The notes below the pieces were generated by a model. That model made no database searches and was not told where the DNA came from. It saw only the letters and a list, made by a program, of their open reading frames with translations. Positions 1-64,000 of a DNA stretch of 64,000 bases are shown in pieces. The stretch is from Aminithiophilus ramosus. GTDB lineage: Bacteria > Synergistota > Synergistia > Synergistales > Aminithiophilaceae. The first letter of the stretch is position 1. Each line of letters starts with the position of its first letter. Location of the stretch: positions 248,001 to 312,000 of the forward strand of contig NZ_CP072943.1 in the NCBI RefSeq assembly GCF_018069705.1. Direction: 5' to 3'. The position numbers and the translations under genes are program-made.

Positions 1-2
1 AC

Positions 3-209
3 AACTGGAACAACGTCTACCCCCGACTCTGTCGCGAACAGGGACTTCTTCCCGAGGAGGACGGCTACATCAATTCCATAGCCCGCCGCCAGCTCTTCCG
101 CAAAGGTCCCCTACCCTTTCACCCCTCGCCGTCCGGGAGGCATCCCTCTTCGCCACGGCGGCCCCCGGAGGGGATCGGAGGGCGTAACGGGGCTCCGGAG
201 CCTCGGTGA
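3..209 (+). CDS. 3' end of an unidentified gene (partial)
   Basis: An open frame enters from the left edge in frame 3 and runs 68 codons (beginning NWNNVYPRLCREQ) to TGA at 207-209. I do not recognise the family. Support for a real 3' end comes from the strong Rho-independent terminator at 246-281, correctly oriented 36 bases downstream. The last third is rich in Pro, Arg and Gly, so the frame could in part be chance. Confidence 0.4.
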   Translation, partial: NWNNVYPRLCREQGLLPEEDGYINSIARRQLFRKGPLPFHPSPSGRHPSSPRRPPEGIGGRNGAPEPR

Positions 210-245
210 TTCCGGTCGCCGAAGGTTTTTCGGAACGGGTCCTCC

Positions 246-281
246 CCGTCTTGCGGCCCCTGCCGCTCGGGACGGTTTTTT
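246..281 (+). terminator. Rho-independent terminator
   Basis: Outer arms CCGTC (246-250) and GACGG (271-275) enclose an inner GCGGC/GCCGC stem, and six T residues follow (276-281). It closes the transcript that enters the window from the left. Confidence 0.75.
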
Positions 282-489
282 CCTGAAATCCGGCCTTGGC
301 CGACGGTCTGCATGGAGATCTCCTCGCCGCTTGAGGCGACGAGGGGCAGGAGGTCTTTGTCCCTTCAAAGGTATAGCGGCTAAACGGATTCGGCCCTTCT
401 CTCCCGACGGCGCTTTTCGGGCAGGGCAAAAGGTGTCGGAACCCCTTTCGCCGGAGCGCGGATCTTTCAGGAAGGCCGCGGAAAGGAAG

Positions 490-3400
490 ATGAAGATGGC
501 AAAGAAGACGAGAAGGGTCGTGGCCTTTTGCTGCGTCGCCGCGATCGCGGCGGCTGTCGCTTTTTTGTGTCTCGATCGACAGATCGTGGCCGTCGAGGGA
601 GAGACCTCCTCGGTCTGGTCCAGGCCCGTCGGGATCGAAGAGGTCCGGTCCTCGCGGGAGGAAAGCCCCAACCGCTATCCCGTCGCGGTCCTGGCCTCGA
701 AGGAGATTCCCCTCTCCTTCCGCGTCGGCGGTCCCCTGTCGGCCGTTTCCGTCCAGCCCGGCGACGCGGTCCGCCGGGGAGAGGTGCTCCTCGAGATCGA
801 CGGCCGCGATTTCGACGATGCCCTGAGGACTCTGGAGGCCGAGAGGGAGGGGGCCTCCGCCGCCCTCGATCAGGCCCGCCTCGATCTGGATCGGGCCCGT
901 CCTCTTCTGGCCGAGGGGGTCATCGCCCAGGCGGGTTTCGACAGCGCCCAGAACGCCTACAACCGGGCCTCCGTCGCCCTGCGCGGCGCCGAGAGCCGTC
1001 TTGCCGGGGCCCGGCACAGCCGGGAGGACTGCCGTCTCCGCGCCCCCTTCGACGGCGTCGTGGCGACGCGGGACGTCGACGTCCACCAGATGGTCTCGGC
1101 GGGGCAGACGGTTCTCACCCTTCTCGATCTCTCCCGCGTCGACGTCAGGGCCGACATCCCCGAAGGCGAGGTCGCCGGTCGGTTCCTGGCGGGAGGCGAG
1201 GAGGCCCTCGTCATCTTCATACTCCCTCCCCGATCGGGTCTTCCCCGTCTCCCTGAAGGAGTGGAACGCCGCGCCGGACAGGGCGACGGGAACCTACGGC
1301 GTGACCTTCACCCTCTCCCCTCCTCCGGCGCTGCGTCTTTTGCCGGGGATGACGGGAGAGCTGGCCTGGACCGAGGATAGGGGGAGGGGCGATCTGACCG
1401 TTCCCGCCGATGCCGTCGTCGCCGACGACGGGGGAGTTCCGACGGTCTTCGTCTTCGATCCGGCGACGTCGACGGTGTCGCGACGTCCCATCGACGTGGG
1501 GCCCTGCGGCGGTCCCGATCGCCTCGTCGTCCGAGGCGGCCTGGCCGAGCTGGAGGGGCTCCGTCCCCTCGGAATGGAGCTGGAGCCGATCTACGGTCAG
1601 AACGAGATCGTCGTGGCCTCCATCGGCCAGTTCGTCGTCAACCTTCTCCAGTCCCTGGCCATCGTCATCGGCCTTCTGCTGCTTTTCATGGGGTGGAGAA
1701 GCGGTCTTCTCATCGGCTTCTCGCTCCTGCTCACCCTTCTGGGCACCTTCATCGGCATGTTCCTCATGGGCGTGACGCTCCAGAAGGTCTCTCTGGGCGC
1801 CCTGATCCTCGCCCTGGGCATGCTCGTCGATAACGCCATCGTCGTCGTCGACGGCATGCTCGTCCGCATGGCGAGGGGAGAGGGACCTGAAGAGGCGGCC
1901 TGCTCCGTCGCGGCGGCGACGCAATGGCCCCTTCTGGGGGCGACGGCCGTGGCGATCCTGGCCTTTGCCTCCATCGGCCTGGCGCCGGGCAACGTGGGCG
2001 AGTTCTGCCGCTCCCTCTTTCAGGTCATGGCCCTCTCCCTCTTCCTCAGCTGGGTCGTGGCCCTCACCGCCGTGCCGCTGCTGGGCGTCCTTTTCCTTGC
2101 CGGTCCGTCGGCGTCCGCCGACGGCGATCCTCACGACGGTCCCTTCCTGCGCCTCTACCGCCGTTGCGTCCAGGCCTGTTTGAGACGGCCCCGGCTCCTC
2201 GCGGGGATTGTCGTCGTCTCTCTCCTCGGCGCCCTGGCCGCTTTCCGCAACGTCCCCCAGTCCTTTTTCCCCCCTACGACGCAGCCCTATTTCTCTCTCA
2301 ACATCTGGAAGCCTCAGGGGACGGCCATCGAGGAGACGGACCGGACCGTGGCCTCCGTCGAGGCCTTTCTTCGCGATCTTCCCGGCGTGCGCAACGTCGC
2401 CTCCTTCGTCGGCGAGGGGGCGCTCCGCTACGTCCTGAACTACAACTACGAAAGCCCCAATTCCAGCTACGGCCAGATCCTCGTCGAGGTGGACGAGCCC
2501 ATCGAAAAGGTCATCGCCGACGCCGAAGCCCACCTTCGACGGACTCTGCCCGACGTGGAATTCTCCCTGGTCCGCGTCATGACGGGACCGTCCAGGGCCT
2601 ACTCCCTGGAGATCCGTCTCCGCGGGCCCGACGCGAGTCTCCTCAAGTCCCTGGCCCGCCGCTGCGAGGTCCTGCTGCGTCGGCACGACGATGCCCGCGA
2701 CATCGGAACGGACTGGCGTCAGCCCCTTTTCGTCCTTCGACCCCTTCTCGCCGAGGACAGGGGACGCCGGTGCGGCGTGGGGCGTCGCGAGGTGGCCTCG
2801 GCCCTGCAGTGGAACTTCGGCGGAATCTCCGTCGGGCTCTACCGGGAAGGCGACAAGCTGATCCCCATCGTCGCCCGCCCCGTCGAGGCCGAGCGACTCT
2901 CGGCCGAGGAGATCGGCAACGTCCAGGTCTGGAGCGATTCTCAGGGGGGCTATCTCCCTCTCCGTCAGGTCGTCTCCTCCGTCGAGACGGTCTGGGAGGA
3001 TCCGTTGATCCGCCGTCGCGACGGCGAGAGGACGATCACCGTCCAGGCCAACTCGGTCCGGGGGCTGGCCGAGCCGCTCCGCAGGGAGATCGCCCCCGAC
3101 GTCGGGGCCCTGGAGCTCCCGCCGGGCTATTCCCTCGAATGGGGCGGCGAATACCTCGCCTCGAAGGAGGCCCGTGAACCTCTGGGGCGCATCTTCCCCC
3201 TCTGTCTGGCCGGCATGATGCTCCTCCTCATCGGGCTTTTCGATTCGATCCGCCGTGCCCTTCATCGTCTTCCTGACGGCCCCTCTTCCCGTCATCGTCG
3301 TCGTCGTCGCCTTCCTCCTCACGGGGCAGGCCTTCGGCTTCATGGCCATCCTGGGGTTCCTGGGACTTTCGGGGATGCTCATCAAAAACGCCATCGTCCT

Positions 3401-3659
3401 CATCGACCAGATCGAGATCGAAAGGGCCGGAGGCAAGTCGATCGGGGAGGCCCTCGCCGACGCGTCGGTGAGCCGTCTCCGTCCCGTCGTCATGGCCGCC
3501 GGAACGACGATTCTCGGCATGATTCCCCTCGTGAAGGATCCTCTCTACTCCGGAATGGCCCTGACGGTCATGGGGGGGCTCCTCGTCGGGACCTTCCTCA
3601 CCCTCGTCGTCGTTCCCGTCCTCTACCGCCTCTTCTTCGGCGACGAAACGAGAGGGTAA
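490..3659 (+). pseudogene. HlyD-type adaptor fused to RND efflux pump (broken)
   Basis: The 5' part encodes a membrane-fusion protein: an N-terminal membrane anchor, a biotinyl-lipoyl half (FRVGGPLSAVSVQPGDAV), a coiled-coil hairpin, the second lipoyl half (RAPFDGVVATRDVDVHQMV) and a beta barrel. The frame shifts near 1216-1225. The adaptor then continues to about 1545 and passes in frame into the middle of an RND permease (PLGMELEPIYGQNEIVVASI, then the first large membrane block). About 300 N-terminal permease residues and the adaptor's last residues are therefore missing. A second frameshift near 3240-3255 separates the final membrane block, which carries the typical KNAIVLIDQIEIE stretch. 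Intact, this would be a proton-driven tripartite multidrug exporter. As read it cannot be functional. The start could also be ATG 496. Confidence 0.8.
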
Positions 3660-4013
3660 GGCCATGGGCGCGATCTCTTCCGGAACGTGGAGGTCCTATG
3701 ACGAAAAGGACGGGAGAGTCTCCGAAACGGGCCTCGGCGAGGGGCCTTTTTCGCGTTCCAGGGGAAGCCCGTCGGCGCGGACTCGGTGGCGACGTCCTCG
3801 GGAGCCCGACGGGGCCTCGAAGGACGCCGTCGCCGATGTCCGACCGGGACGGAGGCTTTCCCTCCGGATGTCACGGTTCGATGGGCGGTGGCGGTGTCGT
3901 CGCCCCGGGGCGGCTGCCGGACGCGGCCCTGGTCCGAAGGAGGAGGGGCTTCGCCGGAAGGGCGGAAAAGAGGAGTCGGGAGAAGATCGGTGACCTTATC
4001 AGGAGAGGAGTCT
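3660..4013. other. Gap with no supportable gene
   Basis: A 107-codon frame opens at ATG 3698 behind GGAGGT and ends at 4021, but its Arg/Gly/Pro-rich composition matches no family I know and a second frame is equally open. A TolC-type outer-membrane gene would be expected after an RND pump, and I see no trace of one. Confidence 0.4.
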
Positions 4014-4691
4014 GTGCGTGAAATGGAGAGATCTCTTGGCGAAAAGGAACAGACCGTGAAGAGCGAGACCGGGGATGGCTTTCCCTGTGGTCTCGAGACC
4101 GGGCAGGAGGTAATGGCGGACGGAGTGGGGCTGCTGCGGAGCTGTCGGGCCGCGGTTCGGGCGGCCCTGTTCAACTGGAGGGCACTGAGGGACGCCGTGT
4201 CCGTCCTGGAGCGTCTCGACGTCCGCGAAGGAAACGTCGTCGCCGACATCGGCTCCGGCGGAGGCTTCTTCGCCTTCGAAGTGGCCCGCCTGGCGGGGCC
4301 GACGGGGCGGGTCTTCGCCGTCGACGTCGACGAGGGCCTGCTGGGCTGCCTGGCCCGTCAGGCCCGGCGCCGGGGAATCACGAACGTCTCCTTTCTTCAC
4401 AGCGCGCCGGAAGGCCCCACCCTGCCCCGGGAGAGTTTCGATCTGCTTTTCATGAGAAACGTCTTTCATCACCTCGCCGACCCCGTGGCCTTCCTGCGGA
4501 GGATAGCCCCGGCGCTGAAGGGAGCGGGGCGGCTGGCCGTCGTCGAGTGGAAACCGCGGAGAAGGTCGCTCTGGCGCCACAGCACCGATGAGGCCCTGAT
4601 CCGCTTTTCGGCCGAGATGGCCCGTTTCAGCCTCATCGAGAGCTATGCCTTCCTGAAGGATCAGTCTTTCTCCGTCTTCGGCAGGCGGTGA
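4014..4691 (+). CDS. Class I SAM-dependent methyltransferase
   Basis: A Rossmann-fold methyltransferase of about 225 residues. SAM-binding motif I is VADIGSGGGFFAFEVA, followed by the acidic strand VFAVDVDEGLL and the post-motif FDLLFMRNVFHHLADP, as in the UbiE/Methyltransf_11 group that acts on small molecules or lipids. The substrate cannot be told. I chose GTG 4014 because AGGAGAGGAG at 4001-4010 sits just upstream; ATG 4023 in the same frame is the alternative. The gene stands alone between the broken efflux locus and a truncated MATE gene. Confidence 0.75.
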   Translation: MREMERSLGEKEQTVKSETGDGFPCGLETGQEVMADGVGLLRSCRAAVRAALFNWRALRDAVSVLERLDVREGNVVADIGSGGGFFAFEVARLAGPTGRVFAVDVDEGLLGCLARQARRRGITNVSFLHSAPEGPTLPRESFDLLFMRNVFHHLADPVAFLRRIAPALKGAGRLAVVEWKPRRRSLWRHSTDEALIRFSAEMARFSLIESYAFLKDQSFSVFGRR

Positions 4692-4774
4692 GTCCGCCCT
4701 CGCGAAGAAGGTTCCGACAAGCTTCACCGTGGGAGGGAAAGGTCTACTCCCTTCAAGACAGGAGGCCATGACCG

Positions 4775-5215
4775 ATGGAAGGATCAAAAGGTTCGGAAAC
4801 GGTGACGATGGGCGAGGGCAGCGTCGCTGCCGCCCTCGCCCGCCTCGGACTGCCCGCGTTGGTCGGCATGATGGTTTCGGCCCTTTACGGCGTCGTCGAT
4901 GCCTATTTCGTCGGAGGGCTCGGCACGGGCCACGTCGGGGCCATTGCCGTCTTTTTTCCCATAGCGCAGGTCCTCGTCGGCCTGGGGCTGGCCTTCGGCG
5001 TAGGAGCGGCCTCGCCCATCTTCCGTCTTCTGGGCGGAGGCGATTCGAAAGGAGCGGGCCGCTTCGCCTCGACGGCTCTTCTGTCAGGCCTGCTGGCCGG
5101 AGCCGTCGCCGTCTTTTTCCCGTTCCCTCCTGACGCGTCGGAGCCGGAGCGGCGTCCCTTTCGAGGGCACGCCTTCCCGACTCCGACGTTCTTCCCTGCC
5201 CTACGGCGGGCCTAG
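4775..5215 (+). pseudogene. MATE-family transporter, 5' fragment
   Basis: The first 110 or so residues are a normal MATE (NorM/DinF-type) N-terminus: LARLGLPALVGMMVSALYGV, VDAYFVGGLGTGHVGAIAVF and GLAFGVGAASPIFRLLGGGD. The family is about 450 residues, but this frame ends after 146 and its last 35 residues (PFPPDASEPERR onward) are not MATE-like, so a frameshift lies near 5110-5125. The rest of the gene is gone, and the convergent DUF2000 gene ends at 5212. The start is supported by AGGAGG nine bases upstream of ATG 4775. The gene was probably a cation-coupled drug exporter and is now inactive. Confidence 0.75.
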
Positions 5216-5637
5216 CGGAGGAGGCCCATGCTGCCCGTCAGGTGATTGATCTGCTTCCTGTCGCCGCAGAGGGCGATGCCCAGGTAGTTGAGGTTCGCCC
5301 CGGAGGCCTGGGCCATCTTGCCCCGGAATTCGTCGTAGGTTTTGCAGCCCTGGGCCACGTCGGAAAAATCGACGACGATCAGATCCGACAGGTCCTTCTC
5401 GCGGACCTTTCGGAGGATTTCCCTGATGGACGGGCCGTCCCCTCTGAGGATGGGAATGGGAAACTGGACGATGCCCATGTGGCAGATCCCGTCTCCGTCG
5501 AGAAGATCCTCCCCGACGGCCTCGGGCAGCCTCTTGCCCAGGGTCATCCCCAGGATGGCCGCCGTGTTCGTGATGATTCCTGCCGGCATGGTTTCGTCGA
5601 CGACGATGACGCACTTTCTGTTGGCGTTGAGAGTCAC
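5212..5637 (-). CDS. DUF2000 family protein
   Basis: A 141-residue cytoplasmic protein of the DUF2000 family, which has a peptidyl-tRNA hydrolase 2-like fold and no settled function. It shows the family's opening strand (KCVIVVDETMPAGIITNTAA), the central ILGMTLGK segment and a C-terminal GIALCGDRKQINHLTGSMGL. The start is GTG 5637 behind AAGGAAG. It lies 15 bases after an AraC-type regulator, an arrangement often seen for this family, so the two are probably cotranscribed. The gene's 3' end touches the truncated MATE gene. Confidence 0.8.
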   Translation of the reverse strand: MTLNANRKCVIVVDETMPAGIITNTAAILGMTLGKRLPEAVGEDLLDGDGICHMGIVQFPIPILRGDGPSIREILRKVREKDLSDLIVVDFSDVAQGCKTYDEFRGKMAQASGANLNYLGIALCGDRKQINHLTGSMGLLR

Positions 5638-5652
5638 GTTCCGATCTTCCTT

Positions 5653-6471
5653 TCACGCGTCGAGATGTCTTTGAAAAAGGTCTTTGTATTTTTTGGGCGT
5701 GACGCCGATGAAGTTCTTGAAAAACGAGGAAAAATGGCTCTGGTCGGAGAAGCCCGTCTCGAAGGCGACGTCCGACAGGGACCGGCCGGTCCTGATGAGA
5801 TTCTTGGCCCTGTTGATCCGGACGGTCTGGACGTAGCGGTAGGGCGTGACGCCCTTCGCGCGGGAAAAGGATCTCAGAAGGTGGTACTTGTTCGCCTGGA
5901 CGAGGTCGCTCAGCGTGTCCAGGTCGATCTTTCTGTTGTAGCTGCCCTCGATGTAGTCGCAGATCCGTTCGATCCGGGGATCGGAGGGCTCCGCCGCCGT
6001 CTGCGGAAGGCTGTGGGGCAGGAGGATCTCCGCCGCCACCCGCTCCAGGAGGGGCCTCCTCGTTTCGACGGGAGCCTCGTCGGCCAGGGCCTGCTGGGCC
6101 CTCTGGAGGAGCCGGGAGGCCCTTTCGTCGACGATGACGGGAGAGACGAAGCGGGGGAGAGACGATCCCGGCGAGAGGCCGACCAGACGGGCCATCGTCT
6201 CCCGCGAGAGGTTCAGGCAGCCGTAGGTGAGAGGCCTGTCGTCGAGAGGCTCGCAGCCATGGTCGTCGAAGGGGTTGAAGAGGACGATCTGGCCCGGTCC
6301 GAGGATAAACTCCCTTTTCCGGCAGATCAGACGCCTCCGGCCCTCCTCGACGAGGCCGATGACGTAGTGATCATGAAAATGGCAGGGGAATTTCTGCATG
6401 ATCCCCCTGAATCGGTAGATTTCGACGTTCAGCTCCTCGTCGAAGCGGACGGAACGCTCCTCCTGTCGCAC
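5653..6471 (-). CDS. AraC-family transcriptional regulator
   Basis: A 272-residue regulator. The N-terminal half is an AraC-type cupin sensor (FPCHFHDHYVIGLVEEGRRR, then FILGPGQIVLFNPFDDHGCE). The C-terminal ~100 residues carry the two helix-turn-helix units, ending SDVAFETGFSDQSHFSSFFK and IGVTPKKYK. I chose GTG 6471 because AAGGAGG lies seven bases upstream; ATG 6507 has no such site. It leads an operon with the DUF2000 gene and is divergent from the proline racemase-like gene, which it may regulate. Confidence 0.88.
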   Translation of the reverse strand: MRQEERSVRFDEELNVEIYRFRGIMQKFPCHFHDHYVIGLVEEGRRRLICRKREFILGPGQIVLFNPFDDHGCEPLDDRPLTYGCLNLSRETMARLVGLSPGSSLPRFVSPVIVDERASRLLQRAQQALADEAPVETRRPLLERVAAEILLPHSLPQTAAEPSDPRIERICDYIEGSYNRKIDLDTLSDLVQANKYHLLRSFSRAKGVTPYRYVQTVRINRAKNLIRTGRSLSDVAFETGFSDQSHFSSFFKNFIGVTPKKYKDLFQRHLDA

Positions 6472-6490
6472 GCGGAGACCTCCTTGCCAG

Positions 6491-6505
6491 GCTACGGACC
6501 GTAGC
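6491..6505. promoter_or_regulatory. Palindrome upstream of the araC-like start
   Basis: GCTACGG-A-CCGTAGC is a perfect 7+1+7 inverted repeat lying 20 bases before the regulator's GTG, in the space divergent from the racemase gene. It could be an operator for autoregulation. No binding site of this family is known to me that matches it. Confidence 0.35.
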
Positions 6506-6668
6506 ATAGCAGATCTTTTCCTCCCCTTCTTGTACGATATTGACCCGGGCCAGGACGACCAGGGGGGCTCGGTGCCGCGTCAGAGCGGAGAGGTTCTGCC
6601 TCGACATGCTATGCTCTTTCCGGCGGGGCCTTGGCCTCGACACCCAGTGCCATGAGGAGGTTCGATCC

Positions 6669-7673
6669 ATGCCGTCTTTCGATCGCATCGTCCACGCCGT
6701 CGACTCTCACACGGGAGGGGAGCCGACGCGGGTCGTCATGAGCGGCCTGCCCCGTCTGGAGGGGGCCACCATGCTCGACCGCTATCAGGAGATCGCCGAG
6801 AAGGGCGACGGCCTTCGGCGCTTCCTCATGTGGGAGCCCCGGGGCCATCGCGACATGTTCGGGGCCCTCCTCTTCCCCGCCGTCACGGCCGAGGCCGATT
6901 ACGGCGTCATCTTCTGCGACAACAGGGGTTTTCTCACCATGTGCGGCCACGGCTCCATCGGCGTCGCCAAGACCCTCGTCGCCACAGGGGCCGTGGCCAC
7001 GACTCATCCGACGACGACGGTGCGCCTCGATACGCCCGTGGGCCTCGTCGAGCTGACCGTCGAGACGCCCGAGGGGGGCCCCGTCGGCCCTGTCCGTCTC
7101 AGGAACGTCCCCGCCGTCGTCATCGCCATGGACCGGAGCCTGACCCTGTCGACGAGGGCGAAGACGATCGCCTACGACGTCGTCTTCGGCGGCCTCCTCT
7201 TCGCCCTCGTCGACGCCGGGCAGTTCGATCTCGAAATCGAGGCGGCCAACGCCTCCGAACTGACGCGGATCGGCATGGAACTCCTCCGGGACATCAACGC
7301 CTCGGCGACCTACGAGCACCCGGCCAATCCCAAGATCCGAAAGGTCAGCCACATCGAACTTTTCCGAAAGGGCGATCCGACGAGAAACGCCGTCGTCTTC
7401 GGCAACGGCCAGCTCGATCGCAGCCCCTGCGGCACGGGGACATCCTCCAAGGTGGCCCTTCTCGCCGCCCGGGGCGAGCTGGCTCCCGGCGAGCTCTTCG
7501 TCCATCAGTCCATAACGGGGTCCCAGTTCGTCGCCTCCTACGAGGAGGGGCCCGAGATCGCCGGTCGGCCCTCCGTCATTCCCCACATCAGGGGAAGGGC
7601 CTTCCTGACGGCCATGACGGACTTCGTCGCCGAGGCCGACGATCCCCAGAAGGAAGGCTTTTTCCTGGGGTGA
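6669..7673 (+). CDS. Proline racemase / hydroxyproline epimerase family
   Basis: A 334-residue enzyme that inverts the alpha carbon of proline or 4-hydroxyproline by a two-base mechanism. Both catalytic cysteines are present: the first in FLTMCGHGSIGVAKTLV, the second in SPCGTGTSSKVALLAARG. This separates it from the dehydratase branch, which has Thr in place of the second Cys. The N-terminus IVHAVDSHTGGEPTRVV is canonical and the length is normal. The start is ATG 6669 with GAGGAGG eight bases upstream. Proline versus hydroxyproline specificity cannot be settled from these motifs. A role in amino-acid fermentation would suit the organism. Confidence 0.9.
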   Translation: MPSFDRIVHAVDSHTGGEPTRVVMSGLPRLEGATMLDRYQEIAEKGDGLRRFLMWEPRGHRDMFGALLFPAVTAEADYGVIFCDNRGFLTMCGHGSIGVAKTLVATGAVATTHPTTTVRLDTPVGLVELTVETPEGGPVGPVRLRNVPAVVIAMDRSLTLSTRAKTIAYDVVFGGLLFALVDAGQFDLEIEAANASELTRIGMELLRDINASATYEHPANPKIRKVSHIELFRKGDPTRNAVVFGNGQLDRSPCGTGTSSKVALLAARGELAPGELFVHQSITGSQFVASYEEGPEIAGRPSVIPHIRGRAFLTAMTDFVAEADDPQKEGFFLG

Positions 7674-7676
7674 CCG

Positions 7677-7697
7677 GTCCCCTTCCCGATAGGGGAC
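7677..7697 (+). terminator. Stem-loop after the racemase gene
   Basis: GTCCCCT (7677-7683) pairs with AGGGGAC (7691-7697) around a seven-base loop, four bases after the racemase stop. No T-run follows, so termination would be weak or factor-assisted. Confidence 0.4.
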
Positions 7698-7818
7698 GCC
7701 TTCGTGGATGAGGCTCCTTTCTATTACTGTGGGTAGCGGGTAGAACCTGAGCCACCGAGAACCGAGAATGGATATCATGGGGGACGAAGTCCATTTTCCC
7801 CCATCAAAAGGCTTCGCC

Positions 7819-8074
7819 ATGAACGACCCGAAGGTTATCCTCGAAGCGATTTTAGAACTTGCAGATCCTTGGATAACGCCCGATATTTTTCGCACTTTGG
7901 TCTGAGCTTCCCATCGGCAGTAGCCCCCGCAAGGGTTATGTTTGAGGTGCCAAGGCCACAACCATTATCTCGAGGAGGGCTACCGCAGAGGAACGATGCC
8001 ACAGACGTTACCTGGAATGCGGCAGGTCCTTCGAAGATCGCCCGCATCGAAGAAAAGGGCTCCTCGCTATTTAG
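7819..8074 (+). pseudogene. Transposase-like N-terminal remnant
   Basis: ATG 7819 opens MNDPKVILEAILELADPW, which soon meets a stop. A later frame reads RRYLECGRSFED, resembling the zinc-ribbon start of several transposases (pattern RYxCxxCGRxF). The frame is broken and is then cut by the IS5-like element at 8075. With the inverted repeats at 7884 and 9391 this looks like an older transposon into which the IS5-like copy inserted. The assignment is weak. Confidence 0.3.
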
Positions 8075-9316
8075 GGAACCTCTGAAAAAAAGATCCGGCA
8101 AGCTCCAACAGTACCTCTTGGTGGCTGAATTCGTGCGCTGTGTGCCATTTCAGCCTGTCGTGTCAGGCAAGTTGCCTATGTGGAGCTATTCCCGGCTCTT
8201 TTTTGCCTTATGGTTGCCGTTTTGCCGGCTTTTGAAGACACTACGCCCTATCCATCTCCAATAAAAGCCTTCTCACCATGTACAGGTTGGACAGGGCAAA
8301 AATCACGTGGACATGGCTTGTGTTCTTCTTGAGCCCCTTGTAACGCACCTTGGTGAATCCGAAGACTCGCTTCGCTCTTCAAAAGACATGCTCCACCTTT
8401 GCCCTCGTTTTGGACAGCATACGATTGTGAGACTGTTCTTCGTCGGTCAGTTTCCTGTTCCGTGACCCTCTTTTGTTGGTGTTGTCGACGGCATCGGGTG
8501 CCTTTTCCCGGATCGTCTCCGTCTTGCCTATGTAGGCCGAATCTCCCCAGACTCCCTTTTCCGCTCCGTGGAGAAGGTCTCCGACCATCCGGGAGTCGTG
8601 GACATTCGCTGCCGTGGTCGCGAGGCTGTGGACCAGCTTGCTGTCTTTGTCCACCCCGATGTGGACCTTCATGCCGAAGTAGTACGGGTTCCCTTTCTTT
8701 ACCTGATGCATGTCGGGGTCTCGCTTCTTCTCCTTGTTCTTCGTCGACGAGGGCGCGGCGATGATGGTGGCGTCCATGATGGTTCCCTCGGCAAGGCGCA
8801 GTCCTTTCGATTGCAGGTGAGCATCGACCTCACGGAAGATCCGTTTCCCCAGGTCGTGCGCTTCGAGAAGGTGGCGAAACTTGCAGATGGTCGTCTCGTC
8901 GGGGACAGGCTCGTTCCCGAGGTCGATGCCGACGAAGCGCCTCATCGATTCCATGTCGTAGAGGGCTTCTTCCGCTGCCGGGTCGCTGAGGTTGAACCAG
9001 CACTGGAGGTGGATTCGGAGCATCCGCTCCAATCCAACCGGTGGACGACCTCGTTCGGCCTTGGGATAGAAGGGAGCGATGAGCGCGCAGAGATCCTTCC
9101 AGGGGACCACAGCCTCCATTTCGACAGAGGAACTTCTCCCGCCGGGTAGGCTTCCTGTATCTCTCGAAGGTCTGGGCGTCGGCAAGGGTTTTCTGTCGCT
9201 CCATTTCGTCTCGCACTCCTTGAAAAGGGGATGAGGACATCGGCGCTACAGCTCTATTCTACCAATTACATCATCGCTGATGCGACTTCATGAAAGGCGC
9301 TTTTTTCAGAGGTTCC
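8075..9316. mobile_element. IS5-family insertion sequence (inactive copy)
   Basis: Perfect 16-bp terminal inverted repeats GGAACCTCTGAAAAAA (8075-8090) and TTTTTTCAGAGGTTCC (9301-9316) bound 1,242 bases holding one broken transposase gene on the minus strand. Left and right flanks (TTAG and ATAG) share TAG, so a short imperfect target duplication is possible but not proven. Confidence 0.85.
8241..9204 (-). pseudogene. IS5-family transposase, frameshifted
   Basis: A DDE transposase with an N-terminal DUF772-like domain (LERMLRIHLQCWFNLSDPAA, then PDETTICKFRHLLE) and a catalytic core: first Asp in MDATIIAAPSSTKNK, second in VWGDSAYIGKTE, and the C-terminal KTRAKVEHVF. Translation starts at ATG 9204 (MERQKTLADAQTF) behind AAGGAG. 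The frame shifts near 9115-9135, and an in-frame TGA follows VEHVF near 8380. The original C-terminus (VFGFTKVRYKGLKKNT) continues in the same frame to TAG at 8241. The copy cannot make a full transposase. Confidence 0.85.
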
Positions 9317-9420
9317 ATAGAGCTGCTGAGAGAGCAGGATCAGGAACAACAGGAATCTGCGCCCTTCATGAGCTTGCTGCCTCAAAACCGAAAGTGCGAA
9401 AAATACTGGGCAGAATCCTA

Positions 9421-11148
9421 TCATTGGTACTGTGCCTTTAACATCGAGGAAAAGAGCCCCTGTTTTTCTTTAAGCTCCAAAGGCGTGCCTGCCTCGGCGA
9501 CAGTGCCGTCTTTGATGACAACTATCTCATCAGCTCCTGAAACTGTCCTCATGCGGTGAGCAATGACCAGGACGGTCTTGTCTTTGATGAGTTCGCTGAG
9601 TGCGCTCTGGATTTTGCTCTCATTTTCTGCGTCCAGAGACGCTGTGGCCTCATCCAGCAGGATGATGGGCGCGTCTTTCAGTATCGCTCTGGCTATGGAT
9701 ATACGCTGCCGCTCTCCGCCGGACAATCTTTCGCCGTTTTCACCTATCGGTGTGCCGTATCCCTGTGGGAGCTTCGTTACGAATTCATCGCATTGTGCCA
9801 TGCGCGCCGCCTGTATGACTTCTTCATCGGACGCGTCTTTCTTCCCAATGCGGATATTCTCCATAATACTTGAATTAAATAGAGTTACATCCTGAAAAAC
9901 GATGGAGAAGTTATTCAGAAGCGTTTCGGGATCAACAAGGGAAATATCTTCGCCGCCCAAGGTAATAACTCCCTTGTCTATATCCCAGAAGCGCGCGCAT
10001 AACTTTGCCGCCGTGCTCTTTCCACCGCCGGAAGGGCCGACAAGCGCCGTTACGTCACCCTGCTTTGCAGTAAAGCTGACGTTTTTTAATGTTTGTACTC
10101 CGTCTTGATAGGAAAAGTCGACATTTTTGAATTTGATGTCATAATTTTTGGGTGAAAACTCACTTTTGCCACTCTGTTTAGGCATTGCGTCCATTTCTTT
10201 CATGCGGTTTATACGCACGCCCAGGAACAGGAGCAACGCCAGCTTATTCATGGCTTCCATTATTGGATTGTATATACGAGCCGTGATCACAATAAAAACA
10301 AGATATGTAAAAATGTTTACGAACCCTGTTGATAACAGATAAGCTCCGGCTAATATAACACTTGGAAGGCCAAGCGTTAAGATGACATGTGAGAAATTGA
10401 TAAATGTTCCGATTAACAGCTCGCTCTTGATCATATGTTTTTCATAGTCATCCAGCTTGATGTTTAAGGCTATAGAATAGTCCTCTTCCCTGTTGTACGA
10501 TTTTATTTCATGGACTGAATCGATGATTTCCTGAATGTTGTCCGAAATATCTCTTTTGATATAGTAAATATTCGCATGCATGCGTTTTTGCATCTTACTA
10601 GATAAGTAGAATACCAAAACGGCAACTGGAACCACCCAAAATACGGCAAGAGAGAGCATCCAATTGTAAATGAACATCATAATTCCCATGATGAAAACCG
10701 TAAGTCCTGCCGCGTAAAGTTGAGGGACCGCATGAGAAAATAGCATTTCGATCTGTGTTGCGTCTTCCATGATCGTGGAGCTTAAGTCGGCGATGTCTTT
10801 TTTGCTAAAAAAGGATAGCGGCAGTTTTCGCAGAGTTTCTGCCAGGCTGATCCTTCTCCTCGCGCTTTCTTCATATATCTTCGTATAAGCCGAATCGTAT
10901 TGAAAATACGCAAGAATAAACATGACAATAAAAAAAGCTGCAGACATGACAACATAATAGAGAGATCCGCTTACGGCACCGCCGGAATCGTTTAACAGGT
11001 AGCGCATGTGCTCATCCAGAAATTTGAAGCTGAGTATGATTGGCAGCATAAAACTAATGTTCATTAATGTAGTCCAAATGATAGAACGTAAAAGATCTTT
11101 TGCGCCTTTTTCAGACATTGCGTATTTATTCTGAAAAAAATTTATCAT
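9421..11148 (-). CDS. ABC transporter, fused permease-ATPase (second subunit)
   Basis: A 575-residue half transporter: six membrane helices in residues ~20-320, then an ATPase domain with Walker A GPSGGGKSTAAKL, signature LSGGERQRISIARAIL and Walker B IILLDEATASLD. Start ATG 11148 follows AGGAGG that lies in the last codons of the upstream gene, so the two are translationally coupled and likely form a heterodimer. Exporter-fold pairs of this kind include YbtPQ and IrtAB, which import ferric siderophores. Codon use is clearly AT-richer than the neighbouring genes, pointing to lateral acquisition. Confidence 0.88.
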   Translation of the reverse strand: MINFFQNKYAMSEKGAKDLLRSIIWTTLMNISFMLPIILSFKFLDEHMRYLLNDSGGAVSGSLYYVVMSAAFFIVMFILAYFQYDSAYTKIYEESARRRISLAETLRKLPLSFFSKKDIADLSSTIMEDATQIEMLFSHAVPQLYAAGLTVFIMGIMMFIYNWMLSLAVFWVVPVAVLVFYLSSKMQKRMHANIYYIKRDISDNIQEIIDSVHEIKSYNREEDYSIALNIKLDDYEKHMIKSELLIGTFINFSHVILTLGLPSVILAGAYLLSTGFVNIFTYLVFIVITARIYNPIMEAMNKLALLLFLGVRINRMKEMDAMPKQSGKSEFSPKNYDIKFKNVDFSYQDGVQTLKNVSFTAKQGDVTALVGPSGGGKSTAAKLCARFWDIDKGVITLGGEDISLVDPETLLNNFSIVFQDVTLFNSSIMENIRIGKKDASDEEVIQAARMAQCDEFVTKLPQGYGTPIGENGERLSGGERQRISIARAILKDAPIILLDEATASLDAENESKIQSALSELIKDKTVLVIAHRMRTVSGADEIVVIKDGTVAEAGTPLELKEKQGLFSSMLKAQYQ

Positions 11149-11150
11149 TT

Positions 11151-12950
11151 TTATCCTCCTATGCTTACAGTGTCTTTTGCCCCAATTTTCCACGCGATGG
11201 ATTTTTGATATTCGTCCCACATGGTTTTATATAAATTGCCCTTGGCCAACAACTCTTCGTGTGAGCCTGCCTCTATGATTTTACCGTTTTCAATCACCAA
11301 TATTTTGTCGACATTTTGAACGCTGGTCAGGCGATGCGCGATCATAAGTGTTGTTTTCCCGCGACGGAGTTCCTTCAAGGCTTTCTGTATTAAATTTTCG
11401 TTTTCTGGGTCAGCAAAGGCTGTTGCCTCATCTAGGAGTACAATTGGGGAATCTTTTAGAATTGCCCGGGCGAGTGCGATTCTTTGTTGCTCTCCACCGG
11501 AGAGATAGGTTCCTTTTGAGCCTATAACCGTATCAAGACCCTTTTGTAGATTGTCTACAATTTCTGTTGACTGAGAAAGTTCTATAGCTCTGTTTATCTC
11601 TTTTTTCTCGGCATTGTTTTTACCGAAAACAATATTTTCCATCAATGATCCTTTAAACAGCCTTGTATTTTGAAATACAAATGAAATACTGTTCATTAGT
11701 TCTTTTTTAGGGATGTCCTTGACATTGACCCCGCCTATCAGCACTTCACCTTCATCAACATCCCAGAAGCGGGCGGCAAGCCTTGCAATTGTCGTTTTTC
11801 CGCCTCCTGAGTATCCTACAAGGGCAAATGTTTCTCCATCGTTCAATTTAAAGCTTATTTTATCTATAGCACGCTTTTTTGTGCTTTTATATGAAAATAT
11901 AACGTTTTTAAACTCTAAACTATGATCTTTTATGGTTTTTACGCTGTTGTTATAGCACATTTGTGGATAGGCCAGAAGATTGTCCAGTCTGTCGATTGCC
12001 TGCTGGGCAATCGCGATATCATGTTGGAAATGCATAGATTTCATCAGGATTAAGGTAAAGGTTGGCGATATCAGAAGATAAAAAATAAAATCTGAAAGCA
12101 CGAGGGGGATGTTTTTTCCGCTTTTTATTAAAAAAATTCCCATTGGAATCAGAAAGAAAGCGGCTGACTGCATAATAACAAGATAGAAGGACATTAGTTT
12201 CCGCCAAAGAAGCGTGTAGGCGTAAACCATTTCTTTATATTTGATAATGCTGTTATAAAAGCGTTTGAAAGAAAAAATAGTTTGGCCAAAGGTCTTTACA
12301 ACGGGAATACCGCAAATATATTCAACGGATTCGGCGCTCATCTCTTCTAAAGAGTCATAGTACATTTTTTGAAATTTTTTGCCTTCAGGGCTTATCATGA
12401 ACCTCATTGTGATAAAGCCCAAAATAATTGGAACCAGGCAGGCAAGCCCCATGCTCCAGTCCACTATAAAAATCAGCGCTAAAAGAATAACGGGGGAGAC
12501 GATACTGCCAGCCATATCCGGGAGCTGATGTGCCAGGAATGAATGCGTCGTTCCCGCTCCGTCATTTACGATTTTGCGTATCCGACCGCTGGCTTGCTGG
12601 TCAAAGAACCCGAGCGGCATGGCCAGCACCTTTTCCATCCCGATCTTCTGCATCCCGACCTCCACGCGGAAGGCTGCAAGATGCGAGCTTGTAAGTGCAC
12701 AGAAATAGAGGGCTATTCCTCCGATTGCGCTTGTAAAGGCAAGCCATGCGTAAACGCTGAGGCTTGAAAAATCGATAGCCCCAGGTGCGGACAATATGTC
12801 CCGTGTTATGTGCCATACGAGTACGAAGGGCAGGATATTGAGCGCAGCGGAAACGCCTGACAATACGAGCGATAAAGGCAGAAGCGTTTTCTTTTTTCCC
12901 ATATAAGGCGTGAATCTTTTTAAAATAAAGGGTTTCTTTTCTTTATGCAT
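11151..12950 (-). CDS. ABC transporter, fused permease-ATPase (first subunit)
   Basis: A 599-residue half transporter with six N-terminal membrane helices and an ATPase domain: Walker A VGYSGGGKTTIARLAARF, signature YLSGGEQQRIALARAIL, then PIVLLDEATAFADPENE. The variant AFADPENE after Walker B is common in YbtP/YbtQ-like and related clostridial pairs, in place of the usual ASLD. Start ATG 12950 is preceded by AAAGGAGG. It shares the AT-rich base use of its partner. Metal-chelate import is a reasonable guess from family and from the iron genes 1-7 kb away, but drug or peptide export is not excluded. Confidence 0.88.
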   Translation of the reverse strand: MHKEKKPFILKRFTPYMGKKKTLLPLSLVLSGVSAALNILPFVLVWHITRDILSAPGAIDFSSLSVYAWLAFTSAIGGIALYFCALTSSHLAAFRVEVGMQKIGMEKVLAMPLGFFDQQASGRIRKIVNDGAGTTHSFLAHQLPDMAGSIVSPVILLALIFIVDWSMGLACLVPIILGFITMRFMISPEGKKFQKMYYDSLEEMSAESVEYICGIPVVKTFGQTIFSFKRFYNSIIKYKEMVYAYTLLWRKLMSFYLVIMQSAAFFLIPMGIFLIKSGKNIPLVLSDFIFYLLISPTFTLILMKSMHFQHDIAIAQQAIDRLDNLLAYPQMCYNNSVKTIKDHSLEFKNVIFSYKSTKKRAIDKISFKLNDGETFALVGYSGGGKTTIARLAARFWDVDEGEVLIGGVNVKDIPKKELMNSISFVFQNTRLFKGSLMENIVFGKNNAEKKEINRAIELSQSTEIVDNLQKGLDTVIGSKGTYLSGGEQQRIALARAILKDSPIVLLDEATAFADPENENLIQKALKELRRGKTTLMIAHRLTSVQNVDKILVIENGKIIEAGSHEELLAKGNLYKTMWDEYQKSIAWKIGAKDTVSIGG

Positions 12951-13497
12951 ACCTCGTGTCCTCCTTTGTTGATCTCAGCCAACCTTTATTGCGTTAAAAC
13001 ATGCATTTGGGGATGCTGAGTCGCATGATATTGCCAGACATGACATGGTTCCTTGTTGTTTGCCTGGTTGACCGGCACGCTCCCATCGCATGCAACTTGT
13101 CGGATGTCGAGATAAAGACAAAAAGCGAGATTGCCCTTTGACATGGGAAAAGACGTGGAACTCCCGACAGATCCCTGTTGTCGTCGTTGCGCAGGGATGA
13201 TCTGCCTGTGAGTTCCACGTCCAGGCGGTGTCATTGCAGGGCGCGTTCTCTCCGGGACAGGGGGCTCGATCCCGCCATGGATATGCGGAACGGCCTGACG
13301 CTGGCTCTGGCCGTGTCTGCCGCCATCGTCTGCCAGTCCTCCTCTCTCCGCCGCTGGAGCTCCTCCGTCTGACGTGAGGTCTCTGGTCCCCTCATCAGGA
13401 GTTTCCTTCGTTTCGTCGAATATTCCGGACTAGATGGCGAGGGCCCCTTTCTCTTCGGACCCGCTCTCTCGTTATCTTCCTCGTTCCCGCGACGACC
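12951..13497. other. Intergenic gap with composition shift
   Basis: The first ~150 bases keep the AT-richer composition of the ABC genes; the rest returns to high GC. It contains the stem-loop at 13152-13221. Short frames exist on both strands, but none has a ribosome site or recognisable product. The boundary near 13100-13150 may mark one end of the acquired ABC segment. Confidence 0.5.
13152..13221. repeat. 70-bp imperfect inverted repeat
   Basis: GACGTGGAACTC (13152-13163) and GAGTTCCACGTC (13210-13221) are perfect 12-base arms. Inside them CAGAT/ATCTG and CCCTG/CAGGG pair in the right order, giving a long hairpin. No T-run follows on either strand. It could be a mobile-element end, a protein-binding site or a structured RNA. 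Confidence 0.5.
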
Positions 13498-14211
13498 TCA
13501 GGGGAGGGGGGCGCACCAGACGGCCAGGGCCGTCCGGCTTGTCACCAGGCGGGGCTGGCCGTCCATTTCGACGACGAGGTCGTGCGACCCTTCGTGACCG
13601 AGAGGGACGAGACAGCGGACGACGGCGCCGGGGACGAGGCCGAGGCAACGGCCCGTCTCCTGAACGGCTCTGTCTCCGAGGAGGTGTTTCACCAGGCCTT
13701 CCTGATTCTTCTTGAGCAGGCTCAGGGGAAGGGGGGCGTCGTCGCCCTCTTCGGCCTTTTCCCGGACGAGGTTCGGAAGGACCCCCCGCTCGAAACGGCT
13801 GGCCAGGATGTCCATGACGCCGAAAAGATTCCGTTCCGTCTCTTCGTCGAGGTGGTGCTCCATCTCGCAGGCCAGCAGGGCGGCCCGATCGGAGGGGAGG
13901 GAGAGGACGTTTCCCACGAGATCGCAGAGAAAGCGGTGCCGGCGGTAGATGCGAAGGGCTCGTTCCCTTCCCTCCTCGGTGAGGTGGATCTTCCCGTACT
14001 GCTCGTGGAGGACGAGGTCCGCCTCGATGAGACGCTTGACGCAGGAGACGACGGAGGGCTTGCTGACGCTGAGCCTTTCGGCCAGGGTCGTGACGGCCAC
14101 GTCGCGGCCTTCCAGCTCGAGGATCAGGGCGGCCTCGAGGTAATCCTCCATCCTTCGGGTCAGAGGAAGGGTAGAGGCCCTCGACGGCGGGGAGGTGACC
14201 GGGGCCGTCAC
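13498..14211 (-). CDS. DtxR/MntR-family metal regulator with FeoA-like C-terminus
   Basis: A 237-residue repressor-type protein. Residues ~20-85 form the DtxR winged helix (RRMEDYLEAALILELEGRDV, SVSKPSVVSCVKRL, LVHEQYGKIHLTEEG as LVLHEQYG). Next comes the dimerisation/metal domain with the conserved CEMEHHLDEETE. The last ~70 residues resemble an SH3-like FeoA domain (GAVVRCLVPLGHEGSHDLVV). Such proteins bind DNA when loaded with Fe(II) or Mn(II). The start is GTG 14211, whose first bases overlap the stop of the small upstream frame (GTGA). The nearby feo operon is an obvious candidate target. Confidence 0.85.
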   Translation of the reverse strand: MTAPVTSPPSRASTLPLTRRMEDYLEAALILELEGRDVAVTTLAERLSVSKPSVVSCVKRLIEADLVLHEQYGKIHLTEEGRERALRIYRRHRFLCDLVGNVLSLPSDRAALLACEMEHHLDEETERNLFGVMDILASRFERGVLPNLVREKAEEGDDAPLPLSLLKKNQEGLVKHLLGDRAVQETGRCLGLVPGAVVRCLVPLGHEGSHDLVVEMDGQPRLVTSRTALAVWCAPLP

Positions 14212-14450
14212 GATGCGTCTCTTTCCCTTCCGGAGCGGGGAGACGGAGCCGCCCCGCTTTTGCGGCGGAGAAGGGCGTGTTCGCCTCTCTCCCCGAAGGC
14301 GACGGAGCGGTCTTTCCTGCCTGTCGTGACGGCGGTCCCGGCGCGGAAATCGACCTCTCCCGGGTTGCGGCATCGGCCGTCACCGCAGGAGAGACGGCAG
14401 CAAGGGCCTACGCGACGGCAGGCCGTCAGGGGTGAGCGGTTCTTCTTCAT
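14208..14450 (-). CDS. Possible small Cys-rich protein coupled to the DtxR gene
   Basis: An 80-residue frame starts at ATG 14450 with AAGGGATG upstream and stops with a GTGA overlap onto the regulator's GTG, the usual sign of translational coupling. It carries five cysteines in ACRRVGPCCRLSCGDGRC near the N-terminus. The remainder is Arg/Gly-rich and low in hydrophobic residues, as in spurious frames of GC-rich DNA. I do not recognise the family. It may be a leader peptide that couples translation of the regulator, a metal-binding peptide, or chance. Confidence 0.35.
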   Translation of the reverse strand: MKKNRSPLTACRRVGPCCRLSCGDGRCRNPGEVDFRAGTAVTTGRKDRSVAFGERGEHALLRRKSGAAPSPRSGRERDAS

Positions 14451-14510
14451 GATTCATCCCTTCCCGGTCTTTCGATTTGCCCGGGGAGGCCGACACGGTC
14501 CTGAGGGAGG

Positions 14511-15503
14511 TCAGGCCGTCCGCTCCTCCGAGGGGGAGAGGTGTTCCTCGCCTGTGTCTTTGACGGAGCCGTCGGGAAAGGCCCGACAGATGGAGAGGAT
14601 TTTTTCGAGGTTTTGCAGGAAAAGATCGACGACGGCGGGCTCGAAGTGCCGTCCCCGCTCCGCGATGAGTTCGTGGACGATGCGATCGAGGGGCCAGGGA
14701 GCCTTGTAGACCCTCCTGCCGGCCAGGGCGTCGAAGACGTCGGCAATGGCCACGAGGCGGGCCTCGGGAGAGATGGCTTCGCCGGCGAGCCCCTGCGGGT
14801 AGCCGCTGCCGTCCCATTTTTCGTGGTGTTCCAAGGCGATGGAGGCGGCGAGATCGAAGAGGGAGCCTCCTCCGCAGGCGCTCAGGATGCGGTGCCCCAT
14901 CGTCGTGTGGGTGCGGACGACGTCGAACTCCTCGGCCGTCAGTCTGCCCGGCTTGTTGAGGATGGCGTCGGGAACGGCGATCTTTCCCACATCGTGAAGG
15001 GCCGAGGCCAGGCCGACGAGACCGGCCTTTTCGGCGGAGCAGCCCTCTTCCAGGGCCAGAAACTCCGTCATGGCGGCGACGCGACGCACATGATGGGCCG
15101 TCTCATGAGAGCGACTCTCGATGACTTCGCCCAAGGTGAAGGCGATCTCCGATCGCGTCCGCACCAGCTCGGCGTGGAGGCGGGCGATTTCACCCTCGGC
15201 CTGCCTGACTCTCTCCAGCTGGGAACGGAGCTGGCGCGTGCGGACGGCGACGCGGCGTCTCAGGGAGACGATCCAGAAAAGGCCTCCCGCGACGCCGATG
15301 CCGATGACCTTCAGTCCCCTCTCCAGCTTCTTTCCGTCGATGCTCTCTTGGGCGAAGGGATTCTCACCCTTGCCTTCAGGGAGGAGACGGAGAGGGGCAA
15401 GGCCGCCGGCAGAGGCCGGAAGAGGCGGGAGAAGAAGGACGAAAGCGACGAGCAGGGCCGGAAGAAGTGATGTGTGAAGACTCTTTTCGGACTCTGCGAT
15501 CAT
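14511..15503 (-). CDS. HD-GYP domain phosphodiesterase, membrane anchored
   Basis: A 330-residue protein with an N-terminal signal-type segment, a second hydrophobic stretch near residues 68-82 (VIGIGVAGGLFWIVSL), a coiled coil of about 35 residues and an HD-GYP domain. The catalytic signatures are present: ALHDVGKIAVPDAILNKPG, the HTTMGHRIL stretch, LEHHEKWDGSGYPQGL and ADVFDALAGRR. HD-GYP enzymes hydrolyse cyclic di-GMP (to GMP or pGpG) using two or three metal ions. No separate sensory domain is visible in the short region between the hydrophobic segments. Confidence 0.9.
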   Translation of the reverse strand: MIAESEKSLHTSLLPALLVAFVLLLPPLPASAGGLAPLRLLPEGKGENPFAQESIDGKKLERGLKVIGIGVAGGLFWIVSLRRRVAVRTRQLRSQLERVRQAEGEIARLHAELVRTRSEIAFTLGEVIESRSHETAHHVRRVAAMTEFLALEEGCSAEKAGLVGLASALHDVGKIAVPDAILNKPGRLTAEEFDVVRTHTTMGHRILSACGGGSLFDLAASIALEHHEKWDGSGYPQGLAGEAISPEARLVAIADVFDALAGRRVYKAPWPLDRIVHELIAERGRHFEPAVVDLFLQNLEKILSICRAFPDGSVKDTGEEHLSPSEERTA

Positions 15504-15561
15504 GAAACGAACCTCCGCCTCGGGAGTGTCATGCCTTCAGCGTCGCGACCGGCGAAGGGGA

Positions 15562-15601
15562 GGGCGAGGCCGAAAGGGGCTCTCCCCTTTCGGCCTCGCC
15601 C
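15562..15601 (-). terminator. 18-bp perfect stem-loop after the iron operon
   Basis: GGGCGAGGCCGAAAGGGG (15562-15579) and its exact complement (15584-15601) enclose a four-base loop. It lies just after the last DUF4198 gene stop at 15607 and before the HD-GYP gene. There is no T-run, but the stem is very stable. Confidence 0.65.
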
Positions 15602-15606
15602 CGGGC

Positions 15607-16398
15607 TCAGTCGTCGATGCGGAAAGAGAGGGTGGAAAGATAGATCAGGTCGTCGGCCTTCGTCTTGTCGGGGTGGGGTTCGGAATATTCGACCTCGGCG
15701 AACCACTGTCCCGCCTTCAGGGGAATGATGTCGATCTTGCCCTCGAGATCGGTCCTTCCCTGAAAGGCCTTGTATTCCTTGTCGGAGAAGCCGGCGAAGA
15801 CGGCCTCGACCTTGACGGTCTTGGCCGGCTTGCCCTTGTAGAAGACCTGGACGGGGAACTTCTCGCCCGTCCTGACCTTAGCGGGATTGACGAGAGGCAC
15901 GATTTCGAGGCCCTGTCCCGCCGGTTTGGAGATGAAGGCGTCGTCACGGCCTCCGTCGACGTTGAGGACGGTCTTGGCGAACATGAGCACCTCTTCACAA
16001 TAGGTCGCGTCGGGGCGCTGGAGTCGGTTGGTCTGAGACCAGCCGCCCTCTCCCTTGGACCAGAAGGTGGGGAAGTAGGTGCCCAGGACGAGGTAGCTTC
16101 CCCTCTGGAGGTCGGCTCTGCCCTGGAAGGCGTAATTCTCGCCGACCTGGTCGAGCTTCATCGCCCCTTTGGGCGTCACCAGTTGGAGAGCGTCGAAGAG
16201 ATGGACGCGGTCTTCTGGAATCGGCTCTGCCTTGGGGAAGTCGTGGCCGTAACCGATCTCGGCCTTGACGATGCCTCCGACGGGCTCGGCGGCGTTGACC
16301 CAGAAATCGTGAGCCTGAGCGGCGGGAAGGGCCGAGAGGGAGAAGGCCGCGACGGCCAGGGCTGTGCGGAGCGTTCTGCCGTTGAAAAGGGAAAGCAT
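15607..16398 (-). CDS. Periplasmic DUF4198 protein (second copy)
   Basis: A 263-residue exported protein. The signal peptide ends ALPAAQAHDFWVN, giving the mature N-terminal HDFW seen in many DUF4198 (NikM-like) proteins. The body is a two-domain beta-sandwich with QRGSYLVLGTYFPTFWSKGE in the middle and VFYKGKPAKTVKVEAVF opening a C-terminal Ig-like domain. DUF4198 proteins are linked by context to nickel, cobalt or iron uptake; a role binding or delivering metal in the periplasm is inferred from its place at the end of the feo operon. The start ATG has AGGAGG upstream. Confidence 0.8.
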   Translation of the reverse strand: MLSLFNGRTLRTALAVAAFSLSALPAAQAHDFWVNAAEPVGGIVKAEIGYGHDFPKAEPIPEDRVHLFDALQLVTPKGAMKLDQVGENYAFQGRADLQRGSYLVLGTYFPTFWSKGEGGWSQTNRLQRPDATYCEEVLMFAKTVLNVDGGRDDAFISKPAGQGLEIVPLVNPAKVRTGEKFPVQVFYKGKPAKTVKVEAVFAGFSDKEYKAFQGRTDLEGKIDIIPLKAGQWFAEVEYSEPHPDKTKADDLIYLSTLSFRIDD

Positions 16399-16454
16399 GA
16401 ATAAAATCCTCCTTTTGAAACTTCTTTTGAAGCGTGGAGCGTATCTTGTCGACG

Positions 16455-16478
16455 CCGAGTTTTAGTTATAAAACTCGG
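16455..16478 (-). terminator. Intercistronic stem-loop
   Basis: CCGAGTTTTA (16455-16464) and TAAAACTCGG (16469-16478) form a perfect 10-bp stem with a four-base loop between the two DUF4198 genes. A second small stem GCCCC/GGGGC lies at 16495-16509. There is no T-run. It could reduce or protect transcript past this point. Confidence 0.5.
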
Positions 16479-16543
16479 GTTTCGATACGACGATGCCCCC
16501 TGAAGGGGCCCCGTCGCCTGTCGGATTTCCCGACCGTTTCGCC

Positions 16544-17344
16544 CTACTTCATGTCCCGGACCTGGACCCAGAGAACGGCGTCCTGGCCCAGCTCGGCTCC
16601 CTTGTACTCCAGGGTCTTGACGCCCAGAGCGGCGAAGCCCCACCAGCCCTCGCGGGGAAGGGCGTAGACGAAGGTGCCGTTGGCGTCGGCCCTGATCGTC
16701 TGGGTGACGAAGCAGTCCTGAGGCGCCTCGACCTCGCCTTCCTTGGCGAAGCGGTTGTTCTCCACGTCGGGCCTGTGATTGAGGAATTCGACCTCGATCT
16801 CGGCGAAGGGCACTGGCTTGCCGTCGGCCTTGACGACGCCGCTGAAGACGTTGCCCGTCCAGAGGCCGTAGGGCTTGGCCAGGGGGAGGATCTCGACGGG
16901 GAGGCCGATCTCGCTGTCCCAATCGGTGGGGAGGCCCGCCACGTTGACGATGACCTTGGTGCACTGCTGCATCCAGACCTCTTCGGAGGGCTCATAGTAG
17001 GGGGCCGGAACGAGGCCGAAGACGAAGTCGCCCATGCCGCGGAGGGGCACTTTGGCCTCGTAGGCCTTGCCCGTGTTGGAGAGGCCGCTCCAGAAGATGG
17101 GGCTCAGGCTTCCCTTGAGGTCCTTTTTCTCTCCCTTGTTGACCATGTAGAACTGTTCGACTCCGGCCATGTCCATCGTGTGACCCGCCTCGAAGGGGTG
17201 GGTGAAGACGACCTTGAAGTGGAGCTCCTCGGGGCGCTCCAGGGCGCTTTCGGGCGTGTAGACCATCTGGAAGTGGGCGAAGGCGGGGAAGGCGAAGGAG
17301 ACGACGGCCAGGGCCGCGACGAGGGCGATCAGTTTTTTGCGCAT
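16544..17344 (-). CDS. Periplasmic DUF4198 protein (first copy)
   Basis: A 266-residue exported protein with a clean signal peptide (RKKLIALVAALAVVSFAFPA, then FAHFQMVY), so the mature protein would begin near His. The DUF4198 pattern includes FTHPFEAGHTMDMAGVEQF and a C-terminal Ig-like domain ending REGWWGFAALGVKTLEYKG. It shares only general architecture with the second copy, so these are not recent duplicates. The start at ATG 17344 puts a positively charged residue after Met; GTG 17356 is possible. It follows the small periplasmic gene in the feo operon. Confidence 0.8.
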   Translation of the reverse strand: MRKKLIALVAALAVVSFAFPAFAHFQMVYTPESALERPEELHFKVVFTHPFEAGHTMDMAGVEQFYMVNKGEKKDLKGSLSPIFWSGLSNTGKAYEAKVPLRGMGDFVFGLVPAPYYEPSEEVWMQQCTKVIVNVAGLPTDWDSEIGLPVEILPLAKPYGLWTGNVFSGVVKADGKPVPFAEIEVEFLNHRPDVENNRFAKEGEVEAPQDCFVTQTIRADANGTFVYALPREGWWGFAALGVKTLEYKGAELGQDAVLWVQVRDMK

Positions 17345-17425
17345 GCTCCGATGCACATCCTTTCTCGATAGGCGGGCGGGGCGGCAGAGGTCCGCCCCGC
17401 CGGGGCAAAGCGGCGGCTTCCGGGG

Positions 17426-17749
17426 CTACTTGATGTCCTCTCCCTTGATGACGATCACGTGACCGGGGCCGGCGTTGAATTCGACTTCGAAGGGGCCTTC
17501 CGGCTTCTCGAAGGAGAACTCGCTGAACTCGTCCATGGCGCCTTCGATGAGGACCGTGCCGTCGGGCGTACGGACCGTCATCTTGGTGCCTGCCGCCGAC
17601 GAGCCGTCGGAGAAGCCTCCCTCGCAGGTCACGGTGCCGTCGTCGTTGAGGTAGGCCATGCAGATCGGGGTGTGGGCCAGAGCGGCTCCGGCGAAAAGGG
17701 CCGAGACCGCGAGAGCGATGAGAGCGACCATCAACGTTCTTCTGTTCAT
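17426..17749 (-). CDS. Small exported protein in the feo operon
   Basis: A 107-residue protein with a signal peptide (RRTLMVALIALAVSALFAGA, then ALAHTP) and a short beta-rich mature domain (FEVEFNAGPGHVIVIKGEDI at the end) resembling a single carboxypeptidase-regulatory/DUF4198-like repeat. A mature N-terminal His after the cleavage site is shared with both DUF4198 neighbours. Start ATG 17749 follows GGAGGTGAAAGGA and lies only five bases after the feoB stop, so it is in the operon. The function is unknown; periplasmic metal handling is likely by context. Confidence 0.7.
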   Translation of the reverse strand: MNRRTLMVALIALAVSALFAGAALAHTPICMAYLNDDGTVTCEGGFSDGSSAAGTKMTVRTPDGTVLIEGAMDEFSEFSFEKPEGPFEVEFNAGPGHVIVIKGEDIK

Positions 17750-17754
17750 TCCTT

Positions 17755-20238
17755 TCACCTCCTTTCGGAAATCAGAGTATCGTCCTCTTCGGCGGCATCG
17801 ACCTCCTCCTCGGGAGAGAAGGCGCCGACGAGGATCGTCACGACCAAGGCCAGGGCGTAAAAGGCCCAGGCGGCGGGGAAACCCGTCAGACCCAGCAGGC
17901 GTCCCCCCGTGAAGGCGATGGAGGCGACGCCCAGTCCCAGGGCCGTGGGGTAGACAAGGGCGAAGAGGGCCCATTTCCAGCTGCGCGTCTCGACCTTGAC
18001 CATGAGAAGCGTGGCGATGCAGGGCGGATAGAAGGCCATGAAGAGCATCAGGGCGAGGGCGTGAAGGGGCGTGAAACCCTCTTCCTGCTCGCGCATCCGC
18101 TCGCCCACGGTCTGGTTCTCGTCACCCTGGGGGCGGTAGATGACGCCCAGCGTGGCGACGCTGCTCTCCTTGGCGGCGAGGGAGCTGAGAAGGGCGACGT
18201 TGACTTTCCACGTGAATCCGGCGAAACGGGTCACCGGTTCGAGGGCCTTGCCCATGCGGCCCAGAACGCTGTTGTCGAGACGGGCCGCATCGTACTCCTG
18301 CATCAGGGTCATCCTGTCGCGACGCAGGCTCTTGAAGGCCCTGTCGAGCTTCTTCCCGTCACCGTCGCGGAGCTGAAGGAGATCGAAAAAGACCTTGTCC
18401 TTCTCTCCGGAGAACTTCCGCTCCAGGGCGGTGCCGTCCAGTCCGGCCAGGCGGCTCTGGCGGTAGCGCTCCTGAACGTCGAGGTAACCGAGGAAGAAGG
18501 CTTCGTCGGCCAAGGGTGAGGCATAGGGGCCGTCGGCGATTTCGCTCAGGAAGGAGGCGTGGATCGCCTCGGCTCGGGCGGCGAAATTCGCCTCTTCCTC
18601 GTCGGGCAGCTGGGGGTAGCGGGTGAGGAAGAAGACGGCCACGGCGACGAGGGCGATGACGGTGATGATCTTTCGGCAGAAGAGCCAGGTCCGCTCGACG
18701 GAACGCTGAAGGACGCCGAAAAGGGTCGGCACGTGATAGGGGGGCATCTCCATGACGAAGGGCGAGCTGGGGCGGTTTTTCAGGATCGTCAGAGTCAGGA
18801 TCTTGGCGACGGCCAAAGCCACGATGAGGGTAACGGTGGAGATGAAGATCATCATGGCCCCCTGGTGGGAGACGAAGAAAACGCTCACCAGCAGCGTGTA
18901 GAGGGGGATCTTGGCCATGCAGTTCATCAGGGGAACGATGAGAATCGTCGCCAGCCGCGCCTTCTCGTCGGCGATGACGCGGGTGGCCATGACGCCGGGG
19001 ACGGCGCAGCCCCCGACGAAGACGCCGCCCAGGATGAGGGGGAGCGTCGACTGGCCGTGGAGGCCGAAGCGGCGGAAAAGCCTGTCGAGGATGAAGGCCA
19101 TGCGGGGCATGTACCCCACGTCTTCCAGGACGGCGATGGCGGCGAAGAGGATGAGGAAGATGGGGATATAGATGAGCACCGAGTTGATGGAGGCGACCAC
19201 GTCGCTGACGAGACTGCGCAGGAGCGGTTCCTGCAGAAGCCCCGCCAGGGGGAGGCGCTCCTCGACGGCCATGTGGAAACGGGAGAGCCAGGGAACGACA
19301 TAGGCCGTCAGCTTGTAGCCCTGGACGATGGAGAGCTCGTAAAGGCCGTAGATGACGCCCAGAAGGATCAGGGGGCCCAGGATGCGGTGCACGATGACGG
19401 AGTCGATACGGTCCGTCCAGGTCCGTCCGGCGGGGGCGGTCCTTCGGGAGCAGAGTTTCTCGACGGCCTCGGCCCGACGGTGACGGACGAGACCGATATG
19501 GCTTCGCGTGTCGTCGCCTTCGACGCTCTCGAAGCGCTTGGAGAGGGTGGTGACGCGTTCGAGAAGCGCCTTGCCCCTCTCGCCGCGGGCGCGTACCTGG
19601 TCGGCGACGGCCTCGTCCTCCTCGAAGAGCTTGACGGCCATCCAGCGGCAGGGAAGCCCTTCGTGGGGAAAGAGCGCCTCGAGGGCCGCCGTCGTCTCCT
19701 CCAGGGCGGGTTCGAGGGGGCCGTAATCGAGGCGGAAGGCCGACGGACCGGCTCCGATCGCGATGGCCTCCTTCAGCTCCCGGCCTCCCCTGCGGCGGTT
19801 GCCGACGGTTGGCGCCACGGGAGCGCCCAGCTCCGCCGCGAGGGCGGCGGAATCGACGGAGAGGCCTCGGCCGGAGGCGACATCGGCCATGTTGAGGTCG
19901 ACGACGAGAGGGGCCCCCATCTCGAGGATCTGAAAGGTCAGGTAGAGGCTGCGCTTCAGGTTCGAGGCGTCGACGACGTTGACGACGAGATCGGCCTTGC
20001 CGGAGAGGATGAAGTCGCGCGTCACCTTCTCCTCCGACGAATAGGAGGTGAGGCTGTAGGTCCCGGGCAGGTCGACGAGCTCCACCTTTCCCAGTCCCTG
20101 GCGGAAGGTCCCCCGCTTGACCTCGACGGTGACGCCGGGGTAGTTGGCCACGTGCTGGCGCGATCCCGTGAGCATGTTGAAAATCGTCGACTTGCCGCTG
20201 TTGGGCTGGCCGACGAGGGCGATGCACCGTTTTTTCAT
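17755..20238 (-). CDS. feoB: Ferrous iron transporter FeoB
   Basis: An 827-residue inner-membrane Fe(II) permease. The N-terminal G domain shows G1 GQPNSGKSTIFN, G2-region NYPGVTVE, G3 DLPGTYSL and G4 NMAD. The membrane half contains the gate motifs (LGGVFVGGCAVPGVMATR and a later copy near VNVALLSSLAAKESSVATLG). An insertion of about 110 residues rich in charged amino acids lies between the gates (residues ~570-680), and the C-terminus is acidic. It overlaps feoA by four bases (ATGA) and is followed within five bases by the small exported protein. Confidence 0.96.
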   Translation of the reverse strand: MKKRCIALVGQPNSGKSTIFNMLTGSRQHVANYPGVTVEVKRGTFRQGLGKVELVDLPGTYSLTSYSSEEKVTRDFILSGKADLVVNVVDASNLKRSLYLTFQILEMGAPLVVDLNMADVASGRGLSVDSAALAAELGAPVAPTVGNRRRGGRELKEAIAIGAGPSAFRLDYGPLEPALEETTAALEALFPHEGLPCRWMAVKLFEEDEAVADQVRARGERGKALLERVTTLSKRFESVEGDDTRSHIGLVRHRRAEAVEKLCSRRTAPAGRTWTDRIDSVIVHRILGPLILLGVIYGLYELSIVQGYKLTAYVVPWLSRFHMAVEERLPLAGLLQEPLLRSLVSDVVASINSVLIYIPIFLILFAAIAVLEDVGYMPRMAFILDRLFRRFGLHGQSTLPLILGGVFVGGCAVPGVMATRVIADEKARLATILIVPLMNCMAKIPLYTLLVSVFFVSHQGAMMIFISTVTLIVALAVAKILTLTILKNRPSSPFVMEMPPYHVPTLFGVLQRSVERTWLFCRKIITVIALVAVAVFFLTRYPQLPDEEEANFAARAEAIHASFLSEIADGPYASPLADEAFFLGYLDVQERYRQSRLAGLDGTALERKFSGEKDKVFFDLLQLRDGDGKKLDRAFKSLRRDRMTLMQEYDAARLDNSVLGRMGKALEPVTRFAGFTWKVNVALLSSLAAKESSVATLGVIYRPQGDENQTVGERMREQEEGFTPLHALALMLFMAFYPPCIATLLMVKVETRSWKWALFALVYPTALGLGVASIAFTGGRLLGLTGFPAAWAFYALALVVTILVGAFSPEEEVDAAEEDDTLISERR

Positions 20239-20459
20239 GGAAGGTCGACCTCGATGAGGCGGGCCTCGGCGTGGCGGAGGCTGACGTGCTGGCCGTCCAT
20301 CAGAAATTCGACGGGGTCGACCAGGGGGGCGTTGCGGACGACTTCGACGACGGTGTCGCGATGAAAGCCCATGTCCATCATCCGCTGTTTCACCGCCCCG
20401 GCGGCATGGTTTCTGCGGATGATCGCCCGTGAGCCGGGTTTGATCTCGTCAAGCGTCAT
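20235..20459 (-). CDS. feoA: Ferrous iron transport protein FeoA
   Basis: A 74-residue SH3-like cytoplasmic protein that supports FeoB. It has the family features: MTLDEIKPGSRAIIRR at the start, KQRMMDMGFHRDTVVEVVRN in the middle and a strand pair at the end (HVSLRHAEARLIEVDL). Its stop overlaps the feoB start and its start lies nine bases after the PF12669-like gene. Normal length; nothing unusual. Confidence 0.93.
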   Translation of the reverse strand: MTLDEIKPGSRAIIRRNHAAGAVKQRMMDMGFHRDTVVEVVRNAPLVDPVEFLMDGQHVSLRHAEARLIEVDLP

Positions 20460-20468
20460 GTGATCACC

Positions 20469-20666
20469 TCATTCGGTATCGTGTTCTGCGACGGAAGAGG
20501 AACAGCCCTTCTTCTCGGCGGGGGAGAGAAAGGCGACGCGACTGCAGTTGCCGCCGCAGCCGGAACAGTTGGAGCAACCTCCGCCGTGGAGCGTCTTTTT
20601 CACTCCCTTGAGGGCCTGCCAGGCGGCGAAGGCGATGAAAGCGCCGAACAGAAGCCAAGGCACCAA
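20469..20666 (-). CDS. FeoB-associated Cys-rich membrane protein (PF12669-like)
   Basis: A 65-residue protein with one N-terminal membrane helix (WLLFGAFIAFAAWQALKG) followed by GGGCSNCSGCGGNCSR, the cysteine cluster typical of the small FeoB-associated family. It is the first gene of the feo operon. The reading could begin at GTG 20666 or at TTG 20669; the ribosome site is AAGGAGG. The family is known by context with FeoB and probably assists iron transfer or electron supply at the membrane, though no reaction is established. Confidence 0.85.
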   Translation of the reverse strand: MVPWLLFGAFIAFAAWQALKGVKKTLHGGGCSNCSGCGGNCSRVAFLSPAEKKGCSSSVAEHDTE

Positions 20667-20711
20667 GGGGATCCCCTCCTTGTTTGTCGTATAAAACTTT
20701 GCGAAAAGGCT

Positions 20712-20806
20712 AAAAAAAGTCTCGATGATCGAGACGGCACAAAAAGCGACACATACGTCCCCCAGGCACGCGCCGAAGGAGACTCTTTGTTCCAGGCATC
20801 AAACTT
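20712..20806 (-). promoter_or_regulatory. Structured leader with terminator-like hairpin (possible attenuator)
   Basis: Read on the minus strand, the leader has a stem GTCTCC (20783-20778)/GGGGAC (20762-20757) holding an inner GGC-GCGT-GCC loop. Then comes a perfect 8-bp hairpin GTCTCGAT/ATCGAGAC (20735-20719) followed at once by seven T residues (20718-20712), which is an intrinsic terminator. The GTCTC of the first stem equals the 5' arm of the terminator, so it could pair with the terminator's GAGAC instead. This is the logic of attenuation. I do not recognise a known riboswitch class. Confidence 0.5.
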
Positions 20807-20813
20807 TGGCCCC

Positions 20814-20841
20814 ACTATAACCTTTTTTCCCTCCGAGTCAA
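20814..20841 (-). promoter_or_regulatory. Promoter of the feo operon
   Basis: On the minus strand TTGACT (20841-20836) and TATAGT (20819-20814) are separated by 16 bases, close to the sigma-70 consensus. Transcription would begin near 20806, giving a leader of about 140 bases before the first gene. Confidence 0.7.
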
Positions 20842-21030
20842 GGCCCCGAGGGAAAATTGTGTCGCCGGACATGCCTTTTCCTTCCCTGAGAGGAGAGCGG
20901 ACCGGTTCACCGGACACGGCTTTTCGGGGAAGGGCCTGTACCGTCAGATTCGGCTTTCACCGAAGGGCGCAATTTCCGTCATGTTTTCGGTCGCCGGCGA
21001 GGTTATGCTGGTCCTGAAGGGGAGATGGGG

Positions 21031-21903
21031 ATGAGAGAACGGATCCGGGAGGACTACGAGCGTTGCGTCGGTGAAGCCCAGAGGCGGATTCAGGAAAACC
21101 TGGAGCATCTTCCCACGCTGGAGGAGCTGGCCGGTCTCTGCGGTTTTTCCCGCTTCCACTTCTGCCGCCTTTTCGCGGGCCTCACGGGAGAGAGCCCGGG
21201 AAGATACGCCCATCGGCTGCGCCTGGAGCGCGCCGCCTGGTCCCTGCGCTATTCGGGGCGCTCCGTCGTGGATATCGCCCTCGAGGCCGGTTACGAGAGG
21301 CCCGAATCCTTCAGCCGGGCCTTCTCGGTTCATTTCGGCCTCAACCCCAGCCGATACCGGCGGGGGCGTAACGTCGTCCATCACGGGCGTTTCGGAACGC
21401 CGCCCATGGCGTCGTCGCCCGATCGAAAAGGAGGAATCGTCATGGAGGTGCACGTGAAGCGCTTCGATCCCATTCCCGTGGCCTATATTCGCCACGTCGG
21501 GCCCTACGCAGCCTGTGAGGCGTCCTGGGTGAAACTCTGTTCCTCTCCGAAGGTCCTGGAGGCGGCCGGTCCGCAGGCCCTGGCCATCGGCGTCTGCTAC
21601 GACGATCCCGACGTGACGCCTGCCGACAAGATCCGCTTCGACGTCTGTCTTTCCCTCTCCGGTCCTTTCGAGAGTGCCGAGGGCATCTCCTTCCAGGTCA
21701 TAGAGGGAGGGGAGTACGCCGTCTTCCTCTACAAGGGCTCTTACGACGGTCTCCATGCCGCCTACAGGCGTCTCTACGGCGAGTGGCTGCCCGGCAGCGG
21801 CCGGGAACCGAAGGGCTCCTGTTCGCTGGAGATCTATCTCAACGATCCCTCCACGACGACCCCCGAAGAGCTCCTGACGGAGATCCGCATCCCCCTGGTC
21901 TGA
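21031..21903 (+). CDS. AraC-type regulator with GyrI-like effector domain
   Basis: About 290 residues. The N-terminal ~105 carry the two AraC helix-turn-helix units (LEELAGLCGFSRFHFCRLF, then DIALEAGYERPESFSRAF, FGLNPSRYR). The C-terminal ~150 match the GyrI-like small-molecule-binding fold (VKRFDPIPVAYIRHVGPY, then VIEGGEYAVFLYKGSYDGL). This arrangement is that of Rob-like and BmrR-type multidrug or stress sensors. ATG 21031 has GGGGAG suitably placed; ATG 21025 is too close to it. The target is unknown; it lies divergent from the feo operon. Confidence 0.88.
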   Translation: MRERIREDYERCVGEAQRRIQENLEHLPTLEELAGLCGFSRFHFCRLFAGLTGESPGRYAHRLRLERAAWSLRYSGRSVVDIALEAGYERPESFSRAFSVHFGLNPSRYRRGRNVVHHGRFGTPPMASSPDRKGGIVMEVHVKRFDPIPVAYIRHVGPYAACEASWVKLCSSPKVLEAAGPQALAIGVCYDDPDVTPADKIRFDVCLSLSGPFESAEGISFQVIEGGEYAVFLYKGSYDGLHAAYRRLYGEWLPGSGREPKGSCSLEIYLNDPSTTTPEELLTEIRIPLV

Positions 21904-22294
21904 CGGGAGGCGAGGTGGCTCTTCCCGGTGGCTGTCGCGCAGACGTGCGACGTCTTGAGATTTTTCCGAAAGTCTCGCCTTCCCGGGCAGACGAGAGTCA
22001 CAACCCCACCGACAGGATCAAGGGATGGCTTCAGGGGCGAGAGATCCGTCTCACCCCATCCGCCGAGGGGATGGATGGTGCCCCTCTCTGAGTCCGATTC
22101 GCAGGCTCAGAGAGGGCCGTCGATTCGGCGGTTTCACCCGGCCTATCGGACACGGATTCGAGGTAAGGCCCGTCCCTTCAGCTGCTTCGCGACCGGATCT
22201 CTGGAGCGTTTGCCCCCTATTTGCCCGACGATTCGGGACTTCCCCCTGGCCTTGAGGGTTTCCCTGGCCTATGATAGGGGGGGAGGTGAGAGTC
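21904..22294. other. Intergenic gap
   Basis: Between the GyrI-type regulator and the secreted protein. It holds one strong stem-loop: CCCTCTCTGAG (22082-22092) pairs perfectly with CTCAGAGAGGG (22106-22116). No T-run follows. I see no gene, and no convincing promoter for the downstream gene. Confidence 0.5.
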
Positions 22295-22783
22295 GTGAGA
22301 AAACTGGCAGGAGTTCTGTCTGTCGGAGCCGTCCTTCTCCTTCTGGCCGTCGTGCCGGGTCATGCCATGGTCAGCGCCTTCATCGCCGATCGGCTCGATC
22401 TCTATCAGGGGCGCAACTGGATCTACCAGAATGTCGGAGGGCCCGATAGGATCGAGTGGAGCGGCAACTTCGGCACGAACCTGGAGATGTACCGCATCAG
22501 CGATTCGCCTCTGTTCGATTCCGTCTTCGTCGGCTACAGCGCCGATGGTTTCGTCCACGTCATGGGCCAGATCTACCGGCCCGGCGTGGCGACGGTGGGC
22601 AGTCTCTGCGCCAATCTCGAGGGACAGGGCGGCCGTTTCGTCGGGAGCAACTGGAACGGAAGGGCCTACCTGATGTCCCACAAGAGGACGGGGCGCTCCG
22701 TCTATGCCGTCGTGGAGCCCAACGCCAATCTGGGCCCCGTCCTCTATCTCCTCACGCAGGAGGCGTGGAACGTCCTGAACTGA
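22295..22783 (+). CDS. Secreted protein of unknown family
   Basis: A 162-residue protein with a signal peptide (LAGVLSVGAVLLLLAVVPGH, cleavage near AMVSA) and a mature domain of ~130 residues rich in aromatic and Gly residues (RNWIYQNVGGPDRIEWSGNF). I do not recognise it. The start is GTG 22295, behind GGGAGGTGAG; an upstream ATG 22271 in the same frame precedes that ribosome site and is less likely. It is monocistronic and ends at the shared terminator at 22808. Confidence 0.7.
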   Translation: MRKLAGVLSVGAVLLLLAVVPGHAMVSAFIADRLDLYQGRNWIYQNVGGPDRIEWSGNFGTNLEMYRISDSPLFDSVFVGYSADGFVHVMGQIYRPGVATVGSLCANLEGQGGRFVGSNWNGRAYLMSHKRTGRSVYAVVEPNANLGPVLYLLTQEAWNVLN

Positions 22784-22807
22784 GGCGGAGGGTGGAGGTC
22801 ATGCAGC

Positions 22808-22841
22808 GAGGGGATCCGGAAGAGCCGTTCCGGGTCCCCTC
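22808..22841. terminator. Bidirectional terminator between convergent genes
   Basis: A 13-bp stem with one G-T wobble: GAGGGGATCCGGA (22808-22820) and TCCGGGTCCCCTC (22829-22841), eight-base loop. It lies just after the secreted-protein gene and before the convergent panE end at 23099. The remaining 250 bases of this 315-base gap show nothing else. Confidence 0.65.
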
Positions 22842-23098
22842 GTTCGTTTGTCCCGCCCCGGAGCGTCTGCTGCAGAGGCCTTTCCGGCGTCGCCGTTTGT
22901 CCGGATCCGAGGACGGAGATGAGCGAAAACCCCATCGGCCCGGCCACGAGGCGTTCGGTGATCGGGGCGCTTCGTCTCGACCCCGCACCGACGGGGCGAT
23001 CGGAGCGGGTCCCGAGTCGGCGGACCCGACGGAGCCCGTCCCGACGGTTTCGGTCCATCCGGGGATTGGCCGCCTGCGGGGCATGAAGGCGATGCCGA

Positions 23099-24001
23099 TC
23101 AACTCTCCAGCCCTCTGATGAGGGCCCGCACCGTCGACGTGGCGGGGAGGGAGAGATCGAAGGCCCGTCCCCGGCGGAGGATTTCACCGCTGATGGCCTC
23201 GATCTCCGTCGGCCTTCCGGCCAGGACATCCTGGAGCATGGAGCTGCGGTTGGCCGCCGTGGCCTGGATGATGAGGCGTACCTGGGGCCACATCTCGCCC
23301 TCGCCGAAGGGCATGCCCTCGGCCCGGGCGACGCGGCAGGCCTCCATGGCCAGGGTCTTGGCCAGCCGTGACGTCTCGGCGCAGGCCAGGATGTGGCCGT
23401 TTTCGCGGCGGACGAGGGCCGAGACGGGGTTGATGGCGGCGTTGACGACGAGCTTCGACCAGAGGTCGGGCCTGGGGTCGTAGACGAGGCGGGCCCGGAA
23501 GCCCGATCCGGTGAGGAGGTCTTCGACGAGGGTCCATTCCCGTCCGGGCCGCATCGGGCCGAAACGGATCTCTCCTTCGCCCCCGACGTGGACGAGCCCC
23601 TCGGCGTCTCGGTAGGCTCCGTAGGTGCAGGCGGCGGCCCCGACCCGTTCCGATCCCAGGACGGCTGTCATCTGTTCGGCGTTGCCCAGGCCGTTCTGAA
23701 GGGTCAGGGCGACGCCGTCGTCGTCGAGGAGATCGCTCAGGAGGGGGGCCACGTCGGCCGTGACGTAGGATTTGACGGTGACGACGACGAGGGAGGCTCG
23801 TTCCAGCGAGCCCGGATCGGCCTCGGCCCGGACGGGGTAGGCCCTGACGGTGCCGCTGTCGTCCAGCTCCAGCCCCCGCGTCCGGAGGCGTTTCAGCGTC
23901 GCTCCCGGCCTCTGGAGGACCTGGATTTCGTTGCCCGACCGCGCCAGGCGGGCTCCGACGAGACCTCCCAGGGCGCCGCAGCCGACGAGGGTGACCCTCA
24001 T
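23099..24001 (-). CDS. panE: 2-dehydropantoate 2-reductase (ketopantoate reductase)
   Basis: A 300-residue NADPH-dependent enzyme making pantoate from ketopantoate. It has the N-terminal dinucleotide site (TLVGCGALGGLVGARLA), the QNGLGNAEQ loop and the C-terminal helical domain with the catalytic-lysine motif WSKLVVNAAINPVSAL. ATG 24001 overlaps the panB stop by four bases (ATGA). It is the last gene of a complete pantothenate operon. Confidence 0.92.
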   Translation of the reverse strand: MRVTLVGCGALGGLVGARLARSGNEIQVLQRPGATLKRLRTRGLELDDSGTVRAYPVRAEADPGSLERASLVVVTVKSYVTADVAPLLSDLLDDDGVALTLQNGLGNAEQMTAVLGSERVGAAACTYGAYRDAEGLVHVGGEGEIRFGPMRPGREWTLVEDLLTGSGFRARLVYDPRPDLWSKLVVNAAINPVSALVRRENGHILACAETSRLAKTLAMEACRVARAEGMPFGEGEMWPQVRLIIQATAANRSSMLQDVLAGRPTEIEAISGEILRRGRAFDLSLPATSTVRALIRGLES

Positions 24002-24834
24002 GACCCTCTCAGCTCCTCGATGAGGGCTTCGTCGAGGCCGAAGGAGTGGGCCTCGTCGGGAAATCCGCGGCGACGCACGTCGTCGACGAAGGTCTCCAGG
24101 GCCTCCTTGAGGATCTTCCCCCCCTCGACGTAGCGCTTGACGAAGCGGGGGCGGAAGTCGCCGTAGAGGCCCAGGATGTCGTGGAAGACGAGGACCTGGC
24201 CGTCGCAGCCCCCTCCGGCGCCGATGCCGATGGTGGGGATGGTCAGTCTCTCGCTGATGAGGCGGGCCAGAGGGGCCGGAACGCATTCGAGGACGAGGGC
24301 GCAGGCCCCGGCCTCCTCGACGGCCTTCGCGTCGGCCAGAAGCCTGCGCGCTCCCTCCAGATCCCGTCCCTGGACGCGGAAGCCTCCGAGAAGCGTCGCC
24401 GACTGGGGCGTGAGCCCGATGTGGCCGACGACGGCCATCCCGGCGCCGACGATGGCTCTGATCGTCTCGGCCCGCTCCAGGCCTCCCTCGAGCTTGACGG
24501 CGTCGACGGCGGCCTCCTTGACGAACCGTCCGGCGTTGGCGATGGCCTGGGCCCGGTCCACCTCGTAGGAGAGGAAGGGCATGTCGCCGACGACGAAGCT
24601 CCTCGAGGTCCCGCGGGTGACGGCGGCGCAGGCGTCGACCATGACGTCCACCGTCACGGGCAACGTCCCCGGGTATCCCTTTTCCACCATGGCCAGGGAA
24701 TCGCCGACGAGGGTCATCTCCGCTCCGGCCTCATCGACGAGACGGGCCTGCCAGGCGCTGTAGGCGGTGATCATCGTGATGACCTCGCCCCTGGCCTTCA
24801 TTTCCTTCAGGTGAGGGATGGAGATCTTCTTCAT
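23998..24834 (-). CDS. panB: 3-methyl-2-oxobutanoate hydroxymethyltransferase
   Basis: A 278-residue TIM-barrel enzyme that adds a hydroxymethyl group from methylenetetrahydrofolate to 2-ketoisovalerate. Metal-site and family motifs are present: TLVGDSLAMVEKGYPGTLPV, the VKLEGG strand, VVGHIGLTPQSA, LVLECVP and TIGIGAGGGCDGQVLVFHD. Start ATG 24834 overlaps the panD stop (ATGA). Normal length. Confidence 0.95.
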   Translation of the reverse strand: MKKISIPHLKEMKARGEVITMITAYSAWQARLVDEAGAEMTLVGDSLAMVEKGYPGTLPVTVDVMVDACAAVTRGTSRSFVVGDMPFLSYEVDRAQAIANAGRFVKEAAVDAVKLEGGLERAETIRAIVGAGMAVVGHIGLTPQSATLLGGFRVQGRDLEGARRLLADAKAVEEAGACALVLECVPAPLARLISERLTIPTIGIGAGGGCDGQVLVFHDILGLYGDFRPRFVKRYVEGGKILKEALETFVDDVRRRGFPDEAHSFGLDEALIEELRGS

Positions 24835-25211
24835 CGCGAATCCCCTCCGTTCATCTCGCCGATTTCGGCGACGGCGTTTCTCTCGTCGACGCGGACCACC
24901 TTGGGGCGATGCGTCGATGCCTCGCGGCCGTCGAGGAGGCACCAGGCCATGACGATGACCCGATCCCCTACCGTGCCCTGTCGGGCGGCGGCTCCGTTGA
25001 GGCAGATGGCGCCGCTTCCCCGGGGCGCTTCGATGACGTAGGTCTCGAAGCGGTTGCCCGAGGCCATGTCGGCGACGAGGACCTTCTCGCCGACGAGAAA
25101 GCCGGCGGCCTCCATGAGGTCTCTGTCGATGGAGATGCTTCCCCGGTATTCGAGGTTGGCCTCGGTGACGCGGGCCCCGTGGAGTTTCCCCTTGAGCATC
25201 TGAAGAAACAT
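24831..25211 (-). CDS. panD: Aspartate 1-decarboxylase proenzyme
   Basis: A 126-residue pyruvoyl-dependent enzyme that makes beta-alanine from aspartate. The self-cleavage site is the Gly-Ser of LEYRGSISID; the conserved N-terminus LQMLKGKLHGARVTEANL and the NRFETYVIEAPRGSG and GDRVIVMAW strands are all present. Start ATG 25211 is five bases from the panC stop; the stop overlaps panB. Confidence 0.95.
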   Translation of the reverse strand: MFLQMLKGKLHGARVTEANLEYRGSISIDRDLMEAAGFLVGEKVLVADMASGNRFETYVIEAPRGSGAICLNGAAARQGTVGDRVIVMAWCLLDGREASTHRPKVVRVDERNAVAEIGEMNGGDSR

Positions 25212-25216
25212 GGTCC

Positions 25217-26065
25217 TCACCCTCCGATGACGGCGTTGTCGATGAGGCGCGTTTTGCCCACCCTGACGGCGAGGGCGACGACGGCCGGAGCCTCGACGAC
25301 GTCGAGGGCCTCCAGGCTTTCGGCGTCGCGGATTTCGGCATAGTCGATCTGAAGGAGAGGGTCCCGAGTCAGCCGCCCGCGGAGGCCTTCGAGAAGGGCC
25401 GGGACGGAGCGCTCGCCGTCGGCGTAGGCCCGGGCCGTGGCCTCGAGGGCCGACGAAAGGGCCAGGGCCGAGGTGCGCTCTTGTGGCGAGAGATAGGTGT
25501 TGCGGCTGCTCAGGGCCAGGCCGTCGGGCTCGCGGACGAGGGGACAGCCGCGGATCGTGACGGGGACGCTGAGATCGCGGACCATGCGCCGGATGACCTG
25601 GAGCTGCTGGTAGTCCTTCATGCCGAAATAGGCCCGATCGGGACCGACGATGTTGAAGAGCTTGAGAACGACGGTGCAGACGCCCCGGAAATGGCCCGGC
25701 CGCGAGGCGCCGCAGAGGGGAAGACTCAGAGCCGCCTCGTCGACGAAGGTCGAATGATCGGGCGCGTAGAGAGTTTCCGCCGCCGGGGCGAAGAGGAAGT
25801 CGACGCCCTCCCCGTCGAGAAGCTCGCGATCGCGGGCCTCGTTTCGGGGATAGCGGCTCAGATCCTCGCCGGGACCGAACTGAAGGGGATTGACGAAAAG
25901 GGAGACGACGGAGACGTCGTTCTCCATCCGGCTGGACCGGACCAGTGAAAGGTGCCCCTCGTGAAGGTATCCCATGGTGGGCACGAGGCCGATCGTCTGA
26001 CCTCTGCGCCGCCTCTGCGTCAACAGGGAGGACATTTCCCGGGCCTCTCTTACGATTGTGACCAT
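25217..26065 (-). CDS. panC: Pantothenate synthetase
   Basis: A 282-residue cytidylyltransferase-type enzyme that joins pantoate and beta-alanine using ATP. It shows VPTMGYLHEGHLSLVR with the HIGH-like site, VSLFVNPLQFGPGEDLSRYP, the FGMKDYQQLQVIRRMV pantoate site and the KMSKS-like loop ALSSRNTYLS. It is the first gene of panC-panD-panB-panE. I see no convincing promoter in the ~290 bases upstream. Confidence 0.96.
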   Translation of the reverse strand: MVTIVREAREMSSLLTQRRRRGQTIGLVPTMGYLHEGHLSLVRSSRMENDVSVVSLFVNPLQFGPGEDLSRYPRNEARDRELLDGEGVDFLFAPAAETLYAPDHSTFVDEAALSLPLCGASRPGHFRGVCTVVLKLFNIVGPDRAYFGMKDYQQLQVIRRMVRDLSVPVTIRGCPLVREPDGLALSSRNTYLSPQERTSALALSSALEATARAYADGERSVPALLEGLRGRLTRDPLLQIDYAEIRDAESLEALDVVEAPAVVALAVRVGKTRLIDNAVIGG

Positions 26066-26370
26066 TGTCGTGCCTCCTTCGTCGTAAAACAGGAAAGAAT
26101 GGACACAAGATAGCTCAAAGGGGGCGGGAACGCAATGTGACGGACCTCAACCCGAATCCGCCGGCTCTTCAGGGGGTCGTCGGATCCACCGATTCAAGGT
26201 CTGTTCCAATCACCTCGCCGGTGCGGGGTCGAGGCAGCCGCCTCCGTTCTTCAGACACCTCCTGGCCGGACCGATGGACTCCCGCCCTGTTTTTGCCTGC
26301 GGATCGGGGCCCGATGCCGTGAGGGCGACAGCGGGATTCCTGCCGTCGGGCCTCCGTGGCGCTTTGCCCC

Positions 26371-27889
26371 TGTCAAGGGACACTAAAAATGTCATCTAAA
26401 AAGAGGGTCTGAGGGACAATGAAAGTGTCGCTTTCGAGGGGCTGAAATCGCCCCCGTCAACAGCCCGCCTTGGCTTTCCTCCGCGGCGGAGGTCCTTCTA
26501 GGGAGGGGAACCCGTCCCTTGCTCGGAGCCGACCGCCGCGGCAGGAGGAGCGGGATTCTGTCGCCAGGGATGGTCTGCCGCCGGCTTCCTCTGCTTCTTC
26601 GTTTTGCATGGAGTGCCTGTCTTCGTCTCGATGACAGGCGGGGGAGTCGCAGGGGGCTCTTTGTCGACGGCTGCGAGATCGTAGAGCCCGTCATGGACAA
26701 GAGCCAGGAGTTTCCCGTCGAGCTTCTCGATGACCTTGACCGCCTGTCCTCTGGCAAGAAGCAGGGGGCGTCTGCGGGGGCCTATCAGGGCGTACTGTTT
26801 TCCGTCGAGGGAAATCGTCGAGTCTCCCGAGGCCTTCCGGTCGGTCTGGCGAGTCAGGAGGAGATCGAGAGCGGGGCCGTCCGGCGGAGGGAGAAAGGCA
26901 GATGCCCCCTCTGCGGGAGGACGAGCGAACCTCGGGTTATGGACCTCTCCCGGGTAGGCGGCGAGCAGGACGTTGGCCTCTTCGATCGTTTTCACTCCGG
27001 CCCGTCGGAAGGCGACGACGAGACGATCCTGAAGAGTTCCCCAGAGCCTTTCGATCCGCCCCTTCGCCTGGGGAGACCCTGCAGGGACATAGCGAGTTCC
27101 GAGAGCCTCCAGAGCGCGGCCGAACTGGGTTACAGGCGCCGAGTCCTCCAGCTCCTCCTTGATCGTCAGTTTTTCCGACTTGGGAGAAAGGAAGATGGTG
27201 TGGCGGTCGGCGTAAAGCTCGCGAGGCACGCCGTGGCGATCAAGCATCTGACGGAGCACGCGGAAGTAGCCGAAGAGGCACTCATTCCTGGCCATCCACA
27301 GACCGAGGACCTCTCCTGTGGCATCGTCAATCACGCCGTGGAGAGTGCAACGCTCACCGATCTCGAACCAATCGAAAGGAGAGGCGTCCATCTGGACCAG
27401 ATCGCCTCGTCGGGACCGTCGGACCCTGCGGGAACGCCGCTTCGGGGCCCGGTGGCGATGAACGAGGGACAGGTTCTCCGCGCGAAGGAAACGGGCGATG
27501 CTCTTGGCGCTCAGCACGAGATCATGCTCTTCGGCAAGGAGTTCGGCCATGTGCTGACAGCTCGTATCCCTGTAAAGACCCTTGGCCAGACTGACGACGA
27601 AATCCCGTGTCTCCTGACAGATTCTGCGCCGGGACGGTTTGCCTCGTCCCTTGTGCAGGAGCCCCTGCGCTCCTTCTTCCCGGTAGCGTCGTTTGAGCCG
27701 AAAGACCTGACGGCGGCTCAGACCGAGCCGATCGGCCACCTCCTGAACCGTCAGGTTGCCCGCGACAGCCTCTTCCACCAACCCCAAGCGCCTTGCTTCT
27801 TTTGTCTTCATGAGTAGGTCTCTCCTGGTCGTCATAAGTGACATTTTCCCTGTCCTCTTCACGAGTGACAATACCATTGTCCGGCGACA
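26371..27889. mobile_element. ISNCY/IS1202-type insertion sequence with 17-bp target duplication
   Basis: The element runs 1,519 bases with imperfect terminal inverted repeats that begin TGTC (left TGTCAAGGGACACT; right, read inward, TGTCGCCGGACAAT). It is flanked by the 17-base direct repeat CCGTGGCGCTTTGCCCC at 26354-26370 and 27890-27906. Unusually long target duplications are known for the IS1202 group. One intact transposase gene on the minus strand fills it. Confidence 0.85.
26498..27811 (-). CDS. ISNCY-family transposase
   Basis: A 437-residue transposase: an N-terminal helix-turn-helix (NLTVQEVADRLGLSRRQVFR), a second DNA-binding region and an RNase H-like DDE core with Asp in LVQMDASPFDWF, Asp in YADRHTIF and Glu in QAKGRIERLWGTLQDRL. 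The C-terminal ~60 residues are Pro/Lys-rich. I chose ATG 27811 (MKTKEARR) behind AGGAGAG; ATG 27835 is possible. The frame is complete, so the element may be active. Confidence 0.88.
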   Translation of the reverse strand: MKTKEARRLGLVEEAVAGNLTVQEVADRLGLSRRQVFRLKRRYREEGAQGLLHKGRGKPSRRRICQETRDFVVSLAKGLYRDTSCQHMAELLAEEHDLVLSAKSIARFLRAENLSLVHRHRAPKRRSRRVRRSRRGDLVQMDASPFDWFEIGERCTLHGVIDDATGEVLGLWMARNECLFGYFRVLRQMLDRHGVPRELYADRHTIFLSPKSEKLTIKEELEDSAPVTQFGRALEALGTRYVPAGSPQAKGRIERLWGTLQDRLVVAFRRAGVKTIEEANVLLAAYPGEVHNPRFARPPAEGASAFLPPPDGPALDLLLTRQTDRKASGDSTISLDGKQYALIGPRRRPLLLARGQAVKVIEKLDGKLLALVHDGLYDLAAVDKEPPATPPPVIETKTGTPCKTKKQRKPAADHPWRQNPAPPAAAVGSEQGTGSPP

Positions 27890-28164
27890 CCGTGGCGCTT
27901 TGCCCCTTGACTCTAACGGGTTGTTGGAGTTTAGCTTTGGTGGAGAAAGACCGGGCCTGTCTCCGTCAGCGTCGTCGCGGAAGAGATCCCGCCGCATAAG
28001 GGGGCCCAAGGGGGGGGAGGCGCGAGGCCGACGGCGAGTCGACGGAGTGTATCGGGTGAGACAGGGCCGGCTTTACCGGGCGGGGTCCGGATCTCCTGCC
28101 CGTGACGTCCCGTTCCGAGTCCGCATCATCGAGTGAGGTTTCATAGAGAAAGGGGTTGTCGCTT

Positions 28165-29844
28165 TTGGTCCGACGTCTGTTCGCTTCCCGCGCTTTCCTT
28201 CTTGCCCTGCCCCTCCTTCTGTTCCTGGCCCTGACGGCCCAGGCCGGGACCTTGGCCCCCCTCAACCCGGCCTTCGTGGACTACCTCGCCGCCCGGGCCG
28301 AGGGGGAACTGGAAGGGGCCTCCTCCTTCCTCCCTCGCGGCGGGCGAATCCCCTCTCCCGTCGATCTCAGCCACCTGGCCGGCAGGAGCTATTTCGAAGG
28401 CCTGTCCAAGGCCGATCTGCCCGAGGCCTATGACCTGAGGACCCTGGGCTTCGTGACGCCCGTCCGGGATCAGAGCCCCTACGGAAGCTGCTGGACCTTC
28501 GCCGCCCTGGCCTCCCTCGAATCGTCGGCCCTGCGCGCCGGCGTCGTCAGTCCCGACTATGCCGAGATGCATCTGGGTTACTTCGGCGCCGTCGATCAGT
28601 CCGGGGCCCTGCCCGGCTTCGACGACTACGCGGCGGACACCCCCCTCGACGAACTGATGGACGCGGGCGGCGACGACTTCCAGGCCGTCGCCCTCCTGGC
28701 CCGTGGGACGGGAGCCGTCGACGAGGCGGACGCCCCCTACGGACAGGTTCCCGGCGCGGCGGTTCCCCTGTCGCGGCGTCTTGCCCACGTCTACAACTTC
28801 TACTACGATCTCGACACGCGGTATCAGAAGGCGAGCGTCGACAACATCAAGGGGGTCCTCCAGACGTACGGAGCCGTCTCCGTCGGCGTCTACGCCGACG
28901 ACAACATGGGCGGCAACGTCAGCGAAGATCCCTACTGGAACGGCACGCACAACGCCTACTACGTTCCGGCGGGGAGCGGCCAGTCCTCCAACCATGCCGT
29001 CACCATCGTCGGCTGGGACGACGCGTTCAGCGCCTCCAATTTCAACAGCCCTCCCGCCGGAGACGGAGCCTGGATCGTCAAGAACAGCTGGGGCCTGGCC
29101 TTCGGCGACGGAGGGTATTTCTACCTTTCCTACTACGACTCCGTCCTCGACACGGGGGCGGCCTACGTGGGCGACGTCGTCGACAGTTCGGAGCGGATCT
29201 ACCAGTATGACCCGCTGGGATGGGTCCTCTCCTACTCTCCCGTCACCGAGGGGAACGAGACGGCCTGGTTCGCCGCCCTCTTCACCGCCGGAGTGACCGA
29301 GGCTTCTCTGGAGTCGGCAGCCGTGGCCAACGACGAGCTCCAGTCCGTCGCCTTCTACGCCGGAGGCGTCGGAAACGAATACGAGGTCTATGTCTATGCG
29401 GGAGGAACGGGCGCTCCCCGGTCGGGAGCGCTTGTCGCCCAGCAGGCCGGAACGCTGGCTCTTCCGGGCTTCCATACGGTTGTCCTCGAGAATCCCGTCG
29501 TCATCGAGGCCGGGACCCGCTTTGCCGTCGTCGTCAGGCTGAAGACGCCGGGCTACGCCTTCCCCGTGGCCATCGAAGCCATGAGCGAGGGCTATTCGGA
29601 CAAGGCCGAGGCCAACGTCGGCGAGACCTTCGTCTCCGCCGACGGAACGACCTGGGCCGATGCGACGACGATCGACCCCGCCAATCCCACCTCCAGCGTC
29701 TGCCTCAAGGCCTTCTCCAGGGCCACGACGGACGACCCCACGCCCCTTCCCTCCTCGGGCGGCGGTGGCGGCTGCAATCTGGGAGGTAGCGGGACCCTCC
29801 TTGCTCTCCTTCCCCTCGTCCTTGTCTTCCGATCCCGCCGCTGA
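28165..29844 (+). CDS. C1-family cysteine peptidase with Synergist-CTERM-like tail
   Basis: A 559-residue exported protein. A signal peptide (FLLALPLLLFLALTAQA) and a ~70-residue propeptide precede a papain-type domain: catalytic Cys in PVRDQSPYGSCWTFAALAS with the oxyanion Gln, His in SNHAVTIVGWDD and Asn in IVKNSWG. A beta-rich lectin-like domain follows (residues ~355-515). The end, GGGGGCNLGGSGTLLALL followed by PLVLVFRSRR, has the Gly/Cys, hydrophobic and Arg layout of a Synergist-CTERM sorting signal, so the peptidase is probably tethered to the cell surface. TTG 28165 is preferred because AAGGGG lies nine bases upstream; TTG 28156 abuts it. Confidence 0.88.
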   Translation: MVRRLFASRAFLLALPLLLFLALTAQAGTLAPLNPAFVDYLAARAEGELEGASSFLPRGGRIPSPVDLSHLAGRSYFEGLSKADLPEAYDLRTLGFVTPVRDQSPYGSCWTFAALASLESSALRAGVVSPDYAEMHLGYFGAVDQSGALPGFDDYAADTPLDELMDAGGDDFQAVALLARGTGAVDEADAPYGQVPGAAVPLSRRLAHVYNFYYDLDTRYQKASVDNIKGVLQTYGAVSVGVYADDNMGGNVSEDPYWNGTHNAYYVPAGSGQSSNHAVTIVGWDDAFSASNFNSPPAGDGAWIVKNSWGLAFGDGGYFYLSYYDSVLDTGAAYVGDVVDSSERIYQYDPLGWVLSYSPVTEGNETAWFAALFTAGVTEASLESAAVANDELQSVAFYAGGVGNEYEVYVYAGGTGAPRSGALVAQQAGTLALPGFHTVVLENPVVIEAGTRFAVVVRLKTPGYAFPVAIEAMSEGYSDKAEANVGETFVSADGTTWADATTIDPANPTSSVCLKAFSRATTDDPTPLPSSGGGGGCNLGGSGTLLALLPLVLVFRSRR

Positions 29845-29956
29845 CGCTCTTCCGATGAGGCGGACCGGTGCCGGCCGTCACCGGTCCGCTCCGCCGGCCA
29901 CCAACGGGGAGGAAACCTTCGACGAGGAGGCCGATGGGGTCAAAAAGCTGAGGGAA

Positions 29957-30517
29957 ATGAGCGATGAGGAGCTGTGGCGGCTCTTCCCCATCGTGCTCAG
30001 CGAGCCCGACCCGGCCTGGAAGGTCTGGTACGCTCACGAGGAGAAAACCCTCGTCGAAGCCCTGGGGCGGAAAAACGTGGAGCGCATCCATCACATCGGG
30101 AGCACCGCTGTCGAGGGACTGAAAGCCAAGCCCACCGTCGACATTCTCCTCGAGATTGTGCCGGGCTGCGACCTGCTCCGGCTGGAGCGAATCCTGAAGG
30201 GCGAGGGCTACCTCGGCATCGACCAGCCCGAAAACCCGCCGCCCCACCGGCTCTTTTTGAAAGGCTACACGGAGGAGGGCTTCGCAGAAAAGGTCTTCCA
30301 TCTCCACGTTCGCTACAGAGGCGACTGGGACGAGCTCTATTTTCGGGACTATCTCCGGATCCGAAGCGATGCGGCCCGAGAGTACGAAAGGCTCAAGATC
30401 GGCCTGAAGGCCCTCTATGAAAGGAATCGGGACCGCTATTCGAAGGGCAAGACGGACTTTGTCCGCACTCACACGGCTCTGGCGAGGGCGCTTTTCGGAG
30501 ACCGTTACGGCGGCTGA
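29957..30517 (+). CDS. GrpB/UPF0157 family nucleotidyltransferase-like protein
   Basis: About 186 residues of the GrpB (UPF0157) family, a minimal nucleotidyltransferase fold of unsettled substrate. Its signature HHIGSTAVEGLKAKPTVDIL is present, as are the FHLHVRYRGDWDE and LYFRDYLRIRSDAAREYERL stretches. ATG 29957 has AGGGA upstream with short spacing; the frame is open further upstream without a better site. It sits alone between the peptidase and the convergent addA. Confidence 0.8.
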   Translation: MSDEELWRLFPIVLSEPDPAWKVWYAHEEKTLVEALGRKNVERIHHIGSTAVEGLKAKPTVDILLEIVPGCDLLRLERILKGEGYLGIDQPENPPPHRLFLKGYTEEGFAEKVFHLHVRYRGDWDELYFRDYLRIRSDAAREYERLKIGLKALYERNRDRYSKGKTDFVRTHTALARALFGDRYGG

Positions 30518-30624
30518 ACCGGGTCTCTCGAAAAGGTCTTTCCCGAAGGGGCGAAAGATCTCCCGGGGACCGGCCGCGACGGCCGCTTCTGTCGCTCCCG
30601 GATGGAGACTCGGGTCCGTTCCCC

Positions 30625-33600
30625 TCAGGGACGGACCCGCCCGGGACAGCCCTCCCGCCAGGGGCAGCAGGGGCAGCGATCGCCCCGGGGAGGAAAGGGT
30701 CCCGCAACGGCCGTCAGGGCGAAGGCCCGGACGGCCGTTGCCGTCGCTCCCGCATCGGCCGGCGGGAAGACTTCTTCCCTGCCGTCGAGATAGATCAGCC
30801 CCGCCTCGACGGTCTTGTCCCGCAGACGTTCCAGCGCCAGGCCGTAGAAGGCGAGCTGGGCCCCGTAGAGGAGGTGGCCCGCCTCGGAGGGGGCGCCGGT
30901 CTTGAAGTCGCGCAGGCGAAGCGTCCCGTCGTCCCAGAAGAGATCCATGGCTCCCCGCAGCGACGGTCCCCCGGGCAGGTCGACGGCAAAGACCGTCTCC
31001 CGCCTGAGCCGCCCCAGCCGGAGCTCTTCGGCCAGCTTTCGGCAGATCTCCGTCGCGGAGAAGGTCTTGAGACGGGTTGTCAGGTTCCGCCTGACGGCGT
31101 CGTCGCGCCAGAGGGGACGGATCTCCCGGGCCATCTCCGATTCGAGGCGCCTCCCCTCGGCCGACGAGGCCTGAGGGAGGGCCTCTTCGAGTCCCTCCGG
31201 CGTCAGGTCCCAGACCCGGCCCAGCAGGTGATGGACGAGGCTGCCGAAGAGGGCGTTGCCGTAGGCCAGCCGTCCCGGCCGCTCCTCCTTCCCCGCCCAG
31301 GGCCTTTCGGAATCGTTGCCGTCGTCGTCGCCGTAGATCTCCGAATCCCATTCGAGGGGCATCTCCAGCCTGTAGCGCAGCCGGTAGGCGTAGGGGCAGA
31401 AGCTGAAGAGGGCGAAGGCCGAGGCGCCCGTCCACTCCAGAAAGGGCTCTCCCGCGGGCGGTTCCGTCCCCCGTCGCCGAGGCGTCGAGGCCCGGCGGGG
31501 CCGGGCGGTTTCCGTCCTTCGCCAGGCCTCGTCGGGAAGGCGATGTTCCCGCAGGGCCTCGTAGAGCCCCTCCTTCGAGGTGTCGCCCCGGCCCGCGGCG
31601 AGCCAGGAGGCGACGTCGGCGAGCCAGCTCCCCTCGGGAAGGCCCGGCGCCTCTTTCTCCTTGGCGCGTCCGCCCAGGAGGCCGCAGAGGATGAGGGCCT
31701 CCTGGGCCCGCGTGGCGGCGACGTAGAAGAGGCGGCGGCTTTCCTCGACGAGATCTTCCCTTTCGAGGACGTCGTGGAGTCTTTTCGACGGCGGCTCCTC
31801 GTCGGAATCGCCTCGGCTCAGGGCGGCGCCGACGAAACGCGACGGCGCCAGGCCGGCCCGAGGCCTCTGCCCCACGGAGCGTTCCAGGCCCAGAAGGGCG
31901 ACGATGGGAAACTCGAGGCCCTTGGCGGCGTGGACGGAGAGGACGCGGATGACGTCCTCCTTCTCTCCCAGGACGGGCGCCTCCTCCAGTGAGCTCTGCT
32001 CCTCGGCGCCTCGGGCCATGTAGTCGGCGCAGCCCCGAAGGGAGCGCCCTCTCGCGGCCTCGAACTCGCGGGCCCTGTCGACGGCCCGGCCCAGGTTGGC
32101 CAAAGCCCGCCGCCTCAGGTAGGGGGCCAGGGCCATGAGAGGCTCGGCCCGGAAGGTGAGCTCCTCGAGAAGGCGGGCCGGTCCCAGGACGAGGGCCCGA
32201 CGGCGTTTCCGTTCCAGGTCGTCGGCCACGTCGGGCCGACGATCGGCGACGACCCGAGCCAGCGGTTTTCCGTCTCTTGTGGCCTCGTCGGCCAGAGCCG
32301 TCGCCTCGCGGAGATCCAGGCCCGAGAAAGGGGAGGCCAGCCATCCCGCCAGGGAACGGTCGTCTCCCCCGTCGGCCAGGGCCCGCAGGAGGCAGACGGC
32401 GTCGCGCACCTCGCCGCGGGAGAAGAAGGTCTTGCGGCCCAGGAAGACGGCCGGCAGCCCCCGCTCCCAGCAGAGGACCTCTTCGAGAAGGCCGTAGGCG
32501 CTCCGCGTCGGCACCAGGAGGGCCATGTCGCGCCACGTGGCCTCCCGCGACCTGCCCTCTCTGCCGTCCCAGAGCGGCCTTCCCCTCATCGACTCCAGGG
32601 TGAGGGCCAGTGCACGGACGAGGCGCCGTCGGGGCCTGTCGTCCCGCTCCTCTTCGGTGAGGCCTTCGGGCGCCTCGCCGTCCTTGGCCTCCATGAGAAG
32701 GGTCAGGGCGGGAATCTCCGAGGCCCCGTCGCGTTCCTTCCACCAGGGGAGATCGTCGGGAAAGTCCAGCTCCTCGTAGGGGAGCGGCTTCTTCGCCGTC
32801 AGCCCCTCCCTCCAGATGTGGCCGAAGAGGCCGTTGACGACGTGAAGATGGGCCGAGCGGCTACGGAAGCTCTCCGTCAGGGCCTCGTAGGCCGTCCCCT
32901 CCTCCTTGGCTCGGGCTCGGGCGATGGCGTCGGCGAAGAGGTCGGGCTCGGCGTGGCGGAAGCGGTAGATGGACTGTTTGAGGTCGCCGACGATGAAGAG
33001 CGGGCAGGGCCCCGAGGCGCGGGAGGCCCGGGCGGCGGCGGCGATGAGCTCGTCCTGGACGACGTCGGTGTCCTGGAACTCGTCGACGAGAATGGCCCGG
33101 AAAGGGGTGATCCCCTGGGGATGGTCCCGCAGGAGGTCGCGGCCGAGACGGATCATGTCGTCGAAGCCGAAGAAGCCCCGGCGGCGCTTCTCCTCCTCCC
33201 AGAGGGCCCAGAGAAGGGCCGCCAGGCCGAGAAAGCGGGCCCGTCGCTCCCTGTCGCCGTCGGATTCGCCGAGATCCATCCAGGCCTGGAGCGCCCCGCG
33301 GTCGATGAGGGCGTCGCGGAAGTCGACGAGGCGGACGAAACGTCCTCCCGAGCGACGCTCCAGCTCGGCCTGGGCCGCCTTGTAGATCGCGGCTCCATGT
33401 CCTTTCGTGGCGGCGATCTCCTGAAAGAAGCGGACGAGGGAGACGACGGCCTCGGCGAGGGTCTCCTCGTCGGGGGCCGCCCATCGGGCCTTCATGGCGG
33501 CGAAGAGCGGCTCCGCCTTGGCCTTCGCCCTCTCGTCGGGTTCGATGGCTTCCAGCACGGCGCCCCACCAGGCGCAGGCGTCGCGCCAGAAGGCACGGCG

Positions 33601-34305
33601 TCGGGTCGCGTAGAGGGAGCGGGCCTCCTCGTCGAGGGCCGCCACCGCCTCGGCGGAGAGGGGCAGGGAGTCGGGGCTGCCGTCGCGGCTGCCGAAGAGG
33701 GCCGCCGTCGAGCGGGCCAGGGAGATGACGTCGTCTACGGACTGGCTCTCCAGAAGGGATCTCGTCTTTTCGTCGTCGAGGCAGAGGGCCAGATGGGCCC
33801 TCTGGCGGGGAAGACGGACGTCGAACCAGGGTCGGTCGAGGCGTTCCAGGGCCTCGGCGGCGGAGCGCCAGAAGGCCTCCTCGTCGGGAGCCGTCGGCAG
33901 GCCCGTTCCCGGAGGAAGGCCCAGGTGAAGGGCGTTGCGGCGCACCACGTCGTAGGCGAAGGCGTGGATCGTCGAGATGGGGGCCTCGCCGATGCGGCCT
34001 CTCTCGTCGTCGAGCCGGTCGGCTCCGGCGTCGCCCCTTGCCCGCAGCTCGCGGGCCCACTGGTCCAGTGTGGCGCCGATGCGGTCGGCCATCTCCTGGG
34101 CCGCTTTTTCGGTGAAGGTGAGGGTCAGAATTTCCGACGCGGCCAGTCCCTGGACGACGAGCCAGGCGAAGCGTGCCGCCAGGGTGCGCGTCTTTCCCGT
34201 TCCCGCACCGGCTCCGACGACGACGAACGGTTCCCGGGAGAGGACGGCCCGGCGCTGATTCTCGCGCAGGCCGTCGAGGAGAAAGAGAGGGGCCTCAGTC
34301 GTCAT
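30625..34305 (-). CDS. addA: AddA-like UvrD helicase/nuclease
   Basis: A 1,226-residue superfamily 1A helicase fused to a RecB-type nuclease, the larger subunit of a double-strand-break resection enzyme. Walker A is GAGAGTGKTRTLAARF (residues ~32-47), followed by ILTLTFTEKAAQEM (motif Ia) and ILVDEFQDTD (motif II); SVHAAKGLEFPIVALLGLER lies in the second helicase domain. The C-terminal nuclease has LRGAMDLFWDDGTLRLRDFK (Asp and DxK). Four cysteines, one in SFCPYAYR and three in CPCCPWREGC (Cx2Cx5C), suggest an Fe-S cluster as in AddB. The start overlaps the addB end by 11 bases. Confidence 0.88.
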   Translation of the reverse strand: MTTEAPLFLLDGLRENQRRAVLSREPFVVVGAGAGTGKTRTLAARFAWLVVQGLAASEILTLTFTEKAAQEMADRIGATLDQWARELRARGDAGADRLDDERGRIGEAPISTIHAFAYDVVRRNALHLGLPPGTGLPTAPDEEAFWRSAAEALERLDRPWFDVRLPRQRAHLALCLDDEKTRSLLESQSVDDVISLARSTAALFGSRDGSPDSLPLSAEAVAALDEEARSLYATRRRAFWRDACAWWGAVLEAIEPDERAKAKAEPLFAAMKARWAAPDEETLAEAVVSLVRFFQEIAATKGHGAAIYKAAQAELERRSGGRFVRLVDFRDALIDRGALQAWMDLGESDGDRERRARFLGLAALLWALWEEEKRRRGFFGFDDMIRLGRDLLRDHPQGITPFRAILVDEFQDTDVVQDELIAAAARASRASGPCPLFIVGDLKQSIYRFRHAEPDLFADAIARARAKEEGTAYEALTESFRSRSAHLHVVNGLFGHIWREGLTAKKPLPYEELDFPDDLPWWKERDGASEIPALTLLMEAKDGEAPEGLTEEERDDRPRRRLVRALALTLESMRGRPLWDGREGRSREATWRDMALLVPTRSAYGLLEEVLCWERGLPAVFLGRKTFFSRGEVRDAVCLLRALADGGDDRSLAGWLASPFSGLDLREATALADEATRDGKPLARVVADRRPDVADDLERKRRRALVLGPARLLEELTFRAEPLMALAPYLRRRALANLGRAVDRAREFEAARGRSLRGCADYMARGAEEQSSLEEAPVLGEKEDVIRVLSVHAAKGLEFPIVALLGLERSVGQRPRAGLAPSRFVGAALSRGDSDEEPPSKRLHDVLEREDLVEESRRLFYVAATRAQEALILCGLLGGRAKEKEAPGLPEGSWLADVASWLAAGRGDTSKEGLYEALREHRLPDEAWRRTETARPRRASTPRRRGTEPPAGEPFLEWTGASAFALFSFCPYAYRLRYRLEMPLEWDSEIYGDDDGNDSERPWAGKEERPGRLAYGNALFGSLVHHLLGRVWDLTPEGLEEALPQASSAEGRRLESEMAREIRPLWRDDAVRRNLTTRLKTFSATEICRKLAEELRLGRLRRETVFAVDLPGGPSLRGAMDLFWDDGTLRLRDFKTGAPSEAGHLLYGAQLAFYGLALERLRDKTVEAGLIYLDGREEVFPPADAGATATAVRAFALTAVAGPFPPRGDRCPCCPWREGCPGRVRP

Positions 34306-37012
34306 CGTCTTTTCCCTCCCGTCTCAGTTCGTCGCGGCGGCACAGGGAGCCGTAGGGGCAGCCCGGACAGGCCTTGCTGTCGTAGTCGGGGGGGAAACGC
34401 CCCGCGAGAACGGCCTCGGCCAGAGCCCCCAGAGCCGACCGGGCCTCTTCGAGGGCGCTGTCGAGATCTTTCCTGATCCCCCTGTCGAGCCGGACCGTTC
34501 CCCTGTGTCCCTCGGCCAGGGCTCCGACGAGCCTGCCGTCTCCGTGACAGGCGTAGACGTAGCCGGCGACGGACCGGCCCGCCTCGCGCAGGGCAAGGCC
34601 GTAAGCGGCGAGCTGAAGGGCCTTTTCGTAGCCGGAGGAACTTCCCAGCTTGTAGTCGAACAGCAGCAGAGCCCCGTCGTCGAGGCTGTCCGCCCTGTCG
34701 CAACGCCCGCGGAAGGTGACGCCTCCGATATTCAGGGGGGGGAGCGTCCACTCCCGCTCCATCGAGCGCCGTCGCGTCGCCAGGGAGCCCTCTTCCCCGT
34801 CGAGGCGCCGGGCCAGGGCCCGCAAACGTTCGGCCAGCTGGCCCCTCATGCGGGGGAAATCGGTCAGGCGGGAGGCCAGTTCGCCTCCCGCGGCGAGAAC
34901 CTCGTCGAAGAGGGCCGCCGTCGACCGCTCCAGAGGCCCCTCTACCTCCCACGCCCTCTGCCAGAGGCCGTGGAGGAAAGAGCCGATCTGGGCGGAGTCG
35001 AAGAGATCTCCGTCGGCGGAGGCGAGGTCCTGTCGGGCGTAGAGGAAGGGGCAGCGGCGGAAGCGGTCGAGGCCGCTGAGGGGGACCGAAGGAGGGGCGG
35101 ACAGGCAGGCGACGGGGCCCTCCCTCGGCCGCGACCAGGGCTCGTCCAGGATCTCGACGGCCTCGACGTAAGGCTCCCGGACCGAGAGAACGAGCCGCGA
35201 CAGAGGCAGCTCCGCCGTCGCTCCCTCGACGGCCCACCCCGAGTCCAGGGCGGGGGCCAGAAGGGGCGTCTCCTCCAGAGGGCGCCCCGAGTCGTCCTGG
35301 AGGGCCCGGCAGAGGAACACGTCGGGAGCCGAGGCGAGAAGGCGCCGAAAAAGTCCCTCCCGGGCCAGACGTCGGTCCGATGCCGTCGGCAGGTGGAGAG
35401 GTCCCAGATCTCCCTCGTCGTGGAGGGTCGATCGGAGACGGTCGGAGAGAAAGGGGCCTTCGCCGCTCTTCCCGGGCCAGCGGCGGTGATCGGTTCCGAG
35501 GAGGACCACCACTTCGGCCCTTTCGAGAACGGGAAGGTTGTCGTCGTAAAGGGAAAGGGCTTCGCGCAGCGGCAGAGGGGGCAGCAGGGAGGACTCCTGG
35601 GCCACGAGGTCCAGAAAGGTCCGGCCGTTCTCGCCGGAGAGCTCCATCCGGGACCACTCGGGCCGATCGTCGCCCGATCGGACGAGATCGAGGCGTCGCG
35701 TCAGCTCCTTCAGCGTGCCGTTGACGGACCGAGCCTCCTCGTCGAGCTCGATGTCGTCGCCGACAAGACGGGCCATCCGCTCCGGCGCGGCCAGGGTCTC
35801 GCCGAGGAAGCGGACCGTTTCGGCCAGAAGGGCCGTCGCCGTCGTTCCCCTCCCGACCGATTCGGCCAGAGAGGCCGCCGCCTCGAGGCAGAGCCGTCCG
35901 CGGCTTCCGTCGCCGAGGCTCTCGCGCCAGGCCTCGAGTCCCTGGGGGCGGCGGATGTCGACCGCCGAGGGGAGGTCTCCGGCGAGGAGGGGACTGGACA
36001 GGAGGAGGAGGGTCTCGTCGAAGGGCCAGCCGTCGCGGCCCCTTTCCAGAAGGTCTCGCAGGATCTTCCAGATCGTCCCTTCGGCCATGGCCCGACGACG
36101 GCGGCTCACGTAGGGGATGCGGTAGCGCCGCAGGGCCTCCTCGACGGTCGCCGTCCCGGAGACGACGGTTATGCCCCCCCAGCCGGGGAAGGGGCGGTCG
36201 GCGAAGGCCCCCTCTCCGGAGCTCCAGAGGGCCAGCTCTCGGCAGAGGAGCGTGGCCTCGAGGCGGTCGTCGCCGCCGAGGAGACGGTGGACTCGGGAGG
36301 GGGGCCCGTCGGCCTCCGTCCCCGACGATCGAAGGTCGGCGAGCTGGCCGGCCGCGTCGGGATAGCCCTCGAGACCCGTCAGGGGGTGGAAGAGCTCGAT
36401 CGTCACGTCCAGGGCCTGAAGGCGGCGGAGGAGGGAAAGCTGGCCGTGAGTCAGGCTCAGGAAGCCGACGAAGGAGAAGGTCTTCCGGCCCCAGCGCTCC
36501 AGAAAGGCCCTTCCCGACCGGGCCAGGACGGAGGCCGCCTCCGCCTCCAGGGCCGCCCCGTCGATGAGGGCACGCTCCCTCAGGGTCCTCCCGTAGCTCC
36601 CGTAGAGGCGGCAGAGCCGCCCCTCGCTGTCGCTCCTGGTGCAGGCCCCGCAGCTCTCCCGGCAGCCCAGGGCACGGGCGAACCGTTCCGGCGAGACCTC
36701 CTGGCGAATCAGCTCCCGGATGTCGTCGCCGAGGGGGACGAGGAAGGCTCCGGAAAGGCCGTCGGCCTCTTCGAGACCGCGAAGCAGAAGCCAGCGGTCG
36801 ATGGCGTCGACGATGGTTCTTTCGGGCCGGTCCGCCGCCCTGAAGATCTCGTCGCAGAGGCGGCGCCAGCTCCAGGGCGTCGTCTTGACGAACGTCTCCA
36901 GTCCCCGTCTTTCGGCCATGGAGGGCAGGATGAAGAGGGTCTCCTCCTCTTCGCCTCGAAGGAGGGAAGCCAGATCGTCGAGGGTTCTGTAGCCCTTCAG
37001 ATGAAGTGTCAT
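34295..37012 (-). CDS. addB: AddB-like helicase-nuclease subunit
   Basis: A 905-residue partner of AddA. The N-terminal part is a degenerate UvrD-like fold with no clear Walker A; the C-terminal ~300 residues form a PD-(D/E)XK nuclease (GVTFRGRCDRADSLDDGALL, then LFDYKLG and LQLAAYGLALREAG). The Fe-S cysteines are visible: FRRCPFLYARQD and, near the end, ACPGCPYGSLCRR (Cx2Cx5C). The start ATG is preceded by GGAGGTGA. It lies upstream of and overlaps addA, the usual order. It is shorter than the ~1,150 residues of the Bacillus protein. Confidence 0.85.
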   Translation of the reverse strand: MTLHLKGYRTLDDLASLLRGEEEETLFILPSMAERRGLETFVKTTPWSWRRLCDEIFRAADRPERTIVDAIDRWLLLRGLEEADGLSGAFLVPLGDDIRELIRQEVSPERFARALGCRESCGACTRSDSEGRLCRLYGSYGRTLRERALIDGAALEAEAASVLARSGRAFLERWGRKTFSFVGFLSLTHGQLSLLRRLQALDVTIELFHPLTGLEGYPDAAGQLADLRSSGTEADGPPSRVHRLLGGDDRLEATLLCRELALWSSGEGAFADRPFPGWGGITVVSGTATVEEALRRYRIPYVSRRRRAMAEGTIWKILRDLLERGRDGWPFDETLLLLSSPLLAGDLPSAVDIRRPQGLEAWRESLGDGSRGRLCLEAAASLAESVGRGTTATALLAETVRFLGETLAAPERMARLVGDDIELDEEARSVNGTLKELTRRLDLVRSGDDRPEWSRMELSGENGRTFLDLVAQESSLLPPLPLREALSLYDDNLPVLERAEVVVLLGTDHRRWPGKSGEGPFLSDRLRSTLHDEGDLGPLHLPTASDRRLAREGLFRRLLASAPDVFLCRALQDDSGRPLEETPLLAPALDSGWAVEGATAELPLSRLVLSVREPYVEAVEILDEPWSRPREGPVACLSAPPSVPLSGLDRFRRCPFLYARQDLASADGDLFDSAQIGSFLHGLWQRAWEVEGPLERSTAALFDEVLAAGGELASRLTDFPRMRGQLAERLRALARRLDGEEGSLATRRRSMEREWTLPPLNIGGVTFRGRCDRADSLDDGALLLFDYKLGSSSGYEKALQLAAYGLALREAGRSVAGYVYACHGDGRLVGALAEGHRGTVRLDRGIRKDLDSALEEARSALGALAEAVLAGRFPPDYDSKACPGCPYGSLCRRDELRREGKDDDD

Positions 37013-37324
37013 CGCTCACCTCCGCTGTCCGGGGCCTTGCCCGTTTCCGGTCCCTCCGTAGCGCGGCTGAGGGCCTTCTGCAGAGACAAAAGCCGATTCT
37101 CCCGATGTGCAATTTAAGGTTAACCCCCTTTCCCGTCAAGCCTCCACGCCGATGGACAGAGAGGGCCTGCGATGGCACAATGAAAGAAGTTTCCTCCTGA
37201 AGCGCGAGGGGGGATGTCGGCAGGGAAGGCCGGAAGAAGGGGGCCCTCGGCGTCCCCCCTCTTCCCTTCGTGAAGGCGGTTGCAGGACCTCGTCGCCGAC
37301 GATTCCGAGAGAGGACGGTGTGGG

Positions 37325-39679
37325 ATGAGGCAGGCAAAGAAGGCGCTGTTGACCGTTCTCGTCCTGGGATCTCTGCTCTCGGTCTTTGCCGGTCCCCTTG
37401 CCGCCGAGCCCGTCGCCTTCCCGTCGCTGGAGGCCCTCGAACCTCTCGTGGGAGAGGGGCCGGAGCTCCTGGAGGCCCTGGCCGCTATGGAACGGGACGA
37501 ACATCTCCGGAACCTCCAGAGTCAGCGCCAGGGACCTAAGGCCTTCGGCGCCCTGGCCTACGGCTACAGCGACGAGCCCGTCAACGCCACCTCGGAGGAG
37601 AGCCTCTCCTACGGCAACGTCTCGGCTCGGGCCGGCGTCTCCTTCCCTCTCCTGGGAACGTGGAGCCGGGAGAAGATCGAGGTCCTCCTGGCCGAGCTGA
37701 ACCTTCTCGGCGGACGGGCCCTGGCCGAGGCGACGGCGGAGCGGAATCTGACGGCCCTCCGCAAGGCCTATGCCCTCCTCTGGATCGAGGGGCGCCGGGG
37801 CGAGATGATCGAGGCCTTCCTCGCCGACGAGGCCGAGACGGAGCGCCTTCTGGCCGAGCGGGTCAGCCGGGGCTTCCTGCTCGAGCGGGACCGTCTGGAA
37901 TTCCTCTCGGCCTTCGACATCGCCAGAAGGGATCTCGTCGAGTCGAAGCTCCGACGCACTCAGGCCCTCCAGGCCCTGCGCCTCGCCACGGGGCGCTCCT
38001 GGGAGGGCATCCCCGCCTCGCCGCCCTACCTTCCGGGACCCATCGAAGACGGCGAGACCCTGCTGGACCACGTCGCCGATCTGGCCGATCTGCGCTACCG
38101 CCGGGACTTCCTGGAGCTGAGGCGGCGCCTCTTCGAGACGACGGGTCGCATCGATCGAGAGGGAACCGTCGACATCGGCGTGACGGCCGGCCGGGACTTC
38201 CCCGGCTCGACGGGGACGGGGCTCTACCTCTCCTTCTCTTTGAGGGAGCCCTTCGGGACCCTCGGGGCCCGTGAGGACGAGGCCCGCCTCGCCGCCAGCG
38301 CCGACCTCGAGCGGGAGCGCCGTTCGGCCGTCGTGGCCCGGATCCGCGTCGAGGGGGAACTGATGGAAGCCCTCGTCCTGCGCGAATACGCCCTGGCCTC
38401 GATCGAGGCCGGAGAGCGTCGACTCGATGCGGCCTGGGAGGCCCTGCGCGTCGACACGCTGCGGCACGGGGCTCTGGCCGGGGAGACCTTGGAAAAACTT
38501 CAGCAGAGCCGTTACGGCTACTTCCGCGTCGCCCTCGATCTCCTCTCGGCCCAGTCGCTTCTCCTCCAGACCGAGGCCGAGCTCGTCCGCTTCGCCTTCC
38601 CCGAAGGAGGGCCTCCGCCGCAAAGCCGGCTTCTTCCTCGGTCCCTGACCCTGTCACGGCCCCTTCTCGATCCCTCCTGGCTCGCGGGGAGCCCTTTCCC
38701 CGACAGCCCCCTTTCTCGGGCCGAGGGACCCTCCCTCGCTCCGCCGTCTCCCGGGACGGTCCCTTCCGTCGCGGCGAGCCCCTCTCTTCCGCCGCCCGCC
38801 CTTTCCGGAGGAGGACCTTCCCGTCCGGAGCCTTCGCCCGCTGTCGCGGAGGGACGTCCGGAGCCCCTGCCCCCCCGGGCCGCCTCGGCGAGCCCCGGCC
38901 GCAAGGAGCCCCTGGACACGGGGCTGACGGCCTACGTCTGGGACGCCTCTTCCTTCCTCGACAGCGCCTGCCGCGCCGCGGCGCTGGAGCGGTTCCGGAA
39001 CGAGGGCTTCTCCCGGATGCTGCTTTCCTTCGATGCCGCGCAGATCGCCTCGTTCCGCACCGAAGGGGGACGCAGAAGCCTGGAGGCCTTCCTCTCCGCC
39101 GCCCGATCGCAGGGGCTGACCGTCGACCTCCTCCTGGGCGATCCGGCCTGGATCCTGCCCGAACACCGTCAGGGGCTGGTCCGCCTCGTCCGCGAGCTGG
39201 AGCCCTTCCCCTTCCGCGGACTCCATCTCGACCTCGAGCCCGATTCCCTTCCCGGCGCCGCGGAAAAACGTCTGGAGCTCGCCGCCGAGCTGGTCAGGAC
39301 GCTGGAGATCGTCCGGACCCAGACGGATCGCCCCCTGGCCCTTTCCGTCCATCCCCGCGAGCTTGAGGGGGAGCTGGGCGATGTCGTCGGGCCCGGGCTG
39401 GAGAGGATCCCCGTAGAGGAGGTGGCCGTCATGATCTACTCGACCCGCGTCGAGGCCGTTCTGGAGCGATTCGAGAGGCTTCGCCGAAAACATCCGGGAC
39501 TGAATCTGGCCCTGGCTCAGAGCGTCGAGTCCCTCCTCTCCCCTCAGGAGAGCTACGGGGCCTACGGAAGGGAGGCCTTCCGCGCCCGAGCGGCCTACCT
39601 CGCCGAGCGCCTCGGCCGAGAGGGAGCGGCCGCCATCGTCGTCCAGGCCTGGAAGGACTATGAGGAGATGAGGCCGTGA
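37325..39679 (+). CDS. TolC-like outer-membrane channel fused to a glycosidase-like domain
   Basis: A 784-residue exported protein, first gene of the polysaccharide locus. After a signal peptide (LTVLVLGSLLSVFAGPLAAE), residues ~25-430 look like an outer-membrane efflux protein: long helices with repeated AEL/LEA heptads and short strand segments (VSARAGVSFPLLGTWSREK; VDIGVTAGRDFP). A Pro/Ser-rich linker of ~100 residues follows, then a C-terminal ~250-residue TIM-barrel-like domain (GLTAYVWDASSFL, FRGLHLDLEPDSL with an acidic strand end, PLALSVHPRELEG, VAVMIYSTR) like glycoside-hydrolase-type barrels. I infer a channel that also trims or binds the exported polymer. The GTGA stop overlap links it to the next gene. 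Confidence 0.7.
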   Translation: MRQAKKALLTVLVLGSLLSVFAGPLAAEPVAFPSLEALEPLVGEGPELLEALAAMERDEHLRNLQSQRQGPKAFGALAYGYSDEPVNATSEESLSYGNVSARAGVSFPLLGTWSREKIEVLLAELNLLGGRALAEATAERNLTALRKAYALLWIEGRRGEMIEAFLADEAETERLLAERVSRGFLLERDRLEFLSAFDIARRDLVESKLRRTQALQALRLATGRSWEGIPASPPYLPGPIEDGETLLDHVADLADLRYRRDFLELRRRLFETTGRIDREGTVDIGVTAGRDFPGSTGTGLYLSFSLREPFGTLGAREDEARLAASADLERERRSAVVARIRVEGELMEALVLREYALASIEAGERRLDAAWEALRVDTLRHGALAGETLEKLQQSRYGYFRVALDLLSAQSLLLQTEAELVRFAFPEGGPPPQSRLLPRSLTLSRPLLDPSWLAGSPFPDSPLSRAEGPSLAPPSPGTVPSVAASPSLPPPALSGGGPSRPEPSPAVAEGRPEPLPPRAASASPGRKEPLDTGLTAYVWDASSFLDSACRAAALERFRNEGFSRMLLSFDAAQIASFRTEGGRRSLEAFLSAARSQGLTVDLLLGDPAWILPEHRQGLVRLVRELEPFPFRGLHLDLEPDSLPGAAEKRLELAAELVRTLEIVRTQTDRPLALSVHPRELEGELGDVVGPGLERIPVEEVAVMIYSTRVEAVLERFERLRRKHPGLNLALAQSVESLLSPQESYGAYGREAFRARAAYLAERLGREGAAAIVVQAWKDYEEMRP

Positions 39680-40749
39680 AGATCCGCTTCAACACTCCCG
39701 AGGGCAAGGCCGCCGACGTCCGGGCGGGTGTCCGCGTCCCCTACGCTCCGGCCAAACGGGCCTTTCCCCGCTGGCGCTGGTACCTCGTCGTCCTCCTCGT
39801 GACCAGTCCCCTCCTGTTTTTCCTCTCCAAAGTGGCCATCGGCTGGCTCATGGCCAGCTCCCCCGGCGTCGTCTACATGGAGCGTCTTTCCGTCAACAGC
39901 CCCCGGCCCGCCGTCATCGAAAACCTTTCCTTCGGGCGGGGCGACTTCGTCGAGGCCGGAAAACCGCTCCTCCGCCTCTCCGACGCCTCGCTGGAACTGC
40001 TTCGCGCCCCTCTCGAGGCCGAGCGTCGGGCCCTGCTCCTCCAGAGCCCCCAGTCCAATCCCGTCTCGGCCCAGCGCCGCGCCCTGGTTCTGGCGCAGGA
40101 GGTGACGGACTACGAGGCCCGCCGCCTTGGGATCATCGAGGAACTTTTCCGCAAAGGGGCGGCCACGAGGGCGGAAGTGGACGAGGCCGCAGGGAGGGTC
40201 CAGCGGGCCAGGGCCGATCAGATCCGCTCCGGAGCCGATCTCGAAGAGGCCCAACGGATTTTTGTCGACCCCAACGTCCCCGTCCGGCTCGCCCAGATCG
40301 AGGCGGAACTGAAGTCGCTGACCGAAGGGAAGGGCCCCCTCGAGATCAGGAGCCCCATCTCGGGGCAGATCCTGGAGCTTTTCGTCGGGCCCGGCGAGGC
40401 CGTCGGCCAGGGGACGCCTCTGGCCCTCATCGCCGACCCGGAGCGCGTCTGCCTGATCACCTTCGTCGCCGCCAAGGACATGCGTTTCGTCGAGCCCGGC
40501 AGGGACGTCCGGGTCCGCTTCCCCGACGGAACCCTGATGGCGGCCTCCGTCGACGGTTCCCCCCTCCTGGCCGAGCCGACGCCCCTCTCCCTGGCCGGAC
40601 CTCTGGCCGATGCCGGGCCGGCCCTCAAGGTACGCCTCCTCCCCGGAGAGCCGCTGAAGGGGGCCTACCGCGTCGAGGGCCTTCCCGTGACGGTCTACTG
40701 GGGACAGCGCAGGCCCTGGCACGGACGCCTGCCGGAGAAGGAGGAGTAG
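39676..40749 (+). CDS. HlyD/Alg44-like periplasmic adaptor
   Basis: A 357-residue membrane-fusion protein with a cytoplasmic N-terminus (~30 residues), one membrane helix (RWYLVVLLVTSPLLFFLSK), a lipoyl half-motif (VIENLSFGRGDFVEAGKPLL), a coiled-coil hairpin of ~150 residues and the second half (IRSPISGQILELFVGPGEAV). It would bridge an inner-membrane synthase and the outer-membrane channel encoded just upstream, as Alg44-like adaptors do. No PilZ domain is visible, so c-di-GMP sensing, if any, lies elsewhere. The start GTG 39676 overlaps the channel gene's TGA. Confidence 0.8.
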   Translation: MKIRFNTPEGKAADVRAGVRVPYAPAKRAFPRWRWYLVVLLVTSPLLFFLSKVAIGWLMASSPGVVYMERLSVNSPRPAVIENLSFGRGDFVEAGKPLLRLSDASLELLRAPLEAERRALLLQSPQSNPVSAQRRALVLAQEVTDYEARRLGIIEELFRKGAATRAEVDEAAGRVQRARADQIRSGADLEEAQRIFVDPNVPVRLAQIEAELKSLTEGKGPLEIRSPISGQILELFVGPGEAVGQGTPLALIADPERVCLITFVAAKDMRFVEPGRDVRVRFPDGTLMAASVDGSPLLAEPTPLSLAGPLADAGPALKVRLLPGEPLKGAYRVEGLPVTVYWGQRRPWHGRLPEKEE

Positions 40750-40752
40750 GGA

Positions 40753-42147
40753 ATGGAGCCGCTCAACGTCGTCCGATTCCGTCTTCGAGGCGAGACCTTT
40801 TTCCCTGACCGCCCCTTTATCCGGGACATCGCCTCCCTGGACGAGCTGGAAACCGTCGCCGCCGATGCAGACCTCTTCCTCGTCGACGGAGAGGGTCCCC
40901 TGGCCGACGGCCGCGCCTTCCTGCGCCGATGCCGTTCCCACCCCGAGAGCTGCGCCAAGCCTCTCTTCCTGCCCACCTCCCTCGGCGAGGAGGAGGACCT
41001 TTTCGCCGACGGCGTCGTCGAGTCCCTCGACGACGCGCTGCGCCGGGGGAGGGAGATGAGAGACCGCCTCGCCCAGGTCAACGGCCCGGCCCTTCGGGAG
41101 TCCAAGGACTTCCGCCTTCTGGCCTACCTCTTCGCGCGCATGGACGGCGAACTGGAACCCCATCGCTACCCCTTCACGCCCCGCGTTTACGGCTATCCCG
41201 TCGCCGAGATCCTGGCCGGAGACGACGGCGATACCTTCTTCTGGCTTCAGTCTCTGAAGGAACGGGGCCTTCTGGCCAGGGGGACGCTGACGGACCGGAT
41301 CCGCCTCTGTCCCCGCTGCGACTGTTCCCACCTGAACTACATCGACGTCTGTCCCAACTGCGGCAGCATCGACATCACCCGCAAGGAATTCATCCACTGC
41401 TTCACCTGCGGCCGCGTCGGTCCCACAGAGGATTTCATCCAGGAAAATCAGATGCGCTGCCCCTTCTGCAGCACCCGGCTGCGCCATCTGGGATCGGATT
41501 ACGACCACCCCCTGGAGAGTTATCGCTGCAACGACTGCGGTCATCGCTTCGTCGAGGCCGACGTCGTCGCCGACTGTTTCTGCTGCCGCACCCGGTCCCG
41601 TCCCGACGAGCTCGTCGTCAAAACCGTCTGCGGCTACCGCATCAGCGAGGCGGGAAAGACATCGGCCCGAGTGGGGAGCCTGGAGGATGTCTATGCCCTT
41701 CTCGACAGCCTCAACTACGTCGTCCCGGCCTACTTCAACCAGCTGCTGAACTGGTCCCTCCTCCTCAACCGGCGCTACAGCGACGAGAGCTTCTCCCTCA
41801 TCGCCATGCGTCTGGCCAATCTGCCCGAGCTTTCGGAGAGGTTGGGCCGCCAGAAGGCGACGCAGCTCGTCGACGCCCTGGCCGGTCGCCTGCGCCAGAT
41901 GGTCCGCAGCACCGACGTGACGACGCGGACGGCCCTGTCGACGCTCTGGCTGTTCCTCCCCAGGACCGACGCCGCCGGAGCGGCGATTCTGGCAGGCAGG
42001 ATCAAGGAGCTGGAGAGGCTCGCCGCCGAGGGCTCCGAGGCCCTTCTCGACTTCCGCGTCCGCGCCTTTTCCTCCCCCGACGACGTCGCCGAAGGCGACG
42101 ACGCCGGGAGGATCCTGGCCCGGATGGCCGGAGAGCTCGAGGCGTGA
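40753..42147 (+). CDS. Zinc-ribbon (TackOD1-like) protein with degenerate GGDEF domain
   Basis: A 464-residue cytoplasmic protein. Residues ~1-115 form a receiver-like alpha/beta region. Residues ~186-280 contain a run of CxxC ribbons (CPRCDC, CPNCGS, CFTCGR, CPFCST, CNDCGH, CFCCRTR) matching my recollection of TackOD1 metal-binding domains. The C-terminal ~150 residues have GGDEF topology (FSLIAMRLANLPELSERLG, then WLFLPRTDAAGAA), but the GGDEF signature is ALSTL, so it cannot make c-di-GMP. Five residues before it, R385-S-T-D388 keeps the RxxD inhibitory-site motif. I infer a c-di-GMP receptor, as for PelD. AAGGAGGAG lies upstream. Confidence 0.7.
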   Translation: MEPLNVVRFRLRGETFFPDRPFIRDIASLDELETVAADADLFLVDGEGPLADGRAFLRRCRSHPESCAKPLFLPTSLGEEEDLFADGVVESLDDALRRGREMRDRLAQVNGPALRESKDFRLLAYLFARMDGELEPHRYPFTPRVYGYPVAEILAGDDGDTFFWLQSLKERGLLARGTLTDRIRLCPRCDCSHLNYIDVCPNCGSIDITRKEFIHCFTCGRVGPTEDFIQENQMRCPFCSTRLRHLGSDYDHPLESYRCNDCGHRFVEADVVADCFCCRTRSRPDELVVKTVCGYRISEAGKTSARVGSLEDVYALLDSLNYVVPAYFNQLLNWSLLLNRRYSDESFSLIAMRLANLPELSERLGRQKATQLVDALAGRLRQMVRSTDVTTRTALSTLWLFLPRTDAAGAAILAGRIKELERLAAEGSEALLDFRVRAFSSPDDVAEGDDAGRILARMAGELEA

Positions 42148-43484
42148 GGGATCTGGCCGCGGTGTTTTCGCGCCTTTTTTGCCTTTTCGCCGGCGATCCT
42201 CTCCTGTCACGGGCCTGGGAGATCGCCTTCCGCTTCGTCCCCTTCGTCCTCTTCTTCGAGCTGCCCCTCTATCTCCTCGTCATCCTCGGCGTCCTCCGCC
42301 ACGGCCTGGCGCGGATGAACGAGCTTCCCTGGCGGAGCGGGTACTACCCCTCCGTCTCCTGCATCGTCACCTGCTACAGCGAGGGCGAGGCCGTGGCGCA
42401 GACGATCCGATCCCTGGCCGAACAGATCTACCCCGGCCCGATCCAGATCCTTCCCGTCATCGACGGGGCGGCCCGAAACGGCGGGACCTATCGTGCCGCC
42501 AGGGCCATGGAGCCCGTCGTGGCGGCCATGAAAAACCGGACCCTCCAGGTCATCCCCAAGTGGCAGAGGGGGGGACGGGTCTCGGCCCTCAATACGGCAC
42601 GTAACTTCGCCGACGGCGAAATCGTCATGGCCCTCGACGGCGACACCTCCTTCGACAACGACATGGTCGAGCGGGCCACGCGCCACTTCGAGGATCGGCG
42701 CGTCGTCGCCGTCTCGGGCTGCCTGCGCGTCCGCAATGTCCGCGCCAGCCTGGCCACCCGCCTCCAGGCCATCGAGTACTTCCTCTCGATCCAGGCCAGC
42801 AAGACGGGCCTGAGCGCCTTCAACGTCGTCAACAACATCTCCGGCGCCTTCGGCGTCTTCCGGCGGACCGTCCTCGACGCCGTGCGGGGATGGGACGCGG
42901 GAACGGCCGAGGATCTGGACATGACGCTGCGGATCAAAAACTACTTCGCCCGTCAGGGCGGCAATTTCCGCATCGTCTTCGACCCCGAGGCCCTGGGGTT
43001 CACCGACGTGCCCGAGACCTTCCGGGGCTTCTTCCTCCAGCGCCTACGCTGGGACGGAGACCTCTCCTACCTCTACTTCCGCAAGCACTGGCGCTCCTTC
43101 TCTCCCCACCTCGTGGGCTGGAAGAACTTCTTCCTCATGATCTGGACGGGGCTGCTCTTCCAGATCGTCATGCCTCTGGTCATCATCCTCTACACGGTCT
43201 ACCTCCTCGCCGTCTACCCGCCCCTCTTCGTCCTCTCCGTCCTGGCCCTCATCTACCTCTTCTACCTCGTCATGACCTTCCTGCTCTACGTTCCCTTCGT
43301 CGTCCTCCTCTCGGAGCGTCCCCGCGAGGACTTTTCCCTCCTGCCCTGGATCGTCCTGACCCCTCTTTTCGCCTTCGCCGGTCGCATCAACAACGCCTTC
43401 GCCACCTTATGGGAGCTTTTGGGCCGGGGCCACGAGGACACGTCCATGGCCCCCTGGTGGACGACGCGCAAGAGCAAGTTCTGA
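42144..43484 (+). CDS. Processive family-2 glycosyltransferase (polysaccharide synthase)
   Basis: A 446-residue inner-membrane synthase. One or two N-terminal membrane helices precede a GT2 domain (YYPSVSCIVTCYSEGEAVAQ) with the UDP-sugar DxD in LDGDTSFDND (residue ~165), the catalytic-base motif TAEDLDMTLR (~255) and the processive QxxRW in LQRLRWDGD (~300). About four C-terminal membrane helices follow, the set found in BcsA, PgaC and HasA-like synthases. No PilZ domain follows, unlike BcsA, so regulation may come from the RxxD protein upstream. GTG 42144 overlaps that gene's TGA. The sugar cannot be predicted. Confidence 0.88.
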   Translation: MRDLAAVFSRLFCLFAGDPLLSRAWEIAFRFVPFVLFFELPLYLLVILGVLRHGLARMNELPWRSGYYPSVSCIVTCYSEGEAVAQTIRSLAEQIYPGPIQILPVIDGAARNGGTYRAARAMEPVVAAMKNRTLQVIPKWQRGGRVSALNTARNFADGEIVMALDGDTSFDNDMVERATRHFEDRRVVAVSGCLRVRNVRASLATRLQAIEYFLSIQASKTGLSAFNVVNNISGAFGVFRRTVLDAVRGWDAGTAEDLDMTLRIKNYFARQGGNFRIVFDPEALGFTDVPETFRGFFLQRLRWDGDLSYLYFRKHWRSFSPHLVGWKNFFLMIWTGLLFQIVMPLVIILYTVYLLAVYPPLFVLSVLALIYLFYLVMTFLLYVPFVVLLSERPREDFSLLPWIVLTPLFAFAGRINNAFATLWELLGRGHEDTSMAPWWTTRKSKF

Positions 43485-43496
43485 GGCCGGAGGCGC

Positions 43497-43730
43497 TCAG
43501 CCGCCGCAGAAGAGCGGCATGATCCGTACCTCGTCTCCGTCGGCGGGGACGTAGTCCCCCTTTGCCCGGCTGCCCGCGACGATGAAGGTGTAGCCCAGCC
43601 CCGAGGCCTCGAGAGGGCTTCCACGAAGGATCGCGTCGAGGCTCTCGCCCGAAGGGGACCTCTCCTCGATTCCGTCTGTCCCGGAGGCGTATCGTTTCAG
43701 AAGCCCCAGATAGATCAGCCGAAAGGTCAT
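43497..43730 (-). CDS. MoaD/ThiS-like sulfur carrier
   Basis: A 77-residue ubiquitin-like protein ending in Cys-Gly-Gly after DGDEVRIMPLF, as required for C-terminal thiocarboxylation. The beta-grasp strands (TFRLIYLGLLKRY; GLGYTFIVAGSRAKGDYV) are visible. It lies 65 bases downstream of the aldehyde:ferredoxin oxidoreductase gene. MoaD-like proteins commonly sit beside AOR genes and supply sulfur for the pterin cofactor. A terminator between the two means its transcription depends on read-through or its own promoter. Confidence 0.8.
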   Translation of the reverse strand: MTFRLIYLGLLKRYASGTDGIEERSPSGESLDAILRGSPLEASGLGYTFIVAGSRAKGDYVPADGDEVRIMPLFCGG

Positions 43731-43751
43731 CGGCGCTCCTCCTCTCCTTTT

Positions 43752-43787
43752 TTAAAAAGGAGCCGGAGTCCCTTGGGGCTCCGGCTC
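43752..43787 (-). terminator. Rho-independent terminator after the AOR gene
   Basis: On the minus strand GAGCCGGAG (43787-43779) pairs with CTCCGGCTC (43768-43760), then CCTTTTT follows. It lies between the AOR stop at 43796 and the moaD-like start at 43730. Confidence 0.75.
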
Positions 43788-43795
43788 GATGTGTC

Positions 43796-45658
43796 CTATT
43801 TCCCCGGGAGGTAGGCGACGTACTCGCCCAGGCCCAGCTCCTCGAGGGTTTCCGCCTTGGGGATCCCCTCTTCGTCCCAGCCCCGGAGCCGGTAATAGTC
43901 GTCGAGGATCCTGTCGTGAGGCGTCGGGGTCTTGCCGGCCCGGCCGCCGACAATGGCGGCCAGGCCCATCTTGGGCGGCAGCGTGTCGTCTTTGCGGCTC
44001 ATGCCGTCGCGGACGTTGATGAGCCGCTGGAGGGTGAAGCCCCGCTCGGCGCAGCGGAACATCTCTTTGGGCGGGTGCTCCTCGCCGGTGATCTCCTTCA
44101 TGAGGGCGCTGACGTCGCTGAGCGTCATCCCGGCCCCCTTGATCATGAACTTGCAGAGGGTCAGGCTGTTGTAGAGGACGCTCGTCGTCTGGTAGATGTA
44201 GGCGCTGTAGGCGGCCTCCTCGACGGAGAAGCGGTCCGGAGGGCTCTCCTGGCCCAGCTCGGGGTACATGAGCCCCGTCGCTCCGGCCTGGCAGTCGCCC
44301 CGTTCGTGGCAGGCGCCGCGCGTCCCCGTGGCGTAGTTCACGCCGAGGCCGAAGACGGCCCGGGGATCGTGGGCGGGGAAGTCGAGATTCTTGACCTGGA
44401 CGGTGATCTTCTCCGAATCGTGGCCGATGGCGGCGGCCGCCCCGAGAATGCCCTTCTCGAAGAGCCTGCCGATTCCCTCGAGGCGGGCGATCTTGTCCGT
44501 CAGATCGACGAGGGCCTCCCCGTCGCCCCAGCGTATGGCCTTGCCGTCGTTGTCGGCCGTCGTGATCCATCCGGCCTCGAAACACTCCATGAGGAAGCCG
44601 ATATAGGCGCCGCAGGAGACGGTGTCGATGCCCATCCGATTGGCTCTGTCGTTGGCCCGGCAGACGGCGCCCAGATCATCGACGAGAAGGTTCGCCCCCA
44701 TCATGCCGAGCGTCTCGTATTCGGGGCCGTTCCCCTCCAGGACCCGCCCGTCGGGGTACTCGAAATGAATGTGGCGGTGACAGCCGATGGGGCAGTTGGC
44801 GCAGGGGAGGGGCTTGACCTTGAGATAGTCGGTGTAGCGGGGTGCCCCCAGAAGGGCCGCCCCCCTGTCCCAGACGTCGCCGCGCCAGTATTTGATGGGG
44901 ACGTCGCCCATCTCCTGGAGGGGGACCATGACGACGGGCGTGCCGTGCTGGCGGAATCCCTCGCCCTGCTTGTGGAGGAGCTGGAAGAGCTCTTTGGAAA
45001 GGGCCGCGGCCTTCTGCCCGTCGGCGACGGGGACCTCCTTCGTCCCCCAGGCGGCGATGGCCTTGAGGTTTTTCGAGCCCATGACGGCGCCCGAGCCGCC
45101 TCGACCGGCGAAGGAGTGGCCGTCGCAGGAGATACAGGCGATGGGGTTCCCTCTCTCTCCCGCCGGCCCGATGTTGAGGGCGTTGATGCGTCTGTCGCCC
45201 AGGATCTCTTTGATCTTCTCGCCCGTCTCGACGGTGTCGAGCCCCCAGAGCGCGGCGCCGTCGAGGAAACGGACGCCGTCGTCATCGATGAAAAGCCAGG
45301 TGGGGTCGGAGGCGCGTCCCTCGATGACGAGGAGATCGTAGCCCGTCTTCTTGAAGGCCGGCGCCCAGTGGCCTGTCCCGGCCGAGTCGAGAAAGGAGCC
45401 CGTCAGAGGACCTCTGGTGATGACGCTCCATTTGGCGTTGCCCGGAACGTTGACGCCCTGAAGGGGGCCCACGGCGAAGATGAGCCTGTTCTCCGGGGCC
45501 AGCGGGTCCGTCCGGGGCGGAACCTCTTCGAGGAGGATCTTGGCTCCCAGGGCGGATCCGCCCAGAAGGTCCTTGAGGTCCTTCTCGGCGATCGCCTCGG
45601 CCTTCCAACTCTTTTCCGTCAGATTCACCCGCAGCTGCCGTTTCCACCAACCTGCCAT
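43796..45658 (-). CDS. Aldehyde:ferredoxin oxidoreductase (tungsten type)
   Basis: A 620-residue AOR-family enzyme that oxidises aldehydes to carboxylic acids and passes electrons to ferredoxin. The N-terminal pterin-binding region is typical (KDLLGGSALGAKILLEEVPP; NVPGNAKWSVITRGPLTGSF; GRGGSGAVMGSKNLKAIA). The [4Fe-4S] ligands appear as CANCPIGC near residue 287 with a fourth Cys later (GACHERGDC, ~445-450). Length is normal. It follows the lactate operon after a stem-loop gap of 210 bases and precedes the MoaD-like gene. Its aldehyde substrate is not evident; amino-acid fermentation by-products would be reasonable. Confidence 0.93.
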   Translation of the reverse strand: MAGWWKRQLRVNLTEKSWKAEAIAEKDLKDLLGGSALGAKILLEEVPPRTDPLAPENRLIFAVGPLQGVNVPGNAKWSVITRGPLTGSFLDSAGTGHWAPAFKKTGYDLLVIEGRASDPTWLFIDDDGVRFLDGAALWGLDTVETGEKIKEILGDRRINALNIGPAGERGNPIACISCDGHSFAGRGGSGAVMGSKNLKAIAAWGTKEVPVADGQKAAALSKELFQLLHKQGEGFRQHGTPVVMVPLQEMGDVPIKYWRGDVWDRGAALLGAPRYTDYLKVKPLPCANCPIGCHRHIHFEYPDGRVLEGNGPEYETLGMMGANLLVDDLGAVCRANDRANRMGIDTVSCGAYIGFLMECFEAGWITTADNDGKAIRWGDGEALVDLTDKIARLEGIGRLFEKGILGAAAAIGHDSEKITVQVKNLDFPAHDPRAVFGLGVNYATGTRGACHERGDCQAGATGLMYPELGQESPPDRFSVEEAAYSAYIYQTTSVLYNSLTLCKFMIKGAGMTLSDVSALMKEITGEEHPPKEMFRCAERGFTLQRLINVRDGMSRKDDTLPPKMGLAAIVGGRAGKTPTPHDRILDDYYRLRGWDEEGIPKAETLEELGLGEYVAYLPGK

Positions 45659-45730
45659 GATCGAGACACCTCCCTGTCCGTCTGTCCCCCGCCGGGCGAA
45701 GCGTCCCGGACGGGGCGAGGTCCTTGACGA

Positions 45731-45761
45731 CAGAAGGAGAGGCCTCGGGCCTCTCCTTCTG
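45731..45761. terminator. Perfect 13-bp stem-loop between glcD and AOR
   Basis: CAGAAGGAGAGGC (45731-45743) and GCCTCTCCTTCTG (45749-45761) enclose five bases. No T-run follows on either strand. It lies in the 210-base gap after the glcD-like stop and could separate the lactate operon from the AOR gene. Confidence 0.5.
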
Positions 45762-45868
45762 TGCAGTTGCGGCAGGCGGAGGGATCGCTCCCCCCACCCC
45801 TTGTCCGTGTCCCCTCCGTGAGGCGGCGCGGATCGAAGGCCTTATTCGGTTGTCTTCCGGTTTTCCCC

Positions 45869-47296
45869 TCAGGGGAAGATCTTGCCCGGGTTGAGGATGT
45901 GGTGAGGGTCGAAGGCGTCCTTGACCCGTTTCATGAGGGAGAGGAGCTCGGGCGACAGGACGAGGGGCATGTAGGCCTTGCGCTTGGAGCCGATGCCGTG
46001 TTCGCCGCTGATCGTGCCGCCCAGTTCGGCCGTGGCGGCGTAAAGTTCCCTCAGCAGCCGGGGCAGCAGGGCCTCCCACTCCTCGAGGGACATCCCGGCG
46101 GGTTTGACGGGCGTGGCGTGGAGATTGCCGTCGCCGGCGTGGCCGTAGCTGGGGATGAGGAGGCCGTGGCGCCGCGAAAGATCTTCGATGACCCTGATGA
46201 GCTGGGGGATCTGGGCGAAGGGGACGACGATATCCTCCAGACTCTGGACGGGGTTCGAGACCTTGAAGGCCTCGGCGATGTTGCGCCGGACCCGCCAGAC
46301 CCGCTCGGAGGTGGTGAAATTGTCGGCCACGTAGACCTCCAGGGCCCCCCGGTCGAGACAGACCTGGCCGACGGCGTCGTACTGGGCCTCCACCTCCTCC
46401 TCGCCGCTGCCGTCGATTTCGATGATCAGCATGGCGCCGGCCTCCTCGTAGGGGAAGTGCTCGTTCAGGTAGCGGCAGGCCGTTTGGACCGAGAGGCGGT
46501 CCATGAACTCGATGGCCGTCGGGACGACGCCCGTCTCCGTCATCAGGGCCGGCACGGCGTCGATGGCCTCGTCGACGGTGGGGAAGAGCACCAGGAGGGT
46601 CACCTTGTGCTTGGGCAGAGCCGTCAGCTTCAGCGTCACTTCGGTGAAGACGGCCAGCGTCCCTTCGGAACCGACGAGGAGCCCCAGAAGGTTGTAGCCC
46701 GTCACGTCCTTGACGCGCTTGCCGCCGATGCGGACGATGGCGCCGTCGGGGAGGACGGCCTCCAGCCCCTGGACGTAGCGGCCCGTGACGCCGTATTTGA
46801 CGGCCTTGCCGCCTCCGGCGTTTTCGGCCACGTTCCCGCCGATGAAGCAGGTCTCGAGGCTCATGGGATAGCCGGCGTAGAAGAGGCCGTACTCCTCGAG
46901 GACCTCGTTGATGTGGTTCGTCACGACGCCGGCCTCGACGGTGATCGTCATGTTCCGGACGTCGATCTCGACGATGCGGTTCATCCGCTCGACGGAGAGG
47001 ACGATGCCGCCGTAGAGGGGGACGGCTCCGCAGGAGAGACCGCTTCCCGCCCCTCTGGGCGTGACGGGGATCCGCTCCCTGTCGGCCAGCTTCATGATGG
47101 CCGAGATCTCCCGGGCCGATGCCGGTTTGACGACGGCCTCGGGCATGACGGCATAGCCGCCGTCGGCCACCTCGTCGTGGCTGTAGGCCTCCATGGCCTC
47201 CTGCTGTCCGAAAAGGACGTTTTTCGATCCGCAGATCTCCCGCAGCTCGGCGACGACGGACTCCGTCACGGGCCTGTAGCTCTCGGAAGGGTTCAC
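45869..47296 (-). CDS. FAD-linked D-lactate/glycolate-type dehydrogenase
   Basis: A 475-residue GlcD/LctD-type flavoprotein. The FAD-binding PCMH domain has PVTPRGAGSGLSCGAVPLYG, FIGGNVAENAGGGKAVKYG and VTGYNLLGLLVGSEGTL. The C-terminal oxidase domain ends with PSYGHAGDGNLHATPV and the HGIGSKRKAY and FDPHHILNPGKIF motifs. GTG 47296 overlaps the etfA stop (GTGA). Directly after etfB-etfA, it matches the Etf-linked lactate dehydrogenase of anaerobes (LctBCD), which moves D-lactate electrons to NAD+ using ferredoxin. Its position after a lactate racemase gene favours D-lactate over glycolate. Confidence 0.88.
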   Translation of the reverse strand: MNPSESYRPVTESVVAELREICGSKNVLFGQQEAMEAYSHDEVADGGYAVMPEAVVKPASAREISAIMKLADRERIPVTPRGAGSGLSCGAVPLYGGIVLSVERMNRIVEIDVRNMTITVEAGVVTNHINEVLEEYGLFYAGYPMSLETCFIGGNVAENAGGGKAVKYGVTGRYVQGLEAVLPDGAIVRIGGKRVKDVTGYNLLGLLVGSEGTLAVFTEVTLKLTALPKHKVTLLVLFPTVDEAIDAVPALMTETGVVPTAIEFMDRLSVQTACRYLNEHFPYEEAGAMLIIEIDGSGEEEVEAQYDAVGQVCLDRGALEVYVADNFTTSERVWRVRRNIAEAFKVSNPVQSLEDIVVPFAQIPQLIRVIEDLSRRHGLLIPSYGHAGDGNLHATPVKPAGMSLEEWEALLPRLLRELYAATAELGGTISGEHGIGSKRKAYMPLVLSPELLSLMKRVKDAFDPHHILNPGKIFP

Positions 47297-48312
47297 GGCC
47301 GTCGCCTCCTCGTCTCCAGCCTCTCCCTCAGGGCGGGGAGGACGTCGAAAAGGTCGCCGACGATGGCGAAATCGGCGACGTTGAAGATGGGGGCCTCCGG
47401 GTCTCTGTTGACGGCGACGATGACCTCCGCCGTCTGCATGCCTGCCAGGTGCTGGATGGAGCCCGAAATGCCGCAGGCCATGTAGAGACGGGGCGCGACG
47501 GTCTTGCCGCTGAGGCCGATCTGGTGGGGGTAGTCGATCCACCCCTGATCGACGGCGTCCCGCGAGGCGCCCACTTCGCCGCCCAGGGCCCGGGCCACGT
47601 CGCGGACGAGGGAAAAGTTGTCGCCCTTCTTCAGTCCCCGTCCTCCGGCGACGATGATGTCGGCGTCTTCGAGCGGCCTCTCCTGAGATCGGTCGGGGAC
47701 GAAGCCCTCGAAGCGGACCGGCGAGAGGCGGCAGGCCTCGGGAAGGTCGACTCGGACGACCGTGCCCTGTCGGCTTTCGTCCTCCGACGCCTGGGCCCTG
47801 GAGCGGGGCCGGACCGTCGCCATCTGGGGGCGGGCCCGGGGTGTGCGGATCGTGGCCAGGATGTTGCCGCCGATGGCGGGCCGGGTCTGGAGAAGGTCGC
47901 CGCTCTCGCCGTCGAGAGCCAGCTCGGTGCAGTCGGCCGTCAGCCCGGCGCGGAGGCGGGCCGCAGCCAGCGGCATGATCGTTCTCCCCGTCGTCGTCGC
48001 CGCGGCGAGGACGATCTCGGGGCGGAACCGTTCGATGAGCCACGTCAGGGCCCTGCCGTAGGGCTCGGCCAGAAAATGCTCGAAAGCGGGGTCGTCGACG
48101 AGGTAGACTCTGTCGGCGCCGCGGCGGATGAGGGAGAGGACCTCTTCCTCGTCGAGGTCGCGGCCGAAAAGAAGGGCCGAAAGAGGTGCCTTCCTGCCGT
48201 CGGCCAGTCCCCGCCCCCAGTTGAGCAGTTCGTAGGAGACGGAGCGGACCTTCCCCTCCCGCTGCTCGGCGACGATCCAGACGCCGCTGTGGCGGCCACG
48301 GTTTTCGGTCAT
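47293..48312 (-). CDS. etfA: Electron transfer flavoprotein alpha subunit
   Basis: A 339-residue protein. The N-terminal domain is GVWIVAEQREGKVRSVSYEL; the C-terminal FAD domain has DIIVAGGRGLKKGDNFSLV, the GLSGKTVAPRLYMACGISG stretch and SIQHLAGM, NRDPEAPIFNVADFAIVGD. No extra N-terminal ferredoxin domain is present, unlike LctC of Acetobacterium woodii. It lies between etfB (four-base overlap) and the glcD-like gene, and so serves the lactate dehydrogenase. Confidence 0.94.
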   Translation of the reverse strand: MTENRGRHSGVWIVAEQREGKVRSVSYELLNWGRGLADGRKAPLSALLFGRDLDEEEVLSLIRRGADRVYLVDDPAFEHFLAEPYGRALTWLIERFRPEIVLAAATTTGRTIMPLAAARLRAGLTADCTELALDGESGDLLQTRPAIGGNILATIRTPRARPQMATVRPRSRAQASEDESRQGTVVRVDLPEACRLSPVRFEGFVPDRSQERPLEDADIIVAGGRGLKKGDNFSLVRDVARALGGEVGASRDAVDQGWIDYPHQIGLSGKTVAPRLYMACGISGSIQHLAGMQTAEVIVAVNRDPEAPIFNVADFAIVGDLFDVLPALRERLETRRRRP

Positions 48313-49130
48313 CGTCCCTTCCTTTCCGGCACCGGAAGGAGGTGCCTCTCGTCCAGAAAGGCCAAGAGCTCCTTCAGGGCCCGATCCAGGTCGCCTTCGT
48401 CCTTGACGATCACCTTTCGTCCCCTGCGGGCCACTTGGGGCGTGAAGATCCGGCTCACCCGCGTAGGCGACCCGCCGAGGCCGATGTCCTCCTCGGCCAG
48501 GTCCAGCTCCTCCCGGCCCAGGCGCTCGACGGCCATCTGCCGGGCCCGGCGCTTGCCGCTCAAGGTGGGAAGGCGGGGGAAGCTGATCTCCTTGACCACC
48601 GTCAGCAGGGCCGGGAGGGGGAGGCGGAGCTTCTCGTAGCCCCCCTCGACGAGGCGCCTCACGCCGATGCCGTCACCGACGTCGGTGATGGCACTCACGT
48701 AGGTGGCCAGGGGCAGATCGAGGAAGGAGGCCACGGCGGGGCCGACCTGTCCCGTGTCGCCGTCGGTGGCGCGCTCGCCGCAGAGGATGAGGTCGAAACC
48801 CTCGAGCCGGCTGCGGATCGCCTCGGCCAGGATGTAAGACGTGGCCCAGGTGTCGGAACCGGCGAAGGCCCTGTCGCTGAGCTGGAGGGCGTCGTCGCAG
48901 CCCATGGCCACCACTTCCCTCAGGGCCTTTTCGCTCTTGGGGGGGCCCATGGTGAGGGCCGTTACCGTGCCTCCCCGACTCTGGCGGAGCTGGAGGGCCG
49001 TCTCGACGGCGTAGAGATCGAGAGGATTGACGATGGTCTCCACGCCGTCGCGGATCATCGTTCCCGTCTCGGCGTCCATCTTCACGTTGTTCGTCTCCGG
49101 AACCTGCTTGATGAGCACGACGATCTTCAT
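48309..49130 (-). CDS. etfB: Electron transfer flavoprotein beta subunit
   Basis: A 273-residue protein with the family N-terminus MKIVVLIKQVPETNNVKMDA, the VETALQLRQSRGGTVTALTM stretch, and the nucleotide-binding signature LCGERATDGDTGQVGPAVA. VNPLDLYAVETAL replaces the VNPFDEYAVEEAL of many relatives, a common small variation. ATG 49130 overlaps the larA stop by four bases. Confidence 0.95.
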   Translation of the reverse strand: MKIVVLIKQVPETNNVKMDAETGTMIRDGVETIVNPLDLYAVETALQLRQSRGGTVTALTMGPPKSEKALREVVAMGCDDALQLSDRAFAGSDTWATSYILAEAIRSRLEGFDLILCGERATDGDTGQVGPAVASFLDLPLATYVSAITDVGDGIGVRRLVEGGYEKLRLPLPALLTVVKEISFPRLPTLSGKRRARQMAVERLGREELDLAEEDIGLGGSPTRVSRIFTPQVARRGRKVIVKDEGDLDRALKELLAFLDERHLLPVPERKGR

Positions 49131-50428
49131 CGTGAGGCCTCCCTGGCGGTCTCGACGACGACGGCGACGCCGTCGGGGACGACGAGAATGTCCGCGTCCG
49201 GTCCCGTTCTCTCCTCGGCCATGGCCAGAGCCCTCTCGAAAGTGGGCGCCCATCGGAGGTGGATGGCCTCGAAAAGTTCCGGCGGACAGCGGTCGCTGAC
49301 GACGATGACCTCCACCCGGTTCAGGACGCGGGCCAGAATCTGGTACTCCCACTGATCGGGCTCCGTCTCCTCCATGGGACGTCCCCCGATCCTGTCGAGA
49401 AGCTCCCGGGGCGACGCGGCTCCGGCCAGGGCGTCGAAGAAGGCCTGGCCGCCGTGGCCGTCCTCGCAGGCGGCGACGGTGATGATGACGCCGCCGTCGG
49501 AACAGAGGGCCTCGGCGGCCGTCATCCCCTTCACGGCCTGGTAGACGTTCTGGTCCAGCGGGTAGCCGCCGTTGGAGGTGACGACGATGGGGGCCTTCCG
49601 CCTCCCGTCGACGGCGGCGCTCCGGGCCACGTCGGCGCAGCCTCGGCGGTGGGCCTCGTCGAAATGTCCGGCCCAGGCCGCCCGGATGCGCTTCTTCCCG
49701 TCGAGGGCGACGTTGAGGACGAAGGCCAGACGGGCGGCCTCGGCGGCGAAAAGCATGTCGGCGTGGATGGGATTGCCGTCGAGAGAGCCCGCCCGGGCCC
49801 GGGGCGAGGCGATGAAGGAGGCGCAGTGATTGGCCAGCACCGTCCGGTAGCCGGCCACGCCGGGAAGGACGCTCTTTCGGCCGCCGGAAAAGCCGGCGAA
49901 GAAGTGGGGTTCGATGAAGCCCTCGGCGACGAGCAGATCGGTCTCGACGGCGAAACGATTCACCCAAAGATCACCTCCCGAGGGGAGTTTTCCCAGGAAA
50001 CGGAGATCGTCGTCGCATCGGGCGTCGTGGACGACGACGCGCTCCCGGGAGAGGATGGAAGGCCCCAGACGTTCTCCGAGCTCGTCGGCCGTCGTGGCCC
50101 GGTGCATGCCCGTGGCGACGAGAAGAGTGACCTCCAGAGAGGCGTTATCGGCCCGCATCTCCTCAAGCAGGGGCGGGAGGGTGATCCTGCTGGGAACGGG
50201 GCGAGTGTGGTCGCTGGTGATGACCGTGGCTCGGCTGCGGCCCGACGCGAGGCGGCGCAGGGGCGGACTGGCGACGGGGTTCGCCAGGGCTCTCTCGACG
50301 ATCGCCCGCTGAAGGACGAAATCCTCCGGGGCTCCGTCGGGCTCCGTGGGCCTCAGAACAGCCAGGAGCCTGTCGTCGGGAACGTCGATCTCCATCGAAC
50401 TTCGGCCGTAGGGAATGGCGATCTTCAT
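49127..50428 (-). CDS. larA: Nickel-dependent lactate racemase LarA
   Basis: A 433-residue racemase that interconverts L- and D-lactate with a nickel-pincer nucleotide. The residues matching LarA's active site are present: ATSDHTRPVPSR as ITSDHTRPVPSR, His in LLVATGMHRATT, His and Lys in EPHFFAGFSGGRKSVLPG, and His in VLANHCASF. It heads larA-etfB-etfA-glcD behind a strong operator-promoter. No cofactor-synthesis genes (larB, larC, larE) are in the window, so they must lie elsewhere. Confidence 0.93.
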   Translation of the reverse strand: MKIAIPYGRSSMEIDVPDDRLLAVLRPTEPDGAPEDFVLQRAIVERALANPVASPPLRRLASGRSRATVITSDHTRPVPSRITLPPLLEEMRADNASLEVTLLVATGMHRATTADELGERLGPSILSRERVVVHDARCDDDLRFLGKLPSGGDLWVNRFAVETDLLVAEGFIEPHFFAGFSGGRKSVLPGVAGYRTVLANHCASFIASPRARAGSLDGNPIHADMLFAAEAARLAFVLNVALDGKKRIRAAWAGHFDEAHRRGCADVARSAAVDGRRKAPIVVTSNGGYPLDQNVYQAVKGMTAAEALCSDGGVIITVAACEDGHGGQAFFDALAGAASPRELLDRIGGRPMEETEPDQWEYQILARVLNRVEVIVVSDRCPPELFEAIHLRWAPTFERALAMAEERTGPDADILVVPDGVAVVVETAREASR

Positions 50429-50494
50429 CGGATTCCTCCTTTGCAGAGAAGGAGACAGGGTTTTCGGCGGAGGCGAGGGGGGAAGGCGGAGAGG

Positions 50495-50557
50495 AATGGC
50501 CTCGAATTGGTCGGACCAATTCGAGGCCATTATAGGGCGGTTATTGTGTAAAATCAA
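50495..50557 (-). promoter_or_regulatory. larA promoter with 37-bp palindromic FadR/LldR-type operator
   Basis: On the minus strand TTGATT (50557-50552) and TATAAT (50534-50529) are 17 bases apart, near consensus. A perfect 18+1+18 inverted repeat spans 50495-50531, overlapping the end of the -10 box and the start site. Its core AATTGGTCGGACCAATT matches the TTGGT-N3-ACCAA pattern of FadR-subfamily regulators such as PdhR and LldR. The FadR-type gene just upstream is the probable ligand-controlled repressor. Confidence 0.88.
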
Positions 50558-51258
50558 GAACTTCGCTTCAATGTTTCGGCGACGTGATCGAGGTGGTTTC
50601 GCATCTCCGACGCGGCCCGCGAGGCGTCTCCGTCGAAGAGAGCCCCGCAGATGGCCCGGTGCTGGAGAAAGAGCTCGTCGTAACTCTCCTTCCAGAGGGA
50701 AATCCTCCGTCGGGCGAGGAGGAAGAAGCGGTCCAGAAGGGCCGAGATGGAGTCGTAGAGGCCGATGAGGAGGGGGTTGCCCGAAAGGGAGACGATCTTG
50801 ACGTGCATCTGTTTGTCCAGAAGGGCCTTGCGCTCCTCGTCGTCCGTCCCGTCCAGCTCGGCCAGGAGGCCTTCCAGTTCCCGGCGATCGCCGTCGGAGA
50901 GGCGAGTGGCGGCGATCGCCGCCGCTGCCACTTCGACGATGCGCCGCAGTTCCAGGACATCTTCGAGTCTGCCGCCGTTGATCTGAAAGAGAAGGGACAA
51001 CGGCTCCAGGAGGCTTTTGCCCAGATGGCCGCGGATGTAGTTCCCCCCGCCCTGTCGGGACTCGACGAGGCCGACGATCTCGAGGGAGCGCATGGCCTCC
51101 CTGATGGAGGCGCGGCTCACGTCGAGGCTGCGGGCCAGCTCCCTTTCCGTGGGAAGCTTGTCGCCGCCGCGGAGCCACCCGTCGAGGACGAGATTCTGGA
51201 CGTAGTCGACGACGTCCTCGAAGACCCGTCTCGTGCCGTTCCTTTCGTTGACGGTCAT
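50554..51258 (-). CDS. FadR-subfamily GntR regulator of the lactate operon
   Basis: A 234-residue regulator. Residues ~10-75 form the GntR winged helix (GGDKLPTERELARSLDVSRA, SIREAMRSLEIVGLVESRQG). The C-terminal FCD domain is all helical with metal or ligand residues in DVLELRRIVEVAAAAIAA and FLQHRAICGALFDGD. The stop lies 126 bases before larA, so the larA promoter overlaps the end of this gene. By position and operator type it probably senses lactate and controls larA-etfBA-glcD. Confidence 0.9.
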   Translation of the reverse strand: MTVNERNGTRRVFEDVVDYVQNLVLDGWLRGGDKLPTERELARSLDVSRASIREAMRSLEIVGLVESRQGGGNYIRGHLGKSLLEPLSLLFQINGGRLEDVLELRRIVEVAAAAIAATRLSDGDRRELEGLLAELDGTDDEERKALLDKQMHVKIVSLSGNPLLIGLYDSISALLDRFFLLARRRISLWKESYDELFLQHRAICGALFDGDASRAASEMRNHLDHVAETLKRSS

Positions 51259-51372
51259 GGCTCGCCCCTTTCTCGGTCCCTTCCCGTCGCCTCGAGGTCA
51301 CGTCTGACGAAAGGCTCAAGGACCCTGGAACAGGAAATTATAACTGGCGAGGAGACAGTGGGCAAGGAATTT

Positions 51373-51401
51373 TTGACAAAAAGAAAAATTCGAGGTATGA
51401 T
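51373..51401 (+). promoter_or_regulatory. Strong promoter before the 49-residue gene
   Basis: TTGACA (51373-51378) and TATGAT (51396-51401) are separated by 17 bases in an AT-rich stretch, near-perfect sigma-70 elements. It is divergent from the FadR-type gene. Confidence 0.8.
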
Positions 51402-51439
51402 CTTTCGCAGATTCAAATTTTAGCAAAAGAGGTATTGTC

Positions 51440-51589
51440 ATGGCTGAGTACTCCATCAAACTCGTCTACGTCGGAGGCGCTCCTTACTGGAGACTTCCCG
51501 GCGGGGCCTTCCGCGAAGCCGAAGTCCGCAACGGCCGCATCGTCGAGCCGGGACTCCGACTCAAGGACAACGGCGTATCGCTCCGATAG
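51440..51589 (+). CDS. 49-residue peptide of unknown function
   Basis: A short gene that has all transcription signals of its own: the promoter at 51373, AGAGGT before ATG 51440, and an intrinsic terminator at 51622. The product (MAEYSIKLVYVGGAPYWRLP, then GGAFREAEVRNGRIVEPG) is soluble, with alternating charged and hydrophobic residues that suggest a small beta-sheet fold. There is no signal peptide or cysteine. I do not recognise it. Confidence 0.7.
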   Translation: MAEYSIKLVYVGGAPYWRLPGGAFREAEVRNGRIVEPGLRLKDNGVSLR

Positions 51590-51621
51590 GGGCGGCGCCG
51601 CCTTCACCGGATAACCAACGA

Positions 51622-51647
51622 ATCGGGGCTCGCGCCCCGATTTTTTT
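51622..51647 (+). terminator. Rho-independent terminator
   Basis: ATCGGGGC (51622-51629) and GCCCCGAT (51634-51641) form a perfect 8-bp stem with a four-base loop, then seven T residues (51641-51647). It ends the 49-residue gene. Confidence 0.9.
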
Positions 51648-51702
51648 GCGACTTTTTTCGGGCCCCCTGAGGGGCCTCGACGTCAGAAGGAGGCTGAAGT
51701 CC

Positions 51703-52626
51703 ATGTCGGCAGCAACGTTTCCGTCAGGCCCTTCCCGGATCTCCGTCGCGATCGGAGCCCTTTTTCTCCTCCTGGCGGCGGGAGCGGCCTTCGCCTTTCC
51801 CCTGGCCTTTTCCCGGGGAGACGCCATCTTCTTTGTCGGAGCCGAGGGGGAGAAGCCCCGCCTCGTGGCACGCGGCTACGACCCGGAGATCTCGCCCGAC
51901 GGTCGTCTCGTCGCCTTCACCCTCTACAGCGAACAGGGGGACCGGCAGATCGCCGTCGTCGACGCAACATCGAAGGAGCGGAGGCTCTTCCCCTCCGTTC
52001 CCGGCAAAAACAGCTATGGACCCCGCTGGTCGCCCGACGGACGGGCGCTCCTGTTCAGCCACTGGGACGAAAAGGAATCCGAATGGTTCCTGGCCCTCCT
52101 CCTGCTCGACGAGGGAACGTTTCGCCTCTTGGGCCCCGAGTGCAAGGGGTTCTACTCCCCCTTCTGGTCCGCCGACGGGAAGTCCGTCTACGGCCAGGAC
52201 CTGGAGAAGCTCTGCCGGATCGACGTCGGAGAGGGGCGCGTCGTCGAAACGCTCGACCTCGCCGCCGTCCTGGGAGAGGCCATGGCCTCCAGCGCCCTTC
52301 ACGTCACCGTCTCTCCCGACGGGACGAAATGGCTCTTCGACGGCGACGTGGAGGATTCGGGCCGTCGCTTCAAAAGCCACGACGGCCTCCTGTCGGCCCT
52401 GTTTCTTCACGTCCCCGCCGAGGGGACGACGCGCCGCCTCGGCGGCGACCTCTGGGCCGCCCATCCGGCCTGGCTCCCCGGCGGCGAGGCTTTCCTCTTC
52501 GCCGGCTACGAGGCTCCCGCCTCCGGGACCGACCAGCCCCTCCCGGCCCTCTATCGCCAGGTCCTCGGCGACGACAGGGCGACGCTCCTTATCGCCGAAG
52601 GAGGGGCCCCGTCGTCGGCCCGATAG
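51703..52626 (+). CDS. Exported TolB-like beta-propeller protein
   Basis: A 307-residue protein with an N-terminal membrane/signal segment (SVAIGALFLLLAAGAAFAFP) and repeated WD40-like PD40 motifs: YDPEISPDGRLVAFTL, YGPRWSPDGRALLFSHWD, YSPFWSADGKSVYGQD, VTVSPDGTKWLFDGD, HPAWLPGGEAFLFAGYE. This is the TolB-type propeller repeat. It lacks TolB's N-terminal domain, so it is not TolB itself; such proteins often bind other envelope proteins. ATG 51703 follows AAGGAGG. Its last bases run close to decayed DNA next to the CRISPR array. Confidence 0.78.
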   Translation: MSAATFPSGPSRISVAIGALFLLLAAGAAFAFPLAFSRGDAIFFVGAEGEKPRLVARGYDPEISPDGRLVAFTLYSEQGDRQIAVVDATSKERRLFPSVPGKNSYGPRWSPDGRALLFSHWDEKESEWFLALLLLDEGTFRLLGPECKGFYSPFWSADGKSVYGQDLEKLCRIDVGEGRVVETLDLAAVLGEAMASSALHVTVSPDGTKWLFDGDVEDSGRRFKSHDGLLSALFLHVPAEGTTRRLGGDLWAAHPAWLPGGEAFLFAGYEAPASGTDQPLPALYRQVLGDDRATLLIAEGGAPSSAR

Positions 52627-52764
52627 GGGAGCGGGCCCGGAACAGCTTGGCCTTGAATCCCGGCGAATAGCTCTTCCCGGCCCTCTTCGTCATGCTTGAT
52701 CTCCCCCCCGAAAAACTGTCTCGTTTTCTGGGGCCACCATACTTCCGCAGGGCGCCCCTTTCGC

Positions 52765-52793
52765 GGGTTCATCCCCACGTGCGTGGGGAACAC
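52765..52793 (-). repeat. Orphan type I-E CRISPR repeat
   Basis: A repeat identical to the array consensus except for the first base (G in place of C), 474 bases away from the main array. It is followed on its right by a phage-like gene fragment in place of a spacer. Confidence 0.9.
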
Positions 52794-53070
52794 TTCAGAC
52801 GGAGCCTTCCCCTCCCGGAGATACGCTTCGAACCCTTCGGCGAATTGCTCGCTCGCTTTCCCCGGCCTGGCCCCAATCGGGGAGCTTGAGCCACTCGGAA
52901 AGGGACGCCAAATCCCCTTTGGCCCTGTCATTCCCCTGCGCCGAGGAGGCAAGATCGTCCAGAAAGACGTGAGCCGTCTCATGCGCGAACGTCGACCGGT
53001 CGGCCTTCTCGAAGAGCTTGATGATCGTTTGTCCTTCCGCAAGATCCGCTTGCCCACGGGTTCCCCCCTA
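52794..53070 (-). pseudogene. Phage-type zincin-domain gene fragment
   Basis: On the minus strand one frame reads EGQTIIKLFEKADRSTFAHE and continues TAHVFLDDLASSAQGND, then SLSEWLKLPDWGQAGE. A shifted frame then gives SEQFAEGFEAYLREGKAPSE and ends exactly at the orphan repeat. HETAH is a metallopeptidase (HExxH) motif. Very similar zincin segments sit near the end of large polyvalent phage or mobile-element proteins, as I recall them. Both ends are missing and the frame is broken, so it is a fragment. Upstream bases 53071-53267 show no further clear match. Confidence 0.55.
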
Positions 53071-53267
53071 GTAGAAACCTGGATTCTCGCTTCGGATATT
53101 GACAAGATCTCTTTGCGTTGGTACTCTCGAGCCAAATCTCCTGATCAGGTGGCCCACGGCTCGCGATTCGCCGACTGCGCTACCCCAACGGGAGATTTTT
53201 TCTGTGTCCAGGTAGCGGAGCTGCGGGACAGTGGCTCCGCTGCTGTCTACGTAGTTCCTCAACGACG

Positions 53268-56200
53268 CGGTTCATCCCCACGTGCGTGGGGAACACCACA
53301 GAGTCAGGGGAGAACGTCACACCCCCGACTGGTTCATCCCCACGTGCGTGGGGAACACACCACCAGACGGGCCTTTCGGCCCGTTTCGACCGGTTCATCC
53401 CCACGTGAGTGGGGAACACGTCACGGTGATGCTCTTGGCGTCCTGGGCTCCCGGTTCATCCCCACGTGCGTGGGGAACACCTCCGCTGGAGACGGACGCC
53501 GTCGAGCTCAAACGGTTCATCCCCACGTGCGTGGGGAACACGGTCGGTCCCTGCCTCCCTCGCGTTGGCGGGTCGGTTCATCCCCACGTGCGTGGGGAAC
53601 ACAGCACAATGCCAGCGAACCATTGGACCAGGTCCGGTTCATCCCCACGTGCGTGGGGAACACCTGCGAGAGGCCCGGCCGGAGATTGTCGAGGCCGGTT
53701 CATCCCCACGTGCGTGGGGAACACGCAAAGGGCGGTGTTGTTTCCCGGCCTACGCTCGGTTCATCCCCACGTGCGTGGGGAACACGCATGACCTTCGGCG
53801 AAATCAAGAACTACCTACGGTTCATCCCCACGTGCGTGGGGAACACACCGTGGTGCGGGAGTACCGGGGGGACGATAGCGGTTCATCCCCACGTGCGTGG
53901 GGAACACCTCGTCGTGGATCTGGGGCGTGACGGCCACCTCGGTTCATCCCCACGTGCGTGGGGAACACGTCTCCTGCCTTCACGCCCCAGTCCTGCATGG
54001 CGGTTCATCCCCACGTGCGTGGGGAACACAATGGCTAGAAGCTAATAAAAAAGCAAGCCGAGGTTCATCCCCACGTGCGTGGGGAACACCAGGTCCGCTC
54101 CGACGCGGATAGCGCCCTTTCGGGTTCATCCCCACGTGCGTGGGGAACACGGGTTCCGCTCGTATCCGGCGCTGTCTGCATTTGGTTCATCCCCACGTGC
54201 GTGGGGAACACGCCGGTGTCAGGTACAACCCAGGCGCGACCAACGGTTCATCCCCACGTGCGTGGGGAACACGGGTGGGAGCGGGTAATCCCGGCCCCAG
54301 AGCTCGGTTCATCCCCACGTGCGTGGGGAACACGCCGTCCGGCGCAACGTCGCCCGGGCCCAGGTCGGTTCATCCCCACGTGCGTGGGGAACACCGCACC
54401 GTGACGATTTTCGAGGACGCGGACGACAGGTTCATCCCCACGTGCGTGGGGAACACCCTGAATCGGCGTTGAGGGTGAGCCAGGTGTACGGTTCATCCCC
54501 ACGTGCGTGGGGAACACGTACGTCCAACGTCGACGAGTTAGTGTCTATCCGGTTCATCCCCACGTGCGTGGGGAACACAATCCGGTGGGCACGGCCGGCG
54601 GCGTCACGTCCGGTTCATCCCCACGTGCGTGGGGAACACCCGTACGGGGCCGGTCGTCGCGGCGGGGAGCGTGGTTCATCCCCACGTGCGTGGGGAACAC
54701 GCCGATGAGCAGGAGCATGGCCTGTTTGATCGCGGTTCATCCCCACGTGCGTGGGGAACACTCTGACACCTCGTTCTTCCGCCACTTGGCATTCGGTTCA
54801 TCCCCACGTGCGTGGGGAACACGCTTTAGAAAGAAGTTGCAAGCTGGCAGAGGACGGTTCATCCCCACGTGCGTGGGGAACACCGTCAACGTCATCAGAG
54901 TCGGGGGCGTGACGTTCGGTTCATCCCCACGTGCGTGGGGAACACCTGTTTGGCTAGTAGCCCGCGGGGCAAAGATACGGTTCATCCCCACGTGCGTGGG
55001 GAACACCATCCACCCGCTGCGGATGGCGACTTCGTATGCGGTTCATCCCCACGTGCGTGGGGAACACGGGCTAATCGTCGCCCTCAATTTCGTCCTGGTC
55101 GGTTCATCCCCACGTGCGTGGGGAACACCTCCCCGCAGGGAGTTTCGGGGCGTAAAAGCCCGGTTCATCCCCACGTGCGTGGGGAACACTAGAGTACAAA
55201 AATGGATAAAACCAAAACAGGCGGTTCATCCCCACGTGCGTGGGGAACACTGACAACGAGATCCGTAATCGTAGAGACGAGACGGTTCATCCCCACGTGC
55301 GTGGGGAACACTGAGGAACCTCTTAAAGACCGGATGGCTGGATCGGTTCATCCCCACGTGCGTGGGGAACACACAGGCAGGTGATGGGCGCGATAGGGTT
55401 CGGGCGGTTCATCCCCACGTGCGTGGGGAACACGATCATGCCGCAGACTTCCTCGTCTTCGGCAACGGTTCATCCCCACGTGCGTGGGGAACACGGTTTG
55501 TGCAAACCCAAAACCCCTAATCACACCGGTTCATCCCCACGTGCGTGGGGAACACCCGAGGGCGCGTACGGCGATCGCAGAGATCGCCGGTTCATCCCCA
55601 CGTGCGTGGGGAACACGCCCTGAAACGGGGACAATTGAAGTTCGAACTCGGTTCATCCCCACGTGCGTGGGGAACACCGCCAATAATGCACGTCCGCGAG
55701 TGACCTTATCGGTTCATCCCCACGTGCGTGGGGAACACGGTTTGTGCAAACCCAAAACCCCTAATCACACCGGTTCATCCCCACGTGCGTGGGGAACACT
55801 TTCAAGGCGCCCCTTTCGTCATTTATTATTTCGGTTCATCCCCACGTGCGTGGGGAACACTGCTTGGAAATCCACTATCTAGATGGAGATAACGGTTCAT
55901 CCCCACGTGCGTGGGGAACACGAAAAACCAACCACCATCGTCATCATCATCGTCGGTTCATCCCCACGTGCGTGGGGAACACAGGATTTAGGCGGAGAGG
56001 GGCCACGACGGCCCCGGTTCATCCCCACGTGCGTGGGGAACACGCCCATGGGTGCGTGTCCGGGGACGGTCTCCCCGGTTCATCCCCACGTGCGTGGGGA
56101 ACACTACAGATGTGGCAAGATAGAGTTATGCGCGGACGGTTCATCCCCACGTGCGTGGGGAACACCCGCCTCCCTCCTCTCTGTGGGCCTCGCGGCCCGG

Positions 56201-59200
56201 TTCATCCCCACGTGCGTGGGGAACACAAATCCTCCAAATCGACGATGAGATCCATAATCGGTTCATCCCCACGTGCGTGGGGAACACTGTTGCAACCGTT
56301 CGGGTCGAAGGCAGTCCATCGGTTCATCCCCACGTGCGTGGGGAACACTGTTGCAACCGTTCGGGTCGAAGGCAGTCCATCGGTTCATCCCCACGTGCGT
56401 GGGGAACACCTTCCATGCCGTATTCCTCCTGTCAAATGGCATTGGTTCATCCCCACGTGCGTGGGGAACACACGATCGCGTACCAAGAAGCCCTCGCCCA
56501 CCTCGGTTCATCCCCACGTGCGTGGGGAACACTCTGTGCCAGCTGGATTGCGGCCACGACGTGACGGTTCATCCCCACGTGCGTGGGGAACACCGCTACC
56601 GTCGCTTGCTCCGCGCTGCCAGGCGCGGTTCATCCCCACGTGCGTGGGGAACACCGTCGGCGTCCGCTCCGACGAATCTCTTAACCGGGTTCATCCCCAC
56701 GTGCGTGGGGAACACGTTCTGCGATCGAGGAAGCCGGAGGCCAAGGCCGGTTCATCCCCACGTGCGTGGGGAACACTCTACTACCTCACTCCCGGCGGAG
56801 AGATTGCCCGGTTCATCCCCACGTGCGTGGGGAACACGCACAACCAACCAACCCGCACTATACTAATGCCGGTTCATCCCCACGTGCGTGGGGAACACCA
56901 CGACCGATCCGTTCATGAAGGAAGAAAGAACGGTTCATCCCCACGTGCGTGGGGAACACTCCGGGGACTATCTCCGCACGGCGAGCCTTGACGGTTCATC
57001 CCCACGTGCGTGGGGAACACGGCAATCTCGCCGTCGACGACCAGGGCGATTTCGGTTCATCCCCACGTGCGTGGGGAACACGCCCTGGGCGTCGGGAGGC
57101 AGCGACTGGAAGACGGTTCATCCCCACGTGCGTGGGGAACACCACGCGATATGAGGAGATGTCGAAAAAGGGCGCGGTTCATCCCCACGTGCGTGGGGAA
57201 CACGCCCCCCAGTTGGTGGACGACACCACGGAGGTCGGTTCATCCCCACGTGCGTGGGGAACACTGGGAAAGGGAGGACGCGGCAGCCCCGGAGTACGGT
57301 TCATCCCCACGTGCGTGGGGAACACTCTCTCTGGATGCCCTTTGGGGCGTCCAGGTGCGGTTCATCCCCACGTGCGTGGGGAACACGTCACTGTCAACCT
57401 GATAATGTTGGACATTTTTGGTTCATCCCCACGTGCGTGGGGAACACACGAGTTCATCTCCGCCCTGCGCCATATACACCGGTTCATCCCCACGTGCGTG
57501 GGGAACACGGTAGCCAGGGCGCTTGAGGATATCTGTTTATCGGTTCATCCCCACGTGCGTGGGGAACACGGTGGGGGGCGAAGGCTCAGGTACTGGCGGA
57601 ACGGTTCATCCCCACGTGCGTGGGGAACACCATCTCCGCCTATCCCACGAGTCGCAAGAAGCCGGTTCATCCCCACGTGCGTGGGGAACACAGGCCGCCA
57701 CTGACGAGACCAAGAAGGGGGAACGGTTCATCCCCACGTGCGTGGGGAACACGGCTCTGGCTGGGCAGATCACGACGCTTGTTTCGGTTCATCCCCACGT
57801 GCGTGGGGAACACACCCGATGATCAACAAAAAGGCCATTAAATTACGGTTCATCCCCACGTGCGTGGGGAACACCCCGCCGAGCGCATCCACCTCTATCG
57901 TTGTCGCGGTTCATCCCCACGTGCGTGGGGAACACCGTCGTTCAAGGGCTATTTCGACGACCTGGCACGGTTCATCCCCACGTGCGTGGGGAACACGCGA
58001 TACGGGCGTCCACGTCGGAGAGAGATGCCGGTTCATCCCCACGTGCGTGGGGAACACCGCATCCGTTATCCGTTTGCCGATTTCGGATACGGTTCATCCC
58101 CACGTGCGTGGGGAACACGCGCTGGCCGCCCACAGAAACAACGCGACGGACGGTTCATCCCCACGTGCGTGGGGAACACCCAAGGAGGAAACGGGAAGCG
58201 GGATCAGGTCGCGGTTCATCCCCACGTGCGTGGGGAACACTCCGCTCGTCGCACACGGGAATCGGCGCGTAGCGGTTCATCCCCACGTGCGTGGGGAACA
58301 CTCGCCTTTTGTGTGCGTCAGACGGGCGATGAACGGTTCATCCCCACGTGCGTGGGGAACACGAGTGGCGCGAGTACTGGGCCACTCATGAGCGCGGTTC
58401 ATCCCCACGTGCGTGGGGAACACTCGAACGTTTTCCTGTCCCTGAACTCCTCCCGCGGTTCATCCCCACGTGCGTGGGGAACACTACAGTCTTCCTTACA
58501 CGAGCAAACGCTGTTTCGGTTCATCCCCACGTGCGTGGGGAACACGTCCGTGTCGCCGACTGCCGGATGATCGAAGCCGGTTCATCCCCACGTGCGTGGG
58601 GAACACGTGATGTCGGCCCCGAAGAAATACGTGATTTTCGGTTCATCCCCACGTGCGTGGGGAACACCTATCTCCAGCGAGACGGCAGCAACGTGGTGGA
58701 GGTTCATCCCCACGTGCGTGGGGAACACGGACGACCAAGAAGATCATCACGGCAGAGTCTCGGTTCATCCCCACGTGCGTGGGGAACACTATTCCGGCCT
58801 CGATCTTCGTCTCATAGTCAACGGTTCATCCCCACGTGCGTGGGGAACACGTCCGAACAGATCGCCAAACGCAAGCAATGATCGGTTCATCCCCACGTGC
58901 GTGGGGAACACGGACAATATCGCATGGGGCGAGCGGGTCCAGGCGGTTCATCCCCACGTGCGTGGGGAACACGCCCTCCGCCTGGCCGAGATGGCCGGGC
59001 AGAACGGTTCATCCCCACGTGCGTGGGGAACACTTTTTGCGAGCGTCCGCCTGGTTCAGAATGTCCGGTTCATCCCCACGTGCGTGGGGAACACGGAACG
59101 ACCGGAAGCAACAAAACATATTGCGCCGGTTCATCCCCACGTGCGTGGGGAACACCCGTCGGCGTGTACGCGCTTGGGTTCTGCCAGCGGTTCATCCCCA

Positions 59201-59521
59201 CGTGCGTGGGGAACACCCGCCATCGGCGAAAAGGCCGGAATCGAAGGGCGGTTCATCCCCACGTGCGTGGGGAACACGGCTATTCCTCCCAGCCATGGAA
59301 TGCCGACACCGGTTCATCCCCACGTGCGTGGGGAACACCTCGACCGCCGAAGCACGATTACGTAGCCATACGGTTCATCCCCACGTGCGTGGGGAACACA
59401 GGCGGCTAAGGCTCTGCGGGACGAGGGACGGCGGTTCATCCCCACGTGCGTGGGGAACACGCTAAAAAAGGTGTCGTCAAGCGCTAAAATGACGGTTCAT
59501 CCCCACGTGCGTGGGGAACAC
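53268..59521 (-). CRISPR. Type I-E CRISPR array, about 103 repeats
   Basis: The 29-base repeat CGGTTCATCCCCACGTG-CGTGGGGAACAC (written with a break) recurs with a 61-base period and mostly 32-base spacers. The 6,225 bases between first and last repeat starts equal 102 units plus three bases, so about 103 repeats and 102 spacers. The crRNA-sense repeat is on the minus strand (GTGTTCCCC at its 5' end), so the leader end faces the cas genes at 59522. One variant repeat (C to A at 53408) is third from the far end, as expected for the old end. Two spacers occur twice (55495 and 55739; 56288 and 56349). Confidence 0.98.
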
Positions 59522-59548
59522 CCTCTTTCCCTGAGTAAAGGGGTATCG

Positions 59549-60766
59549 TCAACGCGGGTCGTCTGTTTCGGCGGTCGAGGGTTCTTTCGGGGTGTAGCGG
59601 CTCAGCAGGAGGCCGCAGCAATCGACAGGTTCCCGACGATTCGTCCCTAAAGAAAGGAACTCGAAACCGCTTTCCGTCGGAGCGCTCCAGACCATGACAA
59701 CATTGCCTCCCCCCAGCCCGGAAGAGACGTTCTCCCATATGAATTCCCTGATGCGCCTTGAGAAATCGCCCACGTAGACTCCCGTTCGGATCTCCAGAAG
59801 CCAGACGGCCAAGCGGCCCCGAAGGCGATCGGGAATGTTCTCAGCAACGATGACCAATGTCGCCAATTCCCTCGTCCTCCATGAAGGCGGGTTCCAGTGC
59901 GTCTTCGGGGGCCTCAGGCACGGGGAGCCCCCCGCGGCCAGAATCTCTTCGATGGCCGGTATGACCTTCTTGAGAAGTTTCGTCTGCCGGAAGGCGTCTC
60001 GGCAGGCCCTTCGCACGTCACCTTCCGGGTCTTGGGGGCGCTTGGCGGCGATCTGAAAGGCGACGGGAACGACGGACTCGAATTTGAAGATGTCGGCGAT
60101 GTCGAAGACGAACGATCTCGGTTTGCCGGTGTGGACGAAGCCGATGGCGGGCGAATAGCCCGCCGCCAGGACGGCAGCCTCGCAAACGCCGTAGAGACAG
60201 GCTGTGGCCGAGCTGAGACAGCGGTTCGTCTCGTCCGCCGCCGAGGCGTTACGGGGGTCGTAGCGCCGACCGTCCCAACGAACGCCGTAACGCTTGGCCA
60301 GCTGCTGGTAGAGGGTTTTGACCCGGGCTCCCTCGATTCCGCGCAGCTGCTCGATGGAATGGTTGGGATTGCAGGGTCGTCCGAAGCGGAGTTCATACAT
60401 CTTCCGGGCCACTTTCAGGCGGGCGTCGTTCTCCAGGGCCAGAGAGGCCTGATAAAGCAGGCGATCGGACCGGGCTCCTCCGGGCTGGCCCGCGCCGTAG
60501 AGGCGGACGCCGGCCTCTCCGACCCACAGCAGCAGGGTCCCGACACGTGCGGCCAAGGCGACGGCGGCATGGGAGATTCGCGATCCGGGTTCGAGCATGA
60601 TGCAGCAGATCCCTCCGACGGGGATATGGGTACGGATGCCCTTCTCGTCGACGACGACAAAGGTGCCGTCCAGAACGTCGATCAGCCCGCGCTCGACGAA
60701 GGCCAGGCTGGCCCGGTCCTTGATGGGGATCGGGGAGAGTTTGGGCAGAGGCTGCCGCTGTATCAT
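59549..60766 (-). CDS. cas1-cas2: Cas1-Cas2 fusion (type I-E adaptation)
   Basis: A 405-residue protein. Residues ~1-290 are Cas1e, with catalytic residues in RGIEGARVK (Glu), GFVHTGKPRS (His) and FVFDIADIFK (two Asp). Residues ~303-405 are Cas2e: TLVIVAENIPDRLRGRLAVW, TGVYVGDFSRRIREFIW, NVVMVWSAPTESGFEF, NRREPVDCCGLLL. No stop separates them. An in-frame TTG at 59866 (residue 301) has GGAGG nine bases upstream, so free Cas2 could also be made. ATG 60766 overlaps the cas6e stop. It integrates new spacers. Only 27 bases separate its stop from the array. Confidence 0.92.
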   Translation of the reverse strand: MIQRQPLPKLSPIPIKDRASLAFVERGLIDVLDGTFVVVDEKGIRTHIPVGGICCIMLEPGSRISHAAVALAARVGTLLLWVGEAGVRLYGAGQPGGARSDRLLYQASLALENDARLKVARKMYELRFGRPCNPNHSIEQLRGIEGARVKTLYQQLAKRYGVRWDGRRYDPRNASAADETNRCLSSATACLYGVCEAAVLAAGYSPAIGFVHTGKPRSFVFDIADIFKFESVVPVAFQIAAKRPQDPEGDVRRACRDAFRQTKLLKKVIPAIEEILAAGGSPCLRPPKTHWNPPSWRTRELATLVIVAENIPDRLRGRLAVWLLEIRTGVYVGDFSRRIREFIWENVSSGLGGGNVVMVWSAPTESGFEFLSLGTNRREPVDCCGLLLSRYTPKEPSTAETDDPR

Positions 60767-61320
60767 GGTCTTCCCAGAAGAAGGAGGCCGCAGCCGAAGG
60801 CTTTGGCCGGACCGATCCCCTGCTTCATGAGAAGGAGCAGAGCCTCCGGATCTCGGGGAAAGAGCAGACCTTCGTAGTCGACACTGACGATTTTACCCGG
60901 GATTCCCTCTTTCCTGAAGTGCATTTCTTCCCGGTGGCGTATCGTCACCTTTTCCAAAGTGCAGATGCCCCCCATTTTGCGGGTCAGCCAGTCGAAGAGG
61001 CTTTCCTCCCCGACGAGAGGGACGCGGCACCGGGCCTGAGAGAGCCGTTTGATCGGGTTGGCCCTCAAAGAGAAGGCGTAGGGAGAAGAGGTGAGGCGGA
61101 TGTCGAAAGGGCTCGCCCGAAGGAGAGCGTTTCCTTCCGTCTCAAGGGGTTCGCTGTCGGAAAGCATGATGACGGAGAGGGCCTTGCCGTCGCTTTCTGA
61201 GCGGAAAAGGAAGGGGCGGCGTTTTACCTCCTCTCCGGGAAAGGCCTTCCAGAGAAGGCGGTGAAGGGCGTAGGGATTTTTGCCCAGAGATGACGGGAAC
61301 TGCCATTTACTGATGAACAT
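60763..61320 (-). CDS. cas6e: Cas6e CRISPR RNA endoribonuclease
   Basis: A 185-residue RAMP protein that cuts the repeat hairpin to release crRNA. The N-terminus FISKWQFPSSLGKNPYALHR carries the His of the family's catalytic position, and the C-terminus has the glycine-rich loop GIGPAKAFGCGLLLL. ATG 61320 lies inside the end of cas5e (14-base overlap). The protein is a little shorter than the ~200 residues of E. coli Cas6e. Confidence 0.93.
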   Translation of the reverse strand: MFISKWQFPSSLGKNPYALHRLLWKAFPGEEVKRRPFLFRSESDGKALSVIMLSDSEPLETEGNALLRASPFDIRLTSSPYAFSLRANPIKRLSQARCRVPLVGEESLFDWLTRKMGGICTLEKVTIRHREEMHFRKEGIPGKIVSVDYEGLLFPRDPEALLLLMKQGIGPAKAFGCGLLLLGRP

Positions 61321-61966
61321 GGCCCGCATCCTCCTCGGCGGCGTAGACGAAAAGGCGTCGGGTCTCGAAATGGCGGCTGCCGGCGACGGGCAGGTCGCGG
61401 ATGCGCATGACGACCGCATCCCGTGCGGGCTTCTCCTCGCTGTAAACGGTTCCCGAGCCGGGAACGACGGCGCGTAGGGCCTCGTCGAAGGAGGAGGCGA
61501 GGAGGTCGGCCTCGAAGAGGGGGCGCCCCAGGGGGCAGCTTCTTCTGCCCAGGTAGGGCGTCAGTTCGGGTCGGCGGAGAGCCTCTCCGAGGCGATCCAG
61601 ATCATAGGCGGCCTTTTCGCTCTGCGAGAGGGCGAGGGTGAAGGAAGCGTCTTCAAGGTATTCCCGGCGGGTAATTTCCGTTTCCTTGGGATCGCTCTTT
61701 ACGGTACGAACGTTCTGGACGGTATGGAAATCCACCATCCGCGTCGCCGGGTAGGGAGATTGGTCGCGTCGGACGGCATAGGAGTAGGAGCGGTCCAGGT
61801 CTGCGAGGGCCTCCTTTTCGTGGCGTCTCAGGCCGAGGCAGGCACCGAGGAGCCCCGTGACCCCCGATCGGGTGGGGAAGAGTTCCGTCGGCCTGTAGGT
61901 CTCGAAGGTATGACCACCCCAGGCCTGGAAGAGCCCCTGGAGCTTGAGGATCAGGTAGCGTGCCAC
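61307..61966 (-). CDS. cas5e: Cas5e Cascade subunit
   Basis: A 219-residue RAMP protein capping the 5' handle of the crRNA in Cascade. The N-terminus YLILKLQGLFQAWGGHTFET and the TRSGVTGLLGACLGLRR motif are diagnostic, with GRRSCPLGRPLFEADLLASS later. It follows cas7e by four bases and overlaps cas6e. Confidence 0.95.
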   Translation of the reverse strand: MARYLILKLQGLFQAWGGHTFETYRPTELFPTRSGVTGLLGACLGLRRHEKEALADLDRSYSYAVRRDQSPYPATRMVDFHTVQNVRTVKSDPKETEITRREYLEDASFTLALSQSEKAAYDLDRLGEALRRPELTPYLGRRSCPLGRPLFEADLLASSFDEALRAVVPGSGTVYSEEKPARDAVVMRIRDLPVAGSRHFETRRLFVYAAEEDAGHVHQ

Positions 61967-61970
61967 GATC

Positions 61971-63143
61971 TTACCTGCCGATCCAGTCCAGGAGCTTGGA
62001 GAAAGGGGTCATTCGCTCTTCGAGGGCGCTATCGTGGAGGGAGAAAAGAGCACTCTCCTCGTCGAGGCCGTATCCGAGATGAATTTTCTCCCAATACTCG
62101 GCCAGTGCGCTTATGGAAGGCTGCATCAGTCCCCCTGTCTTCGTGGCGCGCACGGGTTTCTCGAAGGCGTTATGGAGGGCGATGGGCATAGGGGAGCGGA
62201 CGGCGAAGACCAGATCGGCCAGGCTGTAGGAGGCGAAGCTCCGTTGCTTGCCCGTGGGCACGACGGTGGCGAAAAGTTCGGCGAAGCCTTTGGCCGTCTC
62301 CCGTGCCCTGGCGCTGTCGCCGCCGAGATTTTCCGTCAGAAGTCGCATGTCGATCGAGGCATAGCGGTAGAAGACGCCGGATCCGAACTCCTGGGTATTG
62401 AGGTGGCCCGCACCGGCCTCTTCGGCGGCCTCTTCTTTGAGGTCGTCCATGGCGGTGAACCAGTCGATCTCGGCCTCCATGGCGTGGGTCGTGATGGAGT
62501 GAGCCATCGAGAGGGCCCCCTCCACGTTTTGAAGAACGCCTGACGCGCACATCCGTCCGGACAGGGCGATATCGATGCAGGAGATGCCCGCGGCGAGATA
62601 CTCCTTGGAACCTTTTTCAAGAGCCTTTGCCAATCCTTCTAGGCTATTGTTTTTGGGTCCCTTTTTGGTTTTGCCTTTTTTCTTCTTGTCGCTTGCTTCT
62701 GCTGCGTCTATTGCTTCTTTCTCGGTTTTTTCGATCAAAGCCATAAAATCCTCATGGCTTATTGCTTCTTCTCTTAGGTATTCCGTGGATATTTTAGCCA
62801 ATTTTTCCATCTCATCGTCTATCCACGGAGTCACGACCTTGTTGTCCATTTTTGATTCCCTTATTATGTATTCCAGAAGGGTATCTGAATAAGTCTTGAA
62901 TCTTTCCTGATTTCTGAAATGATCAAAGAGATCCGCGTCTTGCCTGGTTCGAGTGGAAGGAGCCCCAAAGAGCTCTTTGTACCTTTCGCTCATGCGGATG
63001 GCTCTTTTCTGGCATTGGCTTGAGACTCGGATCCTTCTCACGCCTCCGAAGTAGGCCGATTTCTGCATATTCATGTCGTCTCGATTCAAACACGAAGAGC
63101 TGTGGGAAATGAGGACGTGCAGGTTCAGGAAGTGCCTGTCCAT
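61971..63143 (-). CDS. cas7e: Cas7e Cascade backbone subunit
   Basis: A 390-residue protein of the Cas7/Cse4/CasC family that forms the crRNA-binding backbone. The family start HFLNLHVLISHSSSCLNRDD and YFGGVRRIRVSSQCQKRAIR are clear, as is FGSGVFYRYASIDMRLLTEN. A Lys-rich loop (SDKKKKGKTKKGPKNN, residues ~160-175) is longer than usual, and this stretch is AT-richer than the rest of the gene. ATG 63143 is preceded by AGGAGG. Confidence 0.96.
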   Translation of the reverse strand: MDRHFLNLHVLISHSSSCLNRDDMNMQKSAYFGGVRRIRVSSQCQKRAIRMSERYKELFGAPSTRTRQDADLFDHFRNQERFKTYSDTLLEYIIRESKMDNKVVTPWIDDEMEKLAKISTEYLREEAISHEDFMALIEKTEKEAIDAAEASDKKKKGKTKKGPKNNSLEGLAKALEKGSKEYLAAGISCIDIALSGRMCASGVLQNVEGALSMAHSITTHAMEAEIDWFTAMDDLKEEAAEEAGAGHLNTQEFGSGVFYRYASIDMRLLTENLGGDSARARETAKGFAELFATVVPTGKQRSFASYSLADLVFAVRSPMPIALHNAFEKPVRATKTGGLMQPSISALAEYWEKIHLGYGLDEESALFSLHDSALEERMTPFSKLLDWIGR

Positions 63144-63156
63144 TGAGATGCCCTCC

Positions 63157-63609
63157 TTAGTCGGTGCCTTTTTTTAATTTCAATGACATGAAATAATCCT
63201 TGGCCACGTCTTTCTTTTTTTGTTCGCCCCAATAGAAAAGTGTTTCTCCGAAAAATTGCCAGTTTAGGGTTGGCTTTGTGAATTGAAGCAAACGGCGCAA
63301 ATGGAGAAGATCTTGGGGAAATTCGGAGCGCAGCAGCTGGAAGAGCCGTTGCTCCGAAACCTTCTTTTCTCCCTGGGCCAGGCGCTGGCCCAGGGAGAAA
63401 GCCTCGGGATGATGTCCCGCCCAGGGGAGCATGAAGATGACGCGCTGCCATTGGGGCGTCGGGGCTGTCCCCTCGGGCAGAAGTCGGTAGAAGGCCCCAT
63501 GGAGGACCAGATCCTGTGGAAGGGACGCTCTTCGAATATCGGCCTTGGGGCCGTTTTTCATCGCCTCGTAGGTGGTTTTCAGTTGAACGAAATCAAATCC
63601 TGATTCCAT
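63157..63609 (-). CDS. cse2: Cse2 (Cas11e) Cascade small subunit
   Basis: A 150-residue helical protein of the Cse2/CasB family. Matches include ADIRRASLPQDLVLHGAFYR, FMLPWAGHHPEAFSLGQRLA and QLLRSEFPQDLLHLRRLLQF. It stabilises the target strands in Cascade. It lies 29 bases after cas8e and 13 before cas7e. Confidence 0.92.
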   Translation of the reverse strand: MESGFDFVQLKTTYEAMKNGPKADIRRASLPQDLVLHGAFYRLLPEGTAPTPQWQRVIFMLPWAGHHPEAFSLGQRLAQGEKKVSEQRLFQLLRSEFPQDLLHLRRLLQFTKPTLNWQFFGETLFYWGEQKKKDVAKDYFMSLKLKKGTD

Positions 63610-63638
63610 GACGAAGCTCGTCTCCTCTCGGTTGATGA

Positions 63639-64000
63639 CTACTCCTCTTCCTCCAAGGGCTTGCGCAAATCGTTCAGGGCCTTCCCGAGCGTCTTCTGGG
63701 TAATGGCGTAAGCCGAGATTCCCTTGGGCTGGTCCAGATAGGGTGCGGCCATTTCCTCGAAGAGGTCGCGGCAGATCCGTTCCAGCTTCTTGGCGAGAGC
63801 GAGGCGAAAGGCCTTCTCCTCATCCCATTCGGTTTGCTGCAGGGACCGGTGCATGAGGGCTTCCGTTCCCTGGAAGAAGAGATCTCTTGCTTTGGCTTTA
63901 AAGCTTTTTCCGTTTTTCGAGCAGTTCTCCCCGAACCCGTAGAGTTTCTTCTCCAGCGCTTCCCCGTAGGCCAGAGCGAGTCGAACCCGGCCGTGGATGT
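63639..64000 (-). CDS. cas8e: Cas8e (Cse1), 3' end only
   Basis: The frame enters from the right edge and gives the last ~120 residues of the Cascade large subunit: RVRLALAYGEALEKKLYGFG, an Asn/Lys-rich stretch, HRSLQQTEWDEEKAFRLALA and KPLEEEE at the end. This is the C-terminal helical bundle of Cse1. Assignment rests on the helical pattern and position just before cse2. The rest of the gene, and presumably cas3, lie beyond 64000. Confidence 0.85.
   Translation of the reverse strand, partial: IHGRVRLALAYGEALEKKLYGFGENCSKNGKSFKAKARDLFFQGTEALMHRSLQQTEWDEEKAFRLALAKKLERICRDLFEEMAAPYLDQPKGISAYAITQKTLGKALNDLRKPLEEEE

Follow-up and report, generated by a model that had tools for sequence, protein, structure and literature searches.

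A Mxd-type locus of Aminithiophilus ramosus with a channel-hydrolase fusion as the predicted outer-membrane exit for an exopolysaccharide

Organization of the four-gene locus

We analyzed a stretch of 64,000 nucleotides of Aminithiophilus ramosus (contig NZ_CP072943.1, positions 248,001 to 312,000; hereafter the window), in which a preliminary description had proposed four overlapping or nearly adjacent genes for a polysaccharide secretion system. All four open reading frames were recovered on the plus strand, tightly packed, and are referred to here as genes A to D.

37325..39679, + strand: gene A, 784 aa, ATG start at 37325
39676..40749, + strand: gene B, 357 aa, GTG start at 39676
40753..42147, + strand: gene C, 464 aa, ATG start at 40753
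42144..43484, + strand: gene D, 446 aa, GTG start at 42144
37013..37324, no strand assigned: divergent intergenic region 5' of A, containing a promoter-like site
37153-37181, + strand: promoter-like site, consensus match only

Genes A and B overlap by 4 nt (GTGA, 39676-39679), as do C and D (GTGA, 42144-42147), and 3 nt separate B from C. Translation of gene A might instead begin at a TTG farther upstream, at 37280. The source genome consists of one contig of 3.1 Mb, in which the locus stands isolated, with a divergent gene starting at 37012 upstream and genes of the minus strand downstream of D. A search for Rfam riboswitches upstream of A found none. Inspected by eye, two large upstream genes on the minus strand (30625-37012) resemble an AddA/AddB-type helicase-nuclease pair, and the downstream stretch 43796-45658, also on the minus strand, encodes a probable tungsten-type aldehyde:ferredoxin oxidoreductase.

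Gene A encodes a predicted channel fused to a hydrolase-like barrel

Gene A had been described as an outer-membrane channel fused to a glycosidase-like barrel, and both an OEP match in its N-terminal half and a modelled (beta/alpha)8 barrel in its C-terminal part agree with that description.

aa 1-~27, + strand: signal peptide of A, hydrophobic N-terminus
aa ~28-440, + strand: TolC/OEP-type channel region of A, OEP Pfam match
aa ~441-532, + strand: Pro-rich linker of A
38921..39676 (aa 533-784), + strand: C-terminal (beta/alpha)8 barrel of A, related to GH18/PelA (GH166) by model, profile and Foldseek
39224..39238 (aa 634-638), + strand: HLDLE motif on strand 4 of the barrel

The OEP match of A itself lies barely above the Pfam cut-off (23.2 bits versus 22; E 6.6e-5), and OEP is matched by 13 of the 17 members of the A family, with a best E of 7.9e-14. 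The TolC-type outer-membrane channel predicted for the N-terminal half of A agrees with these matches, although the score of A itself is low. Several other TolC-type genes of the source genome score stronger than A, which indicates that A is a dedicated, divergent member.

No Pfam family, GH18 included, matched the barrel. An AlphaFold2 model with a mean pLDDT of 95 showed a (beta/alpha)8 fold, whose best Foldseek matches were the GH18 chitinase 6k7z and the PelA hydrolase 5tsy/5tcb; TM-scores against these known enzymes were only about 0.55, so that substrate and activity are uncertain. Profile searches matched PDB entry 10yv at an E of 1.5e-8, and among their matches are a putative Cellulomonas fimi glycosidase and, at weak scores, chitinases. 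Distant members of the barrel family scored 25-27 against Glyco_hydro_18, under the cut-off of 29.6. Assignment of the barrel of A to GH18 was rejected, given the lack of an over-cut-off Pfam match and of the motif DGxDxDxE. Aligned to this motif, A reads xGxHxDxE, with a His replacing the first Asp of DxDxE. Residues H634, D636, E638, M703, Y705 and E735 were invariant in an alignment of 17 A proteins. In our reading, HLDLE and MxY of A occupy the positions of DxDxE and MxY in GH18, and D636 and E638 on strand 4, together with E735 on strand 7 (39527-39529), are candidate catalytic residues.

Gene B encodes a HlyD-type adaptor and gene D a membrane GT2 synthase

Gene B had been likened to both Alg44 and HlyD. 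The protein matches HlyD_3 (Pfam, E 4.9e-15) and has one N-terminal transmembrane segment (aa 37-55) and an alpha hairpin, in agreement with the HlyD likeness, whereas a PilZ domain sought in B with Pfam gave no match, so that the likeness to Alg44 is true of the periplasmic part only.

The assignment of D as a processive GT2 synthase was borne out by matches to GT2 Pfam families and by the processive motifs. D is a membrane GT2 with at least three transmembrane segments, and residues D165, D167, D257, Q299, R302 and W303 were kept in 39-40 of 40 synthases.

42636..42644, + strand: DGD (DxD) nucleotide-sugar motif, by conservation
42906-42914, + strand: AED, by conservation
43038-43052, + strand: QRLRW (QxxRW), by conservation

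The best match of D among curated synthases was PgaC/IcaA of the PNAG system (PgaABCD), at 139.8 bits versus a model cut-off of 422.3. PgaA, PgaB and PgaD are absent from the locus, and membership in the PNAG system was rejected. D also scores to NodC. The resemblance of D to PgaC, NodC and chitin synthases, taken with the GH18/PelA likeness of the barrel, may point to an N-acetylhexosamine polymer.

Gene C combines TackOD1 with a degenerate GGDEF domain

The zinc-ribbon/degenerate-GGDEF protein that had been proposed for C was confirmed by matches to TackOD1 (E 2.9e-69) and to a degenerate GGDEF domain (E 1.5e-7).

C, + strand: REC-like N-terminus, TackOD1 (aa 115-297) and degenerate GGDEF (aa ~327-464), by Pfam and model
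41095..41643, + strand: TackOD1 metal-ribbon domain, eleven conserved Cys and one His
41905..41916, + strand: RSTD, the RxxD I-site (R385, D388), 5' of the lost GGDEF motif

The structure model of C (pLDDT 90) has a PleD-like layout, with PleD/GGDEF structures as best matches. In TackOD1, Cys186, 189, 200, 203, 219, 236, 239, 259, 262, 275 and 278 and His215 are kept in no fewer than 43 of 45 loci; in the window protein the domain is 100% identical to that of CP074691.1, 'Synergistota bacterium strain L-13'. The name TackOD1 was given to an archaeal output domain that has no assigned function.

The position of the GGDEF motif reads ALSTL in C, and the GGDEF positions are unconserved across the 45 loci. 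The I-site is kept, with R385 in 42/45, D388 in 43/45 and R or K at the third residue, R416, in 40/45, and RxxD is almost the sole invariant feature inside the GGDEF remnant. PelD binds c-di-GMP via the two charged residues of RxxD, R and D, and via another Arg located 32-35 positions further along; R385, D388 and R416 would correspond to these residues, and C is predicted to bind c-di-GMP likewise. At least 12 further GGDEF domains with strong matches are encoded in the source genome, which indicates that the signal is available to C.

Alternatively, C might not respond to c-di-GMP at all, in which case TackOD1 would be a sensor of metal or redox state, and what is left of GGDEF would be purely structural. 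The twelve near-invariant metal-type ligands and the lack of an assigned function for TackOD1 are compatible with such a sensor. The near-exclusive invariance of RxxD argues against it, as does the reported binding of c-di-GMP by MxdA of Shewanella oneidensis, a homologue of C, even though one older report describes the influence of MxdA on c-di-GMP as only indirect. We regard a C without c-di-GMP response as improbable.

The gene set is conserved in three phyla

Co-occurrence of the four genes was checked across genome samples of three phyla, and the genes were found conserved as a set in all three; a contig scan with a single sequence gave only 3 loci. The sample used for the Synergistota counts comprised 61 genomes, that is, the source genome and relatives of the order. 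An over-cut-off TackOD1 and a full-strength A barrel occurred in exactly the same 13 of these 61 genomes, a co-occurrence that exceeds chance, and in 13/13 strong Synergistota loci the four genes are adjacent in the order A-B-C-D. In one draft genome (locus L021, 3306-5753), A is split over two reading frames by a frameshift or a sequencing error. A 14th genome (G007) carries on contig C2 a short lone barrel piece (L109, 6315-7034, minus strand) with HLDLE changed to HLDLG and no cluster neighbours; this fragment is probably the relic of a lost locus.

Outside the Synergistota, the order is C-D-A-B in Planctomycetota (L029) and Pseudomonadota (L030, L031, L092 and L094). The record of L030 is titled 'Pedobacter sp.' MAG and was sampled alongside Shewanella-family genomes; the organism name looks wrong, Pseudomonadota being expected. 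In L031, the C-D-A-B set lies at 6722-12544 of the 29-kb mobilizable Aeromonas caviae plasmid pKAM329_3 (NZ_AP024139.1), and the presence of a complete set on such a plasmid indicates that the whole system is probably able to move between hosts. GT2 and HlyD genes accompany strong TackOD1 in 12/12 loci of the Pseudomonadota sample; in the Planctomycetota sample, where several contigs end early, GT2 was found in 10 and HlyD in 9 of 18 TackOD1 loci. In the distant relatives L099, L100 and L096, the barrel sits on a different N-terminus (an AMIN domain in L100) and the adaptors have no alpha hairpin, which suggests another exit design.

Relation to the Mxd system of Shewanella

The mxdABCD operon of S. 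oneidensis, which we took to be a candidate relative, was then tested by means of a primer. A promoter primer from PMC3691769 had one exact match among 153 genomes, in G1061, which located the mxd operon of strain MR-1; the other mxd promoter primers map next to this match. In the family of G583, no exact match to the primer was found.

In MR-1 (SO_4180 onward) the mxd genes are likewise contiguous, and those matching C, D and B have TackOD1, GT2 and HlyD domains. C corresponds to MxdA (33% identity over 329 aa, E 3e-68), which carries TackOD1 (E 4.7e-71) and a degenerate GGDEF; D corresponds to MxdB (48% identity over 415 aa, E 3e-141); and B corresponds to MxdC (26% identity, E 8e-25), with the adjacency of the genes retained as well. 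Gene order differs, being C-D-B in MR-1 and A-B-C-D here. No counterpart of A, either a TolC channel or a glycosidase gene, was found in the MR-1 operon. The fourth MR-1 gene, presumably MxdD, appears to be a small ORF after MxdC, about 122 aa long and with a single transmembrane segment; no gene for such a small membrane protein is inserted among the four genes here, and MxdD is not established as an essential part of the Mxd definition.

The combination of parts had been called one that could not be named. This does not stand for B, C and D, which are homologues of MxdC, MxdA and MxdB, so that three of the genes match a named system; it does stand for the fusion in A, which has no MR-1 counterpart. 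No description of the four-gene set or of the channel-hydrolase fusion was retrieved when the literature was searched for TackOD1 and the domain combination, and mxd, TolC and HlyD all go unmentioned in a survey of synthase-dependent operons from 2020. The locus is Mxd-type, and a single part of it is new, namely the fusion of channel and hydrolase as the predicted exit.

In the synthase tree, MxdB falls in a clade of 25 rows that splits into two sister groups, one A-bearing (18 rows, support 87) and one A-less and Mxd-like (7 rows, including L034, which is not firmly placed). The tip of the adaptor hairpin follows the same division.

40156..40167 (B aa 161-164), + strand: GAAT, predicted adaptor hairpin tip, by conservation

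The hairpin tip of HlyD-type adaptors is the part proposed to contact TolC. GAAT is present in every A-bearing close relative and is different in the A-less adaptors of the Mxd clade, a correlation between tip type and presence of A that traces back to only one or two evolutionary events.

The sister Mxd clade without A also fits a plain Mxd relative, in which the polymer exits elsewhere and A is an accessory periplasmic or outer-membrane hydrolase for matrix turnover with its TolC part as a mere anchor, and so do some distant loci, such as L099 and L100, whose barrel lacks a recognisable TolC part. However, the fusion gene adjoins the adaptor gene in every close relative that bears A, and fusions of an OEP channel to a GH18-like barrel recur, with strong OEP scores, in more distant Planctomycetota. 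We therefore consider an accessory A unlikely, if somewhat less so than a C without c-di-GMP response. These distant fusions also make it no less likely that the Mxd branch lost A than that A was gained.

In S. oneidensis, biofilm structure is reported to depend on the mxd genes, and mxd mutants show a matrix/aggregation phenotype with loss of biofilm. This phenotype argues against a D that makes a short glycan or glycolipid of the Nod-factor kind, exported by B and A, in place of a long matrix polymer, as does the absence of an acyltransferase or deacetylase gene from the locus. The scores of D to NodC besides PgaC speak for a short product. TolC-type channels, moreover, suit small cargo. On balance, we give a short product little credence.

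Comparison with other secretion systems

The parallels to alginate and Pel systems that had been drawn for the locus hold as functional analogies concerning the receptor and the fold of the hydrolase, and the locus is a member of neither family. Pel uses the synthase PelF, export by PelB, and a deacetylase. Like C, PelD has a degenerate GGDEF with intact RxxD, and, like the barrel of A, PelA has a GH-type periplasmic hydrolase. PelD, however, has TM and GAF parts, which in C are replaced by the REC-like domain and TackOD1, so that C resembles a PelD-type receptor as an analogy only. Membership in Pel was rejected: PelF, PelB/PelC/PelG and the deacetylase are absent from the locus, and its synthase D is a GT2. 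With alginate (Alg8-Alg44), the locus shares a GT2 and an adaptor of the inner membrane that has a membrane-fusion domain in the periplasm; this membership was likewise rejected, as B has no PilZ, AlgE, AlgK and AlgX are absent, and the predicted exit is of TolC type.

An HlyD adaptor and an OEP channel are also common to TolC-dependent tripartite efflux and type I secretion. According to the abstract of a 2021 review (PMC8277102), the engines of TolC machines are ABC, RND and MFS transporters, whereas the inner-membrane partner here is a GT2 synthase.

Proposed mechanism and implications

Synthesis and secretion of a polysaccharide, as originally proposed, is well supported by the domains and by the conserved set. 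Homology, gene order, co-conservation, motifs and the barrel fold are established directly, and from them we consider it probable that the locus encodes an exopolysaccharide system of Mxd type that depends on a synthase, is controlled by c-di-GMP and has an outer-membrane exit of its own; D, B and A would form the path and C would be the switch. D would polymerise a nucleotide sugar and push the chain across the inner membrane. C would be the cytosolic receptor, c-di-GMP at the I-site of its dead GGDEF switching D on, with a TackOD1 metal ribbon that probably makes contact with D or with a regulator. B may act as the periplasmic adaptor linking D to A, and the chain would leave through the TolC-type outer-membrane channel of A, whose tethered periplasmic GH18/PelA-like barrel may trim or edit it. 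The polymer would most likely be of N-acetylhexosamine type.

A broader proposal, which we hold to be evenly balanced, is that of a widespread class of tripartite TolC machines with a GT2 engine, a TackOD1 c-di-GMP gate and a hydrolase in the channel, of which Mxd would be a reduced branch that lost the channel and borrows a housekeeping TolC.

Mxd has been studied for a long time as a biofilm determinant of Shewanella, yet in the accessible literature we found no account of the Mxd polymer, of its outer-membrane exit or of the c-di-GMP effector domains. MxdA carries TackOD1 and an intact I-site, and in relatives a fusion of channel and hydrolase is encoded next to the synthase, which makes the missing steps of Mxd, namely polymer exit and the c-di-GMP site, directly testable. 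The same findings link TackOD1 to the synthesis of exopolysaccharide in bacteria.
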